Assembly: GCA_963556145.1 (NCBI GenBank)
Contig: OY744463.1
Location: 1,922,001-1,986,000, forward strand
Direction of reading: 5' to 3'
Source: Hygrocybe punicea
Lineage: Eukaryota; Basidiomycota; Agaricomycetes; Agaricales; Hygrophoraceae
DNA: 64,000 nt
The notes beneath the pieces are model-generated. The model was not told the origin of the DNA. It saw only the letters and a program-made list of their open reading frames with translations, and did no database searches. The translations under genes and the position numbers were made by a program. Each line of letters starts with the position of its first letter. Within the stretch, counting starts at the first letter, position 1. Below, piece by piece: positions 1 through 64,000 of the stretch.

Positions 1-1254
1 GCTGGAGAAGGCAGATTGATGACTATCATCTCCAAGAGGGAGTCACCGGCAGGAAGGAATTTGCGCATGATGACCTTGAGGAGTGCTTTACCCTCGAGAT
101 CACGCTCCTCGTGAGTGAGCTTGACGTCGAGTTTTTCAAGCATGGGAGCAATGGAATCCTTCTTGTAATTCATCACTGCATCGAAAATCTTGAATATAGG
201 GTCGAGGACGAACATGTTGAAGGCACGTTCGAGCTGTTTGCCATCGCCGCTATCTGAAGTCTTGGTCCACTTACGGGTAGCAGGATTGAAGAAGTTGTCG
301 CCCCAAAGTTTGGCCATCATCTTATCTTTGTCTACACCAAACTTTTTGGCGTAGCGTTTAGCGAACTGACGGAGGGTGAAAGCCCAACCATGAAGACCAG
401 AACCGAAAGCGACAGTGCCATTGTCGGGGTAGACCTGGACGTCGCCGAGAGCAGAGTCGTGGTAGGTGGAGACGATGACATTTACGCTCTCGATGGTACG
501 GAGGAAGGATTGGAAGAGATCTTCTTTGGACACCTGGAGCTCGAGCAACGCGCGATCAACCTTGTTGATGATGACAACGGGTCTGATACGCTCGGTCAAT
601 GCTTGACGAAGCACTGTCTCTGTCTGGACACACACGCCCTCGACACAGTCGACTACGACGAGGGCACCATCGGTAACACGGAGGGCAGCAGTGACCTCGG
701 AGGAAAAATCAACGTGCCCGGGGGAATCGATCAAGTTTATCAAAAATTCGTTGCCTAGTTGGCTGATTAAATATATTGATCAGCAAGGTTGGATGAGAAT
801 TGGCACCCTCTGTTTTTTGTTTGATGACGGAGACATCTTCTTCGCCAACCTCGAAGTACATGGATATAGCAGTGGATTTGATTGTGATACCACGCTCCTT
901 TTCGTCTTCTCTTGTGTCCGTAAATCGCACTTCACCAGTCTTTGCTGAGGCAATGATGCCAGCTTTGGAGACCAGTGAGTCGGTCAGGGTGGACTTGCCG
1001 TGGTCGACTATGCATCCAGTCAGAGGAGGAGATGGAAGGATCGATAAGAGTCTTACCGTGAGCGATGACACTCATGTTTCGAATATTGGTGGGGCGGTCC
1101 ATGAGAGCGCGGATCTGGTCTGTACGTTGAATATGAGATTAATATTAATTCAAGACTGATAGGATTGAAGTGGACAACGAACCTACGGTGAAGTTCCTGT
1201 GAGACGGCGGGTCAGCGTATTCAAAGAATGTCGAAGAGAGAGTGCTTACACCAT
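1..1254 (-). CDS. EFT1: Translation elongation factor 2 (EF-2), 5' part, runs off the left edge
   Basis: EF-2 is the cytosolic GTPase that drives ribosome translocation. Spliced exons on the minus strand start M-V-N-F-T-V and give the classic GTPase motifs in order: DHGKST (P-loop), [11 protein letters not shown] (switch I), DSPGHVDF (switch II) and NKVDR (guanine specificity). About 320 of the usual ~842 residues are present. The diphthamide domain lies outside the window. Coding exon 1 is only 5 nt (1254-1250) and exon 2 only 14 nt (1196-1183). Exon 3 is 1119-1057 and later introns are 1056-1008 and 806-755. Front-loaded tiny exons are common in highly expressed fungal translation genes (inference). 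Identification is essentially certain. Confidence 0.97.
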
Positions 1255-1902
1255 GGTGTCTAAATTTCACGGGTGAAAGTTACGAAGGAACTTCGAGAGG
1301 CTTGGGCTTGTATATGAGGAGATTCTGGAGTCAACGCGAGTACCGGGACCGCCGACTGTGTTGGAGTTGGGCGACTCAAAAGTTTTGAGTTGAGGCTTAT
1401 CCGATGTATTCAGGGCAGGCTCCGTAAGCTTTATTATAAATATATCGACGAGAATATGAGTCGAATCCCGCATAAGAATCCCGCAAAGAATCTAGGCATT
1501 GTCTCTAGGCCTTGCAATTGGATATCTTAAGCTTGGATCTTCGGTGTCTCGAATTCGACCGTTTTTCTGCCAGATTCTTGTGCCCGTAAGCTACAACTAC
1601 GCTGAAGTAAGAAAATAATTTCGAGGTTTGCAAGGAGGTAACGTCGCGAACAAAGACAATGAGGGCCAGTGGATTGCTCGCCGGTGGTAGTGTATAGGTT
1701 GTATAGCATTCTACTGCGACCAGCGACCACGGTTGTGTACAAACCGTCGAGGCCGTGGAGCTCAGTGGCAGTGTTGTGTTGTCACCCTAATTGGGCGCAG
1801 CTGGGAGGCAGGGCAACCACTTACTTACTCTTACTTACTTACTCTTACCACTCGAAATCGGCCTGATCAGTCAATCAGCTTTCCTTTCCTTTCTCTCAAA
1901 CC
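1255..1902. promoter_or_regulatory. Divergent promoter region between EF-2 and the PalI-like gene
   Basis: 648 bp separate the two start codons, which point away from each other. An AT-rich TATA-like stretch lies at 1431-1445, about 180 bp upstream of the EF-2 ATG. Pyrimidine-rich TTACT repeats lie at 1820-1850, just upstream of the PalI-like ATG. Short ORFs here have no recognisable product. Confidence 0.5.
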
Positions 1903-3683
1903 ATGGGCATTATTCGACCCGCAACGCCTGGCTTCATCGTTACACTGGTCGCAACAGGTCTCCTAGCGGTCGTGTCCTTCTGTGTTCCCTGGATTCAGTC
2001 CGTGTACTTTCTGAAAGCTTCCTTGTCCTTCAACAATGAAAGCGGCAACATCACTTTTGGAACATTAGGATACTGTTTGGAGTTGGTCAACGGTACCACC
2101 TGTTCCAAACCTTCAATCGGTTATGAATTGGGTAAAGTCCATCAACATATCTCAACCGCTCATCTGTTTACAACAGAACAACCAGATATAAACGGCCTCG
2201 TTGGGAACAGATTACCCGTCAACATCCCTCAAGTCGTCGTAAAGTGGCTAACTTATTGCCTCTTTCTTCATGTCGTCGCCCTCATCCTTGCAGCGGGGTC
2301 CGCCGTCTTCGGTCTTCTTGCCCATGTCCGCGAAATGGCCATGAGCTGCTTCAGCACCTGCATATCCGGATTTGCAGCAGTTGTTGCACTCCTGGCATTC
2401 ATCTTCGACCTCGCCTTCTTCTTCCTCGCCAGGACCCGTATCAACGCCGTCCGCGGTGGCTCTGCGACGATTGGCAATGCAATTTGGCTCACGTTGGCTG
2501 CCTGGGTACTTCTCTTCTTCAGCGGATGTTTCTACACATTTGGCCGGTGTTGCATCTCCAATAGGTCGCCCAGGAACAACTGGGGCGGAAAAAACGAAGG
2601 TCCTACGCCGGCAATAGGGCCTTCGAATGGGTATGCCGAGCAGATGCAGCTCGATGCTGTAAAAGCAGAGGCCGACAGAAAGGCGAGGCAGCATCAGGGC
2701 GAGGTCGGCCTGCCGGCGTTCTCAGAATCGCAGCCTCTCAGGGCAAGGATCGAAGGTGATGAAGTTTTAATTGACGATGAAGAAAATCAAGCGCCCTATC
2801 GTGATTATCACAACATCGGCGCCGCGGGATATGGCAGACGACCTTCACAAAACCAGGGACCAGGAGGCGGGTATGCCACGGGATACGTGCAAGGCCCTGC
2901 TGGAGGCCGTGCAATCGACGAGTACTATTCGCCAAGCAGCGGACCACCTGCATCGACTTATCCTCCACGAAAGCCAAGCACGGCTAGTTCTCTCTCCAAC
3001 TACGCAACCAGTTATGCACCATCCAATTATCCCTACAATCCTGCTACCACCCCACCGTTGCAAACCGTTAATAATCAATACTTGTCGCCCGGCCAACCAT
3101 ACGCCCAACCTCGATACACCAATACACCTCCACAAGACTACGGTCACAACGCGAGTGGGACTTCCTGTTGGTTTTTTTGATTGATTGTCGAGTATAATCT
3201 GATGATTTTTGTATAGACCACTCAGCTGTCTCCCACCAACAATACCCAAGCAACTACTCGCAGTATGATGCTTACGATGCTCCACCCCAAACGCATACAC
3301 CAGTCGCCTTCAATCCAGATACCTATAACAACACTGCTCTCTTGACGCCGGGCACATCACAGCCCTATCAATCCCCGTACACGACACCATTGCAGCAACC
3401 TGATCGCAGCTACACTCTTGGCGGTGACAGCTACGGCGCCAACGCCCTCCCAGCCCTACCCGAGAGCAATTCGAACCCTAATTCGTTCTTCACCGACACA
3501 TATGCAACCACATCCTCGCCAGCACCCATAAACACCAACGTCACTACACCCCAGCCCTTGAATACAAGCCCTGTCAAGGGCCCGCGGGCCCCGAGATCAC
3601 CTACCTTGTCATATGATGACAACCCTCCGGGCTACGATTTCGTAAACCCGCAACAACCTGGCGCATGGGGAGCGAAACGTTAA
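1903..3683 (+). CDS. PalI/Rim9 (SUR7-like) four-helix membrane protein
   Basis: The protein is predicted at 576 residues: exon 1 1903-3166, a 50-nt intron 3167-3216 with donor GTTGGT, exon 2 3217-3683. It begins with a hydrophobic helix (about residues 10-30), then an extracellular loop with N-glycosylation sequons (NES, NIT, NGT) and paired cysteines. Three more helices follow between residues 115 and 220. This is the SUR7/PalI layout. The long cytoplasmic tail is rich in Pro, Ser, Tyr, Asn and Gln. Members of this family sense ambient pH (PalI/Rim9 in the Pal/Rim pathway) or organise eisosomes at the plasma membrane. The pH role is inferred from family membership. The alternative donor at 3155 would keep the same frame. 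Confidence 0.85.
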
Positions 3684-4044
3684 GGTGTTATCGGCAAACA
3701 TATGTTATTTTTCCTTTTGTGGTTTCAACGTACTTATTTTCGTCAACCTTTGGACCTTGAGATTTTCAGCAGTTTGGCAATCAAACCAACCTCTCGTTTT
3801 TTGGAAGCACTTTTTAGCACTGCTGGCATCGATGAACATTGGCCAACGAATCATCGGATGATGAACCCTTCGAGCACAGGCATTATAAGAGATTACTGTA
3901 AATAATACTGTATTCTCTTAGCCTGACAAGAAACAAATTTAAAAGAATTTGTAGCACTCCTACGAGTTATGAGCCAGTTGTATTAAAATTTCTGCCCTGC
4001 CTGTTCCGCACCACCATCACAGCCCATTTTGAATAGCAAGACGG
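3684..4044. other. Intergenic, 361 bp
   Basis: This is a tandem (+/+) intergenic stretch, AT-rich at 3895-3950, holding the probable 3' UTR of the PalI-like gene and the promoter of VPS33. No gene or RNA was recognised. Confidence 0.5.
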
Positions 4045-6773
4045 ATGGCAGCTGACCAACCTGCAGCTGCGTCCACGCAAGCCAATGAAACATTGTTGGA
4101 TGTCAGCTTGTTGAAGGAACTCGGTAGAAAGGGTTTGGTAGACGCACTGAACTCGGTTGGTAGCTCACCCCAAATTATCAACCTCAACCGTCTACGAGTG
4201 ATGCTCAATCTTGCCGTAGGTGAACGGTGCCAAGACACTTGTTCTTGACCCGTTGCTAGCAGGTCCACTAGGATTGGTAACCGAAGTCGCGCTTCTGAAG
4301 GTCCTCGAATTCTTCTTCAATCTCTGCTCCGCCGTTTGCTGAATGGAATTCCGTTTGCTCAGCACCATGGCGTGGATAAGATGTTCTGGCTCGAGCCTGG
4401 TCCGCTGTCCTCGACGACGTCCAACATTGTCTATTTGACTCGACCATTGATAAAGTATGTCAAAATCATTGCTGGTGTGTGATTATCATCTCGTCTTGAC
4501 TGTTCGGTTCAATATGCAAGTTGCGCTCTTTTCAGACCAAATCAAGAGGCACACCCGAGAGTCTCAAAAATACACTTATACCTTGCTCCTTGTCCCGCGG
4601 ACGTCTACGCTTGTGACTCGAATCCTGGAGGAGGAAGGCGTCTTGGGGGATATGAGCATCGCATCCTACAACTTGCAGTTCATTCCGTTGGCAGAGGACG
4701 TGATTTCTCTTGAGAATGATACTGCATTCAAGGAAATATGGGTCGTATGTATGCGAATTTTGCTGCAATGTGACTTATCCTGAATCTACTACACGCATAG
4801 GATGGTGATGAAACAATCATTTATGATTCAGCGCAAGCTTTGGTTACTTTCCAGAAGTTATATGGGCCGTACCCGCGAATTGTTGGGAAAGGCGACTATG
4901 CTGCCGTGAGCCGAATGATTTCTAAGTCAGTGGGAGGAAATTGTTCTCATCGGATGTCAGCGGCTTGCGAGTCTATTGACGCGCAACCTTCCACAACCAT
5001 CCAACGGTGCTCCCGACCCTCTGCTGATGCCGTCACAGAAAATCGATTCCCTCATCATTTTGGATCGCAGAGTCGACATGATAACTCCGCTACTTACTCA
5101 ACTCACATACGAGGGTCTGATTGATGAATTGCTTGGGATCAAAAATTGTAGGTTTTCTTTTTCGTGTCGCCCCGACCATACTGAGACGGTGACTAGCGCA
5201 CGTTGAACTGCCTGTATCTCTGCTTTCGCCCCCAAATCAATCGTCGAATGCCTCGGGATCTGCATCATCCCCGCCATCCTCTAGTGTTCCAATCGGGTCA
5301 CTGAGGAAAGAGAACAAGAAGAAACATCACTTGACGGCTTCGACCGATCCGCTGTTTGCAGAATTCAGAAACATGAACTTCTCTTCGGTCGGGAAGAGAT
5401 TAAACAAAGTAGCTCATAGGCTAGACCAAGACTATAAGGTTTTGATTCGTTATACATCCTCATTCGCACACTCAACGATTGTTATTTATCAAGGCTAGGC
5501 TTCAAGCGAAAACCGTGGCACAGCTACGGGATTTCGTCGGAAAGTTGGGTGGTCTTCAAACAGAGCACCAGTCTTTGAGACTTCGTGAGTGTTCCGTTCT
5601 CATCAGTGTAATCTTGACTGATAGGACACAATAGATACTGGTCTATCTGAGCTGCTTGTGCCATTGACCCGAACGGAACAATTCAACAAATCTCTTGAGA
5701 TACAGCAAAGTATGTCGTGTTTGTTGAATAGTGACCATGTAGTTTGCCTGATCTGTTCTGGAGATCTCCTTGCGTCATACAACGTGAATGCCCAGATTGC
5801 CGGAATCGAGGAGATGATTGCCCAAGGTGCGGACATGCAGGTGGTTTTACGGTTGCTCTGCCTTGCAAGTATCACAGCGGGTGGTATCAAAGCAAAGTCT
5901 CTAGAGAACATCAAACGGGATATCCTCCAGGTGGAACCTATCCTCCGACCCTGTGGTATATTGCTCATTCGATTACGTTAGGCATACGGTTACAATCTCT
6001 TACCGCTACTTCTCTCGCTCGCTTCTTCTCCACTTGCCATCATGCTACCGAATCCCCTGCCACCATCATTGCCGTCTCCAATGACAGCTTCTAAATATCC
6101 CTTCCCTGCGCTGCGTAAATCTCTCCGACTCCTGATCGACGATAATCTGGATGTGTTGGACGAGGTCGAGAACGACATCAGTTTCGTGTACTCTGGCTAT
6201 GCTCCGATCAGCGTACGACTTGTACAGTGCGTTGCGCAGAAAGGCGGTGTGTTGAGCAATCCGGCAGTGGAGAAGGAAAGAGGTGCAAACGTAGATGCTG
6301 ATAGACCTGCTACTACGGGGAGAGTACAAGCCCATCCAATTGTGGGCTGGAAGGGATTTGAAGACGTCCTTGCAAGCATACCGGGAGAAACGTTTGATAT
6401 TGTTCAGAGCGTTGCTGGAGTTGGTCCGTCTGTCCCGGCCATGACGTTGTTGGGTGAACAGTTGTGCCATTTCCAGTGCCGAGCGTCTTTATCTAAAACT
6501 TGCTATCTGACAGTGCACCCGCATGAACAGACGACTACAACGGTTGTGTTCTTCCTCGGAGGATGTACGTACACGGAAATCGCTGCCCTTCGATGGGTTG
6601 GGCGGCAAAATCGAGGTACGCTCTATTCTTCGAGAGAGGGGTTGTATGTTGAAGGATTCACAGGACGTAATTTCCTGATTGCTACCACGGGCATCATAAG
6701 TGGGGTGAGTTTGATTGAGGGTCTTTCTGGGGTTGGCAGGTCCGCTGGCGGAAGTAAGGAAGCAGGGATTTGA
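4045..6773 (+). CDS. VPS33: Vacuolar protein sorting protein Vps33 (Sec1/Munc18 family)
   Basis: Vps33 is the Sec1/Munc18-type SNARE chaperone of the HOPS and CORVET tethering complexes, acting at endosome and vacuole membranes. Hand-spliced exons give family blocks in order: K-T-L-V-L-D-P and G-P-L-G-L-V near the N-terminus (exon 2 starts 4220), [21 protein letters not shown] near 5060, T-Y-E-G-L-I-D-E, a long helical middle, and the C-terminal [16 protein letters not shown] near 6550. Intron 1 is 4156-4219. Several more short introns are needed, and 6420-6476 (57 nt) is a candidate that keeps frame. It ends with a TGA at 6771. The loss of the SNARE-binding region cannot be judged from this model. 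Confidence 0.93.
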
Positions 6774-7464
6774 CGAGTGGGCGCTTGAGTTACCTGACGG
6801 TTCGCGTGTCGGTGCGGACAGCTGGTCGTGACTCGTGAAGTCTTTCGGGTGCCTTGGCTAAGGAACGGAGAGTCTCATACATATATTGATAAATTCTCTC
6901 ATTGAATTAGGAAATAAATGTCAGGTCCGAGATTCGGGTCCTTCCGAAGTATTCAGTACTCCTGCCACCCCTGTTTGCCCGTTGCTGGTATGATATTGGA
7001 GAGCTATTGCAGTGACAAAAAAAAAGGGACGTTGAGTGTGAGTACGAGTATCCCATTGCCGTGCTAATATTTTATTTGCATTATTTTTTCTACGTTGACG
7101 GAGCTCTGGGGGTGTTCGGGGACCGGCTACCATATTTGTTTTGGAACCGATCGAAGCTGGTCTGACACTTTTGCTAGCTAATTTATCAAGCTCCGCCAAG
7201 TTGAACGAGAAAATGCAGAGCTGTTTCCTCCTCCTCTTATAATTACCACGCTGTCTCCCCTCCACTTTTCAGCCCCATTCCTATCCAACTTTCCCCCAGT
7301 GAGTCCCCTCACAATTCCTGCATATACTCGTCGGCGTCTTTTTTCTGACCGTCCCCCTGTTATTCACGCGCCCGTCGCGCTTGTTGACAAAGTATTCGCT
7401 TCACGCGGCGTGTAATCCATCCTCTCGCTCACTCTCATCTCCCACGTAATCCACCAGTCAAACA
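6774..7464. other. Intergenic, 691 bp
   Basis: No gene recognised. It includes the VPS33 3' UTR and the promoter of the next small gene. An A-run (7016-7026) and pyrimidine-rich stretches at 7265-7450 precede the next ATG. Confidence 0.4.
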
Positions 7465-7803
7465 ATGGGCATGCACAAAAGAGTCACCGAGAAACCTGTA
7501 AAGAAAAGTACGTTTGCAACAAGTCGCGTTATTGTTGGCGTCAAACCCGTGTTTTCACCCAGCAAAGTCCTCCGGCACGGGAAGGAAGAAACTTAGCGCC
7601 TTCAACCGGTTCATGAAATCCGAATTGTCCAAGTTGAAAGATTCGCACCCAAACATCAGTCATCAGGACAGGTGGGTTTCTTGGCTGTCATAATAGTTGC
7701 TGCCAGACGTCCTTATAATACCATGCCGAATGACAGATTCAAGCTGGCCACATCAAACTGGAGGACAGCCAAGGAAAACCCAAAGAACAATGACGAGGAC
7801 TGA
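7465..7803 (+). CDS. Small YABBY/HMG-box-like protein, 72 residues
   Basis: Three exons (7465-7507, 7563-7671, 7737-7803) join in frame to a 72-residue protein. A lysine-rich N-terminus is followed by S-A-F-N-R-F-M-K, S-E-L-S-K-L-K, P-N-I-S-H and F-K-L-A-T-S-N-W. This is the helix pattern of the YABBY/HMG-box fold (A-Y-N-x-F-M-K ... I-S-H-x-E-A-F ... A-x-x-W). Small single-domain fungal proteins of this kind are annotated as YABBY-like or HMG-like and are presumed to bind DNA in the nucleus. Function in this organism is inferred. The gene is broken across introns, so no single long ORF reveals it. GT-AG sites and frame all agree. Confidence 0.8.
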
Positions 7804-8330
7804 GCGCTGATCCACGAAAATAAATCCCCATCATCCACGCCCCCTCTCCTCCAATAATTATCTGGACGTTGTATGTCACTTCGCGTCACTCGTACCATTA
7901 TTCTGTTCCACCTCTGCTCCTTATATACTTTATATTCGTCAGGCTGTCGCTCGCTGTTCGCTTCGGATATTTCCACCGCTGCTGTCCCTTATTATATTAT
8001 TTTGCAATTGATAGTGCCTGCATCGGCTCTACGTTTCGCTCAACGGTCGCGCGTTTCAAGCCTTCATCTGGTCATGTTGGAAACCCAGCAGCAGCAACTT
8101 GGCGACTGTCGACCAAAACCGGACCGTGGGAGAATGCGAGCTCCTACCAGAACGGCGCAACCCTGGATTGGGACTTGTCGTAATAAATGTACTGCTTGCT
8201 TCAGCACTGAAACAGCTCTTGTCCCTCTTGTTCTCCCTTCTCTCTTTCTTTTGTACTGATCTCCGGTTCAATTCCTGTAGCCCCTACCTTCGTCTCTCTA
8301 CCCTCACATCCATTAATCCTACAACTGACC
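7804..8330. other. Intergenic, 527 bp
   Basis: Pyrimidine-rich DNA between the YABBY-like gene and the F-box gene. Short ORFs at 7869-8259 look like chance readings. No gene recognised. Confidence 0.4.
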
Positions 8331-11300
8331 ATGAGCCATACGCATGACATCGATAACGATGAACCACTGTTCCAGTTTGACTCCTTTGACGACCCTTTAG
8401 GCGGGGAACTACTCGAGATCTTTCATACATTGCCCGACTCCAGTTCAGGATCAGCAGTGTCGTTGCGGTCCTCAACCCTCCCCAGTGATCCCGACGGCGA
8501 TCCATCAATGTCTGAGGGGAGAACTGACACGGAGGACCTCGCAATTCATGAGGTAGGAAAAGGCAAAGTGCTTTCCGAGCCCATGCCCATCCGCACAAAT
8601 ATCACCGTCGACCAGGAGCACGACGTCTTTGACCTCTCTTCATCGGGCTCAGGCACCTCAAGTCGAGCCTATCCTCATCTGTATCTTCCCTCTTCCTCTT
8701 CATCTACTACCCATTCGTATTTCGATTTTCAATCCATTCATACACCTCTCGATGACGGGCTGCACAGTGTCATGCCGTTCGGTCGTGATGTACAAAGGGT
8801 GGGGTCACCATTGGACTCGGCCCACCACATTGAGCCCCCTCCTGGGAAAGGGAAAGGGAAAGGCAGGGAACTTCCACCAACTCTTCCACCGTTGATATTT
8901 TCCCCGACAGAGTTTGGATATAGCCAGGTCGGCTGGCCTTCACCTGGACCAATCTCACCAACACCTGGACCGTCTTCCTATGGCTCGGGTTATGAGTCTT
9001 CGACCAAAACTCACTCCGTTCAACCTCCAGATGAACGGGCCTTGGAAGCTCCCCTGGAGGATGCAAAGGCGAATCCCTCTACTATCAGGCGCATGCCCTC
9101 ACGACGTCGCTCGTTCTCCAGTCTGTCCACTCGTTCAACTCGCTCGCTTGCCGCCCTCTCCATGTCCAGAATCAATGGGGGTGCATCCAAGGTATCTAGT
9201 GCTCTCGCTCGCAAGCTCCTCTTTCGGAAACGCCAGGATTCCGCCGACGCTGTTCCCCAAAGCATTGATGGAGCTGACTTGAGACCTCCTCATGCTGATT
9301 TGATAGACGTGGGGCATGGTAGTTGCCTCATGCCTTGGCGTGGAGAATTCAAGTCACGCAGCAGAGATTCCTCTTCGTCTGTTCTGATTTCGAGCCTGAA
9401 CCTTGACCTGAATCAGACTTGTCCACAATCATTCTATCGCAATCGCGACGTATTCGGAGTTGCAGGCCGCTCTTTCTCATCTCCTCTTCCGCAATCGTTC
9501 CTTGATGTCATTGCCCCAGAATCCTTGGACATTTTCACTCCAATTACCCTTGCTATCCGCAATTATTTTGAAGAAGTTCCAAGGGAGCTGCAACTGCAAT
9601 TTTTTTCATCTTTGGTTATCTTGCATGAGGTAGAGCATGATCTGTGCAAAGCAGCTGGGCAATGGACAGCTCTCAAAGCTTCGTCAATGAAGAGTCAATG
9701 GGTCGGTAAGGACAAGGGGATCCGGGAACTGGTGAAACTGAGTAGGGTGAGCAGAGTTCGTACCCAAAAGGTCTACTTAAAATTTAATATATTTTCTGCA
9801 GGTGTCTAAATCCTGGCAAGCTCTCGTTTTTGACGGCCAGTTGTGGTCGAACCTCGATCTTCGCTCGTTTCCGAGAATACCGGCGTCACTTATTGTTCGC
9901 CTCTCAGAGACTGCTGGTGCTTTTATCCAAACTCTTGATTTTAGGGGCCACGCCCACCTACTCTCCGCTACTCTCTCAGACCTGATCGCCAATCTCTGCC
10001 TCAAGCCAGCACCCTTGGGCAATCTCTCTTGCACCCAACTTACAGCCGTCAATCTCCAAGGTTGTGCAGCGTTGACCACGCGGTCGCTACACCACCTGTT
10101 GATTCGCTCTCCCTTGCTCCAGAAATTATCTCTCAAAGGGCTCAATGTTGTTACAAATACAACATGCGACGTCCTTGCTGCTTACTGTCCACGTCTGTTG
10201 TGTTTAGATTTGAGCAGATGCTCTGGAATGGATGGGAGTGGTCTGCTGTCCCTTGCGTCTGCAGCGATTTCCCGCCGAGAACATCTTCTTTTGAGGGAGC
10301 TGCGACTCTGTGGACTGAAGCACGTCGATGACAACGTCATGGCGACTCTCGGGAAGGCTGCACCTTATCTTGAGGTTCTGGATCTCAGCTATGCTCGGCA
10401 GCTACATAATTCAGCCTTGGAGGCTTTTGTTTCTTGCGAAGAGGGAGGTGATCTGGAAGTCGAAACGGTTGTGCTGACGTCTCGTGAAGTTGGTCGCGAT
10501 TCGGGAGATACGAAAAAGTATCGTAGGCGTATCACACGTATTCGGCACCTCTCGCTGTCGGCGTGCGTTCTCCTGACAGACATCGCTTGTTCCAACTTGG
10601 CATACAGCATGCCCAATCTGGAATTTCTAGAGCTGGCGGGTATTGGCACGGAACTGAAGGACGACGGGCTCGTGCATCTATTAAGCACCACTCCATTCAT
10701 CCGAAGGTTGGATCTCGAAGATGCCACCGACATCACTGACACCGTGATCGCCGCCGTCACGCCTAACCCGTTGATCGATGCGCCTCATCTGTCGCCAGGT
10801 CATGCATTGGAACATTTGATGATATCACACGTAACTGGCGTGAGCGACGATGCCCTCCTCGCGCTGATTCGTGGCTGCTCGCACTTAAAAGTGTTGGAAG
10901 CGGACAGCACGCCGATGTCGGGTGTGGTGATGAGGGAGTTTGTGCAGTTGGCGCGCAGGCGGCAGATGGCGGACGCCAAGATTGTCGCCATCGATTGCCG
11001 TGGCATCACGGAATCCCTCGTAAGGGATCTTGCCATTTGCACGCGACCTCGAATGGGGTGGCGAGCGCACGACGCGAAACGGCTGCGGTACCTCGACGGG
11101 CGGGACGGGGAAGAATTGAAGGTCGGGCAGGACGAGTGCGACGAGATGCGTGTGGTGTTGAAGTCGTTCTACTCATGGCAAACGGTAGATCAAGTGAAGG
11201 TTGCGAGGTTGAAGAAGCGCAAGGCGAACTCGCGGAGAGCTATGAATGATTCGAATGGGAATGTGTCGGATTCGGAGGATGTTCTGACTGCGTCGGGGAG

Positions 11301-11400
11301 GGCTCGGTGGTGGTCCCCAGGAGGCGCGAGGAGGACGACTGGGGGGATTTCCCCGGGTGCGCTCGACACGAATCTTAACGATGGCTGTAGAATAATGTAA
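8331..11400 (+). CDS. F-box and leucine-rich-repeat protein (AMN1/SCF type), 1004 residues
   Basis: Exon 1 (8331-9746) and exon 2 (9802-11400) flank a 55-nt GT-AG intron. The first 400 residues are Ser/Pro-rich and apparently disordered. An F-box-like segment (E-V-P-R-E-L-Q-L-Q-F-F-S-S-L, residues ~420-475) continues across the intron into V-S-K-S-W-Q-A-L-V-F and L-W-S-N-L-D-L, as in F-box proteins. About ten cysteine-containing LRRs follow (L-x-x-L-x-L-x-x-C-x-x-L-T). Known proteins of this build are substrate receptors of SCF ubiquitin ligases, and the LRR type resembles Amn1 and Grr1. The substrate is unknown. The Lys/Arg-rich stretch near the C-terminus may be a nuclear signal. Confidence 0.88.
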
Positions 11401-11547
11401 GGGATTGTATTTTGTCGTTGCTGTTTTTTCTTTCTTTGGCCTGTATACTGACCCTGATTGTGTGCGAACAAACGTGTATGTATATACAGTGTAAACGTTG
11501 GTGTAGGAGAAGAACAGCTGAATGACAGAACCAAACTGAGATTATGT

Positions 11548-12690
11548 TTACTTTTTCGCTTTTCTCTTGGTCTTCCTTGTTGCTCTAGGCTCCGTTTTTT
11601 TGTTGCTAGTGTGGGTTGGTGTGTTTTGACGGGAGGTGAGATGGCTGCTGGGATCACTGTTGGGAATGTCAACTTTTTCGATACCATCTGGAGGTTTAGA
11701 AACATTGTCGGCCTTGGTCTTTTTGTTAGAGTTAGATGACCCGCTCTGGTCGGTTCATTACTGTCGAAGGGAGACATGCGACGCACCAGCGAAGGGATCA
11801 ATGGCTGGTCGTCTTCGTTTTTTTACGTAAGTGCTTTGCTCGTCTAGGGTAGAAACAGGCTTCATAACCGCATCTTTTTGTTCTTCTTGTCCGTGTCCAT
11901 CTACGACGGGAGTACCCCCTGAATCTAAATCTGGCGCCTCGGCGTCGTCTTCTGGCGGCACGGAGTCCCATACTTCCAATTCTGCTTCGTCCTCACTCGC
12001 AGAATCCATATTCTTGAGTTCCTGCTCGTACTGGGCGCGTAGAAGCATTTTGCTGGTGAATTTTACGGGGACGTGAACGGGTTTGGTAGGACCAGGGACG
12101 GGGAGATTGGGGTCTGAGGAAGTGGGAGTGGGAGTGGTGGTAGAAGCGAGGTGCTGAGCTTGCGCGATAGCATTCTTTATGAAACGGCTAGCAGCGGCTT
12201 TGTCGATGGTGAGTCGCCCTGTAAGTGCGGTGAGGTGGTGATGAGGGGGCGATGGGAAGCGACGATACGTACTTTTGGCAGGATCTTCTGCATTTGAGAT
12301 CTTGTCAAAATAATGGCGTACTCTGTCCTGGATGGATGGATGAGAAATGAAGGAGGAAAGATTTAACCGGAGAGATAATACCAGTTCGGAGACGACGGCA
12401 TGTGTCTTTGGATCGATGCCCCTTGATTTGAGGTAAACTGTATGGGCGGTTGGATCAGTCAGGACTCAGGCGCAGCGGCAGGATAAATATGAAATATTAA
12501 ATGCTTGGCACGAACTGAATATAAGGTCGCAGAGGAGGTAGGGGAGGAGAGTTTGGAGTTTGGCTTGCTGGATGGTGTCGAGAGCGAGTATAGTTTCTGG
12601 AAGAGTTTGGGAGAAGAGTGGTTCTAGGTTTTCTTCGAGGTCGTCGAGGGAGTTGGAGAGGGCGCTGAGCTTAGCTTTGAGTTTGGACAT
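11548..12690 (-). CDS. LRP1: Exosome cofactor Lrp1/Rrp47 (C1D family)
   Basis: C1D/Lrp1 binds RNA and partners Rrp6 of the nuclear exosome in rRNA and snoRNA processing. The N-terminus has the Sas10/C1D domain (L-K-A-K-L-S-A-L, L-E-P-L-F, L-P-E-T-I, L-L-P-Y-L-L-C-D-L-I-F). After introns come Y-L-K-S-R-G-I-D-P-K, R-V-R-H-Y-F-D-K-I, and R-F-I-K-N-A-I-A. An R-R-R-P-A-I-D-P-F-A-G block is followed by an intron I place at 11786-11688. Beyond it a basic tail ends R-K-T-K-R-K-A-K-K-stop at 11548. Without that intron the frame would stop at 11758 and lose the Lys-rich tail typical of the family. Start chosen at 12690; an in-frame ATG at 12777 is possible. Confidence 0.9.
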
Positions 12691-13256
12691 GCCCGTTGAG
12701 GGTAAAGCCCGGTTATTTGTTAAAAACCCGATTTCTTGCATCCGTTTCCGAACTTGAATTTGATCACAGCCGCGCAATGTGGCTCACAATGTCGAGGCTC
12801 CAGCTCCACGTCCATGCTGAACCCGCTCCGACGCCGTCGACGACCGCGCCTTCCGCATCTTGGTCAGCTCAATATGGACCGGAACTGCTGCTGCTGCTGC
12901 TGCTGCTACTTCTTCTACCTTGGCTTGCTCAGGTTCCTGAACATCAAGCTCAAGCTCGCTCGCTCCGACTGTTATTTCCTGCTTGTCTCCTATATTTCAG
13001 TGGCCATCGTCCACACACCCAACAATAGCCTTGCTTTGCCATTCTACACTCCTCTCCTTTATAGTTCTACTTCATGGCTTTTCCTTCCACTGTACGCCCT
13101 TTCCCGGTCCCCTTTGAAAGACCAAAATTCAAGAGATCTGCCACCACATTTTCCACAGTCTCCCCTCATTTCGTCCACATATCCCGCTCTCTCTCATCTT
13201 CCTCTCGCGATATCTCTCCTCGTCAATTCAGCCTTAGTACTCCTTCCCTCGCAACA
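12691..13256. promoter_or_regulatory. Divergent promoter between LRP1 and a methyltransferase gene, with a CTG microsatellite
   Basis: The stretch lies between two divergent start codons. It includes a (CTG)n run at about 12889-12906 and long pyrimidine-rich tracts at 13040-13250. An in-frame ATG at 13074 could start the methyltransferase earlier. Confidence 0.45.
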
Positions 13257-15196
13257 ATGGGCTTTGCTACAAAGATAGTCGACCGGACCCGTTTTCCAAA
13301 AAAGAAGAAGTCTCTCGCATCTCATAACACTAAGCTGCCTGTCGATCCCTCTCCCTTCCCCCCTGGTCACTCCCCGCTTATCGATAATTGTCCTTTCCCT
13401 GTGGACGATAAACAATCACACTCTGATTCAGATGAACAACTCACCGACCGCTTTCATAAGAAAAGTCACTTCATCATCAAGAACGCCATGAGACTTCACC
13501 CATACCAAGACGACGCGCCCTACATGCAAGCCTACGAGCCCATTCTCTTGGCAAAGTGCGTCGTCTCTCCCCTCTTATACCTAGCTTATTTATTCACATC
13601 AACGCAGCGATCGTCAGACGGAAGCTTTATTACAGAAACTCACCCCATCTGGCAATCCCAGTTTTCAAGTACCCACCAGACCTCCTGTCAAAGTACTTGA
13701 CCTCGGTTGCGGTCCTGGGAATTGGGTCATAAACGCAGCGGCGGCCTGGAAAGCTGCTGGAACAAAGGTAATCGGACTGGACTTGGTGGACGTTTTTAGC
13801 GAGAACTGGAAATCCGAGTCCTCGTTGATCGAAAATGTAGAATTTGTCTGTGGAAATTTGTTCGCTTTTTTTTTTGTTAATCTCATCGCTGCTACCTGAC
13901 ACCAAATACCCTCTGACAGTCTAAAATACGATCTCCCCTTTCCCGACAATACTTTCGAATATGTCAGGATGGCAAATCTCACCCTCTGCATTCCTTACGA
14001 CAAATGGCAATTTGTCCTCAGCCAAGTCCGCCGAGTTTTAACTCCATTAGGTCGTCTCGAGCTTATTGACGATCAGATCTTCTTTCCATACGACAAGGCC
14101 CCAGTGCCACCTCCATCAGCGTCCTTCCCTCGTCAACCTGACACTTCTCCTTCCGCTTCTTTCTTCCACACCGATGATGAAGATTTATCGGATGAGGGTA
14201 TTGATGTAGTCTCACCACCGCTTCAATGTAGCGATTCCGTGCCCCAACGCCGGGATTCATTCCCAGACCCGTATACTGAATGGGAATCTCACAAGGCCAG
14301 CTCTAAAACTCTTGAAACTGCTTTCGAGCGCATGCTGGACAAAAGATACGGCATTCATCCTCGACCCTTCGAGTTCATCCGTGACCACCTCCAACGGGTA
14401 TTTGGGATAGGCTTTGCGAGAAAGTACGCTAGCAAGCATTTGTTCTTGGCGCCATCAGAAAATGATGCAGAAAAGGATTCAGACCGGGCGTCTATGAAGA
14501 GCGCCGACTCTGGCTTTGCTTCTGGTTCCTCGTCGTCCGGACATGGAAAGAAGCCTTGGATAACGATCGAGTGGGATAAAAAGGAGAAGAAGGGTGACAA
14601 ATCAAAGGATGAGCCCTCGAGTGCCAACGGTCTTGGCTCTCCTTCCGAAACGTCTGTTCCTAACGTTATCAGTGTCAAGGCTGCCAGTCGTCTCGGCATT
14701 GACCATCGTCCCATCCGCACACAGTCTCCTGGCTTGGTCCTTTGGCCAGATACGTTCATCCCGTTCCCCCCATCAGAGCTGGAGATGCATGTGTGTAAGC
14801 ACATGCACGTCCTGCTAGGGTGTAAATCTGCATTGGCAGAATATGTCCAGGATCAACAAAGTGAACAAGTTGTCAGGTTTGAGGATGTTCTTTGGGATTA
14901 TGAGTGGTGGGTCCATTCCCTATTTATACAAAAATAATTACAAGTACTATACCTCGGTCGACAGTTTCCGGCGTAAGCGTTTCAACTGGCCTTCCAACGT
15001 CCCGGAAATACGGATGGACGCCTCTCCCAAGATTCCTTCAGCTCTCACCCGTATATTCAGTTCCACGAAATCGGATCGTAACAAACAGGGCTTGGTGTCA
15101 TCTATCCTCCCGAATTGCAACCCAAAGGAATTGACTCACGTCCGTACCATCAGAATCTTCGAGGCCCTCAAGAAAGACAAAAAGGTCAAATTGTGA
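13257..15196 (+). CDS. SAM-dependent methyltransferase, basidiomycete expanded type
   Basis: The spliced protein contains motif I V-L-D-L-G-C-G-P-G-N-W (near 13696), then V-I-G-L-D-L-V-D, the P-F-P-D-N-T-F-E-Y-V-R post-I region and V-R-R-V-L-T-P-L-G-R-L-E-L-I-D-D. This is a class I Rossmann methyltransferase. A long Ser/Pro/Asp-rich insertion separates the core from a C-terminal region. Introns are at 13556-13607 (joining ...L-L-A-N-D-R-Q-T-E-A), about 13858-13919, and about 14908-14965. The C-terminus runs to TGA at 15194-15196. Substrate unknown; many basidiomycete paralogues exist. Start chosen at 13257 (M-G-F-A-T-K); an upstream in-frame ATG at 13074 would add 61 residues. Confidence 0.83.
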
Positions 15197-15896
15197 TTCC
15201 GGATCAACATCTTGGATGTTATAGCAGACTCGGTGCTCCACCTTGTTCTCCTCAAAGCCGTACCTCCCCACTTACAGTTATGCGTTGGCACATTTTGTTT
15301 TTGTTACCCGGTTCCTTGCATCGTCAGCTTTGCTACCGTCTTTCTCTGCCCCGGGACTTGCGCGCTGATCTTGTATTGCATTCGCTGTAGGCCTTCCCGG
15401 CATCCCGTCATTCTAGATCGTCATCGTTGTTGTGCTATTTTATTCTGTTCATTCGAACTTTTTTCAACACTGTAACACTTTTACCCTGTGGAACACAATA
15501 ATCATCAACCAAATATTGTAAGTTCATTATTTCAGGTTTAGTCTTGCGGATCAATGGAACACTTTGAACCTGTAAGTTGATGCTCAGACTTGGAACTTTG
15601 TTGCAGTGACAACGAGCATCGTTGGGTGTTGTGTTATATCGACACGCTGATTAAAGAATTAGCTTTCCTATGAAAGAATCTCAGCCTTCCTTTGCTTTGT
15701 TTCGACATCGAGCCACCAGATAGCAACTTGGCCGTCAAAACTTGAAAACTCGGAACAAAACAGCAATATTAATGACTCGCCCATCATGATGTTGCTGAGT
15801 AAAGCGGACGCGACGCGTGCACCTCCATAAATAACAAGTTGATCATAGAATCGGTCTTGTTCTGACCCCAAGATCGCCACCTCCAATCATCATATC
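15197..15896. other. Intergenic, 700 bp
   Basis: Tandem (+/+) spacer with AT-rich segments at 15440-15680. No gene or structured RNA recognised. Confidence 0.4.
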
Positions 15897-17210
15897 ATGT
15901 CCAATGTTTTCGTGAAATCGTTCACTTATCTGAAAGGCAGACCAAAGGCGGAGCGGGCTCTCCCCATGTTGCAGCGTATCGCGTCGCTTGTCAAGCCGAT
16001 CATGAGGACACACGAGTGGGTGCTTCCGGCACTCGCAGAGTTTTTCCCAGACAGTCCAAATCTCGTTGGTGCGTCTATACATACCAAAACCTGTACTTTG
16101 ATTTCTTTTGATGAACAGGACGTTTCTGCCGGAACGTCTTGAATAGGGCTAAGTAAGCCAGTTTGAATTCTAGTGGGGCATTACAAATATCATTGTGGCT
16201 CGTACTTCAGATATCAATGGCGGAGAGAAGATTCTCTTGAGGCTACGGCCTGCGTGGGATCCTGATAATTTCTACGAAGAAGACCAGGTGGTGAGGGTGA
16301 TGTTGCATGAGGCAAGCCGGCTTGTCCCCCGGTCGTTTCAATTAATATCTAGACCTCAACCACCTCCATTCTATCTAGCTCACCCACAACGTCCATGGTC
16401 CCCACGATGAGGCCTTCTACAAATTCCTTTCCGGGCTGGAGGACGAGTACGATGCGCTTCAGCGGTCAGGATACGCTGGGGAAGGGTTCCACTCCAAAGG
16501 CCAGAGATTGGGCACAAAAGTCTCCCACGACGTTCCGCCCCATCTAGCTCGCATAAAGGCTTTGGAGGCTGCGGAGAAGCGCAGGAAGTTAGGGAACATC
16601 ATGAGTGGTGGGGGCCGTCTGGGAGGGCGGAGTACCAGCAATATGACACCAAGGGAATTGGCAGCACAGGTGCGTTTTCGTGGATTGGATATTACGGGCG
16701 GGGAACTCGCGATGAACCTTTTTCTTTTTTGCGCAGGCGGCACTGCGGAGGGCGGAGGATGAAAAGGCGTGTGCTTCGGGTGCTATCGCCGAACAAGAAG
16801 CTACTAAGGCTGCGAAAGAGAGCGTCGAAAGCGAAGTGATAGACCTCACTATGGCATCAGATGAACCGACGAGTTCGAACGTTGCAAAAGTATCTTCCAG
16901 TCGGCTGCCGCATACTGGCAAGACTCCGTCCTCTTCTTCGGCGGGACGACATAGTCCATACCCTACACCCCACACAAAATCTCAAACGCCAAAGTCCTCA
17001 CCATCAAGCATGGAATGGCCATGCCCGATTTGTACTCTTATAAACAGCCATATGGCCCTGCAATGCGACGCCTGCCAATCACAACGTCCTCCCGATCGAA
17101 CGACCACGATCATGACGACGACGTGGACATGTCTGACTTGTGGTGAATCCGACATGCCCCATGAGTTTTGGACATGTAGATTTTGTGGGACTATGAAGCT
17201 ACAGAGTTGA
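15897..17210 (+). CDS. WSS1: Wss1-type WLM metalloprotease (DNA-protein crosslink repair)
   Basis: Wss1/Spartan proteases cut proteins crosslinked to DNA. I splice five exons: 15897-16068, 16147-16152 (6 nt), 16211-16311, 16379-16669 and 16737-17210. They total 1044 nt (347 residues) in one frame. The WLM domain reads L-V-G-L-N-I-N-G-G-E-K-I-L-L-R-L-R, then M-L-H-E-L-T-H-N-V-H-G-P-H with zinc ligands and catalytic Glu (HExxH...H). The intron at 16312-16378 starts with GC, not GT, and splits H-E from L-T-H. C-terminally there is a SUMO-interaction-like E-V-I-D-L-T and two RanBP2-type zinc fingers (W-P-C-P-I-C and W-T-C-L-T-C). Nuclear role inferred from the family. Confidence 0.93.
16147..16152 (+). 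other. 6-nt microexon of the WSS1-like gene
   Basis: GGCTAA lies between an acceptor (TTGAATAG) and a donor (GTAAGC). With it, exon 1 ending at 16068 joins exon 3 at 16211 in frame and gives the conserved V-G-L-N-I-N-G-G-E-K. Other acceptor choices shift frame or hit stops. The flanking introns are 78 nt and 58 nt. Confidence 0.85.
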
Positions 17211-17755
17211 AATAAGTAAGTTAGTAAGCCTGTATCTCTTATGGACATGTTGTGTTGTCTCACTTAGAAGATCTTGTGGAATGGGACGAAGAAAGTACGT
17301 AGTGACTGCCCCACTCGTTCAGCTGCATGTGAAGTTCTGAGGGAAGAGCGTGGTAACTGCCCCTTGAATGTGGCATGGGGACAGCGGGGACAATGTCATT
17401 TCCACTGGCAGCTACGTCCTCGACATTGGCTTCGAGGCGCCGAGTCACGGCGACTATAGAGATGATATGTACCTGCTCCGCTGCCCTTCTCGTGAACATC
17501 TGAAAAAAATTACAACAGAGAACGTCTTCCCTGCGTCTCTCTGACTGACAACTTGCGATTCGTTTGCCGTTCCCAGATGAGCCAATTTATTATAATAATC
17601 CAGGCTGTATCGTCCCCAACAACGCAAGGCGATCTCTACGTCTAGGATGCATCAACAGGTGCGGGAGTCTTCACACATCGCGACAATGAAAGACGTGGAG
17701 ATTCTTTCGCCTCTCGTTCGAGGTTGCTCGCCTTACGCGCGTCATTGGATGTAAT
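17211..17755. other. Convergent intergenic region, 545 bp
   Basis: It separates the 3' ends of the WSS1-like (+) and Efm3-like (-) genes. I see no gene in it. Confidence 0.4.
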
Positions 17756-19179
17756 TTATGCTTTCAAGGTTATTTTACATATCTTGATATCTTCTTCTAG
17801 CGTTCCGATGAAGGTGTCATCAAATTGAAAGTGAATATCCTCTATTATCAGAGATTGGTCCGCTATTCCATGAAGTGGTTAGAAGGAGCTAAATGTAGTA
17901 TGTAGCAGAAAGGAAATCTTACTGGCAATGTGTAGGAACCTGGTAAATGTTTCTTCGTTCCGTAGGCTCAATGCCGTGATAACCATCTTGTTTGTGATGT
18001 ACTGACTAGGTTGCAACGCTTGACAAAGAATACCAATTAGAGCCGGGATGAGTGTAGGATCGAACACCTGTTTCAAGTGACCGGCGTTAGAACAAGAAGC
18101 ACCAAGGTCATGGTAATTCCTACCAGGTCGGCCCCAATTATGACCTCTGCATCAATCTCATCCTGTAAAGCAGACTGAAGGCGAGGCCGCGTGATATGGT
18201 TTAAGACGTGAGTCCAATCCAAGATGCGATATTCGACTTTAGGGTGAAACGACAAAGGATCTTGGAGTAAGTTGTGAGAGAAATACTTGAATGCTATGAC
18301 AAGAATAACGCCAACGAACTACAGGGCAGTTCGAAATTGTCCCTGCATCTTCTGAGCACTTCTTCATTAACGTCAGACATCCAGAGAGCGCCGCATACCC
18401 CCGATTGAACATCGTTCTTTCGTGAAGAGAACAATTGTTGGCTTGCGACAACCATGCCTAAGAAACCGACGCCACAGCCAAGTTCAAGTACGCGTTTATC
18501 AGCAACGATCTCTGTTGAAAGGGTGAGAATGTAGGGAAGTTATCAATTAGAACGTCAATTTACCTGGATGCAAAATGATATATTGTGATAACACAAAACT
18601 CGCCAACCATGTATGCATGCCTGTGGTCCCATTTTCAATCATAGCGCGAGACTCGAGAAGAGTGATAGTTTGATAAGACGTCAGGTCAATTGTGTCTTGC
18701 CAGACATCACACATCCCCGCACACCAGAAATGAGTTACGAATGTCTGGGGTGGTGTCGCAGTCTGCGAAATCGTGACTCTGTGAAAGTCATTTTTGACTG
18801 ATCCTCAATTTGATCGACAACCTACATGGATGGAGGTAGGAGCAACATATACCTGTCGTAAATACGGGTGTCCACTTCAAAGTCCTTCGTAAAATAACCA
18901 AAGCATGAGACTCTGAGTTCCATGACTCGTGAAGTTGCGTGCCTCGGATCCAGTTTTGGCCAAGCGTTCCAGATGTTGTATTGACCATTTCCAGAAGCGA
19001 GATTGATATGTATCTGATGGAGGGTACATCCTGAAATGCTCGCTCAGTAGAATAAAGTTGACAAGGAAGTCGTGGACATCCGATAAGGGGAGATGAGAGG
19101 GAAAGGATAGAGTCGTTGGAGGCAAGAGAGCGGCATAACTGCGTAACAATTTGAATAGGTCTCTATGAAGTTGAACCAT
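17756..19179 (-). CDS. EFM3: EF-2 lysine methyltransferase, Efm3/FAM86 type (methyltransferase family 16)
   Basis: Spliced minus-strand exons give an N-terminal FAM86-like region (Y-P-P-S-x-x-Y-Q-S-R-F-W-K-W), then E-V-D-T-R-I-Y-D. Next comes I-T-L-L-E-S-R-A-M-I-E-N-G-T-T-G-M-H-T-W, and motif I L-E-L-G-C-G-V-G-F-L-G near 18480. The D-W-T-H motif follows near 18220, then I-G-A-D-L-V plus Y-D-P-T-L-I-P-A-L. The last exon ends ...I-C-K-I-T-L-K-A-stop at 17756. Efm3 and human FAM86A trimethylate a lysine on EF-2, and EF-2 is encoded at the left edge of this window. At least six short introns are needed, so exact exon edges are approximate. Other family-16 lysine methyltransferases are the main alternative. 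Confidence 0.82.
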
Positions 19180-19286
19180 TTTGCGCTACTGACTCACGTG
19201 ACATTACCACCAAAGCGGTTATTGTTTATTTATTTATTTATTTTAGTAAATCGTTCGAAGTTTTTTTTTACAGCAACGTCCTTTCA

Positions 19287-20537
19287 ATGCTTGCCCACAT
19301 TCGTGCTCTTTCATCCCGCGCAAAGGGCTCATCTTCTGCATGTATCCGCCGAAACATTTCTCGAGTTCACCGAGACCGTCGTCAGCCTGGATTGACCTAT
19401 GACCAGTTTATGGAGACAATTGGCAAAGGCTTCGAAAAAGGGGGGAGACCACGAAATTGGCTCGGTGGTGAAGTAGTTGAGTTCGTCTGTCCATATTTCT
19501 CAGACGAACGTGCACCTAATAGGTGTTTGACCCGCTTTAGCCATTTCCTATGAATCCCTCCTTCCAACCTCCAATACCTATATCCGACGCGTTGAGATCC
19601 ACTATCTACAAACAATACATGACCGATCCGATTAAGAATAACGTACGGGAGCTCGCTCGTCAGTACCATCTTAGCATCAAACGAGTTGATGCTATTTTGC
19701 GGTTGAAAGGCCACGAGGAGTCATGGATTACGGCAAGTTTTGACTGGTCGAGATCTTATTCTTCAGTTATGAATCTGATGCATGGCGTCAAATAAATAAA
19801 TTTAGGAGGTTAGTCGTCGATCTCCTTCTGGTTGCGGCATGAGGCCTTTCATTCATTCGCGACTACAAGACCGTCTGTGGTACCTTACATATGGCTAATC
19901 AGATTTCAACTCATCTGAATCTACCTTTTCTCTCTACTGGCTTGAATTTCTTTACATCTACTCAAGTATTTTTCGTAGAGCAAGCCTTTACAAACAGGAT
20001 TCCGTGCTGGCATGGAAGTCCTTCTTGGCATCCCATCGAACGACCAGCTCAAGGGTGGTCGGCAAGACACTGACATTAGCCCACTGAGATATGATGTTAA
20101 CGAGGCCGATACTCTAGACCAGGAGGAAGGACGCCATCGAGCTCGGCAACGGTATCAGCGCATGTATTGGGAATCTGTCTCGGAAGGTGACTCGGTGGGT
20201 CCCGTGGCTTCCAACCTTCAACGAAGTTGACGAGCGGTAATTCGACCTTTTTCAGGAACCTGTCGTTCCAGTGCTTCTCCAGGGTGCGCTGGAGGAAGCG
20301 CAGAAATCTCGTCAGGAGTCTAAGGCATACAAATCCGACCCGGGCCTCATGCCTCGCTATACGGATCCTCTCAACAATAAAGTTGTTATTGTTTCTCAAC
20401 CAGGACGGCCTACCGTAAAGTTTGTGGATATCGGTGGGAAGTTCATCGATGTACGAGAGCGTCATAGGAGAATCGCTGAAAGCGAGCGGCGTGCCAGGGT
20501 CAAAGCACGCAAAAGAGGAGGCGAAAAGCTGGGTTGA
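19287..20537 (+). CDS. Mitochondrial small-subunit ribosomal protein, Bot1/mS45-like
   Basis: The N-terminus is Arg/Ser-rich and reads like a mitochondrial targeting peptide. The core has L-R-S-T-I-Y-K-Q-Y-M, N-V-R-E-L-A-R-Q-Y-H-L-S-I-K-R-V-D-A-I-L-R-L-K-G, then K-P-L-Q-T-G-F-R-A-G-M-E-V-L-L-G. This matches the 'eukaryotic mitochondrial regulator' (Bot1) family of mitoribosomal proteins. The basic tail (R-R-A-R-V-K-A-R-K-R) fits RNA contact. Introns: one ending just before CCATTTCC near 19543, a 246-nt GC-AG intron 19733-19978 with donor GCAAGT, and one ending before GAACCTGTC near 20256. All keep frame to the TGA at 20535-20537. Family assignment is from remembered motifs, so moderate confidence. 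Confidence 0.72.
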
Positions 20538-20813
20538 GATATTTAATGGCCAACGGTATTATCAGCAAGTCCATCTGCTACTGTGCACTGGTGAAGCCTG
20601 TGCGCGCACACGATTTGCTGCATTGTTATTACATACATGTCAGCATGCGATTTGGTTCAGACGCTCAGAGCTGCCATTAGACCTCCAAGATGCAATTATT
20701 CTGAGAAGCCCGAACTGCAAACTACGATTGAACGATAAACTGATAAGCAGATTAGTTCCTGTATCTTGAACGAACGATATGCTACGCTTTAACTGACCAC
20801 TCAAGCGACTGCT

Positions 20814-22759
20814 TCACCGTCTCGGCATGCCCCTGCCCCTACCCCTCAACGCACGTTGCGCTGTTCCTGGTGGAGCCCGCGGTCCCGCATTTTGCTGTCA
20901 AACTCGGTATTCAGATGCCAAACTTGCGGAAAGGGTTATGAACGACTAACCGCTTCACTTTGTGGGTTTCTTACAGTTTCGTCCACACTCAAAATTAAGG
21001 AAGCAGCTTCCGCTGCACTGCTGATCGCGTTCACCTTGACGAGGCTGGGTTCCCAAACGAATGCGTCCATGTTGTCTCGAACGCCTTCAGCGCCATCCAC
21101 GTCAACACCGGCCCATTTTTCGCCATTGGCATGTTTCATTCTGAGTTTATTGAGAATGTCCGTCGAATCAATGCCTGCATTATCACAGATTTGACGAGGG
21201 ATAATCTCAAGCGCCTTTGCGAACGCCGTGAAAATGAGTTGAAGCTTTCCCGGAATAGTGAGTGCATGCTTTCGAATATGAGCAGAGAGTTCCATCTGCC
21301 CAACGGGTATATCAGCCAGTAACAAAAAGTGACTTGAAATTCATACCTCGATCGCACCCCCACCGGCTACAACTTCGCCATTCTTCACTGTTCGCTTCAC
21401 AACCATAATAGCGTCATGTAAGCTTCTTTCTACCTCCTCCATGAATTGTTCTGCACCACCGCGAAGAAGTAAGGTACAAGTCTTTGCTTTCGGACATTCT
21501 TCAAAAATATTGAACCTTTCACCCCCAATTTGCCTCTCCTCGAACGTCCCACATGTGCCAAGATGTTCTCGTGAGATGTCCGAGCAAGTTGCTTGAACGG
21601 AGCCACCTACGGCCTGAATCACCCTACGCAGATCGGCAGCAGGAACGCGGCCAGCGCAGAAAATATCGCGGTCGGCGAACCACTGAGTCGCCAAGTCTCC
21701 GATTGGAAGTTTGCTGAGTACAACTTTGGCACCTGTCTTCTCGATTGCTTCCAACTTTCGATAGATAATTTCCCATTCAGCATCGACAATTGCCTGATAA
21801 TCGGAAACAGCATCCACCCGAACTTCAGCATTGTCTTTCTCGGCCTTCAGTTCCAATTCAACGTTCAGACAGAGGATCAAAGGATTATGGAAGAACTTGG
21901 GCTGTTGCTCGGCACCTGCATATGTGAACGTCTTTTTGAAAGCGACCCCACGAATGAGAAGAGAATCCTGCATGCCGCCACCAGCGATCTTCTTGACACC
22001 AATGAGAGATTCGTCTAAGTCGTCTTGATCAAGGCACTGAACGGCATCGACAACCATGTTGGAGAAAAAGGGTTTTTCTGAATGAATGAGCTTGGACGAC
22101 ATTGAGGTTGAAGCACATTTCAAGAGAAGAGCACGGAAGCGTCTGTTGTAACGATCAATCAAAGCTTGCATGTCGAGCTTCAGAACTTACGCCGCGTCAG
22201 ATTTATCAACTTTTACTTGTATTTCGCCGATCCTATCGATAGCCTGAAAAAAAAATCAACTCTTCATTCGTTAATGAGATCAGGAATGATCCGCACTAGT
22301 TGAGAAGCCCGTTGAAAACCTTTCATGATGATATGTGGACTGACACCGTCTTCAATATAGCCTCGGACTTCCTTCAAAAATTGGGCAGCAAGCAGAACAA
22401 CAGTGGTCGTGCCATCACCGACTTCAGCGTCTTGGGCACGGGCGATGTCAACTAAGGTTCTCGCAGCAGGGTGCACGATATCGAGCAATTTCAGAATTGT
22501 CGCGCCATCGTTCGTTATCTGGGCCTCTCCACGTTCTGAGACTATAAGTTTGTCCATCCCTCTGGGACCGAGCGTGCTGGACAAGATCTCTGAAATGGCA
22601 AGGCATGCAGCTATGTTGGACAAAAGTTGAGGGTTTCCTTGAGAAGTGTCCGTGCCCTCCCGCAGGAGAACTACGGTGGGTTGCTATGATCCATTGTCAA
22701 ATCAATGAACTCGTCAAAACGAATGGTTATCTGCTTACCATTGGAAGACCGCGCTGCAT
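20814..22759 (-). CDS. CCT7: Chaperonin TRiC/CCT subunit eta
   Basis: This is a subunit of the cytosolic CCT ring that folds actin and tubulin. The start exon reads M-Q-R-G-L-P-M and is joined over an intron to [15 protein letters not shown]. Then come [11 protein letters not shown] and [17 protein letters not shown] and G-D-G-T-T-T-V-V-L, the nucleotide-binding motifs. D-I-V-H-P-A-A and the apical [12 protein letters not shown] are typical of eta. After the intron near 21350 the C-terminal domain follows ([13 protein letters not shown]). The last exon ends in a Gly/Arg tail (R-G-R-G-R-G) at 20814, as in other eta subunits. Strong call. Confidence 0.95.
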
Positions 22760-22915
22760 CTTGGGTGGATGAAGTAGGTTCAAAATGAATAAATTCGGAT
22801 TGAGATAATCCCAATTTGCTTCTGTTTGGTATACGTTATTATAACGCGTATTCGACGCGACTTGGCTTGTCTTTCGGCTCTCCTTGCTCGTAACCGCAGT
22901 GTGTAGGATCTGAAC
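22760..22915. promoter_or_regulatory. Short divergent promoter between CCT7 and RAD5
   Basis: Only 156 bp separate the two start codons, so the genes probably share a promoter. No TATA box is obvious. Confidence 0.5.
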
Positions 22916-25900
22916 ATGTCAAATGTGTCAACCGAGGGACTCTTTTTTGCTGGATCGGATGAAGAAGATTTAAAGGCGGATGACTCGGAAACACAACCGG
23001 AAACGTCGTTGGGAAAAAGACTTTTCTTTGCGGATAGTGAGGAATCAGATTCGGCGGATGTTACAGCATCGGTTGTCGACACAACAAGTACAGCATTCGG
23101 GAAAGACGAACAGGAGCACTCAGATACCGACGTCGATATTCCATTGTTCGATGAAGATCCTAGAACACCAAGCGTCAGTAACGTATCTGGAGCTAATGTT
23201 TTGGCACGTTCTACCTCTGCTCCTGCTGTGGAAATCGCTCAATCATCTGTCAAAAAACCGCGTCTGTCATCGCCCAGCCCTTCTAACGCATCTTCCCCTT
23301 CCCATTACCTTGGTTCCTTCATTATTGGAAATGCTTGGAGCACGGTTAAAGGGAAAGGGTACGTGAAGCCTGGGGATGAAGTTAATGTAGAAAGGGAGGA
23401 GCTGGAACAGCCAGTCTCTTCGAATGCTGCTTCAAGCACGGGATTAGGGAAGGTGAAGAAGAATGACGGAAAGGATAAGAAGAAAGCAAAACAGCTCTCT
23501 ATTGCTACCATGATGAAAGCACATCCGCCGAAAGTTCCCAAGAGAAAGGTCGATTCTGTTGTCCGTCTCACAAACAGTCGGGGTTTTGGTTGGCCCTCAA
23601 CACCCGTCCCGATGACCAAGCTAATGTATGTGGTTAGAATTCGGCCGTCTTCCACAGGACATCTCGTCTTGGATTTCAAAACTTCTGGACATGGGTGCGC
23701 AACCTACCCACTAGCCACGTATCTATGTCTCATGTTTGCGTTAGGCTTAGTTGAATTTCGAGGCAGTACCATGATCGATTGTCCAACTATTCTCCATTCC
23801 GGTGCCGATCTTATTATATCTCTTTCCATATATTTTCGTTCATCTGCTTTTAAACCCACGGATATTCCAATCGCAGACAACACCAACAAGATCATTTTCA
23901 ACGAGGGTCAAGAATCACTTGATGAACAGTATTTGCGAGAACGTAAGAGCTCACTTCTGCGTCTGTTCCAGGCAGTAGGTCTCAAACCGCGGAATGGGGG
24001 GCAACATCACCAAGGGGGCGTGAAGAAGGAAGCCCCCAGCGCTGTTGCTCCAAATAACATCAGCAAGCAACGGAGGACTGAAATAGTCGGAGACGGGGAA
24101 GAAATTGAGGTCGAAGACAGTGAAGACTTAACTGAAAACGAAATAGATGTGATCTATAAAAGGTTCCGTATTATCTGATTTTTGCATGCGATTAATTAAT
24201 CTTTTCTGTCTAGAGCACAAGCCAATGATAGGACGATGGACGAAATGGACCCTGCTGACACATTTACCCTTACTCTGCGAGGATATCAGAAACAGGCTCT
24301 TTTGTTGGTGCTGTCTTAGTTTGAAAACCGAACACGTTTTCTCACAATACTGTTAGATGGATGACTTCGCTAGAAAACGGAACCATGTCAGCTCGGGAAT
24401 CTACATCTATGCACCCGTTATGGAGCCAGTCAGTTGAATTCTTTTCAGTGTGGGGGTTGGATGAGCTGATGCTTGGTTAGATATATTTTCCCATTGGAAT
24501 CGCTTGATGGGGTCGTAGACTTGACCGCTGATGAGAGATCCTTCTATTTCAATCCCTATTCTGGAGAGTTGAGTCTAGATTTTCCGAAAGCGGAGAGAAA
24601 ATGCAAAGGTGGCATTCTTGCGTACGTGAGATTTTTCATCTTTTCGTCTGGTCTCTTATTCAATGCCACAGTGACGGTAATGTGGACCCAAACTGAATTA
24701 TACGCATTCGTTAATCCCTTTTCGTGAATCTTTCTACATTAGAGAGTGCGTCAACAGCTGATCTCTTTGTGCTTGATGTTGACTTGTTGTTAGTGGGAAT
24801 GGGAAAGACTATCATGTTGTCTGCCCTTATCCAAACCAACAGCGAGCCTGACGGCCGGGATGACAAAGAAGCACTTCATAATAAGAAAGCTCGTCAATTG
24901 AAACTCAATAGCTCCTTCCGTGCATCGCGACAGGCATCCTGGCCATCAAAGGGACCTTCTGCCAATCTGATAGTTGCACCGACGTCTCTTCTGTCTCAAT
25001 GGTCGGAAGAAATTCGGCGTTCTAGCAAGCCGGGAACGACCAAGATTCTGGTGTGGCATGGTCAGAATCGGTTGGACTTGGAGACTGCAATTCAGGACGA
25101 CTGTGACGACCGTGCAACTATCAAGGTCGTGATAACATCATATGGTGTTTTGGCTTCGGAGCATGCCAAGTCAGAGAAGTCAACTAATGGTCAATCCCCC
25201 ATATTCGAAAGTGTGTCAATCATTCGTTGACCATTCAAGACGGAGAGAATGATGTGGACGTTTAGTTGAATGGTTGCGAGTTATTTGTGATGAAGCACAT
25301 CATTGCAAATCACGAGTTAGCAAGACAGCACGCGCTGTGTACGCCCTTCGCGCAAGAAGACGATGGGCGGTGACTGGTCAGTCATGAACATCCGTTGTTC
25401 ACCTTTCCAAACATACCTCGGCTTTCAGGCACACCCATCGTCAACAAACTTGAGGATCTATACTCCTTATTGTTAGTTCCAATCTGTCATGCCAAGATGC
25501 TGCTCACCACTTTACTGCAGAAAGTTCCTTGACTTCACTCCATGGTCTGACTATTCATTCTTCCGCTCGTATGTCTATGCTACATCATTGTCTTTCTTTT
25601 TTTTGAGCTCTTGTCTAGATTTATTACTTTGCCATTTCTTGCCCGGGATCCCAAGGCAATTGAAATCGTGCAAGTTATTTTGGAGAGCATCCTGTTACGC
25701 CGGGAAAAGAACATGCTCGATAGTGATGGCAAGAGAATAGTAGAGCTACCTACCAAAGAAGTGTGTGTGTGAATTTCGTCGTCCCAGCAATTGATAATTC
25801 TGTTTCAGGTGATGGTGGAGAACCTTGAATTCTCCCCATCAGAGAGACAGCTCTATGACTCCATATACACTAATGCTAAAAAGAACTTTGACCAATTGAA

Positions 25901-27379
25901 CGCCAAAGGTCTTGTCAACAAGAACTACACCCATATTCTGTCCATGCTTATGCGGTACATACTTCTCATCATCTTGCACAAGCATTCATTATTCAACTCC
26001 GTGTTTGACAGCCTCAGGCGCGCGGTGCTCCATCCCAATTTAGTTCTCATTTCTGATGACAACGCTGTTCCCTCCTCGGATGGAACGGTTGACATTGACT
26101 CCATGATAAAATGTTTCTCTGATGAAAACGGCGAACTTAGCAACCGAAATTCCTTTGCTCAAGGTGTCCTTGCGGGACTTGGCGATGAAGATCATGCAGA
26201 ATGCCCTATATGCCTAGACGTCATGGAGGTCCCTATGATCATCCCTGGATGCATGCATCAATGGTATGTCCACAAAAGTGATATGTTCATGCAGTTATTT
26301 ATGTGAAGTGTGCTAGCTGCAAAGACTGCATCGTCTCCTACCTGTCATCATGCGACGAGAGGAATGAAGCAGGCCGTTGTCCAACATGCCTGCGTAGCGG
26401 TCTTAAGGTTTGGATCAACAATGCACAGAGTTCTATCAAATGATGCCTCATCACCAGGAGAGTGATCTGCTTGAGGTCCTGCGATCAAAAGTGGAACGGC
26501 AGCCTGGTGCAGCAAAAGATTCGCAATCTTTACCACAGGTTCGCCTCCGACGAAATGATTTCCGCTCGTCTACAAAGTTGGAAGCATTAATACAGCGTCT
26601 GCGTGTGTCACTTGAACTTGGACTTGGACGAGATGGACATCTTATGACGTTTTATCCGTAGGACGGTTGCAAGACCAAGACCCCTGTTTCCGAGCTGTTG
26701 TATTTTCACAGTTCACGACTTTCCTGGACCTCATCGAGATCGCGCTGCAGCGGGAACACCTAGATCAATATAGATTCGATGGTTCAATGGACGTCAAGAA
26801 ACGAAGCGAAGCCATATCAGGGTTCCAGGCACCATCGAGGAAACCGAAAGTATTGATTATCAGCCTGAAGGCCGGTGGTAAGTGTTGCTCGTATTCAAGT
26901 TGGTTTGACTTTTCTGATAAATTTTTGTCTTGCCAGGGGTTGGACTGAACCTGACAATGGCCAATCATGTTTTCATGGTTACTTCTTCCTTATTTACTGT
27001 TGCAATCTTCCTAATGTCTGACTCACAGATGGACTGTTGGTGGAATTCGGCCACTGAAAGTCAAGGCATGTGTTGGATTATGCCTTTCTGCCACGTACCT
27101 CTGATTCTGCTGTAGCCATTGACCGAGTGCACCGAATTGGCCAACAACAGACAGTCTATGTCACACATTTTATTGTAAGATCGTTTATCGCAACAAGTAT
27201 GACAAATTTGAAAAGTCTCATTGGAACAGATTGCAAATACAATAGAAGGTCGAATTCTCCAAATTCAAAAGAGAAAGACAGCTATCATCAAGGAGGCTTT
27301 CCGAGGCAAAGATTCTGAAAAGGGAAATCTAGATCCAACAAGCCTCGAAAATCTCAAGATTATGTTTGGTGATGACTGA
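22916..27379 (+). CDS. RAD5: Rad5-type SWI2/SNF2 helicase and RING E3 ligase
   Basis: Rad5/HLTF promotes PCNA polyubiquitination and replication-fork reversal. Domains in order: an acidic disordered N-terminus; a HIRAN domain (G-R-L-P-Q-D-I-S-S-W, then G-L-V-E-F-R-G-S-T, spliced over short introns near 23585-23750); L-R-G-Y-Q-K-Q-A-L-L-W-M; Walker A A-D-E-M-G-M-G-K-T near 24790; D-E-A-H-H near 25290; a RING (C-P-I-C-L ... C-P-T-C) near 26200-26390; and helicase motifs V-V-F-S-Q-F-T, L-K-A-G-G-V-G-L-N-L and D-R-V-H-R-I-G-Q near 27120. The Walker A codons come from four exons, two of them 5 nt and 3 nt. A GC-AG intron lies at 27066-27115. The gene has many introns and ends at TGA 27377. Confidence 0.95.
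24672..24676 (+). other. 5-nt microexon of RAD5 (Walker A)
   Basis: TGACG between acceptor CCACAG and donor GTAATG. It completes Ala and supplies Asp of A-D-E-M-G-M-G-K-T. Upstream intron 24622-24671 (50 nt), downstream 24677-24742 (66 nt). Confidence 0.8.
24743..24745 (+). other. 3-nt microexon of RAD5 (Walker A)
   Basis: AGA between acceptor TACATTAG and donor GTGCGT. It completes Glu and starts Met of A-D-E-M-G. The next intron is 24746-24793 (48 nt), and the next exon starts at 24794 with TGGGAATGGG in the proven downstream frame. Skipping it gives A-D-V-G-M-G-K-T, one residue short of the family motif. Confidence 0.7.
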
Positions 27380-27755
27380 TTCAAATGCCGTTGTTCTTAT
27401 CTTTTCGTGTTGAGAATTTGTGTAGAGTGTTTCAGTATTTTTTACAGCCGTTTTGTAATCGTTGGCACTTGCCCTTGCAGGTATCTTGACAATATTTGGG
27501 AAATTTTTGAATTGATTGAACAATATGGACTTAGACACAATTACTATACTCAATCTTGTATCTCAGGAAATACTGAGAGGGAAAGTTGTACTATTTTCTA
27601 ATGGCTATCAGCTCCTGTAATTACATTTGAACAATATTTAGTGTATGATGAGTTGTGGATGAAGTAAGAGGTGACCAGTGTTTTTTAACACCCAGAATGA
27701 TATTGTTAAATTATGGCATCAAATGAGCTCCTATGAACGAGATTATAGAGAGACA
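27380..27755. other. RAD5 3' flank, AT-rich
   Basis: 376 bp of AT-rich sequence with short chance ORFs. No gene seen. It is the transition from housekeeping genes to repeats. Confidence 0.4.
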
Positions 27756-27942
27756 GTTGTTCATTTTTTCAAGGGCTAGAAGTACACATACTGTGTTTTT
27801 CTTTATTTTTGTTCTTTGAGCCAACATATACGATTCTTGTGTTATTTTGATCCCATTGCAGACAAATGTAGTCCAGCTGTAAAGAACAAAAATAAAGAAA
27901 AACACAGTATGTGTGCTTCTAGCCCTTGAAAAATTGAACAAC
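27756..27942. repeat. Hairpin repeat with near-perfect ~61-bp arms
   Basis: The arm 27756-27817 is nearly the exact reverse complement of 27881-27942, around a ~63-bp loop. This is a snap-back MITE or a small-RNA hairpin. No clear target duplication was found. Confidence 0.8.
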
Positions 27943-28221
27943 CAATGGATGGTGGCAGGTATCTTGCTACCTCTGGGCATGGAGGCGATAGTTGATGGTC
28001 ATTGAAACTCCAATGGAGTCAGATGGATGTCAAGCCAAACCTTGACTTTTGATTTTTTGCATTTCTTTGCCTCGGAATAGGCTAAATGTATGCTACTAAT
28101 TCATAGGATCATGACAATATACGACCAAAGTCAATCCATTCAATATTCGGCGAGTTATTGGATGTTTTGGGAGAGAATTCCCATTTTAGTCATTTTTTGA
28201 GCTCCACCAAAAACGACAATA

Positions 28222-28330
28222 AATTAATTATTTTTAGATTCCTGTCACAAAAATATTTTTTATTTTAGTGTATGTATATTTTTGTATGAATATCACTGTG
28301 TTTTGTAAGGAATAATTGTTCTGTCAGTGG
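28222..28330 (+). repeat. Dispersed AT-rich repeat, copy 1
   Basis: The segment matches 56258-56356 in reverse orientation, including the stretch TATTTTAGTGTATG and AATATCACTGTGTTTTGTAA. Copy 1 carries an extra ~14-bp duplication. The end CAGTGGAA resembles a hAT-type terminus. Confidence 0.7.
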
Positions 28331-28343
28331 AATAATTTGTAGG

Positions 28344-28547
28344 AACCCAACATATAGACAAAATATGTTCTATGTGTATCTCCAAAGAGTTCTATTGGGC
28401 TTCCATGTCAAAGGATTAGAGCCTTCATATCTAATGAAAGCCCTGGATTGGTGGCTGAGACATCCATATTTGCTTGCCACAAAATTTGTATAGAACTCTT
28501 TTTTTGGAGACACAAATAGAACACATTTTGTCTATATGCTTGGTTCA
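28344..28547. repeat. Hairpin repeat with ~55-bp imperfect arms
   Basis: The left arm 28344-28396 pairs with the right arm 28489-28547 (both contain ATATAGACAAAAT and GAGTTCTAT in opposite orientation). A ~92-bp loop lies between them. MITE-like. Confidence 0.75.
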
Positions 28548-28623
28548 TATCTTTGAGAATCTGTTGCGGTGAAGCTTAGATTGCAAGGTAGAAGAGAGGT
28601 AGGAAAGGTGCAAGGCAGAGTAG

Positions 28624-28797
28624 CTACTTGTAAAAATTAGGGAAGAGAGGGTTGGGTGAAAGCCTGAGGGCTTCCTGGCCCCAAGAAGGATGGTTCTGTC
28701 TGTGGGAAGGAACCAATGTGAGCAGCGAATCCCAGTGCCTTGGTAGGAGGATGATGATGCATTGAGCGAGCATCAGTTCCCATTTTTTAGGAGACGG
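28624..28797 (-). pseudogene. 3' part of an unrecognised ORF cut by the gypsy insertion
   Basis: The minus-strand frame ends at TAG (28624-28626) and runs up to the left end of the LTR element. Its continuation lies at 50538-50870, on the other side of the element. With one ACGG kept, the two parts read as one frame without a stop. The joined part would exceed 100 residues. I do not recognise the product. It could be an older repeat-borne ORF. Confidence 0.6.
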
Positions 28798-29592
28798 TGT
28801 AAAGGCGAGGTCGGGGTGGCTGCGGAATAGTAATCCTAAGCCTGTGGGGGTCAGCGTAGAAGTGACCAGGAATAGTCTAACAAGCTTCAGTAAGATGATA
28901 GGATACAAATGGTAAGAAGCCACCGAGTAAACTACTGAAATCTATCGAGACTGGTCAAAGCTGATGAAGCCGACGATGTCGGGTACGGCGGGTCGGGTGT
29001 CGGGTGACGAGGGACGTAGAGATAAAGGCGGTAGAATGACGGGGAGAGCGTTGAGGAATCCGATGAGTAATGTGTGCGATGGATTTTACTGAGAGACTAA
29101 TTCTCAGAGAGAGGAAATGGGGGAACTGGTTTCTTATTCAGAGACGGCGCTTGGGCACCGTTTTTATACTACAAATTTCTGTACCTAGATTCGGATGAGA
29201 GTCCTCGGCCGATGAGAGAAAACAAAGGAGAATAAAAATGGACAAGTAGGAAGAGGGTTGCGAGGCGACCATGACAGGAAAAATGGGTGGAAGATATAAA
29301 AAACCGTAAAAGATGTAATATACTTTACTGTATCTCCATAAGGGAGACGCTAGGCGCGAATAAGGCAAGTCCGATGTCGGGATCCCAGTCCGATGAGATC
29401 TATCTTTGATGTTTGAAGTTCCGTGAGTTTAGGAGATGGACCGACCAGGTACGTGAGCGGCTGTGCTAGTCGGTATGCATCGGGTTGTGTCGGGTTGCGT
29501 TGGGTTTGAGCGTAGATTGCTAGAGACGTCGGGTTCGAGCGGATTCGCTAGATATCGATGTTATGGCCTCAGAGGGTTGAGGACCCTCTACA
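28798..29592 (-). repeat. 3' LTR of element A
   Basis: Near-identical to 49761-50537. Differences are mostly transitions, plus an 18-bp insertion near 29581 (a small palindrome with AGAGGG/CCCTCT). Starts TGTAAAGG on the plus strand and ends TACA. Confidence 0.93.
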
Positions 29593-31194
29593 TCTCCTTG
29601 GGTCTTCTAATAGAGACCATCCGTGGTCGAGAATATGGGGTCTCCAAATGTGGGTCGCGAGTGTGGCCAATCACGTGAGTGGCCAAACAATGGCAAAGTA
29701 AAAAAAATAAAAAAATCTCGTTGTTGATCCGACCTTTCCTCTACACCATCACATGCCCACCATGTCCCAAGTCTACGACAATTTCCTCGCCTTCGTCGAA
29801 AGCATCGAACCCGATGTCCGGGCGGACTACGAAGAGGCCGTTAACGCGGTCACCGTGTTTCACAGTGACGATCTCGTTACGATGGTAGACGGCAACGAGG
29901 GGATGGCCCAGCAATGGTTAAGCGGCCGCAAGAAAGTGCTGGTGAGTTTCCCAATTGATTACGCGTGTCTTTAAGATAGCTCATGTCGTCCCACTAGCGT
30001 GCTTATAATGGAATCGTCGCTGAACTCCGAGCTGGTGGTACGAGGCCAGTAACGCCACCGCTATGGGCCGACCGCCAATCGTATGCTAACGATGTCGAAG
30101 AGTGGCTGAAAGAAGCGGCGGACCGAGAGAGGCAGGAAAAGGGAAGAAGCTAGACGGCGGGCAGATGAGGAAGCGGCTACGCGGGAAGAGGAGGCCCCGT
30201 CGACCCGGCACCAGAGACACCGGCCGATGTAGAAGACGTAGATATGCCGGGCGTAGAGACCGGAGACCTGGCTGGTACGACGGTGAGTTCCTGTGTCGGT
30301 TCATTTGTTCTTTAGTCACTGATCCTGGTAACAGTTCACCGGGCCATTTCCCCTACAAGCCTGCACCAACTGCGTCAAGGCTCAAGAGGCGTGTCGAGGC
30401 ATCACGGGCTACATGTGCGAACGATGCCAGAGGCTGAAGAAAAGATGTACTAACGCTACACACCGGGCGGGTGGGGGTCGGCGCAAGGTGGATACCGGAA
30501 AGGGCAAAGAGGTCGTGGTTGGCATGAGGAAGCCGTTGTCGTTCTCGACAAAGCCGATCCGCAGTAGGCCTGCCCGGGCCTCAACGAGCAAACCGCGGGT
30601 CGAGGATGTGGAATTGGTTGAGGACGATGACGAAGACGAGGAGGAGTCGGAGGAAGAGCGGCCAACAAAAAGGCTTAGGGTGGCCTCGGCAGCAAACCCG
30701 TTCGTCTTGACAATGGAGAATTACGAGCAAGTGTCGGTGCGGCTAGCGGTCCTTACGGAGGAGCTGGGAGCCCTGGGCACCAACGTCAACCGTCACCTCG
30801 TCCACTTCAGTCAAGAGTTCCAGTGGCTCCGCATTGATCTCAAACGGTGGAGAGGTACCGAGGTACCTCTCCGGGGGCTCACGCAGGACTCGAGGTGGAA
30901 GTCGACTGGATAGGATAGGAATGGACTGACTACTACATCGGGAAGGCTACTAACTAGGTCAACCGTGGGAGCCTGGTCACGTGACTGGCAGGTCCCACTA
31001 CTCCAAGTGCCCCTTTTCCTCATGGCGACGCCCTCGTCGCCAACTGCTACAGAAAAGAACACGAAACAAACAAAACTGACCAAAAAACTCTCAAGCCACA
31101 ACTCCCAGTCCCTCAGAATGCCTCGAATCAAGGCCGGGGCCTTATATTGTGAAGCGGGAAGTCGTCCTCGCGCAGGGGGCGGTAGATGACCAGA

Positions 31195-32028
31195 CTATAC
31201 AAGACTCTCCTCAAACTCAATACTCTTCGAATGCCTCCCTCGCAAGGGTTCGGGCTCACAACACAAGGCCAAAGATCCCTCGAATCGTCCTAGCAAGTAC
31301 TTAGCGCAGTGTGAAGGTTCAGGTGGTCCAAAATATAACTGTATTGGCGGAGATCGGGTGAACGGGTGCATGAACGTAGTGTAGTGACGGCGTGTAGGTA
31401 GACTGTGATTGACATCCAGTATCGGGGGAACGGGGGACGAGGCTATAATAAAAGCTATAATACTGACGGGGCATAGGGTTGTACTTAACAAGGGCATGGT
31501 ATCCCGACGCGGAGGGGGTTGGCGTATCACGCGAAGAGATCGGGGTGGCTCGTCCAGGTCGAGAACGATGCCGCAGGGAGCTGAATGAGGGTTCGCGGGG
31601 CCAGGTAGGGTGTTAGGAACTGGCCGGGGGGTGGTGACGTGGCGCGCGGCGCGGGTGTCTGAAAACGACGGCGGGGGCTCGTTTGGCGCAATGGAGATGA
31701 ACGGGGGGTCCTGGCCGGTGGAACGAGGGCGCGGGGGATTGAACGAACGTGGGTTGGGAACGGGACATACGAAAAGCGGGGGGTTGAGGGTGATGACGTG
31801 GCAGGCGCTTGGGCATCCGAAATGGATGGCGACGGGTTCGTTTGGGGCAGAACGGGGTGTTGGGTCGTCGAGCGTGCGTCCTGGGGCTTGGATGGATACG
31901 CGTGGGTTGGGGTACACGAAGAAGCGGGGGTCCAACGTTGGTGACGTGGCGGATCCGTGTGTAACCAAAAAGGTCTGCGACCGTGGATTCGGGGTGGCGT
32001 AGGGGAGCGCGCGGCTCCGGTACGTCAA
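31195..32028 (-). CDS. Proline-rich low-complexity ORF inside TRIM-like 1
   Basis: 277 codons on the minus strand over a GC-rich minisatellite. The peptide repeats blocks such as P-N-P-R-S and A-P-N-E-P. No domain recognised. It may be a chance frame in a GC-rich repeat rather than a gene. Confidence 0.25.
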   Translation of the reverse strand: MTYRSRALPYATPNPRSQTFLVTHGSATSPTLDPRFFVYPNPRVSIQAPGRTLDDPTPRSAPNEPVAIHFGCPSACHVITLNPPLFVCPVPNPRSFNPPRPRSTGQDPPFISIAPNEPPPSFSDTRAARHVTTPRPVPNTLPGPANPHSAPCGIVLDLDEPPRSLRVIRQPPPRRDTMPLLSTTLCPVSIIAFIIASSPVPPILDVNHSLPTRRHYTTFMHPFTRSPPIQLYFGPPEPSHCAKYLLGRFEGSLALCCEPEPLRGRHSKSIEFEESLV

Positions 32029-32165
32029 ACGGGGGTCCGTGGGGTCGGATGAGCCTGCCTGGGGCTAGGAATGACGAAAGAAAACAACAATGAAATGAAA
32101 AAACGGGGGGGTCGCAAATGTGACGTGGCCTGCCGCTTGGGTGTTGAGAAGGGTCGCGGGCGTGT
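31620..32165. repeat. Degenerate ~150-180-bp tandem repeat with TGACGT cores
   Basis: The phrase TGACGTGGC recurs at about 31635, 31794, 31942 and 32121, each followed by a similar G-rich segment ending near GGGTTGGG/GGGGTCC. These look like four diverged units. Confidence 0.65.
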
Positions 32166-33169
32166 TTTTGGATCAACGCGGGGCAACGCGGGGCCCTATT
32201 GGGTTGGACATGTGCACCGGGGTAACTGGGTGTTGTACGGCCGTGAATGAAGAGAAGATGCGTGGCTGCGCGGCAGTGGGTGGTGAGGCCGTAAAGAATC
32301 GTCTCGCGAGAAAATCCAGCAAAGAAAGGCAAAAGAGGAGAAAATCCCAAAAAAGAAAGGCATCAGTGAGTCGAAGACACTCTCATCACCACGATGGAGA
32401 GGTACCGAGGTACCTCTCCGGGGGCTCACGCAGGACTCGAGGTGGAAGTCGACTGGATAGGATAGGAATGGACTGACTACTACATCGGGAAGGCTACTAA
32501 CTAGGTCAACCGTGGGAGCCTGGTCACGTGACTGGCAGGTCCCACTACTCCAACGGTCGACCTCAAGGTTGGCGATGTTGAAGCGGGATTACGAGACCGG
32601 CCGCCTGTAAAATAGAAAAAAAATAACGAGCCCGTTGTATATATAAAAATATATCGTGTACATAAAAAACGTGTCAGCTTGTTCACCCAGCTAAGGAAAG
32701 CTGATCGGCTCCCGAAGACATAGGACTATTTGCATCATTCGTCATATCGTTAGAAAACTAAGAGGAACTAAATAAAATGGGGGTATAATGTGGACAGAAT
32801 ATAAATGAAATGCTTAATTGTCGTCGGGTGAGGAGTCTATGGAGGGCGGGTACGTCGGATCATCAAGATCGTTTGAATCGGTATCGTCGGCGTCGGGGTA
32901 TTGTAAGAAATCGTCCAACGGTATCGATATTTTTGAGTGGGCATTAGTGTTGCCGAAGTTCAGTTCAGTCCGGTTCCGAGCCTTTTTGGCGGAACCGCGA
33001 ACTGAACTTCGGGTCCGGTTTGGCGCATGGCCAAACCTGGACCCGGACGGCATTGAACCGTCTCGCCGCGTTCGGCTCACCCCGTGAGCTCCGTTCTCCT
33101 CGCGAATGGCAGGCACGTATCAATTGATACGGCGCTACACTTCGCGAGGTAGTTGGGCTGCGGGGGAGC

Positions 33170-33560
33170 CGTCTGGTGCTGCTGCTGCCATCGCGTTGCT
33201 GCTGTTGCTGCGGCCGTTGGCGTTGTTGCTGCTGCTGCTGCTGCCGCTGCCGTTGCTGCTGCCGCTGCTGTTGCTGCTGTTGCTGCTGTTGCTGCTGCTG
33301 CCAGTGCCGTGGCGCTGCTGCTGTTGCCGCCGTTGCTGCTGTTGCCGCCGTTGCTGCTGTTGCCGCCGTTGCTGCTGTTGCCGCCGTTGCTGCTGTTGCC
33401 GCCGTTGCTGCTGTTGCTGCCGTTGCTGCTGTTGCCGCCGTTGCTGCTGTTGCCGCCGTTGCTGCTGTTGCCGCTGCTGTCGTGGCCGTTGCTGCTGCCG
33501 CTGCCGTTGCCGTTGCCGTTGCCACTGCTGCTGCTGCTGGCCGTCGTGGTTGTCGTTGCC
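33170..33560. repeat. CTG/CCG trinucleotide and 18-bp minisatellite inside the hAT-like element
   Basis: A unit close to GCCGTTGCTGCTGTTGCC repeats about eight to ten times at 33320-33480, flanked by looser GCTGCTGTT runs. All six frames stay open through it (poly-Ala/Val, poly-Cys, Ser-Asn-Gly, poly-Gln), which creates false ORFs up to 259 codons. Confidence 0.85.
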
Positions 33561-33983
33561 GTTGTTGTTGCCGCTGCTGGTGGTGGTGGTGTTGCAGCTG
33601 TCGCGCGTCCATTGGCATTGGGATGGCGTTGGCATCTATCTTGTGCCAAGATGGGTGTGGCCACGATGTGGTCGCGGTCGAGTTCCCTGTCGCAAATGAC
33701 ATTAGTAAAGTTAAGAAAAGCTTGAAACTGACCTTCGCGTTGAGTGTTGATGTTGTGTTGCGTGTTGATGTTGTGTTGCGTGAAAGCTACATGGTCATGG
33801 CCGGTCACATGATACCATTTAACACAAAATAGTAAGTAAAGAAATACGAAAAACAAATGAAATAAATACCGTAAAAATAGCTGCGTTCGCGGTTTGGACG
33901 CGGTTTGGAGCCGTTCAGGAAATCCGGTGTAGAGACATCTATATCTCTGGGTACGTATTCACTCATTTTACTATATTCTCTAT

Positions 33984-36149
33984 TTGTTCTATTATTTGTA
34001 TGTAGTGGCTGTTGTAAATAGTCACAAACAAGTTGAGTTTTGGGTTTTCACCCCAGTGACAACGATCTCGCACACCCCGAATCCGCGCCTACCCAGGCCG
34101 CGTTCACCACATCTGGAGCCCACCGCGAGGACTGTCAAGCTCACTTCACCTTTCCCTCTTTGCCTTTGCCATTTTTGGCATTTTACACCTCTTTCTGGCA
34201 GCAACAGCGCCCCCATAGCCAACAGTGCGCCATATTCGGCAGCATTTCAAGCTTCTCCAGTGGCTCAGCAGCTCTCAGGCCCATTTCCGATGTTTTCAAC
34301 ACCTCCGTATGGTTATTTCGTACCTGTTGCGCCTCCTGGGCCGCAGAACTCGGCCTTTTGGCCTTTTTGTCACGCCGTCACAGCCACGTCACACGGTCTT
34401 CAATATGCCCCCCCCTTCGCTTTTCCCATTTATTTCACTAGTTCCCCCACCCACACTCATCTCAACACATCCAACGGACTCGGAAGACGACCCCCCACAG
34501 ATCCCGCTCGAAAAACCACGCCCGGAAAGCCCCAGAACGGCCGCAACGAACCCGTCCAACATGGAGCGCGCCTCGCGCATCAAACGAGTAACGGAGACCC
34601 GGTAGTCGAAGGAAAGCGCGCGCATTGCAACGGCTGTTGCATGTGCAGTCCCAGGTACGCCCCTCCTCGCCGTTTCCGCGGTTGCCATGCAGGTAAACGC
34701 GTCCGCGCGCGCAAGTCCAACGTGAATACGCATATTGACGCGTCCTCACTCGTTTCCGCCTCGTTTCCGCCCCCGTCTTCGCGTACGCCCTCGCAATCGT
34801 CCCCAGGGGTGTTCCAACACACGCCGCCATCGTCTGCGCCCGCGCCGTCCCCGGAAAAATGCGTCCGCGCGCGCCAACGCAACGTTAACACGCGTATCGA
34901 CGCGTCCCCCCTAGTTTCCGGCTCAAATGGCCCCCCGTTTGCACCCACGGACACGCTGTCGTCCCCGGAGGCGAACCGTGATGCGCCCCTACCGTCTGCG
35001 CCCTCGCCAGCCTCAGGACGACCCGCCCACGCGCCCCAACGCGTCGAAAACACGCGTATCGACACAACCACCTCCGTTTCGCCCTCGTTTCGCCCGCCGT
35101 CACCGTCTACGCCCTCGCCGTCGTCCAAAGAGGCCAGCCGTGACATGCCCCCACCGTTTGAGCCCGTGTCGTCCCCAGGAATCCGCGCTAGCGCCCCGCA
35201 GACGCCGTTTTCAACATCGGCCCCCGTTTCTGCCCCCATTCCACTCCCATTTCGCCTGCCGTCAGCGTCTACGCCCTCTCCGTCGTCCCCGGATGCAAGC
35301 CACGACGTACACCCGTCGTTTGAACGCGCACCATCCCCAGGAAAACGCCTCCGTGCGCGCCCAAGGCCGATTTCCACGCGTCCCGGCGCGTCTGCCTCCG
35401 TTTCACCCCCGTTTCGCCCCGCGTTCGCGTCCACGGCCTCGACGTCGTCCCTAGAGGCGAACCGTTACACGCCCCCGCCGTCTGACCCCGTGCCGTCGCC
35501 AGAAAAATGCGTCCGCGCGCATATCGACACATCCGTCCCCGTTCCGCTCTCGTTTCGACCCCCGGCAGCCGCGTACCACCGACAGGACCCCCATATCACC
35601 CTCCATGACGCCGTACAAGCCGCCCCCGCCGCGTTCGAGCCCCCAACGCCGTCCCACATCGCCCCACCATTGGCCGCTGCATTCCATCATCCAGGACCAA
35701 CGCCGGACCCACGGACCAGCCCCTACGCCCACGTTCACGCCCCCACGCCTCTGTACGGCCCCCTCCCGTCCCAAACGAGTCCGCCCCTGTCCCTCTTCGA
35801 TGCCCCCAACACACCACGTCACCCGCTACCCCAGTCAACCCCGCATGCCCACGATCCACCCCACGGAGCCTCGCAGGCCCATTCGGTAGCCCATACCATG
35901 ACCCCGCGCTCGACCCCGTCCTGCTATGCCCATGCAATGCCGCTCCATGACTTTGTACCCACTACACCCTTGTCGGGCACACTACCAACGTCCATGTTTG
36001 CCACTGACGACATACCTGCTGCGACATTGCTTGCGCTCGAGTCAGCATTGTTATCCCTCAAGGCCCTCAAGGTTCTGGAGCAAAAGTTGGTAAAGTTGGT
36101 GGATCGGTTGGAGAAGTTGGAAGACTTTGTGTTGGAAGATTCCTGTTGA
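33984..36149 (+). CDS. Proline-rich repeat protein of TRIM/LARD-like 2, up to 721 residues
   Basis: The frame opens inside the left LTR and ends at TGA 36147-36149. Residues ~240-515 are five and a half tandem 54-residue repeats (162-bp period: repeat starts at 34701, 34863, 35025, 35187, 35349, 35511). Each has a basic V-R-A-R-like start, N-T-R-I-D-A in the better copies, and a Pro/Ser-rich rest. The C-terminal ~45 residues form a heptad-like helix (L-x-x-L-x-x-L-E-x-K-L-x-K-L-V). The translation start may be later, for example the Met near 34290. It occupies the gag position and could be a diverged capsid-like or accessory protein, but no family is recognised. The other strand is also open here because of GC bias. 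Confidence 0.5.
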   Translation: MFYYLYVVAVVNSHKQVEFWVFTPVTTISHTPNPRLPRPRSPHLEPTARTVKLTSPFPLCLCHFWHFTPLSGSNSAPIANSAPYSAAFQASPVAQQLSGPFPMFSTPPYGYFVPVAPPGPQNSAFWPFCHAVTATSHGLQYAPPFAFPIYFTSSPTHTHLNTSNGLGRRPPTDPARKTTPGKPQNGRNEPVQHGARLAHQTSNGDPVVEGKRAHCNGCCMCSPRYAPPRRFRGCHAGKRVRARKSNVNTHIDASSLVSASFPPPSSRTPSQSSPGVFQHTPPSSAPAPSPEKCVRARQRNVNTRIDASPLVSGSNGPPFAPTDTLSSPEANRDAPLPSAPSPASGRPAHAPQRVENTRIDTTTSVSPSFRPPSPSTPSPSSKEASRDMPPPFEPVSSPGIRASAPQTPFSTSAPVSAPIPLPFRLPSASTPSPSSPDASHDVHPSFERAPSPGKRLRARPRPISTRPGASASVSPPFRPAFASTASTSSLEANRYTPPPSDPVPSPEKCVRAHIDTSVPVPLSFRPPAAAYHRQDPHITLHDAVQAAPAAFEPPTPSHIAPPLAAAFHHPGPTPDPRTSPYAHVHAPTPLYGPLPSQTSPPLSLFDAPNTPRHPLPQSTPHAHDPPHGASQAHSVAHTMTPRSTPSCYAHAMPLHDFVPTTPLSGTLPTSMFATDDIPAATLLALESALLSLKALKVLEQKLVKLVDRLEKLEDFVLEDSC
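34114..34130 (+). promoter_or_regulatory. Primer-binding site of TRIM/LARD-like 2
   Basis: TGGAGCCCACCGCGAGG, 2 nt after the LTR. Identical to the site in element B (53936-53952, minus). The primer tRNA was not identified. Confidence 0.75.
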
Positions 36150-38389
36150 GTTGATTGGATTTTTGTTTTTGTTTTGTTTTGTTTGTTTTGTTTTCAGTAT
36201 TGTCCCTTCCCTCCCTCCCTTTTTCTTTTTCCTATTTCTTCCTCCCTTGCCTTATGTGAGACTGGGGACAGTCTCTATTTGTGTCCCTACTGGATGTAGA
36301 GACATCTATATCTCTGGGTACGTATTCACTCATTTTACTATATTCTCTATTTGTTCTATTATTTGTATGTAGTGGCTGTTGTAAATAGTCACAAACAAGT
36401 TGAGTTTTGGGTTTTCACCCCAGTGACAACGATCTCGCACACCCCGAATCCGCGCCTACCCAGGCCGCGTTCACCACACCGGTGGGCCTTGAAACCTGGA
36501 ACTGAACCCGCGGTCCGGTTCAGCACTTGGCTGAACTTAGACTGAACCTAGGGTTTGGTTCGGGGTTTGAACCGGGTTCGGCTAGGTTTGGAACCGAACT
36601 ACGGCAACACTAGTGGGCGTGGTAGGGTACGACTCGGAAAGCAGCAAATTGAGATCTAGAAACCGCACCGTCGAGTTTGGCTAGTATGTAGGATCCGCCT
36701 TCTGTTTTCCTAACGACAACCATGGGTCCAAAGTACCGCGGTTTTGCTTTACGATCGAGAGACATTTCGATGCGTGAATTTCGGACGAGAACGAGGTTAC
36801 CAGGTTCGAAGTCAAAAACTTTGATCGTGTTGGCGTATTTCTGCTCGAATTGCCGGGCGGACGCGAGCCGAGATTTGGTAAGCTTTTCTTTGACCCGATC
36901 GAGGTCGGCTTCTCATTTACGAAGTTGTCGGGCGTGGATGACTATGAGATTGGTCGTAGACATCGTATCTTGCATTGGAACCATATATGTAGCTTTGGCA
37001 AAATTGAATGGAAAAAGCGGTTCTACTCCGTGTGCGATGTAGTAGGACGAGTATCCAAGGCTTTTGTGTGTAGTGACCCGTTCGGCCCAAAATACGGAAT
37101 GGGTAACGGTGTGCCATTTCTTTTCATCTCCATCACAACTTTTCATAATGGCCTCCCGGACATCTAGGTGGCGACGCTCAATGGGTCCGTTCGCTTGTGA
37201 GTTATAGGGCGAAATGCAGATGTGCCGGATACCGTAGCGGGAGGTGAGATAGTCGAGCGCCTCTACGAACGGCTTGCCATTGTCGGTGACGATTTCTTCG
37301 AGAGCGCCCCAACGGCATAAGATGTCTTCGAACAAGAACGTGCCGATGGTGGAGCCGGTCTTGCGGCGTAACATGCGGAACTCAGGGTAGGCGGACAGGG
37401 AGCAACGGGCTTGGACGATGTATCGATAACCGCCGGATTGTGGCATAAACATTGTGTCGACATACGCTTTACGAAATAGCGAGGCCGGTGTAGCGACGGT
37501 GGGCGGAATGTGGTGATAACGCATTTTCCGTACTTGACACTGATGGCAAGACTGGACGTACCACTTAACGTCGTGGTCGAGGTGCGGCCACCAGAAACGA
37601 TCGAGTAGCCGGGCATGGATGGAGAATATACCTTTGTGGCCGAGAGAGTCGTGAGCGTCTTTGAGTAACTGAAGCCGGCGGTTGGGCGGTATGACGAGTT
37701 TGTGTTTTCCGTGACAGTCTTTATGCCAAAGCTTGTTATCGGTGACGAAGAATTCAAGGGCGTATCGTAAGGACAGATGGTATTCTTCGTCCGTGAGGTT
37801 CACGGGTCGGGTTAGATCTCGTAACCAAGTCTCGATGAGGGCAAGACGAACGTCGGCCGCGCGGGCTTTATCGGATCGTGGTATGTCAGAAACGGCTTCC
37901 TGATTTGTGTAGATGAGGACGGCCGGTAATTCTTGGAGTCGGTCGGCTGTGGCACGGCAGCAGCCACATACGGCAATCGGCTTCGACGGTATGGGGACGG
38001 GTTGGTAGTTGACGACTTCCATAAAGAAACCGTAGGAGTGGTCGAGCCATTCGTCGGAGTCGTTGATCTCCTTGGGGTCGTCTGCAGCGCGGGGACGTTG
38101 GGAGAGTCCGTCGGGTGCACCGTGTGCGGAAGCGGGTACGTGAACGAGTCTAAAGTCAAATAAGAGCACGCTGGCTATCCATCGGTTGATCGTTGCATTG
38201 GGCTGAATGTCGGGGTTGTTGAGCATCCCTTTTATGTACTTCGCGTCGACTTCAACAGTGAGGTTGCGGACGCCGATAATGAAAATCCGGTAGGCGCGGA
38301 GGCAGTAGACCCAGTCGTTTTGGTTAACCCGATCGCAGATATAGTTGCAAAAGGTAGGTACACATAGCGCAGTTGCTTGCTGGGGGGGT

Positions 38390-39850
38390 AGGTTAACCCA
38401 AAAGACAGCTCTTGCTGGGGAAATGTGGTGTGGTAGGTTGACCCAGGTACAGATCTTGCTGGTCAAGGGCACCTGGGTGGGTCAACCTGGTGTCAGCTCT
38501 GCCATGGGGTAGGTTAACCCAGGGCAGCTATTCCAGGATGGATGGGTTGACCCAGGTCCAGCTGTTCAAGCCATGTGGGTTTACCTGGCTTCAGTTATTG
38601 CTGCAGCACTGGGTTGACCCTAGACCAGTTCTTGCTGCACACTGGGGTTGACCTGGACCCAGCTGTTGCTGCGGCATTGGGTTGACCAGGGCCCAGCACA
38701 TGCTGGAGGGGGTGACTGGGGTCCAGCAATTGCTGGGTTGACCTGGCCCCAGCTCTTGCTGCAGGATTGGGTCAACCCAGGTCCAGCTCTTGTTGCAGCA
38801 TCGGGTCAACCCAGGTCCAGCTCTTACTGCTGCACCGGGTGGACCCAGGGCCATCTTTTGCTGCAGCACTGGGTCAACCCAGGGCCAGCTATTGCTGGAG
38901 CATTGGGTTGACCTGGTCCCAGCTCTTGCTGCAGCACTGGGTTGACCCAGGTCCAGCACCTCCTGCAGGGCTTGGGTTGACCAGGGTCCAGCTATTGATG
39001 CAGCACTTGGTTGACCCAGGTCCAGCAATTACTGTGGCATTGGGTTGACCTGGTCCCAGCTCTTGCTGCAGCACTGGGTTGACCCGGGTCCAGCACCTCC
39101 TGCAGGGCTTGGGTTGACCGGGTCCAGCTATTTCTGCAGCACTGGGTTGACCCGGGTCCAGCACTTCCTGCAGGGCTTGGGTTGACCGGGGTCCAGCTAT
39201 TGCTGCAGCATTTGGTTGACCCTGGCCCAGCACTTGCTGCAGGGTAGGTTGACTGGGGTCCAGCTATTGCTGCAGCACTTGGTTGACCCAGGTCCAGCAA
39301 TTACTGCAGCATTGGGTTGACCTGGTCCCAGCTCTTGCTGCAGCACTGGGTTGACCCAGGTCCAGCACCTCCTGCAGGGCTTGGGTTGACCGGGTCCAGC
39401 TATTTCTGCAGCACTGGGTTGACCCTGGCCCAGCACTTGCTGCAGGGTAGGTTGACCAGGGTCCAGCTATTGCTGCTGCACTAGGTTTACCCTGGCCCAG
39501 CACTTGCTGCAGGGTAGGTTGACTGGGGTCCAGCTATTGCTGCAGCACTTGGTTGACCCAGGTCCAGCAATTACTGCAGCATTGGGTTGACCTGGTCCCA
39601 GCTCTTGCTGCAGCACTGGGTTGACCAGGGTCCAGCTATTGCTGCAGGGTAGGTTGACTGGGGTCCAGCCCGTTCTGTAGCGTTGGGTTGATCCTGGACC
39701 CACCCAATCGGCAGGATTGGGTTCACCACGGCCCGGCTATTGCTCCAGCACTGGGTTGCCATGCTCAGCTCTTGCTGCAGAATTGGGTTGACCCTGGCCT
39801 AGCTCTCGCTGCAGGATTGGGTTGACCAGGATCCAGCTCTTGCTGCCATG
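38390..39850. repeat. Minisatellite of the left foldback arm, ~34-bp unit
   Basis: About 40 variable copies of a unit like GGGTTGACCCAGGTCCAGC plus TNTTGCTGCAGCACT. PstI-type CTGCAG cores recur in most copies. All long ORFs here are repeats of the unit. Confidence 0.9.
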
Positions 39851-40463
39851 TGGGCTCATGTTGGTCCACAGGCTTGAGCCACACCCCAGTCTGCCTGCAA
39901 TTATTTCATGTTCACAACATTGACAGAGCTCACACCAGCTCAAGCCAATATTTACTCAGAAACTGCCATATAAAGTCATCAAAAATTTTCAATCTGTACA
40001 TGACACACAATGTACCACGTAATATAATTTGAATGCACTTATTAAAAGCACAGGGAATAGCAAAATTAAAACATTATTATTTTGACAATGCACAATATCT
40101 TACTTTCACTATCAGCTATCAGCCGTTACAGGAGCTATTTATTCCCAATGACAATCTATGACAAAATCAGAACTTACCACACTTCAAATATTGTGCTTTT
40201 CTATTTAATATTGCTCAATTCTCCATTGGAATCAATATATATAACCTCACTATTACTTAAAATAGACACATAAATTTAATGATTATTTTATCCAAATACA
40301 TAATTATATAGTGAAGGGCAGAAGGCAGGTGAGAGGAAGATAGGGGAGTGGGAGAGGGAGGAAGGTGGGAGTAGGAGAGGGAGGAAGGTGGGAGTGGGAG
40401 AAGGGAGTGGGAGTGGGAGAAGGGGGAAGGTGGGAAGGCAGCAGGGACGGGAGGGAGACAGAG

Positions 40464-40535
40464 ATGGAGACGGAGAGGGAGAGGGAGAGGGAGAGGGAGA
40501 GGGAGGAGGAGAGGGAGGAGAGTCGGAAGTACATA
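40464..40535. repeat. GAGGGA purine tract, left foldback arm
   Basis: GAGGGA-type repeats, about 70 nt. The mirror tract in the right arm is much longer. Confidence 0.85.
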
Positions 40536-41119
40536 CCGGTTCCGTTCCTGTTGTCCTCATCGTCTTTGTCTACGTCTCCGCCGTCCTCGTCCTCGTCGTT
40601 CCCGTCCCAGTCATCCCAGTCCCCATTGTCCACGTTTCCGCCGTTCCAGTCCCTGTCGTTCCCGTTCCCGTCGTTCCTCTCGGTGTCGTCATCGTCCTCG
40701 TTGTCGTTGTCATCGCCCGTAGTCCTCGTCGTCCGCCAGATCGTCGTCGTCGTCTGCGTCGTCCTATCGTCCCCTCGCTAGCCATCCCCGTCGTTCCCGT
40801 TCCCGTCGTTCCCGTTTCCGTCGTCCCTGTTCCCATCGTCCTCCTTGTCATTGTCATTGTCATTGTCATTGTCGTCGTCATTGTCGTCGTCCTCGTCCTC
40901 GTCATTGTCGTCATCCTCTCGTCCTCGTTGTCGTCATCCCCATCTCCGTCCCCGTCGTCGTCCTCGTCGTTCCCTGGATGCTCCCATCGTCCTGTTGTCT
41001 CTTCGCTGGCCGTCTCCGTCCCCGTCGTCTTCCCTGGCTGGCCGTCTGTGCCCTCGTCGCCTCTGTCCCCGTCGTTGCCTGCCATCCGCCGTTTCGGCCC
41101 TTCAGTTGGGTGTTGACGT

Positions 41120-42240
41120 GACATGGCGCGGGCATGCCTGTTGCGGTTAATTTCAGGCGTGGCAGTGAGAAAGTCCTTCATAAAAACAATAATATTATCT
41201 AGCATAGTAATAGTAATAAATTTTGAGAAATCTACTTACCTTCTACTTGATTTTGCTGCTGTTGCTGTTCTCGTGGACGCATCGTGGAGTACGCGACGAT
41301 TTGAACCCATGCCGGAGGTTGCCGATAATCTGCCCAAACGGGCGCGAGTTGCCTTATATGTAACCAAGATCTTACTTTTCTCAGTGTAATTGCATGGAGC
41401 ACAACGACTGTGTAGCACATTTAAGACCATGTAGAGATAGAATTAGCCTCTAACTACATCCTCCCCAAATTTTGTATTTTATTATGGCATACATAGAGAG
41501 ATATCCATGATTCATTGATACCTCCCTGCCAATTCCGGACCCTTAAAGTGCTACATTACCAATATTGCTCTGAAAAATATGAGAATAATTTGGAAACTAC
41601 TATGTAAAGTATCTATTGTATTGATGATCAGTGCCTGGCACTTGGTGGTCCCGGAATCTGTTGTAGCCAAGAAATGAAAGGTTCAAAGTAAAGCTGAACT
41701 TGAAGTTCGGACTCAGTTGATGGGTCAGCCACAATGCACAATTCTGTGCATTTGCTTGGCTGAAACAAAGGTCCTGGTCCACCCACAATCAGGCACTTAT
41801 GTGTACCACAATGAGTACTCATTAAAGTACTCCTTAGATTAATTTCAGATTTTTAAGACAAAGTTAGATCATTAAGGGTCCAATTCTGGCAGAGGAATGG
41901 AATAAATTGTGAATAGCTCTTGATGCAGGGCCGAATAAAATACAAATTTTGGTATGAGGGTAGATATACCATATTTACACCTTTTGAGGATCTCACTTCG
42001 GGTATGCATGCATTGTTGTGCATGCTAGAAGATTCAAAAGCGTCAGCGACACTTCCATGTTTGGCAACTCGAACCTGTTTGGGAAATTGGCAACAGCCGG
42101 TTGGCTTTCCCGCGCGAGTTCAAAGCTTCGACTTGTTGATTTCAACAACGCGTCAACGCGTCAGACAGGTGCAGAGGAACACCCAAGGTAAATTTCTGAT
42201 TTGAACATTTTTGTCTTCTTTGCTAATTGTTGACCTTTTG
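41120..42240. other. Central, unpaired part of the foldback element
   Basis: About 1.1 kb without arm homology, AT-rich at 41400-41950. ORFs are below 100 codons and show no transposase motifs. Probably the loop or spacer. Confidence 0.6.
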
Positions 42241-42763
42241 CAGCTACACCACGCCAAACACAGGCGAATCCAAAAACCCATCACCAGAACACAATGCGCC
42301 AGCAAACAGAACGGAAGCCGATGAAAACGGCCACTGTGAGGATGGCAGAAACAAGGCCACGAGGCCGGGTACGAGGATGCGCCAACGACCAGGACGGACG
42401 GCCGAGACAACCACGACGGCAACGATGAGGACAGTCGACGAGGTCACAGACGGCCGGCGACAGGACAATGGGACGGAGAAGGATAGCGATGGGACGACAG
42501 GACGACGGAGACGACGACGACCATCCGGGGGACGACAACAACCATCCAGGTGGCGACGAGGACGACGACGGGGACGGAGACGCGGATGACGACGACAACG
42601 AGGACGATGACGACGACGACGGGAACGACGGGAACGGGAATGACAGCGACGGGGACGACGGGGACAAGGACGGCGGAGACGCAGACGAGGACGACGGGAC
42701 GAGGACGGCGGAGACGTAGACGAAGACGACGAGGACAACGGGAACGTATGTACATTCCACTCT

Positions 42764-42886
42764 CCTCCCTCTCCCTCTCCCTCTCCCTCTCCCTCTCCCT
42801 CTCCCTCTCCCTCTCCCTCTCCCTCTCCCTCTCCCTCTCCCTCTCCCTCTCCCTCTCCCTCTCCCTCTCCCTCTCCCTCTCCGTTC
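42764..42886. repeat. CCCTCT hexanucleotide tract, right foldback arm
   Basis: Nearly pure (CCCTCT)n, about 18-20 copies, against about five in the left arm. The tract has expanded or contracted since the arms were copied. Confidence 0.9.
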
Positions 42887-43439
42887 TCCATCTCTGTCTC
42901 CCTCCCGTCCCTGCTGCCTTCCCACCTTCCCCCTTCTCCCACTCCCACTCCCTTCTCCCACTCCCACCTTCCTCCCTCTCCTACTCCCACCTTCCTCCCT
43001 CTCCCACTCCCCTATCTTCCTCTCACCTGCCTTCTGCCCTTCACTATATAATTATGTATTTGGATAAAATAATCATTAAATTTATGTGTCTATTTTAAGT
43101 AATAGTGAGGTTATATATATTGATTCCAATGGAGAATTGAGCAATATTAAATAGAAAAGCACAATATTTGAAGTGTGGTAAGTTCTGATTTTGTCATAGA
43201 TTGTCATTGGGAATAAATAGCTCCTGTAACGGCTGATAGCTGATAGTGAAAGTAAGATATTGTGCATTGTCAAAATAATAATGTTTTAATTTTGCTATTC
43301 CCTGTGCTTTTAATAAGTGCATTCAAATTATATTACGTGGTACATTGTGTGTCATGTACAGATTGAAAATTTTTGATGACTTTATATGGCAGTTTCTGAG
43401 TAAATATTGGCTTGAGCTGGTGTGAGCTCTGTCAATGTT

Positions 43440-44900
43440 GTGAACATGAAATAATTGCAGGCAGACTGGGGTGTGGCTCAAGCCTGTGGACCAACATGAG
43501 CCCACATGGCAGCAAGAGCTGGATCCTGGTCAACCCAATCCTGCAGCGAGAGCTAGGCCAGGGTCAACCCAATTCTGCAGCAAGAGCTGAGCATGGCAAC
43601 CCAGTGCTGGAGCAATAGCCGGGCCGTGGTGAACCCAATCCTGCCGATTGGGTGGGTCCAGGATCAACCCAACGCTACAGAATGGGCTGGACCCCAGTCA
43701 ACCTACCCTGCAGCAATAGCTGGACCCTGGTCAACCCAGTGCTGCAGCAAGAGCTGGGACCAGGTCAACCCAATGCTGCAGTAATTGCTGGACCTGGGTC
43801 AACCAAGTGCTGCAGCAATAGCTGGACCCCAGTCAACCTACCCTGCAGCAAGTGCTGGGCCAGGGTCAACCTAGTGCAGCAGCAATAGCTGGACCCTGGT
43901 CAACCCAAGCCCTGCAGCAAGTGCTGGACCCTGGTCAACCCAGTGCTGCAGCAATAGCTGGACCCTGGTCAACCTACCCTGCAGCAAGTGCTGGGCCAGG
44001 GTCAACCCAGTGCTGCAGAAATAGCTGGACCCGGTCAACCCAAGCCCTGCAGGAGGTGCTGGACCTGGGTCAACCCAGTGCTGCAGCAAGAGCTGGGACC
44101 AGGTCAACCTACCCTGCAGCAAGTGCTGGGCCAGGGTCAACCAAATGCTGCAGCAATAGCTGGACCCCGGTCAACCCAAGCCCTGCAGGAAGTGCTGGAC
44201 CCGGGTCAACCCAGTGCTGCAGCAAGAGCTGGGACCAGGTCAACCCAATGCCACAGTAATTGCTGGACCTGGGTCAACCAAGTGCTGCATCAATAGCTGG
44301 ACCCTGGTCAACCCAAGCCCTGCAGGAGGTGCTGGACCTGGGTCAACCCAGTGCTGCAGCAAGAGCTGGGACCAGGTCAACCCAATGCTCCAGCAATAGC
44401 TGGCCCTGGGTTGACCCAGTGCTGCAGCAAAAGATGGCCCTGGGTCCACCCGGTGCAGCAGTAAGAGCTGGACCTGGGTTGACCCGATGCTGCAACAAGA
44501 GCTGGACCTGGGTTGACCCAATCCTGCAGCAAGAGCTGGGGCCAGGTCAACCCAGCAATTGCTGGACCCCAGTCACCCCCTCCAGCATGTGCTGGGCCCT
44601 GGTCAACCCAATGCCGCAGCAACAGCTGGGTCCAGGTCAACCCCAGTGTGCAGCAAGAACTGGTCTAGGGTCAACCCAGTGCTGCAGCAATAACTGAAGC
44701 CAGGTAAACCCACATGGCTTGAACAGCTGGACCTGGGTCAACCCATCCATCCTGGAATAGCTGCCCTGGGTTAACCTACCCCATGGCAGAGCTGACACCA
44801 GGTTGACCCACCCAGGTGCCCTTTACCAGCAAGATCTGTACCTGGGTCAACCTACCACACCACATTTCCCCAGCAAGAGCTGTCTTTTGGGTTAACCTAC
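43440..44900. repeat. Minisatellite of the right foldback arm
   Basis: Reverse-complement copy of 38390-39850. One block is of different length (67-bp difference). Confidence 0.9.
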
Positions 44901-45185
44901 CCCCCCAGCAAGCAACTGCGCTATGTGTACCTACCTTTTGCAACTATATCTGCGATCGGGTTAACCAAAACGACTGGGTCTACTGGCGGAGGGCCCTGAA
45001 GAGGCTGTAGAGTTCAAGCTTGGACTGGGAGTATTGGGCTTCACGTTCGTTCCACGATATTGAACCAAAGCGATTCGGATAACGTTTTCCGTCAGCGCGG
45101 ATTTGCATGAGAATGAAGCCGACTCCAAGGACGGATGAATCAACGGCGAGAATCACTTCCCATTCACGCGTGTAGTCGATAGCGC

Positions 45186-45319
45186 TGGATTAGGGAGAAA
45201 GGGTGATCACGTGACCTTCCCACGGTTGGACCTGGTAGATAGCCCTGTTTGGCAGTTAGAGAGTTTCCAGTTTTAGCCTCAGAGCCAAGCAACTAGCTCG
45301 AGGACTCCTTCTGTGTCCA
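45186..45319 (-). mobile_element. Solo LTR of a small element, related to TRIM-like 1
   Basis: 134 bp, TGGATTAGG...GTGTCCA, flanked by GCGC (45182-45185 and 45320-45323). On the minus strand it shares CAACCGTGGGA and GTCACGTGA with the TRIM-like 1 LTR. It splits the RT to RNase H junction of pol. Insert plus duplication is 138 nt (46 codons), so frame is kept but stops are added. Confidence 0.78.
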
Positions 45320-46965
45320 GCGCGCAGCGCTGGCGATGTAATGACGGCGTTTTTGAGGTAGTCGACGGCGGTCTCTTCTTCTTCACCAAATTCGAAAGGT
45401 ATACCTTTGCGGGTAAGAGGGACGAGGGGTCGGGAGTGGAGCGAGAAGTCCTTGATAAAAATACGCAAGACGCCGCAGATACCGAGAAAGGCGCGAACTT
45501 CGGTGAGGTTGGTCGGCAGTGGCAAATCGCGAATCTTCTGTACTTTGGAGTCGTCGGCTACTCTTCCTTCGTATGTGCATCTGTGGCCAACAACGATGAC
45601 TGAGGGTCGACACAACTCGAGTTTCTTGCCGTTAAAGGTACTGCCGACATAGCGGAAACGCTGGATGATGCGGTTGACACCTTGGAAGTGCTCCCAAATG
45701 AAACATCGGATTGCCGGGTTCTCGGGTATGGTCTCGTAGGTACCGTCAGGTTGCTCATAGCAGGTTGGAGGCCCTTTGATGGGAATATCGTCCATATATG
45801 GAATGGCAAGATGAGGGATTTCATCACGGAGGATGTACGTGAAGTCACCGTGTAGGATCTGTGGGGAATTTGTGTATCCCATAGCAATCCACGTAAGTCA
45901 AAGCGTTCCGAGTGGAGACTGAAAGGTCATATAGTCCCGAGACGAGGGGTGGACGAGGTGTTGGTCGAAAGAGACGAAGAGGTCGAAGGAAGCGTAGCAA
46001 GAGTGGCCGCCAAAGGCCTCGGCTAAGTGCTCGGTCATGGGCGGTACGGCAGGATCGCGGATAGTGACAGCGTTAAGCGGCTGTAGATCGTGGACAATTT
46101 GAAGGGACTTCCCATCCTTTTTCAAAACACAGAACCAGCGGGAGCGGTATGACGAATTCGAGGGTTCATAGGTACTGGCGTTAATTTTGTCTTTGATGAT
46201 GCCGATGACTTCGTTAAGGATGCCGGGTGGGATTGGGATATTGCGATGGACCCACGGGTCGTGCGGTACGGTGGGAATGTGGATCAGCGGGAAGTAGTCC
46301 GTATTGAACTGGCCTTTCTCGGATTCATTCCAGGCGAAGGCAGCTTCTTGCATTTTGATGATATGGTGGCCGAGTTTTTCTTCCTCAGGCCAAAGGAATC
46401 CATCCAGGTTCATTGGCATCGCGTCGTGTCATTCCTGGGTATAGCGGGTGCCAGGTGTAAAGTCGGGTGGGTGAGTCGGGAGTGTGGGTAAATCGGCTAG
46501 CGGGTCGCCGGTGATCTCGCATATGATACGGTATTCGTCGGGGAGAGTGGTAGAAATTGGGCGGATATGATCGGCTACCTTCTTATACTTTTTCTTGGTA
46601 ACGACTCCTTTTAGGTCCCTGGTAGGGGGGGTGGTATACGAGATATAAGTAGTGTGTTCAGTAGAGGCTTTGTTACAAATATTCGAAGAAGAAATAGGTG
46701 ACGCGGGAGCGGAGACGGAACAAGACAAAGGAAGGGTATCGGTAGTACGTAGCTGATTTTGTACATCGGTCAACAATGAAATGTACTGGGCGGCAGTCTG
46801 AGGCTGAGACGAAGAGAAATCTAAATCGATAGAAAAACATAAGTCCTCTTCTAGGGGAAATGGCAAAAGGGAAGCATAGTTCGTGGTATAGGTGTGGTCG
46901 CTTTCGAGTGGCAGCTTCTCATCTCCCGGTGCGTCCTTCCCGAGAGGTATCTCCGGGTCCTCGAC

Positions 46966-46977
46966 TTCTAAAAATCC
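46966..46977 (-). promoter_or_regulatory. Probable -1 frameshift site between gag-protease and pol
   Basis: The gag frame ends GAT TTT TAG (stop 46970-46968). The pol frame is open through the same bases in the -1 frame (GA TTT TTA GAA) and runs into RT. Five T before the stop allow the Phe tRNA to slip back one base. No ATG-headed pol start competes nearby. Confidence 0.65.
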
Positions 46978-49373
46978 GGCTTTCCAGTGTCGGACCGCTC
47001 TCGTCGGTTCTTTTGGTTGTGCTCAATGGTGGGCAAGGTGACGACGGTGCCAGTGTTTGGATCCGTGATCATGACTTGTTGCTCTCCGTTTTTATAATTC
47101 TTCGTAAGGGCCTCGGAAAGCGTGAAGAACAGGCGGCCGATGAGGATTTCGTAGGGGGCGTCGTCGATGACTTGGACTTGTAGGAATAGATCGACGTCGC
47201 CAAAAGTGAATTTTAGGTTGGTGATCCGGCCGAGGGTGTCGTTGTCGCTTTTATTTGCCGACTGCATCCGCATCTTCATGTTTTGGAGGCCGTAACCGAG
47301 TTTCTCCCAAATATCGCGTCGCATGCCGATGATCATGGAACCGTTGTCGAGGACGCACTCAAATATGAATTTGCCGTAGATAAGCGGGTAGACTGCACGA
47401 AGAGGGACTGAGTCCCGGCCGATGACGAGCGGGACGTTTTCCTGACAATGTTGGCAGGCGCGGGTAGGGATTTCGGGTGCGTGAAAATGGAAGACCTCGA
47501 CGTTGTTACTCTCGGCGGTGACCTTTTTCGAAGTAGTTAGGTCCTTCATGTGACGGCGGGCATCGGACGACATGGCTAAAAGTTCTCGTTGCGAAATGCA
47601 GACTTGAGAATTGAGTGCGCAGTCAATGACGGATTTGGCGATACCGGGATCTTCAATGGGGGCCTGGTAGCGGTATTGGGGGTGCGATGCGGGAAGGTTC
47701 TGGGGGGTGCGCGGTACAAGGGCAGTTGGCTCGGTCGGCCACGTGTTCGAAGGGGGGACTATGGTGATCGGCTGCTCATTGATAGGTCTGGCCGTTTTCT
47801 CGGCGGGTTTCGCGGCGGGGACGGACGTGGAAGTGGCGGGCGGATTGGGAAACGTTTCTCTAGACTTGCCTTTCGCCTTTGATGGGATCTCTACACCATC
47901 GAATCTAACCCGTTTGCGAAGCCGCTGCACTTCGGCTTCCAGAACCTTAATTTGTTTGTTGTCGTTGTCGATGTCGGACGTCGTGGACTGAAAGATGTCG
48001 GCGTACTCGGTGGTGACCTCTGGCTCGTAGGTGGGTACTTCGACGGCGGAGATGAAGTTAGCTTTGACATGAGGCGGCGGGTCGCGTTGGAACGGTTCTG
48101 TGGGGTTGCGGGCAGGGGGAGCGTGGTTGCCGGGGTTCTGTGCATGCCACGCGTCGAAGCGTTCCCTCATATTTTTGCCGACGATAGCCTTTGGAAGATA
48201 CATTCCATTAGGAAATACGATGTGGCTGTGCTCGTTCTTGCGGCATATCCTGTCTCGAGTGTACTGCTCGCAAATAGGACAATCGCATATATGATGGAAC
48301 GGGTCGTCGCAAAAGAGGCAGTTGAAATTGGTGAAACCCTGTCCCGCGGTGGTCAGCTCAGCCCTATTTGCACACGGCTTTAGGGGGTTGTTGCGTTCGG
48401 TGAGGGCTTGCGTGAGGACGGTGAGTTGTTGCGAAACGAGATGAAATAGGTCGGATACGTTAGGTTCGACCAGTTCCGCTTTAGGAATGACCAGGTCATA
48501 GCGAGCGGGTGGCGGGTAGCGGGTGGCGGGTTCTATTGGAGTCGAGTACCGGATGGCGGCAGGTGACGTTGACGATAGACGAGAGACGGTGGACGGTTCG
48601 GCCGCGGTTCTGGCCAGCAGGAAGTGGGCGCAATTGTGGAAGTCCTGGAAGTCGTAAGGGTCGCTATGGAAATGGTTCAGTTTTTGGTATTGCAGATGGG
48701 TTTTGATGTCCTTTTTAAGCTCGAGATGAAAGCCGTTCTCGTACGCGATGTTGCGTTCTTGAGGAGAGATTTGACCCTTGTCTAAGAGGAATCCTGAGAT
48801 CTGAATGAACTCGCGGTAATATTCGCCAAGTTCGGCGTGGGTACGGATACTGTAAGCGGTTTGGGTGTGCGTAAGACAGTTGAGATCTGCCATAGTGTAC
48901 CGGTGATCGTCTTCCGTGCCCGGGTATAGCACGAGTACGCTCCTTTTGAATGTGGCATAATCAACGCCGGTCGCACTAGGTAAACTCGCCCAAAGCTCGT
49001 AGTCGCTAAGCGACGCGTAGCGCAGACTATGCTTGATGCATCCTGCGTCGTCGAGAGCAGCATCGGCAGCAAGTATCTCGACTTCTTCGAAGAAGCGGTT
49101 TAAATTGAGCGGGTTCCCGTCGAAGGTCGGGGCCGTGGAGTGACCGCGAGCGGGCATCTGTCGAGGAGTAACATGGGGAACGGTAGCAGTAGAGGATCCG
49201 GCAGTCGAAGTCATTGTGGGTGGAAGGCGCTGAGATGTCGATGAGGTGGTTGTCGGGTGTACGATGAGTGGGTCGGGTAACGTGGACAATGACGGCGTGG
49301 ACGAAGACGAAGATGGGGACAATGACAATGACGGAGTTTTCGATGTCGAGTGCGAAGACGGAGACAATGACAA
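46968..49373 (-). CDS. Gag-protease polyprotein of element A, 801 residues
   Basis: The N-terminal ~110 residues are Ser/Thr/Pro-rich. A helical retrotransposon capsid region follows (F-D-G-N-P-L-N-L-N-R-F-F, Y-R-E-F-I-Q-I-S-G). A cysteine/histidine knuckle (C-L-F-C-D-D-P-F-H-H-I-C-D-C) lies at ~350, then Pro-rich linkers. The retropepsin-like domain near the C-terminus has D-N-G-S at the active-site position, where D-S/T-G-S is usual, and I-L-I-G-R as flap-end motif. The frame is intact. The homologous N-terminal half occurs in element B. Confidence 0.9.
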   Translation of the reverse strand: MSLSPSSHSTSKTPSLSLSPSSSSSTPSLSTLPDPLIVHPTTTSSTSQRLPPTMTSTAGSSTATVPHVTPRQMPARGHSTAPTFDGNPLNLNRFFEEVEILAADAALDDAGCIKHSLRYASLSDYELWASLPSATGVDYATFKRSVLVLYPGTEDDHRYTMADLNCLTHTQTAYSIRTHAELGEYYREFIQISGFLLDKGQISPQERNIAYENGFHLELKKDIKTHLQYQKLNHFHSDPYDFQDFHNCAHFLLARTAAEPSTVSRLSSTSPAAIRYSTPIEPATRYPPPARYDLVIPKAELVEPNVSDLFHLVSQQLTVLTQALTERNNPLKPCANRAELTTAGQGFTNFNCLFCDDPFHHICDCPICEQYTRDRICRKNEHSHIVFPNGMYLPKAIVGKNMRERFDAWHAQNPGNHAPPARNPTEPFQRDPPPHVKANFISAVEVPTYEPEVTTEYADIFQSTTSDIDNDNKQIKVLEAEVQRLRKRVRFDGVEIPSKAKGKSRETFPNPPATSTSVPAAKPAEKTARPINEQPITIVPPSNTWPTEPTALVPRTPQNLPASHPQYRYQAPIEDPGIAKSVIDCALNSQVCISQRELLAMSSDARRHMKDLTTSKKVTAESNNVEVFHFHAPEIPTRACQHCQENVPLVIGRDSVPLRAVYPLIYGKFIFECVLDNGSMIIGMRRDIWEKLGYGLQNMKMRMQSANKSDNDTLGRITNLKFTFGDVDLFLQVQVIDDAPYEILIGRLFFTLSEALTKNYKNGEQQVMITDPNTGTVVTLPTIEHNQKNRRERSDTGKPDF

Positions 49374-49741
49374 TGACGGAGTTTTCGATGTCGAGAGCGA
49401 AGACGTGGATGGGGGTTCTAACGAGGTCGAAGTCGGGGACGTAGGCGATGCGGGTGTCGAACTGAGATCGGATGAGTCGGGTGTTATGGTAATTATCGGT
49501 ATATCGACCGATTCGAGACTGTCGGATGAAAGATATAGGGGGGTGTTTGACCCTGAGATGAGCGGGAGATTGTTATGTCGAGCGAGGTGGTCGGGTACTA
49601 GCTGGAAGAAGTCATCGTCGATTGTCGGGTTGAAGGCGGCTAAAGAGAGTTCTTGTTGAAGAGTTCTTCGAGGAAGATCTCGAAGACGACGGTCAGAGGG
49701 AGGGATACGGGAAGAGGAAGCTATGGTGGTGCTAGACTATC

Positions 49742-49758
49742 CCTCACAGTGGGCTCCA
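49742..49758 (-). promoter_or_regulatory. Primer-binding site of element A
   Basis: Minus strand TGGAGCCCACTGTGAGG, 2 nt from the LTR. It differs from element B and TRIM/LARD 2 only where CCGCG became CTGTG, that is by two CpG-to-TpG changes. Confidence 0.75.
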
Positions 49759-49760
49759 GA

Positions 49761-50537
49761 TGTAAAGGCGAGGTCGGGGTGGCTGTGGAATAGTAATCCT
49801 AAGCCTGTGGGGGTCAGCGTAGAAGTGACTAGGAATAGTCTAACAAGCTTCAGTAAGATGATAGAATATAAATGGTAAGAAGCCGCCGAGTAAACTACTG
49901 AAATCTATCGAGACCGGTTGAAGCTGATGAAGCCGACGATGTCGGGTACGGCGGGTCGGGTGTCGGGTGACGAGGGACGTAGAGATAAAGGCGGTAGAAC
50001 GACGGGGAGAGCGTTGAGGAATCCGACGAGTAATGTGTGCGATGGATTTTACTGAGAGACTAATTCTCAGAGAGAGGAAATGGGGGAACTGGTTTCTTAT
50101 TCAGAGACGGCGCTTGGGCACCGTTTTTATACTACAAATTTCTGTACCTAGATTCGGATGAGAGTCCTCGGCCGATGAGAGAAAACAAAGGAGAATAAAA
50201 ATGGACAAGTAGGAAGAGGGTTGCGAGGCGACCATGACAGGAAAAATGGGTGGAAGATATAAAAAACCGTAAAAGATGTAATATACTTTACTGTATCTCC
50301 ATAAGGGAGACGCTAGGCGCGAATAAGGCAAGTCCGATGTTGGGATCCCAGTCCGATGAGATCTATCTTTGATGTTTGAAGTTCCGTGAGTTTAGGAGAT
50401 GGACCGACCAGGTACGTGAGTGGCCGTGCTAGTCGGTATGCATCGGGTTGCGTCGGGTTGCGTTGGGTTCGAGCGTAGATTGCTAGAGACGTTGGGTTCA
50501 AGTGGATTCGCTAGATATCGATGTTACGGCCTCTACA
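49761..50537 (-). repeat. 5' LTR of element A
   Basis: 777 bp, begins TGTAGAGG (minus) and ends TTTACA. Same sequence as 28798-29592 apart from scattered transitions and one 18-bp gap. Confidence 0.93.
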
Positions 50538-50950
50538 ACGGCTGAAAAAAGGGACTCAAAAGATTTTTGCGGACTGGAGGCATAGTGAGGTGGATGATGC
50601 TATCATGCAGGGCAGGAATGGCTTGCATGTAAGGGGCCATGATCTGTGCATGTTTTCTCAGGTATAAGAGGCATGAGTCACTGTGGGAGGGGGGGACTGG
50701 TAGTGGGGAGACCATTGGCAGAACCTGGGTGGTGACCTGGAGCAAGAGCGGCAGTTGAAACCCGGGGCAGCATTGTTGCAGCCACCTCTGGAGGGTGGAG
50801 AACAGGGCTGTGATCTCATCTGGGAAGGAAGTGGGTTAGCAAGGTGCGAAGCAAGGTATGAAGTGAGGTGCAAAGCAGGGAAGTGGTGCAGGTGCAAGGT
50901 GCAGTACAGTACAGGGAGTGGAGTGGTGCAGTGCAGGTGCAGTGCAGGAT
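50538..50950 (-). pseudogene. 5' part of the ORF split by element A
   Basis: The minus frame from about 50870 to 50538 is open and continues, after removal of element A, into 28797-28624. It contains a hydrophobic stretch (L-P-L-L-L-Q-V) and M-P-P-V-R-K-N-L-L. The stretch 50880-50950 is built of GTGCAGGTGCA-type short repeats. Product not recognised; start not determined. Confidence 0.5.
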
Positions 50951-50954
50951 TTCT

Positions 50955-51938
50955 CAATGGGCGGAGAGATGGTTGTGGAGGTCGAGGAGGCGGAGAAGAT
51001 CGAGCGGAAACGGGCAGAGGAATCGCGACACTACGAAGAGGAGATGAATAGGAGGGCGGAAGCGGAGAAGCGGATCAAGGAGGCGGAAAGGGCGAAGGCG
51101 GCAGAGGCAGCAAAAAGGGATAATGCAGCCGCGGAAAGGGACCGGGAGGAGACCGCACAAACCAGCCAACACGGAAGCGAGGACGAGGAGGGTACCTGGT
51201 CTGATCAGCAACTACGAAAATACGAGAGACTCCAAGTACTGAACGCGATCAAAAACAAAAAGCTCAACCGGGATAAGAGGGTCAACCAGGACGACGAGAC
51301 CGTTCATGGGGACTACAATAGCGGGGACGACTTCTTGAATGCGAGCAGGAACAAGGACGCGGAACCGAAGGGAAAGATTCCGGGGGTAAGTGATATCTCG
51401 CGGACTCGTATATTCGTTGTGCCTAACTAATCCGTAGTATATGCAGTCGTTCCGGATCCGGCAATGCGATGTGTGCGTGACCGCCAATGCGGTTTGTCGC
51501 GGAATCGAAGGGTATGCGTGCGACCATTGCAAAAGGCTCAAATGACGTTGCGGGTTATCGACGAAGGGACCGGCCACCGGAACTGGGAAAGCGGAACGGA
51601 AAGGGAAGGCGAAGGCGGGTAGTCCAAAGAGAAAGGTCGTCGCGAAGAAGATTCCGAAGCTGGTGAAGAAGCCCAGGCTACGGGCCGGAGAGGCGTCGAC
51701 GAGTAAGCGGATGCTGACCGACGTCGAACCGGATACGGAATTGGAGCGGGACGATGGGAGGTGAGGGAATCTGTTCAAGCACCCGCAGATTGGAGCCGGA
51801 ATCAATGACCACGTCTGGGCAGTGCGCAAGATGGCGACGGAAACGCAGAGGGAGATATCGATGATCGCAGACGGCCTTTCGGAATACGTCGTGGAGATCC
51901 ATACGAAACTAACCTGTTGGATGAAGGAGCTAAATTGA
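50955..51938 (+). pseudogene. Degraded zinc-cluster-like gene of element B
   Basis: Plus-strand frame with a charged coiled-coil-like N-terminus (A-E-A-E-K-R-I-K-E-A). An intron (GTAAGT near 51386, acceptor near 51438) precedes a cysteine cluster with the same spacing as in element A: C-x2-C-x6-C-x8-C-x2-C-x6-C. A TGA stop (51543-51545) sits inside the cluster at R-L-K-stop-R-C, and another stop follows near 51761. The first is explained by CGA-to-TGA. The 5' end is missing. Confidence 0.7.
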
Positions 51939-51977
51939 CTATGTGCGAACCAGGCCCATATCCTTGGTCAACTCGAC

Positions 51978-53771
51978 CTAATTGACACCAAACTCAACGA
52001 AGGGAGAAGGGAATAAAAGGGAACGGACGGAAAGGGAAAACAGAATGCGGGACAATGTACATAAAGAAAAATAGAGTACATAATAAAAGTATAAACGGAA
52101 AAGAGGGAAGCGGAACGACAAGATAAGATAACCGGAATCTGGGGGTCGAGGAGGAGGACCGGACCGGAATACAGCGGAAATGAAAAGGAACCGGAAAGGA
52201 CGGGAAACAAGGAGAACTAGAAACGGAAATGAAAATATAAATAAATGAGAAATGGGAACGGGAACGGAAAGCGGAACGGAAGACGAAAACGCAAAAATAG
52301 GAGACGGAAACGGGTCTATATCCCCACAAGAGTTTCTGAAAGAAGGTCGGAGGCGGAATGACGAGAGGAGGCGGAGAACTTCTTGCAAATATTCGAGCGA
52401 GGAGTTGAGGGGGCAGAGGTCCAAAATGCGATGACAAAGTAGAATGAAGACGGAAACGAGGAATAAAATAAAATTGAGAACCGGAGTGCCGACACCAACA
52501 TGATCCCATATAACGGGTGTGCCGCATGACGGGTCTAAAAACAACGGGGTGCCCCAAGCGGGCGAAGACAGAACCGACAACGATACGGGAGCGGAAACGA
52601 CAAGGGGAACCGGGAACGAAGGGGTCGACATAACGGAATCGGAACTGGAATCAAAATCAAATACAAGGGGTATGGAGTCCGGAATGGGAACGGGTACAGA
52701 ATACTCAACCAAAGTCGACGGAATCTCGATAGATGGTGACGGAGGACAATATGGTGGCAATATCGGGGACGGAATGTCTATTTCTGGAGAATCCGAGGAC
52801 AATGGGAGCGGGTCCGGTACGAGTCCATGGACAGAAAGTGGAGGGGACGAAACTGGAGACAACGGGGACGAAATAGGAAATGAAATGGATAAATCGGTGA
52901 CCGGCATCGATAAATCGGGAGTGGGATCGGACGGGGATGACACGGGACTGGACGACAAAACCTGTAAACAAATGACGGTCTCGACAGGCACCGGAATAGA
53001 TGGGGACGGGGAACATGATGATGGGGACGGACTATACGAAGGACCGGAATGAACGTGGGGGACAGAATGAACGACAGTGGGTGGGATCGAGGACGGGATC
53101 TGTTCCAGAGGTGAAATGACTGCGACAGGTGTGGGTGCGGGACCGGAATCAGGACTGGAAATGGCAATGGGGGTTGCAGTGACAACGGATTCCGGAACGG
53201 AACGGTAACCGGAAAGGAGAAACAACGCGGCATCATGGAAAATATCAACCAGGCACGGATCGTCGTGGTAATGACTGGGAAGGAGGTAATGGAGTCGTTC
53301 TTCAACACGTTGACGAAGATCTGAGTCAAATCCGTTGGCAAAATACTCATTCCGCTGCTTGTCCGATAAACGGCCGTTGTCATATAGTACTCCGGATATG
53401 TGTATGAAGTCCCGGAAATATTGTCCTAAGTCCATCTTGTTCTCTATACCATAAGCTGATTGTCGTCTAATCAATTGTTCGAGATCCGCGATTGTATACC
53501 GAATACTGTCCATGGCACCAGGATAGAAGGCGAAAACGGCATGTCGGAAAGCGATGAAGTCCTTTGCTGAAGCGGCGGGTAGGGTAGACCAAAGTTCGTA
53601 ATCGTCATTATTGAGGTACCGGAGCGTGTAGTGAATCTTCATAGTGTCTGTGAGTCCACAGTCGGAGTCGAGCATGTCAATTTTGTCAAAGAAGCGGGGA
53701 AGGTCATGTTCGTCACCATGAAACATTGGGGCTGAACGATCACCTCGGAGAGGCATCAATCCGTGCGTCAT
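51978..53771 (-). CDS. Gag-like protein of element B, 597 residues
   Basis: The N-terminal ~210 residues parallel the capsid of element A (R-F-F-D-K-I-D-M-L, Y-E-L-W-S-T-L-P, F-Y-P-G, Q-Y-F-R-D-F-I-H-I-S-G). The rest is Pro/Ser-rich then hydrophobic, with no zinc knuckle or protease. The last ~150 codons may be a chance extension antisense to the flank. Confidence 0.75.
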   Translation of the reverse strand: MTHGLMPLRGDRSAPMFHGDEHDLPRFFDKIDMLDSDCGLTDTMKIHYTLRYLNNDDYELWSTLPAASAKDFIAFRHAVFAFYPGAMDSIRYTIADLEQLIRRQSAYGIENKMDLGQYFRDFIHISGVLYDNGRLSDKQRNEYFANGFDSDLRQRVEERLHYLLPSHYHDDPCLVDIFHDAALFLLSGYRSVPESVVTATPIAISSPDSGPAPTPVAVISPLEQIPSSIPPTVVHSVPHVHSGPSYSPSPSSCSPSPSIPVPVETVICLQVLSSSPVSSPSDPTPDLSMPVTDLSISFPISSPLSPVSSPPLSVHGLVPDPLPLSSDSPEIDIPSPILPPYCPPSPSIEIPSTLVEYSVPVPIPDSIPLVFDFDSSSDSVMSTPSFPVPLVVSAPVSLSVLSSPAWGTPLFLDPSCGTPVIWDHVGVGTPVLNFILFLVSVFILLCHRILDLCPLNSSLEYLQEVLRLLSSFRLRPSFRNSCGDIDPFPSPIFAFSSSVPLSVPVPISHLFIFSFPFLVLLVSRPFRFLFISAVFRSGPPPRPPDSGYLILSFRFPLFRLYFYYVLYFSLCTLSRILFSLSVRSLLFPSPFVEFGVN

Positions 53772-53935
53772 GTCGGGGAATTTCCAAATCAGGAAGTGGG
53801 TCGGGTCGGGGAGGTACGAGGAAGGGGTCGAAGTCGTAAGCGGGGCTGAGTGATTAGAGTCGGGAACAAAGGAAAAACGTCATGAAATTCAAACCTGACG
53901 GTGGGGAGGGTATGAAAAGACAAAAGAACTAAACT

Positions 53936-53952
53936 CCTCGCGGTGGGCTCCA
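53936..53952 (-). promoter_or_regulatory. Primer-binding site of element B
   Basis: Minus strand TGGAGCCCACCGCGAGG, 2 nt from the LTR; identical to TRIM/LARD-like 2. Confidence 0.75.
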
Positions 53953-53954
53953 GT

Positions 53955-54487
53955 TGTGACGGCGAGTTCTGTTGTAGACCCGAAATGGGAATCTACGGAA
54001 AGGGTGATCAGCTAAGAAGTGATCAGAGGAGTTTAGTGTCTATGTAGTCTAGTCAATCCAACCTGAATCCAGGGTTCTGGATCAGAGGGTAAGTGAAGGG
54101 AGTGGAGTATGAAGACTGATGAGACGATACGAAGCAAGGACTAAAAGTGTAGAACTGAAGGGGAGTGATAACCTGTGCTGTAGTAACTATGTACTACAAG
54201 CGAAGGCTGTAACTGATGGTAGAGGAGTGGAGCGGAGTATAGGAGGAATGGTGCTATGTACTAAGTAACGGGAAATGAAGATATATCATATGTAACTATA
54301 TACGTACTGATTCCGGGTTGTTAGAGACATTGCATCTTGAGTAGGAATGATTCCGGAGGCAGAATCCGGAGCGGAATCGACGGAAAGAACCGGAATCGGG
54401 CAGAATCGACGATATGTGAATGGGAATGGACGGGGACGATGTGGGATATGAAGAGGATTCGGGTCCAGACGGCCCGGAGCCTCTACA
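53955..54487 (-). repeat. 5' LTR of element B
   Basis: 533 bp, TGTAGAGG...GTCACA on the minus strand, followed on the right by ACGG. The partner LTR is not in the window. Assigned from its end sequences and the primer site beside it. Confidence 0.7.
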
Positions 54488-56250
54488 ACGGATTGGCATA
54501 TCAGGTGATATCCCGCTGCACATCCTCTTTTTCTAGAAGTTTGATCCCCGATCATACATACGAATCCACGAGGCAACCAAGACCCTGGTACGTGGACCTA
54601 TTCTGCAGCGGGCTCCAGCAACAATCAACTTAACAGGGGGGTGGTTTCCAGAGGGAAGAACAGCAGTTTCATTGGTAGATAACACTGCTACAAGGGGGGA
54701 GGTTCGTGGTCTAAAGTCATTGCGAGCCGTGGGGGTTACCCAAGATAAGGGGGTCTGCCCCAAGAACCAGACTAAACGTAAAGAAAGGAAAAGAAGAAAA
54801 AGTCCGAACCAACAACAAGAACAGTATATATGGTGACTGGTCTTGAGGGGAGGTAAATAGAAATACAACCATGAAGCCACAACATGTCCAACTCTACCAT
54901 GTGTTCACCATGAGGCATACATGAGGCGTCCTCATGTCGATGTTCTCACGATCCAACTGGAGGCCCGGGTGTCATTGAGGATAGAAGAGGTCTGGATGAC
55001 TCGGATGATTTGTCATCGGATCATGTGACAAGCAGAATTGCCAATTCGGGGTCTACACTTGCTGTAACGGGCAAGTGCGCAGTTTGGCAAGTGCATTGCA
55101 CGGTCGGGTCGAAGATGGGTATCGTCCAGTGTGAGGTTGGTGATGAGAGCATCTTGAGGTAGCATGGATATAGCAGCAAGGTTGGTATGAAAGAAAATGA
55201 AGGAATGTATAGAGGAAAAAACCAACTAGGACAGTGGGCTAGTCGAGGTCAGACATGTGAACAGCATAAGCTGTACCAGATGACGATGTCTGTGTCAATG
55301 ACGTATCAAGGGGTGATGTCTTGTCCTGTCTGTGGAACAATGCAGTCCACCTGATGTCGGTATTCATTCAAGAAAGGGTATCATTGTAAACAAGTGTGGG
55401 AGGTATCAAGATTATAGATGGAAAAGGATAAATGAATGTGGGTCCAGGTTTCGAGTCATGGCATGAGTGACAAGCTGTGGGAACAAGTCGTCGGGTACTG
55501 CATTGAAGTGGTGTCGTGCGAACAATATACGATAGGGGTTGATTCACTGTTTGGGAAGTCATATGGTCTGTGGTTGAAGTCCAAAAGAGTATGCTCCGGC
55601 GATGGTCGGATTAGAGAGAACAGTGAAATGTCTCGTGATCGGGGATTGTTCAGAGTTCGCATGCAGGTGAGGAATGTCGTCGGATCATCAGGGAGGATAA
55701 TGGTAGGAACGGAATACGAAAGTGGAAACCATATATCCAAGAATGGCAATTGTCAATCACGTGGTGAGATATTGTTGAGGTGGAAGTTAGAAGTATCAAT
55801 GGCGGAAGGGTTTTGGTGCCGATGCCAAAGATAGATTAGAAACCAATCAGGAAGGTGATGGCAATGCTGCCAATAACAATTATGGTAATGAGCTGTGTTG
55901 GGAGTACAGCCATTGTGAATCGGTTTGTCGTGGGATGAAGTCAACAATATGTCAGGGCGAGGGAAAAGACAATAGCAATGATGTCTGTCGGCAAGGAGAC
56001 TATTCAGGTACAAGAAGGTCACATGGGAGATGTCCATGGTTGGTCTGGATTGTTCTAGAAGAAGGGACAAAAAGAGAACAAGAATAAGAAAATACAAGGA
56101 TGTCCGAAAGAATAAACAATGACATTGAAAAGAAGACAAAGGACAAAATGAAATGAAAAAGGAAGGTGTGTAGTGCAGAATCGTCATGGTGGGTATTGGA
56201 ATGGGCATCGGGGTTGGAAGCAGAGTTGGAAATGTAACAACCAGTCACAA
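54488..56250. other. Unassigned TG/CA-rich DNA, 1.8 kb
   Basis: No gene recognised. One plus-strand frame near 54620-54834 has a basic tail (K-R-K-E-R-K-R-R-K) but no known domain. The stretch 54880-56230 is poor in CG and rich in TG/CA and AT, as expected for old, deaminated repeat DNA. Confidence 0.4.
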
Positions 56251-56257
56251 AGTGTTC

Positions 56258-56356
56258 CTCTGACAAAACAATTATTCTTTACAAAACACAGTGATATTCA
56301 TACACTAAAATAAAATAGATTTTTGGGACAAGAATCTAAACAGAATTAATTTAAAA
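56258..56356 (-). repeat. Dispersed AT-rich repeat, copy 2
   Basis: Reverse-oriented counterpart of 28222-28330; lacks the ~14-bp duplication of copy 1. Confidence 0.7.
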
Positions 56357-56378
56357 CAGTTTACTCTCTTTCTCCTCA

Positions 56379-56936
56379 CAGCATTTTTGGAAATCCTTGT
56401 CGCGTGTGAAAAAAAAAAATTAAAATAAATAATCTGGCTGGCTGAAGGTACAGAGTCAGGCAATTGCCATAGTAGGGTAGCACATCATGTGACTTTGAAT
56501 TATTTTGCTTGAAAAGACTACTGATATGTACATTGTAAATTCAATGGGAAATATATAAGACATTTGGAATGTAGTAAAATTAGAATGACATCCATTGAAT
56601 GTTTCTGTCAACTCAAAATTTTATTTTTAGTTCTTTATTCAAGGAGGAGGTGTGGTTTTCTGCTGTAACATCACATCACCTGAATAAAAGCTAACAATAA
56701 TAATTTGAGTTGACAAAAACATTCAATGGATGTCATTCTAATTTTACTACATTCCAAATGTCTTATATATTTCCCATTGAATTTACAATGTACATATCAG
56801 TAGTCTTTTCAAGCAAAATAATTCAAAGTCACATGATGTGCTACCCTACTACGGCAATTACTTTGTACCTTCAGCCAGCCGGATTATTTATTTTAATTTT
56901 TTTTTTCACATGCGACAAGGATTTCCGAACACGCTG
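56379..56936. repeat. Long hairpin element, 558 bp, ~235-bp arms
   Basis: Arm 56379-56618 pairs with 56700-56936 almost throughout (CAGCATTTTTGGAAATCC against inverted CAGCGTGTTCGGAAATCC at the tips). The loop is about 80 bp. MITE-like; no clear target duplication. Confidence 0.85.
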
Positions 56937-56999
56937 TAAGGATATATGCTGTCAGGAGAAAGCAATGGGTGACTTTCCATAGGGTATAAATAATCTGAG

Positions 57000-57346
57000 A
57001 AACATTGATTACAACCACAAGTGGTAAGTAGACCCTATGGCTGGATTGCCGCAAAGACCCCGGAAATAATTTGAGCTCCGACAGCCTAAAACAACAGCAT
57101 AAATGCAACTTCAAAGAAGGGGTTCGCGACCCCATCTTTGGATTAAAACTATTTCTAGTAAACTAGCTGAGATCCTCAGCACTCAAATTTACCCGATGGT
57201 GCCTGTGTGCTGCACTCCGATAGTTATCTAACCCAAACTCAACATAGAATTGACCAAATAGGATGTTTAAAAAGTGTTTGCCCAGCTGACTCAGCACGGG
57301 GTTCCAGCTCCGATTGGCACCGCGTTTATTACTCGACACATAAATA
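57000..57346. other. Unassigned spacer
   Basis: No gene or repeat recognised, apart from a ~20-bp motif (AATGGGTGACTTTCC near 56965) that recurs inverted at 60242-60262. Confidence 0.35.
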
Positions 57347-58081
57347 ACACATCAGGAGTTCCAACCTTTAGTTGAGAACTAAAGTGATTTCTAAAGTTAG
57401 CAGAAAAATATAATCTTTAGATTTACATTTAGGCCTAGCCTAAATATTAAATTTAAGTCATGAATAAATACACATCTAAATCATTTATTTATTTTCATCT
57501 TTAGCTTATTCTTTCAATCAAAATAATTATCCGATCTAAATTGTAAGGGGAAAGCATAATTTAGTTTCAAGTTTACTCAAAATTTCTAGTCCAAATTTAG
57601 GCATCACTTAAAGGCAGACCAAAATTAAAACTTTTGGTAGGATTAAAATAATAAATTTAATAGTTATCAAAATATAAGATTTCGGCAGCTATTTAAATTC
57701 AAAGTTGCCATCAGATCTAAAGCTATTGCCTGCGCCATTGCCTGCCCGTCACCCACTCGTCGCCCACCCTTCGCCCGCCCGCCACCCACCCATTGGTCAT
57801 CATTGTGCCGTGGGCTTTGAGGGCGTCCTACTATTCACCGACATTAATCGGCGCTGCGCCAGGCAGGGCCTAGGTGATGGCAGAGGCAGGGAGCCTTGAT
57901 GGCGTGGGCGAGGGAGATGGCATGGGCAAGGAGATGGGTATGATGGCGTGGGACGCAGCCCACCATCGTCCGCCCATCTCCCAATGGACCAAATCATATG
58001 ACCTCACGAGCCCAGCTCCAATATCAATTGACGTGGTGGTGGGGTTCATGAGGTGATGACAGAGGTAGGGGATGGTGGGTA

Positions 58082-58397
58082 GGGAAATGCAGGGGTAATC
58101 CCAGGATACATTTGTCTGTATCCGTACTCGTACTCCCCACAAATACGGATGCAATATCTACGGATTTTACCCACGGATTCGCGATCAAAATGAGCCAGGG
58201 ATCACCTGAAACGGTCAAGAATTGACTGAGATAGAGTCCAATCAATGTTTAGTCTCTATCTCAGTCAATTCTTGACCGTTTTGGATGATCTCCGGCTCAT
58301 TTTGAAGCCCACGGATACGAGAATCTGTATCCGTACTCATACTCTTAAGAGTACGGATACCTGCGGAAAAGGATTTACCCTTATCCCTGCATTTCCC
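58082..58397. mobile_element. MITE, 316 bp, TA-flanked (Tc1/mariner-like)
   Basis: Termini GGGAAATGCAGGG and inverted CCCTGCATTTCCC, with TA at 58080-58081 and 58398-58399. The centre is a strong hairpin (GACTGAGATAGAG ... CTCTATCTCAGTC). Confidence 0.85.
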
Positions 58398-58399
58398 TA

Positions 58400-59010
58400 A
58401 TGGTAGGCAATAGGGGCGGGTGAGGGAGATGGCGTGGGCAGGGGGAGATGGTGGGGGCATGATTGGATGGGAGCAGAGAGGTGTGGGTGACGGAGATGGC
58501 GGCAGGGGGAGATGGCGGGGAGATGGCGTGGGCGATGGCGTGGGCGACGAGGGTGAGGGAGACGGCGTGGGGTGTGGGCGAGGGAGATGGCGTGGGCAGG
58601 GGAGATGATGGTGGCGGGGAGACGGCGTGGGCGACAAGGGAGATGACATGGGGTGTGGGCGAGGGAGAGGGAGATGATGGGATGGGAGAGCGGGGAAGGG
58701 AGATGGCGTGGGCACGATGCGATGGGAGGCCAGGGAGAGGGTGTAAGCGGTGGGGGTGGCGTGGGCGACGAGGGTGAGGGGGATGACGTGGGGTGCGGGC
58801 GAGGGAGGTGGCATTTGGCGTGGGCAGGTGTAGGCAGGTGATGTGGCGTGGACGAGGGAGATGGCGTGGACGAGGGAGATGGCGTGGGTGGGGAGACAGG
58901 GTGGATGTGAGGGCAATGGGCACGGGCAATGGGATGGGCAGCGGAGGTGGCCTGGGTGGCGATGGGAGCGAGGGCGATGGAGATGGGTGATGGAGATGGG
59001 TGTCATGCGT
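58400..59010. repeat. GGCGTGGGCGAGGGAGAT minisatellite
   Basis: Variants of GAGGGAGATGGCGTGGGC repeat through the interval, and similar runs flank the MITE at 57895-57955. Open frames here are low complexity. Confidence 0.85.
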
Positions 59011-59039
59011 GGGCAGGGGGAGGTCGTAGGAGGTCATCG

Positions 59040-59720
59040 TCATCGTCCTGCCGCTGCTCAGCAGCTACTTCACTTGTGATGGTGATGGCAGTGGTGGTGG
59101 TGATACTGCCGTCGCCATCGTCGTCCTGCCGCTGCCGGATGGTGGTGGAGATCTTGTCGCCATTCCATGGGGCCATTGCCGTCGTCATCGGCATTGTCGT
59201 CATCCATTGTCGTGGTGGTGGTATTAGTGGTTGAGGAAGTGATGGTGGTGGTGAAGGTGGTGGTGAATGCCACTGCCATCGTCCCCTTGCTGGCCGGTAT
59301 TCATACTCAATGGCAGCGGTTGTGGTTGTGGTTGTGGTTGTGGTTGTGGTCGTGGTCCACTGGGCCCTCATTATCATTGCCGCCATTGGATTAATTGGGG
59401 CGATGGGTGGGAGGGAGGTATGGTCAGCGATGGCTGGGCGATGAGCGCGCCCGATACCTGACACCCCCGTTCCGCCGCCACCATCGTTGTCGTTGTCGTC
59501 TTGCTGCTGCCTGTTGGCAGTGGAGGTCGTCGCCGTCATCTGGCTGTGGTGGGGTGGTGGTGCCACCACTGATACCACCGTCTTTGTCGTCCTCATCGCC
59601 GTCCTTGTCTGCATCGTCATCATCCGTCATCCGTCATCGTCATCGCCACCACTCCTCCGGCCTTGCTGGTGATGACCGTCGTTGTCAGTATCGTTGTTTT
59701 TCTTGTTGTCTTCATAGTTG
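59040..59720. repeat. GTC/GGT trinucleotide-rich segment
   Basis: Imperfect GTC, GGT and TTGTGG runs. Long frames of Val/Ser/Thr with no domain. Not interpreted as genes. Confidence 0.75.
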
Positions 59721-60578
59721 TTGTCGTCATGACTTGTGACTGAACTAGCACTTACCCGATCCGGACCCGTCGAAGACAATGGCATTGTCTTATCTTAACA
59801 TGCACGTGGGCAGCGAGTGGCAATGAGTGGGCGATGAGTGGGCGATGGGAGTGTACAATCACTTTAGTTCTGACGGAATCTTAACTTTTGATAACTCCCA
59901 AAATGGTACATTTTGATACCCAATAAATTAAATATTTTAATTTCATCGAAATTATAACTTTCAGTTTGTCTTTAAGTGATGCCTGAATGTGGACTAGCAA
60001 ACCAGAGTAAACTCAAATCTAAATTATACTTTCCCTCCACACTTTAGCACTGATTATTATTTTGATTGCAGGACTAATCTAAAGGCAAGAGAAAAGAATT
60101 AATTTAGACATTTATTTATTCATGACTTAAATTCAATATTTAGATTTGGCCCAAATGTAAATCCAAAGATTATATTTTGCTGCTAACTTTAGAAATAACT
60201 TTAGATCCCCACTAAATGTTGAAATTCCTGATGTGTAAGTCTTACGGAAAGTCACCCAATGTTTTCATTTTACTTTGTAATTTGGGGTCCAGAACAAACA
60301 GCGACAACCTGGGTGCCACCGCAGATGTTTTTCACTTTGCTGGCTATCTTAGCCGAATTTCAGAGGTTCTCACAATCATAAGTTTATACATCACTCCAAA
60401 GTGGGCCAACATCCATAAGGAAATTATAATCTAGAGAGCTTTTTTTTGTTATATCGGGAAAGATCTAGGATTTATGATTATAATCTATGATATGAAAGTA
60501 CACCATAAGGCCGAAAGACAAATGATAATCATATTCATTGTAAACACGGCTAGGGCCGTTTTAGGGAGGGCAAACACA

Positions 60579-61913
60579 ATGGACACCACCACAGCGTCTA
60601 ACACCACTATGCAAGCAGAAGACGATGACGAGGAACAGCTAGCGCAACTGGCACTGTTACTAATAACAGACTTCGAGATCTCTAATGAGCGGCGGAGGAT
60701 CCTTCGCCACGCTAATCGGTCCTACCTCACCCGACCCGTTCTCCTTCCCAACCCCCGTTTCGATACATCTTGGCAGCGTCTCCTCCATAGTCACGACAAC
60801 CGGGGATTCATTGTAACGATGGGATTTGATGTCGAAACATTTCACCACATACTTGCCAGTGGTTTTCAAGACCAGTGGTACGCAACCTCGATTCACCGTA
60901 CTGACGTGAATCCCAAGGGGTCAGCGCGTCCTGGCCGTCGATCTCTTGATGCTGCCGGTGGCCTAGGTTTGGTCCTTCATTACCTGTGCTCGACAGCCCC
61001 CGAGGTGGCACTCCAGGAGATTTTCGCCCTCATACCGGCGACGGTTTCCCGATACCTCAATTTCGGTCTCCCAATCTTATTGCAGGTTCTTCGCCAGCTT
61101 CCCGATGCTGCTATTACATGGCCCCGAGGTGACGACTTCCGCCGCCTTAACGCCCTCATTCGCCGTCGTCACCCTATGCTCACTGGAGCATTTGCAAGCA
61201 TTGACGGCCTCAATCTACCTGTCCAGACGTCGTTGGATGTCGACATTGAAAACTGCACTTATAATGGTTGGTTGCGAGCTCATTTTGTGTCTTCGGTGTT
61301 GGTTTTTTCCCCCGAGGGTACTGTATTTGATCTACAAGATTTGTTGCCACGTTAACTCATCAATTGTTTCATAGGTCTCATCATATCAGCAAATTTGAAT
61401 GCCCCGGGAAGTTGGCATGATTCCCGGGTCGCCAAACCCATTTACGAGAAGCTTCGTGATCGTACGCCGCCGGGTTTTTACCTGGTGTCAGACACAGCGT
61501 TTCCACATGGAACGGATGCCGTGGATGGTCGTATATGGGCACCGTTCAAAGTCGGAGATCAAGTACTGGGTTCTGAGGCTGCAATAGAAACCAGGATGGC
61601 ATTCGACCGACAACTTTTATCGTACCGCCAGACAGCGGAGTGGGGCAACCACGCTCTGAAACAGAGCTTTTCACGGTTATGCATCCCACTCCCGGTCGAG
61701 TTCAATCATCGCCGAGCCGATTTATTGGAGATTTGTGTCCGAGGTCATTGCCTCCGAACACGCCGAGTGGGCCTGAACCAGATACAAACCGTGTACGAGC
61801 CAATTTGGATGGAGCCTGGTATTCTACCTCGTGATTTACACAACGCGTTGTTTTCAGAGCTTCGGGCAAATGATCGTGTTACTAACTACCATACTGTAGC
61901 AGTTTATGAGTAA
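60579..61913 (+). CDS. PIF/Harbinger transposase (DDE_Tnp_4 type), 425 residues
   Basis: Exon 1 60579-61317 and exon 2 61375-61913 flank a 57-nt intron, total 1278 nt, intact frame. The DDE motifs are in order: A-S-I-D-G-L-N near 61195, N-A-P-G-S-W-H-D-S near 61395, and A-E-W-G-N-H-A-L-K near 61635. Such transposases cut at TIRs with a 3-bp target duplication, usually with a Myb-like partner, which lies just downstream in opposite orientation. Start chosen at M-D-T-T-T-A; an in-frame ATG at 60474 would add 35 residues of poor quality. Confidence 0.9.
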
Positions 61914-62008
61914 GGACAGACTGTAGTTAGTATCAAAATTCGAGTAAAGACAGGTGTTAGTTGGGAAATGACAAGTAATGACAGTGAGACAAAAGACACA
62001 GAAATCAG

Positions 62009-63532
62009 TTACTCTTTCTTCGAAGAAAGGACATCATACACCACTACATCAACATCGGGATCCTGAGAGACAAGTGGAGTATCTTTAGAAGGTTTACTGA
62101 AAGCAGAAAGGGGGGAAGGAACAGTCGAAACAGTGTCTTCGGAGGCAGGGTGTTCCCTAATATCACGTCGCTGATGGAGTTGCCGAACACGAACCTTATC
62201 ATGTCGAGGGGTGCCTTGCCAATTCTCTTTGTCGCTGTCGCTGTTGGGCTCGGTATCCGTCAGCCACAGGACACATCCACCTCCATCAGGATATTTCTCC
62301 TTGTAGCGACGCTTTGGCCGGTATTGAGTCTTACGAGGAATCGGGGGCATAAACTGTTTATGGGGACGGGTTGGGGGCTTAATCAGGGGCGTCGAGATAG
62401 CTGGTAAATTCATGGTAAGTCCCATCATCTCCATCCGCATCTCGGCTCGTTCACGCGCCAACTCGGATGAGTGGAAGCTGCTTTGCAACTTCATCATCGC
62501 GTTTCGTAGCGATTCGACGGTGGCTTGAGAGTCGCGTAACTGTTGGGCAATTCTGACATAATGAGCATGGTCGAGGGCGTGCATCGCTCGGGAAGAGTCA
62601 CGGGCCAGTTGTATGGTCGGATCGAATGCTTTATTGAGCTTCTCCATCAACTCCTGTCCACGAGACAAACGGGATCGAACCGGGTTGACCGAAGCCTCGG
62701 ATGCACGACCAATATGGGCCTTGACCTTGACATCTGCCATTCCCTCCTCGTCACTGCTAATCTCAATAGGTTCCCCATTGTCGGATGCCTTGGCATCATC
62801 GACGTTGTCATCAAACTCGGCATCCGAGAGAGCTCGAGTGCCTGCTCGTTCGTTAATCAGCATCTCAATCTCTTGGGCACGCACAACATTCTCGCGAATC
62901 TCCCCACTCCCAGTTGGTTTCGTGACACGGACCAGTTGCTTGAACTTCGTTTCGAGAGAACTGAGGGTACGATCCGGGCGTCTGTGCAGCCGAGCCCATT
63001 CAGTGTATCGAACGTGGACTTTGCTCCATCCTCGTTGACCCATGGGCTTAACCTTCTCGACGAAGCTTAATAAAGCTTTGACATCGCGATCGGCATAGTT
63101 ACCGGATCCAGTTGGACGACCTCGCTTTCGTTGGGGTATCAATCCATCAGCATCACTGTCCTCACTAATGATGTGGACCCTTTCCTTGCGCTTCTTCTGA
63201 CTGCGTCGAGACCCGGCCACTTTTGGATTGGCAGGACCACTGACGGCCTGGGCGATAGAGGGCGGATGGACCAGATTGGCATCATCTGTGGTCGGCAAGG
63301 GTATAAGGGCAGGGTCGATCTATGGGCTCATAGGTAAGTGTTACAAGTATGTGTCCAGATTGGTAAGACTTACCGGCCATTGGTCACCAGCGGCAGCTTG
63401 AGAGGTATGCAGAGTGGCAGTTGGAAGTGAGGGTTGGGCAGGGGCCGAGAAGGTGAACTGCAGACGAGGATCAATCAGGTTGGAAGGGAAGGCTTGAGCG
63501 CTGTCGAAACGAAAAGGAGGGAGTTCTGACAT
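62009..63532 (-). CDS. Myb/SANT-like partner protein of the Harbinger element, 489 residues
   Basis: Exon 1 63532-63374 and exon 2 63319-62009 flank a 54-nt intron; frame intact. After a basic K-K-R-K-E-R stretch and R-K-R-G-R-P, a helical domain follows (N-Y-A-D-R-D-V-K-A-L-L-S-F, G-W-S-K-V-H, L-E-T-K-F-K-Q-L-V). It has the spacing of a Myb/SANT trihelix domain and resembles the DUF6818 family found with fungal and oomycete Harbinger elements. An acidic, SUMO-interaction-like E-P-I-E-I-S-S-D-E-E and a coiled coil follow. Presumed nuclear DNA-binding or import partner of the transposase. Ends tail-to-tail 95 bp from it. Confidence 0.85.
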
Positions 63533-63823
63533 TGAGTGACAATGTCGAAGCTCGGCACAAGGGCATACCTTTTTATACCATTTGTCTGACGATTCCATCG
63601 GCTCAGGAGTTCAGGGATGCACCACAGCGATATGATTTGAGGTACGCTCTTGCTCAACGGAAGTCTAGTAGGCTGACATTGAGTGATGATCTCAAAGGTC
63701 GCCGCAATAGACCATACCTTTTTATACAGTTTTTCTGACGATTCCATCGGTACAAGAGTTCAGGGATCCACCTCAGCGATATGACTGGCGGTGCACTCTG
63801 GCCCAATTGAAGTCTAGTGGCCT
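63527..63823 (-). promoter_or_regulatory. Two tandem ~146-bp promoter-like repeats upstream of the Myb-like gene
   Basis: Units 63527-63672 and 63673-63823 share ACATTGAGTGA, TGACGATTCCATCGG, AGTTCAGGGAT and CAGCGATATGA. Each carries TATAAAAAGG on the minus strand (63568-63577 and 63717-63726). The nearer TATA is only ~36 bp from the chosen ATG. Confidence 0.65.
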
Positions 63824-64000
63824 GCGGCATCCAGTCAAAGAATGGAAGAAAGACAAAAAAGCTGGGTCATACCTGTTGTTGTCTGGCCGACTGGTGGCCG
63901 CCGTGATGAGAATGGATAAATGAGAGCATGAGACCAGTAGTGAGTTGTTTCAGTGAGACATATACAGGTAGAGTGATCTTGAAGGACGGGGAGGAGTCGG
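63824..64000. other. Right edge, unassigned
   Basis: 177 bp with no gene recognised. Probably the rest of the Harbinger flank. The terminal inverted repeats of the element were not found in the window. Confidence 0.3.

Follow-up and report, generated by a model that had tools for sequence, protein, structure and literature searches.

What kind of sequence forms a palindrome of 6.7 kb in a mushroom genome, and what moves it? These questions are raised by a locus in the 64,000-nucleotide stretch of DNA analysed here (the window). Foldback elements are known chiefly from flies, where inversions arise from them. We conclude that the locus is very probably a non-autonomous, foldback-type DNA transposon with terminal inverted repeats (TIRs), mobilised in trans by cut-and-paste.

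Structure of the element and its insertion site

The sequence from 38303 to 44985 is a single inverted-repeat element with the ends CAGTAGACCC and GGGTCTACTG at 38303 and 44985, respectively. The 7-bp sequence GCGGAGG abuts both ends (38296–38302 and 44986–44992), as flank comparison showed, confirming the paired ends and the target duplication of the original prediction. Much of the element is made up by its arms, each 2.15 to 2.2 kb long. In a gapped alignment of the left arm (38303–40517, forward strand) against the right arm (42837–44985, reverse strand), we counted 2115 identities and 29 mismatches (98.65% identity), with one 68-bp indel and small gaps; the outermost 240 bp contained 1 mismatch. 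Plain BLAST gave only 93.5% to 93.9%, which we attribute to the alignment slipping by one repeat unit. One arm has an extra repeat unit, hence the two sums, 67 apart, that the paired arm coordinates give. Repeat analysis located a minisatellite with a period of 34/68 bp in each arm, with 19.4 units of 68 bp on the left (38543–39846, forward strand) and 18.4 units on the right (43509–44745, reverse strand), as well as a GGGAGA-rich low-complexity stretch at the inner end of the left arm (40344–40517). The predicted architecture, a 6.7-kb foldback with near-perfect arms of more than 2 kb and a minisatellite in each, was thus recovered in full. Each end carries a 27-bp tip (CAGTAGACCCAGTCGTTTTGGTTAACC; 38303–38329 on the forward strand and, inverted, 44959–44985), within which motif mapping placed the palindromic motif GGTTAACC (element positions 20–27, forward strand). 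Comparison among copies delimited a central core of 1350 bp (41153–42502).

The element is inserted in a Ty3/gypsy-like retrotransposon, of which a Pfam search identified an interrupted integrase frame that runs slightly into the element (36913–38472, reverse strand; Integrase_H2C2, 4.8e-20; rve, 4.7e-6, under its cut-off). At least 8 other copies of this retrotransposon show the empty site with a single copy of the 7 bp. A search of the genome for such sites had been proposed with the original prediction, and for the window copy they were found at eight places: in L008, L012 and L034 the stretches matching the left and right flanks share exactly 7 bp, and further sites lie at C1:8067365–8067371, C8:1234547–1234553, C7:5203240–5203246, C1:6783832–6783838 and C1:3922337–3922343. 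The window itself carries the empty site of another copy, L014, at 37782–37788 and, if two unaligned bases are allowed, that of L011 at 37532–37538.

An apparently young family dispersed through the genome

In the 92.2-Mb genome, the 27-bp tip had 352 matches (180 + 172) at up to 3 mismatches, and the reversed control had none (0 + 0). The family thus comprises roughly 176 copies, provided that all 352 tips pair, and by estimate about 1.4% of the genome; the exact tip was not found in viral contigs. An exact 7-bp duplication flanked 26 of the 30 copies with both ends read but none of 870 cross-paired controls, and a further tip pair (C3:2942772–2964020, duplication AGTGGTG) brings the total to 27 of 31 pairs. 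For the 4 of 30 copies whose flanks do not match, deletion or inter-copy recombination is the best explanation. Base preference among the 26 duplications is weak: at none of the 7 positions does one base occur in more than 12 of the 26. Neither an absence of other genomic copies nor flanks without a 7-bp duplication, which had been named beforehand as findings against the prediction, was observed; instead, copy number, duplications and empty sites support one mobile palindrome over chance repeats. We also collected 64 tips by exact 27-bp match, and their invariance over 27 bp is no evidence of conservation because the exact match selected them. One apparent odd-tipped variant (L039) was rejected, being a truncated, rearranged copy. 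In the other copies in which the core was found (n = 18), aligned core stretches were 94.8% to 99.3% identical; 15 had the whole core, an insert divided it in L010 and L017, and part of it was present in L025. It was not detected in L009, a copy with an N gap.

Such gaps bear on whether the palindrome could be an assembly artefact. Of the 20 copies whose full length was read, 4 are interrupted around the middle by a gap of 100 Ns, which indicates that palindromes trouble this assembly, and in three of these (L020, L022 and L023) two cores lie astride the gap. Against an artefact, the window copy is free of gaps, as are 15 further copies, and the duplications and empty sites are consistent with real insertions, making this explanation barely credible.

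Arm identity inside copies had a median of 97.9% (20 copies), left arms compared between copies had a median of 96.7%, and the arm most similar to a given arm was its own partner in just 4 of 20 copies. Since identity within copies barely exceeds that between copies and the partner is so seldom the closest arm, the family looks young rather than subject to strong arm-to-arm conversion, and these values give little support to concerted evolution of the arms. Youth of the window insertion is separately supported by the LTR-like repeats of the host retrotransposon, which differ at only 19 of 773 bases. Of the two origins first proposed for the near-identical arms, recent insertion is therefore favoured over strong ongoing conversion.

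Motif arrays and coding capacity

Each arm contains 34 dyad motifs of the GGTTRACC type, most commonly spaced 34 bp apart. The motif is also present in the tip, is absent from element positions 1560–5190, and occurs 4 times in the remaining 57.3 kb of the window. The array units resemble element positions 74–115 and 141–198 (0 of 500 shuffles as good for each) and positions 20–47 (6 of 500 shuffles as good). In the variant GGTCAACC, both centre bases are altered together (113 of 113 cases, against 10.7 expected under independence); as this variant sits at about four homologous places in the array, the 113 co-changes represent few independent events. The CCAGC block of the 34-bp unit is conserved as well as the motif, which counts against a special role of the latter. 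Altogether, the sequence comparisons suggest that the array is probably a transposase-binding array grown from the end of the element. The single-strand fold of the tip was no better than that of shuffled sequences.

We propose that a transposase supplied in trans would move the element by cut-and-paste, with both the CAGTAGACCC tip and the GGTTRACC dyad motif as its recognition sequences. Over the outer 1.5 kb of each arm the motif recurs about every 34 bp, and the array appears to derive from the element's own subterminal sequence.

The original prediction that the element has no transposase was borne out, as no transposase was seen in the long frames tested from these 20 fully read copies, a search that a gene of short exons could escape. 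The core holds an exon-like open frame (41923–42187, forward strand) followed by an intron-like stretch (42188–42243). We rejected the region 41923–42243 as a working gene: the corresponding frame of a diverged subfamily has a stop and length changes, and the flanking non-coding DNA is, judged by eye in the same comparison, about as conserved. The exon-like frame also had no Pfam match. We therefore judge the core to be conserved without sign of coding constraint and the frame to be a relic. Low-complexity frames also gave Pfam matches (to TrAA12, TFIIF_alpha and others), all of which were under cut-off and were set aside.

Affinities and candidate sources of transposase

Long near-identical arms, tandem repeats within them, and dispersed copies with duplications and empty sites are the structural features of foldback elements. 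In its workings the element resembles Galileo or Foldback, without being demonstrably either. A description of the family was not found in the open PMC library, and the search of that library agrees with the earlier statement that such elements are rarely described in mushrooms.

The tip of Galileo differs from that of the present family. The likeness that the original prediction drew to this P-superfamily element of Drosophila holds for architecture and duplication length: Galileo has 7-bp duplications, some unequal 7-bp flanks, long, tandemly repetitive TIRs, TIR-only copies and subfamilies in the descriptions available from PMC3573991 and PMC2775673. Membership of the P superfamily, with the transposase lost or undetected, gained no support and is very unlikely. 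The host is a fungus, the 26 duplications do not follow the GTAGTAC target consensus given in the relevant part of PMC2775673, and the P-type TNP-like RNaseH domain (PF21787) had 0 matches in the genome, a search in which the control genomes gave none either. Still less probable is a Mutator/Foldback (NOF-type) element. Tetris, a Drosophila foldback element without coding capacity and with tandem repeats in its TIRs, is assigned to Mutator in the account of its authors, where its TIR-220 repeat is thought to be TIR-derived (PMC4079207), like the array here, and the genome contains 22 MULE matches, 20 above cut-off. Yet the repeat unit here is 34 bp and that of Tetris about 220 bp according to the same account, and the duplications, which measure exactly 7 bp in 26 of the 30 copies, fall outside the 8 to 10 bp of Mutator/Foldback, Tetris included. 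None of 10 MULE positions, 60 hAT positions or 61 KDZ positions among the matches listed lay inside 37 tip pairs (C1, C2, C3, C6 and C7), the KDZ and hAT positions being drawn from 150 of 429 and 150 of 573 candidates scored, respectively; a KDZ gene absent from those lists was later detected inside one tip pair. The ends of hAT elements follow CAGNG/YARNG, and the family tip, CAGTA, departs from this rule with A as its fifth base. A hAT-type element of the 7-bp (hAT7-like) kind is accordingly unlikely, even though hAT7 of rust fungi (Pucciniales), also basidiomycetes, generates 7-bp duplications in the portion of PMC12730594 that treats it and the genome contains at least 152 hAT matches. No hAT position among those listed fell between tips, and one lay on the inner side of an unpaired tip, some 11.5 kb from it.

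For the element mobilised in trans, we favour a KDZ transposase of the Kyakuja type, to which we give nearly an even chance, because of the 7-bp duplications, the CA..TG ends, the many KDZ and TET/JBP genes and one KDZ-bearing tip pair. The genome has at least 186 KDZ matches and 122 TET/JBP matches, 96 of the latter above cut-off. Kyakuja elements of Agaricomycotina, the host group, are reported to have 7-bp duplications and CA..TG ends, both present here, in the sections of PMC12730594 on this group. These sections also describe TET/JBP-bearing Kyakuja families that lack TIRs, as in two families from Laccaria, and encode a transposase and TET/JBP; this conflicts with the 2.2-kb TIRs here, between which no such gene was seen. 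KDZ elements of Cryptococcus have TIRs but duplications of 8 bp or 4–8 bp in the corresponding part of PMC12810828. Searches for a gene-bearing partner by its ends gave 0 matches for CAGTAGACCCAGTCG when the next base was not T, and 45 for CAGTAGACCC with another 12th base, fewer than the 214 of the control, so that this candidate was rejected. An intact transposase was not found between family tips. Tentatively, the family may be a KDZ foldback lineage in which Kyakuja-type ends expanded the dyad motif to about 34 transposase sites per end, lost their genes and now out-compete gene-bearing elements for the enzyme.

A young, high-copy mushroom family whose empty sites are clean and whose arrayed motifs can be counted would allow a direct test of whether arrays of end sites raise transposition in trans, and of whether such palindromes break and rearrange the chromosomes of fungi. 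Should the enzyme prove to be a KDZ transposase, the family would also supply a substrate for the KDZ superfamily, whose end recognition has, to our knowledge, been little studied.

Two long tip pairs

The KDZ-bearing tip pair (C3:2942772–2964020, 21.2 kb, of which about 3.6 kb were read) could be the autonomous form of the family, which would then itself be a KDZ lineage and not a borrower. Its matching AGTGGTG duplications, its ends (98% identical over 300 bp), and interior KDZ pieces above cut-off (2.5e-11 and 2.5e-10) with a TET/JBP match (2.1e-14) speak for this. It also lacks the core 34-mer, which is no proof because three other pairs of the 37 lack it too. We consider this origin doubtful, as the family sequence on the left ends abruptly about 2.94 kb in and gives way to DNA that starts with CAG and has a 44-bp tandem repeat, a break resembling a nested Kyakuja end, and the KDZ frame is decayed and broken by stops. 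A 30-kb pair (C1:8208030–8237883), with matches to Transposase_21/tnp2 (24 bits) and TET/JBP (1.9e-4) that are both under cut-off, was rejected as a candidate: it is a copy of the diverged subfamily, interrupted by other DNA, that retains the core.

A 6.7-kb palindrome inserted as a unit with a 7-bp target duplication

The window lies at G000:C3:1922001-1986000 of the 92.2-Mb host genome. Its palindromic element at 38303-44985, originally predicted to have minisatellite arms and a 7-bp target duplication, was borne out by alignment of the arms and by the flanks. The element ends are CAGTAGACCC and GGGTCTACTG, and GCGGAGG stands on either side. In a gapped alignment, the arms (38303-40517 and 42837-44985) shared 2115 aligned bases and differed at 29 (98.65% identity), with one 68-bp indel, corresponding to one minisatellite unit, and small gaps. 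Plain BLAST gave only 93.5-93.9% identity, which we attribute to slipping by one minisatellite unit. The 34/68-bp minisatellites occupy 38543-39846 in the left arm and 43509-44745 in the right arm; inward of them, each arm continues with AT-rich sequence and GGGAGA-type runs. A core (41153-42502) lies in the centre of the element.

This copy interrupts the integrase frame of a retrotransposon (Integrase_H2C2, 4.8e-20; rve, 4.7e-6, below its cut-off) that we infer to be Ty3/gypsy-like. The matches of the left and right flanks overlap by exactly 7 bp in three retrotransposon copies (L008, L012, and L034) and at five more empty sites, three on contig C1, one on C7, and one on C8. Conversely, the window carries the uninterrupted sites of two other family copies located in the same retrotransposon family, L014 (37782-37788) and L011 (37532-37538, two bases unaligned). 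No other evidence speaks as strongly as these sites for insertion of the palindrome in one piece with duplication of 7 bp.

The genome-wide search for further copies and empty sites that the original prediction called for returned both: 352 matches to the terminal 27 bp (the tip) when 3 mismatches were allowed (180 forward and 172 reverse; none with the reversed control), and at least 8 empty sites of the window copy (best 40 of 243 and best 40 of 350 candidates scored). Pairing was performed on 100 listed tip matches, all exact; 74 paired into 37 elements and 26 remained single. These elements had a median length of 7401 bp, with 32 of the 37 between 4 and 10.1 kb. If every tip pairs, we estimate approximately 176 copies, or approximately 1.3 Mb (1.4% of the genome). 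Both ends were read in 30 copies (the window copy, 19 from the best genome matches, and 10 from the first-listed tip matches), and 26 of these have an exact 7-bp duplication, whereas cross-paired left and right flanks were identical over 7 bp in 0 of 870 combinations. L019 showed a single end, and a 31st pair, C3:2942772-2964020, had AGTGGTG at both flanks.

Four of the 30 copies (L012, L013, L015, and L027) lack the duplication. The flanks of L012 and L027 match the same retrotransposon family at places approximately 1.9 kb (window 45423 and 47345) and 120 bp apart, respectively, which is best explained by a deletion or an exchange between two insertions. Galileo chimeric copies are likewise reported to carry unequal 7-mers (PMC3573991); no swapped 7-mer partners were found among the 30 copies. 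Separately, L020, L022, and L023 (C6:5274790, C2:7244184, and C2:5259526) contain two cores astride a 100-N gap, where contig ends were probably left unjoined in the middle of the palindrome.

In the main, the interpretation as one mobile foldback element is upheld. Its mode of operation resembles that of Galileo and Foldback, and membership of either goes beyond the evidence. The family is new and its structural kind already known; we found no description of such a family in the host's group in the open-access literature.

The family is young and comprises subfamilies

The interrupted Ty3/gypsy-like element is flanked by 773-bp LTR-like direct repeats (28798-29570 and 49761-50533) that are 97.5% identical, all 19 differences among the 773 positions being transitions. 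We infer that they are LTRs; no flanking duplication was seen beside them and neither terminates in CA. The foldback element inserted later than its host retrotransposon. Near-identical arms had been read as recent insertion or ongoing arm-to-arm conversion. Median arm identity was 97.9% within a copy versus 96.7% for left arms between copies, and in 4 of 20 copies an arm's nearest match was its own partner (shared 25-mers). Together these results indicate a young family and give no clear sign of strong conversion. Subfamilies exist, since a 30-kb interrupted copy (C1:8208030-8237883) is mostly 73-84% identical to other copies over long stretches. Within this copy, the two arms agree at 97.7% over 1.3 kb and at 86% over another 745 bp, where repeat registers differ, and its 7-bp duplication is perfect. 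A stretch within it (L059, C1:8212000-8219999) has a Transposase_21 match of 24 bits, below cut-off, as the relic of a tnp2-type transposase.

The arms carry a motif array

The window copy contains 68 GGTTRACC/GGTYAACC motifs, 34 per arm, most commonly spaced by 34 bp, with none between element positions 1560 and 5190 and 4 in the remaining 57.3 kb of the window. Motifs at positions 20 (in the tip), 89, 134, and 178 precede the array, which starts at 241. Across 20 copies we counted 19-46 motifs per arm (within 1700 bp of the end), with the first places 20, 89, and 134 kept in 37 of 40 arms; some copies have up to 25 motifs also in the centre. The likeness of the array unit to element positions 74-115 and 141-198 beat 500 of 500 shuffles, and that to positions 20-47 beat 494 of 500, so that the array probably grew out of subterminal sequence. 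For Tetris, an array origin from its own terminal sequence has similarly been proposed (PMC4079207). Among approximately 1,420 units, the consensus averaged 95% over the eight motif positions and approximately 80% over the other 26, with the block CCAGC conserved as strongly as the motif. In the variant GGTCAACC, which is the motif from the opposite strand, both centre bases were changed in 113 of 113 cases (10.7 expected), these cases occupying about four homologous places. By analogy with Galileo, for which secondary transposase sites have been reported by others (cited in PMC3573991 and PMC4079207), we read the array as a putative set of such sites.

Coding capacity and candidate transposases

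In agreement with the original prediction that the element has no transposase, Pfam returned no transposase match in 4 frames of the window element and 10 long frames of 6 other copies; the only matches were low-complexity ones below cut-offs. Frames of at least 200 residues in 20 copies read end to end resembled the minisatellite, low-complexity runs, or the core (first 30 residues inspected). These tests concern long frames, and a gene made of short exons may escape them. The core was found in 18 other copies, with 94.8-99.3% identity over aligned stretches, and falls into two haplotype groups with many single C/T and G/A changes. A core 34-mer occurs 102 times in the genome (control 0) and in 33 of the 37 tip pairs. 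The core has an exon-like frame and an intron-like stretch. Of 19 aligned cores, 18 are free of stops in this frame, the exception being L024 with one; in L012 the length is off by one base. In the diverged subfamily, however, the frame contains a stop and length changes, and we regard the core as a non-coding relic.

Cut-and-paste movement in trans is suggested by the duplications and empty sites, together with the absence of a gene from the copies. Exactly 7-bp duplications with CA..TG ends are described for Kyakuja (KDZ superfamily, Agaricomycotina; PMC12730594), and 7-bp duplications also for hAT7 in rusts and for Galileo; Cryptococcus KDZ elements reportedly have TIRs of 139-241 bp and duplicate 8 bp or 4-8 bp of target (PMC12810828). 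The genome contains at least 186 KDZ matches (best 150 of 429 candidates scored), at least 152 hAT matches (best 150 of 573), 22 MULE matches (20 over cut-off), and 122 TET/JBP matches (96 over cut-off); PF21787 gave none, the control set being likewise silent. Among the matches listed on C1, C2, C3, C6, and C7, no KDZ (61), hAT (60), or MULE (10) position fell inside the 37 tip pairs, and one KDZ and one hAT position lay no more than 15 kb from an unpaired tip, on its inward side.

The 21.2-kb pair C3:2942772-2964020 contains a TET/JBP match (2.1e-14), which is not improbable by chance, as approximately 0.2 such matches are expected in the five long tip pairs. In 1.5 kb read at a spot guessed from the KDZ-TET/JBP spacing at C2:4777507-4781473, KDZ pieces over cut-off (2.5e-11 and 2.5e-10) were found in a frame broken by stops. 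The ends of the pair are 98% identical over 300 bp; like three more of the 37 pairs, it lacks the core 34-mer. A decayed KDZ and a TET/JBP match between family tips with an AGTGGTG duplication could represent an autonomous family member, a reading we consider rather unlikely: on the left, family sequence breaks off abruptly at approximately 2.94 kb into foreign DNA that starts with CAG and carries a 44-bp tandem repeat. The fit is no worse, and may be better, for a nested Kyakuja-like element whose own end supplies the CAG and the subterminal repeats. The part read on the right (2961000-2961839) showed no family sequence. The tip decamer with another 12th base occurs at 45 genomic places, 13 of which read CAGTAGACCCTA; six of the latter are found 2.1-3.4 kb downstream of a listed TET/JBP start on the same strand, versus 0 of the 32 others (approximately 0.01 expected per place). 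This shows the decamer at a more or less constant position within a repeat family that bears TET/JBP, and we left it out as support because it points the wrong way to form an end of that element.

Other features of the window

A 133-bp insert in the retrotransposon (45186-45318), with AGCGC on either side, is missing from 39 other scored copies; in nearly all of them the matches to its two sides share a few bases (5 where inspected by eye), and C1:9038142 shows no overlap. PalI-type proteins of many mushroom-forming fungi match one window protein, the best-placed named ones with 57-60% identity (120 of 565 matches listed), which places the host among the Agaricomycetes, with no close named relative among the matches listed. 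A 570-bp palindrome (56373-56942; arms 56373-56641 and 56681-56942, approximately 90% complementary) lacks the tip of the 6.7-kb element and appears MITE- or hairpin-like. Two stretches bounded by direct repeats, 33928-36478 (184 bp, 100%) and 30844-32553 (163 bp, 99.4%), resemble LTR-like nested insertions.
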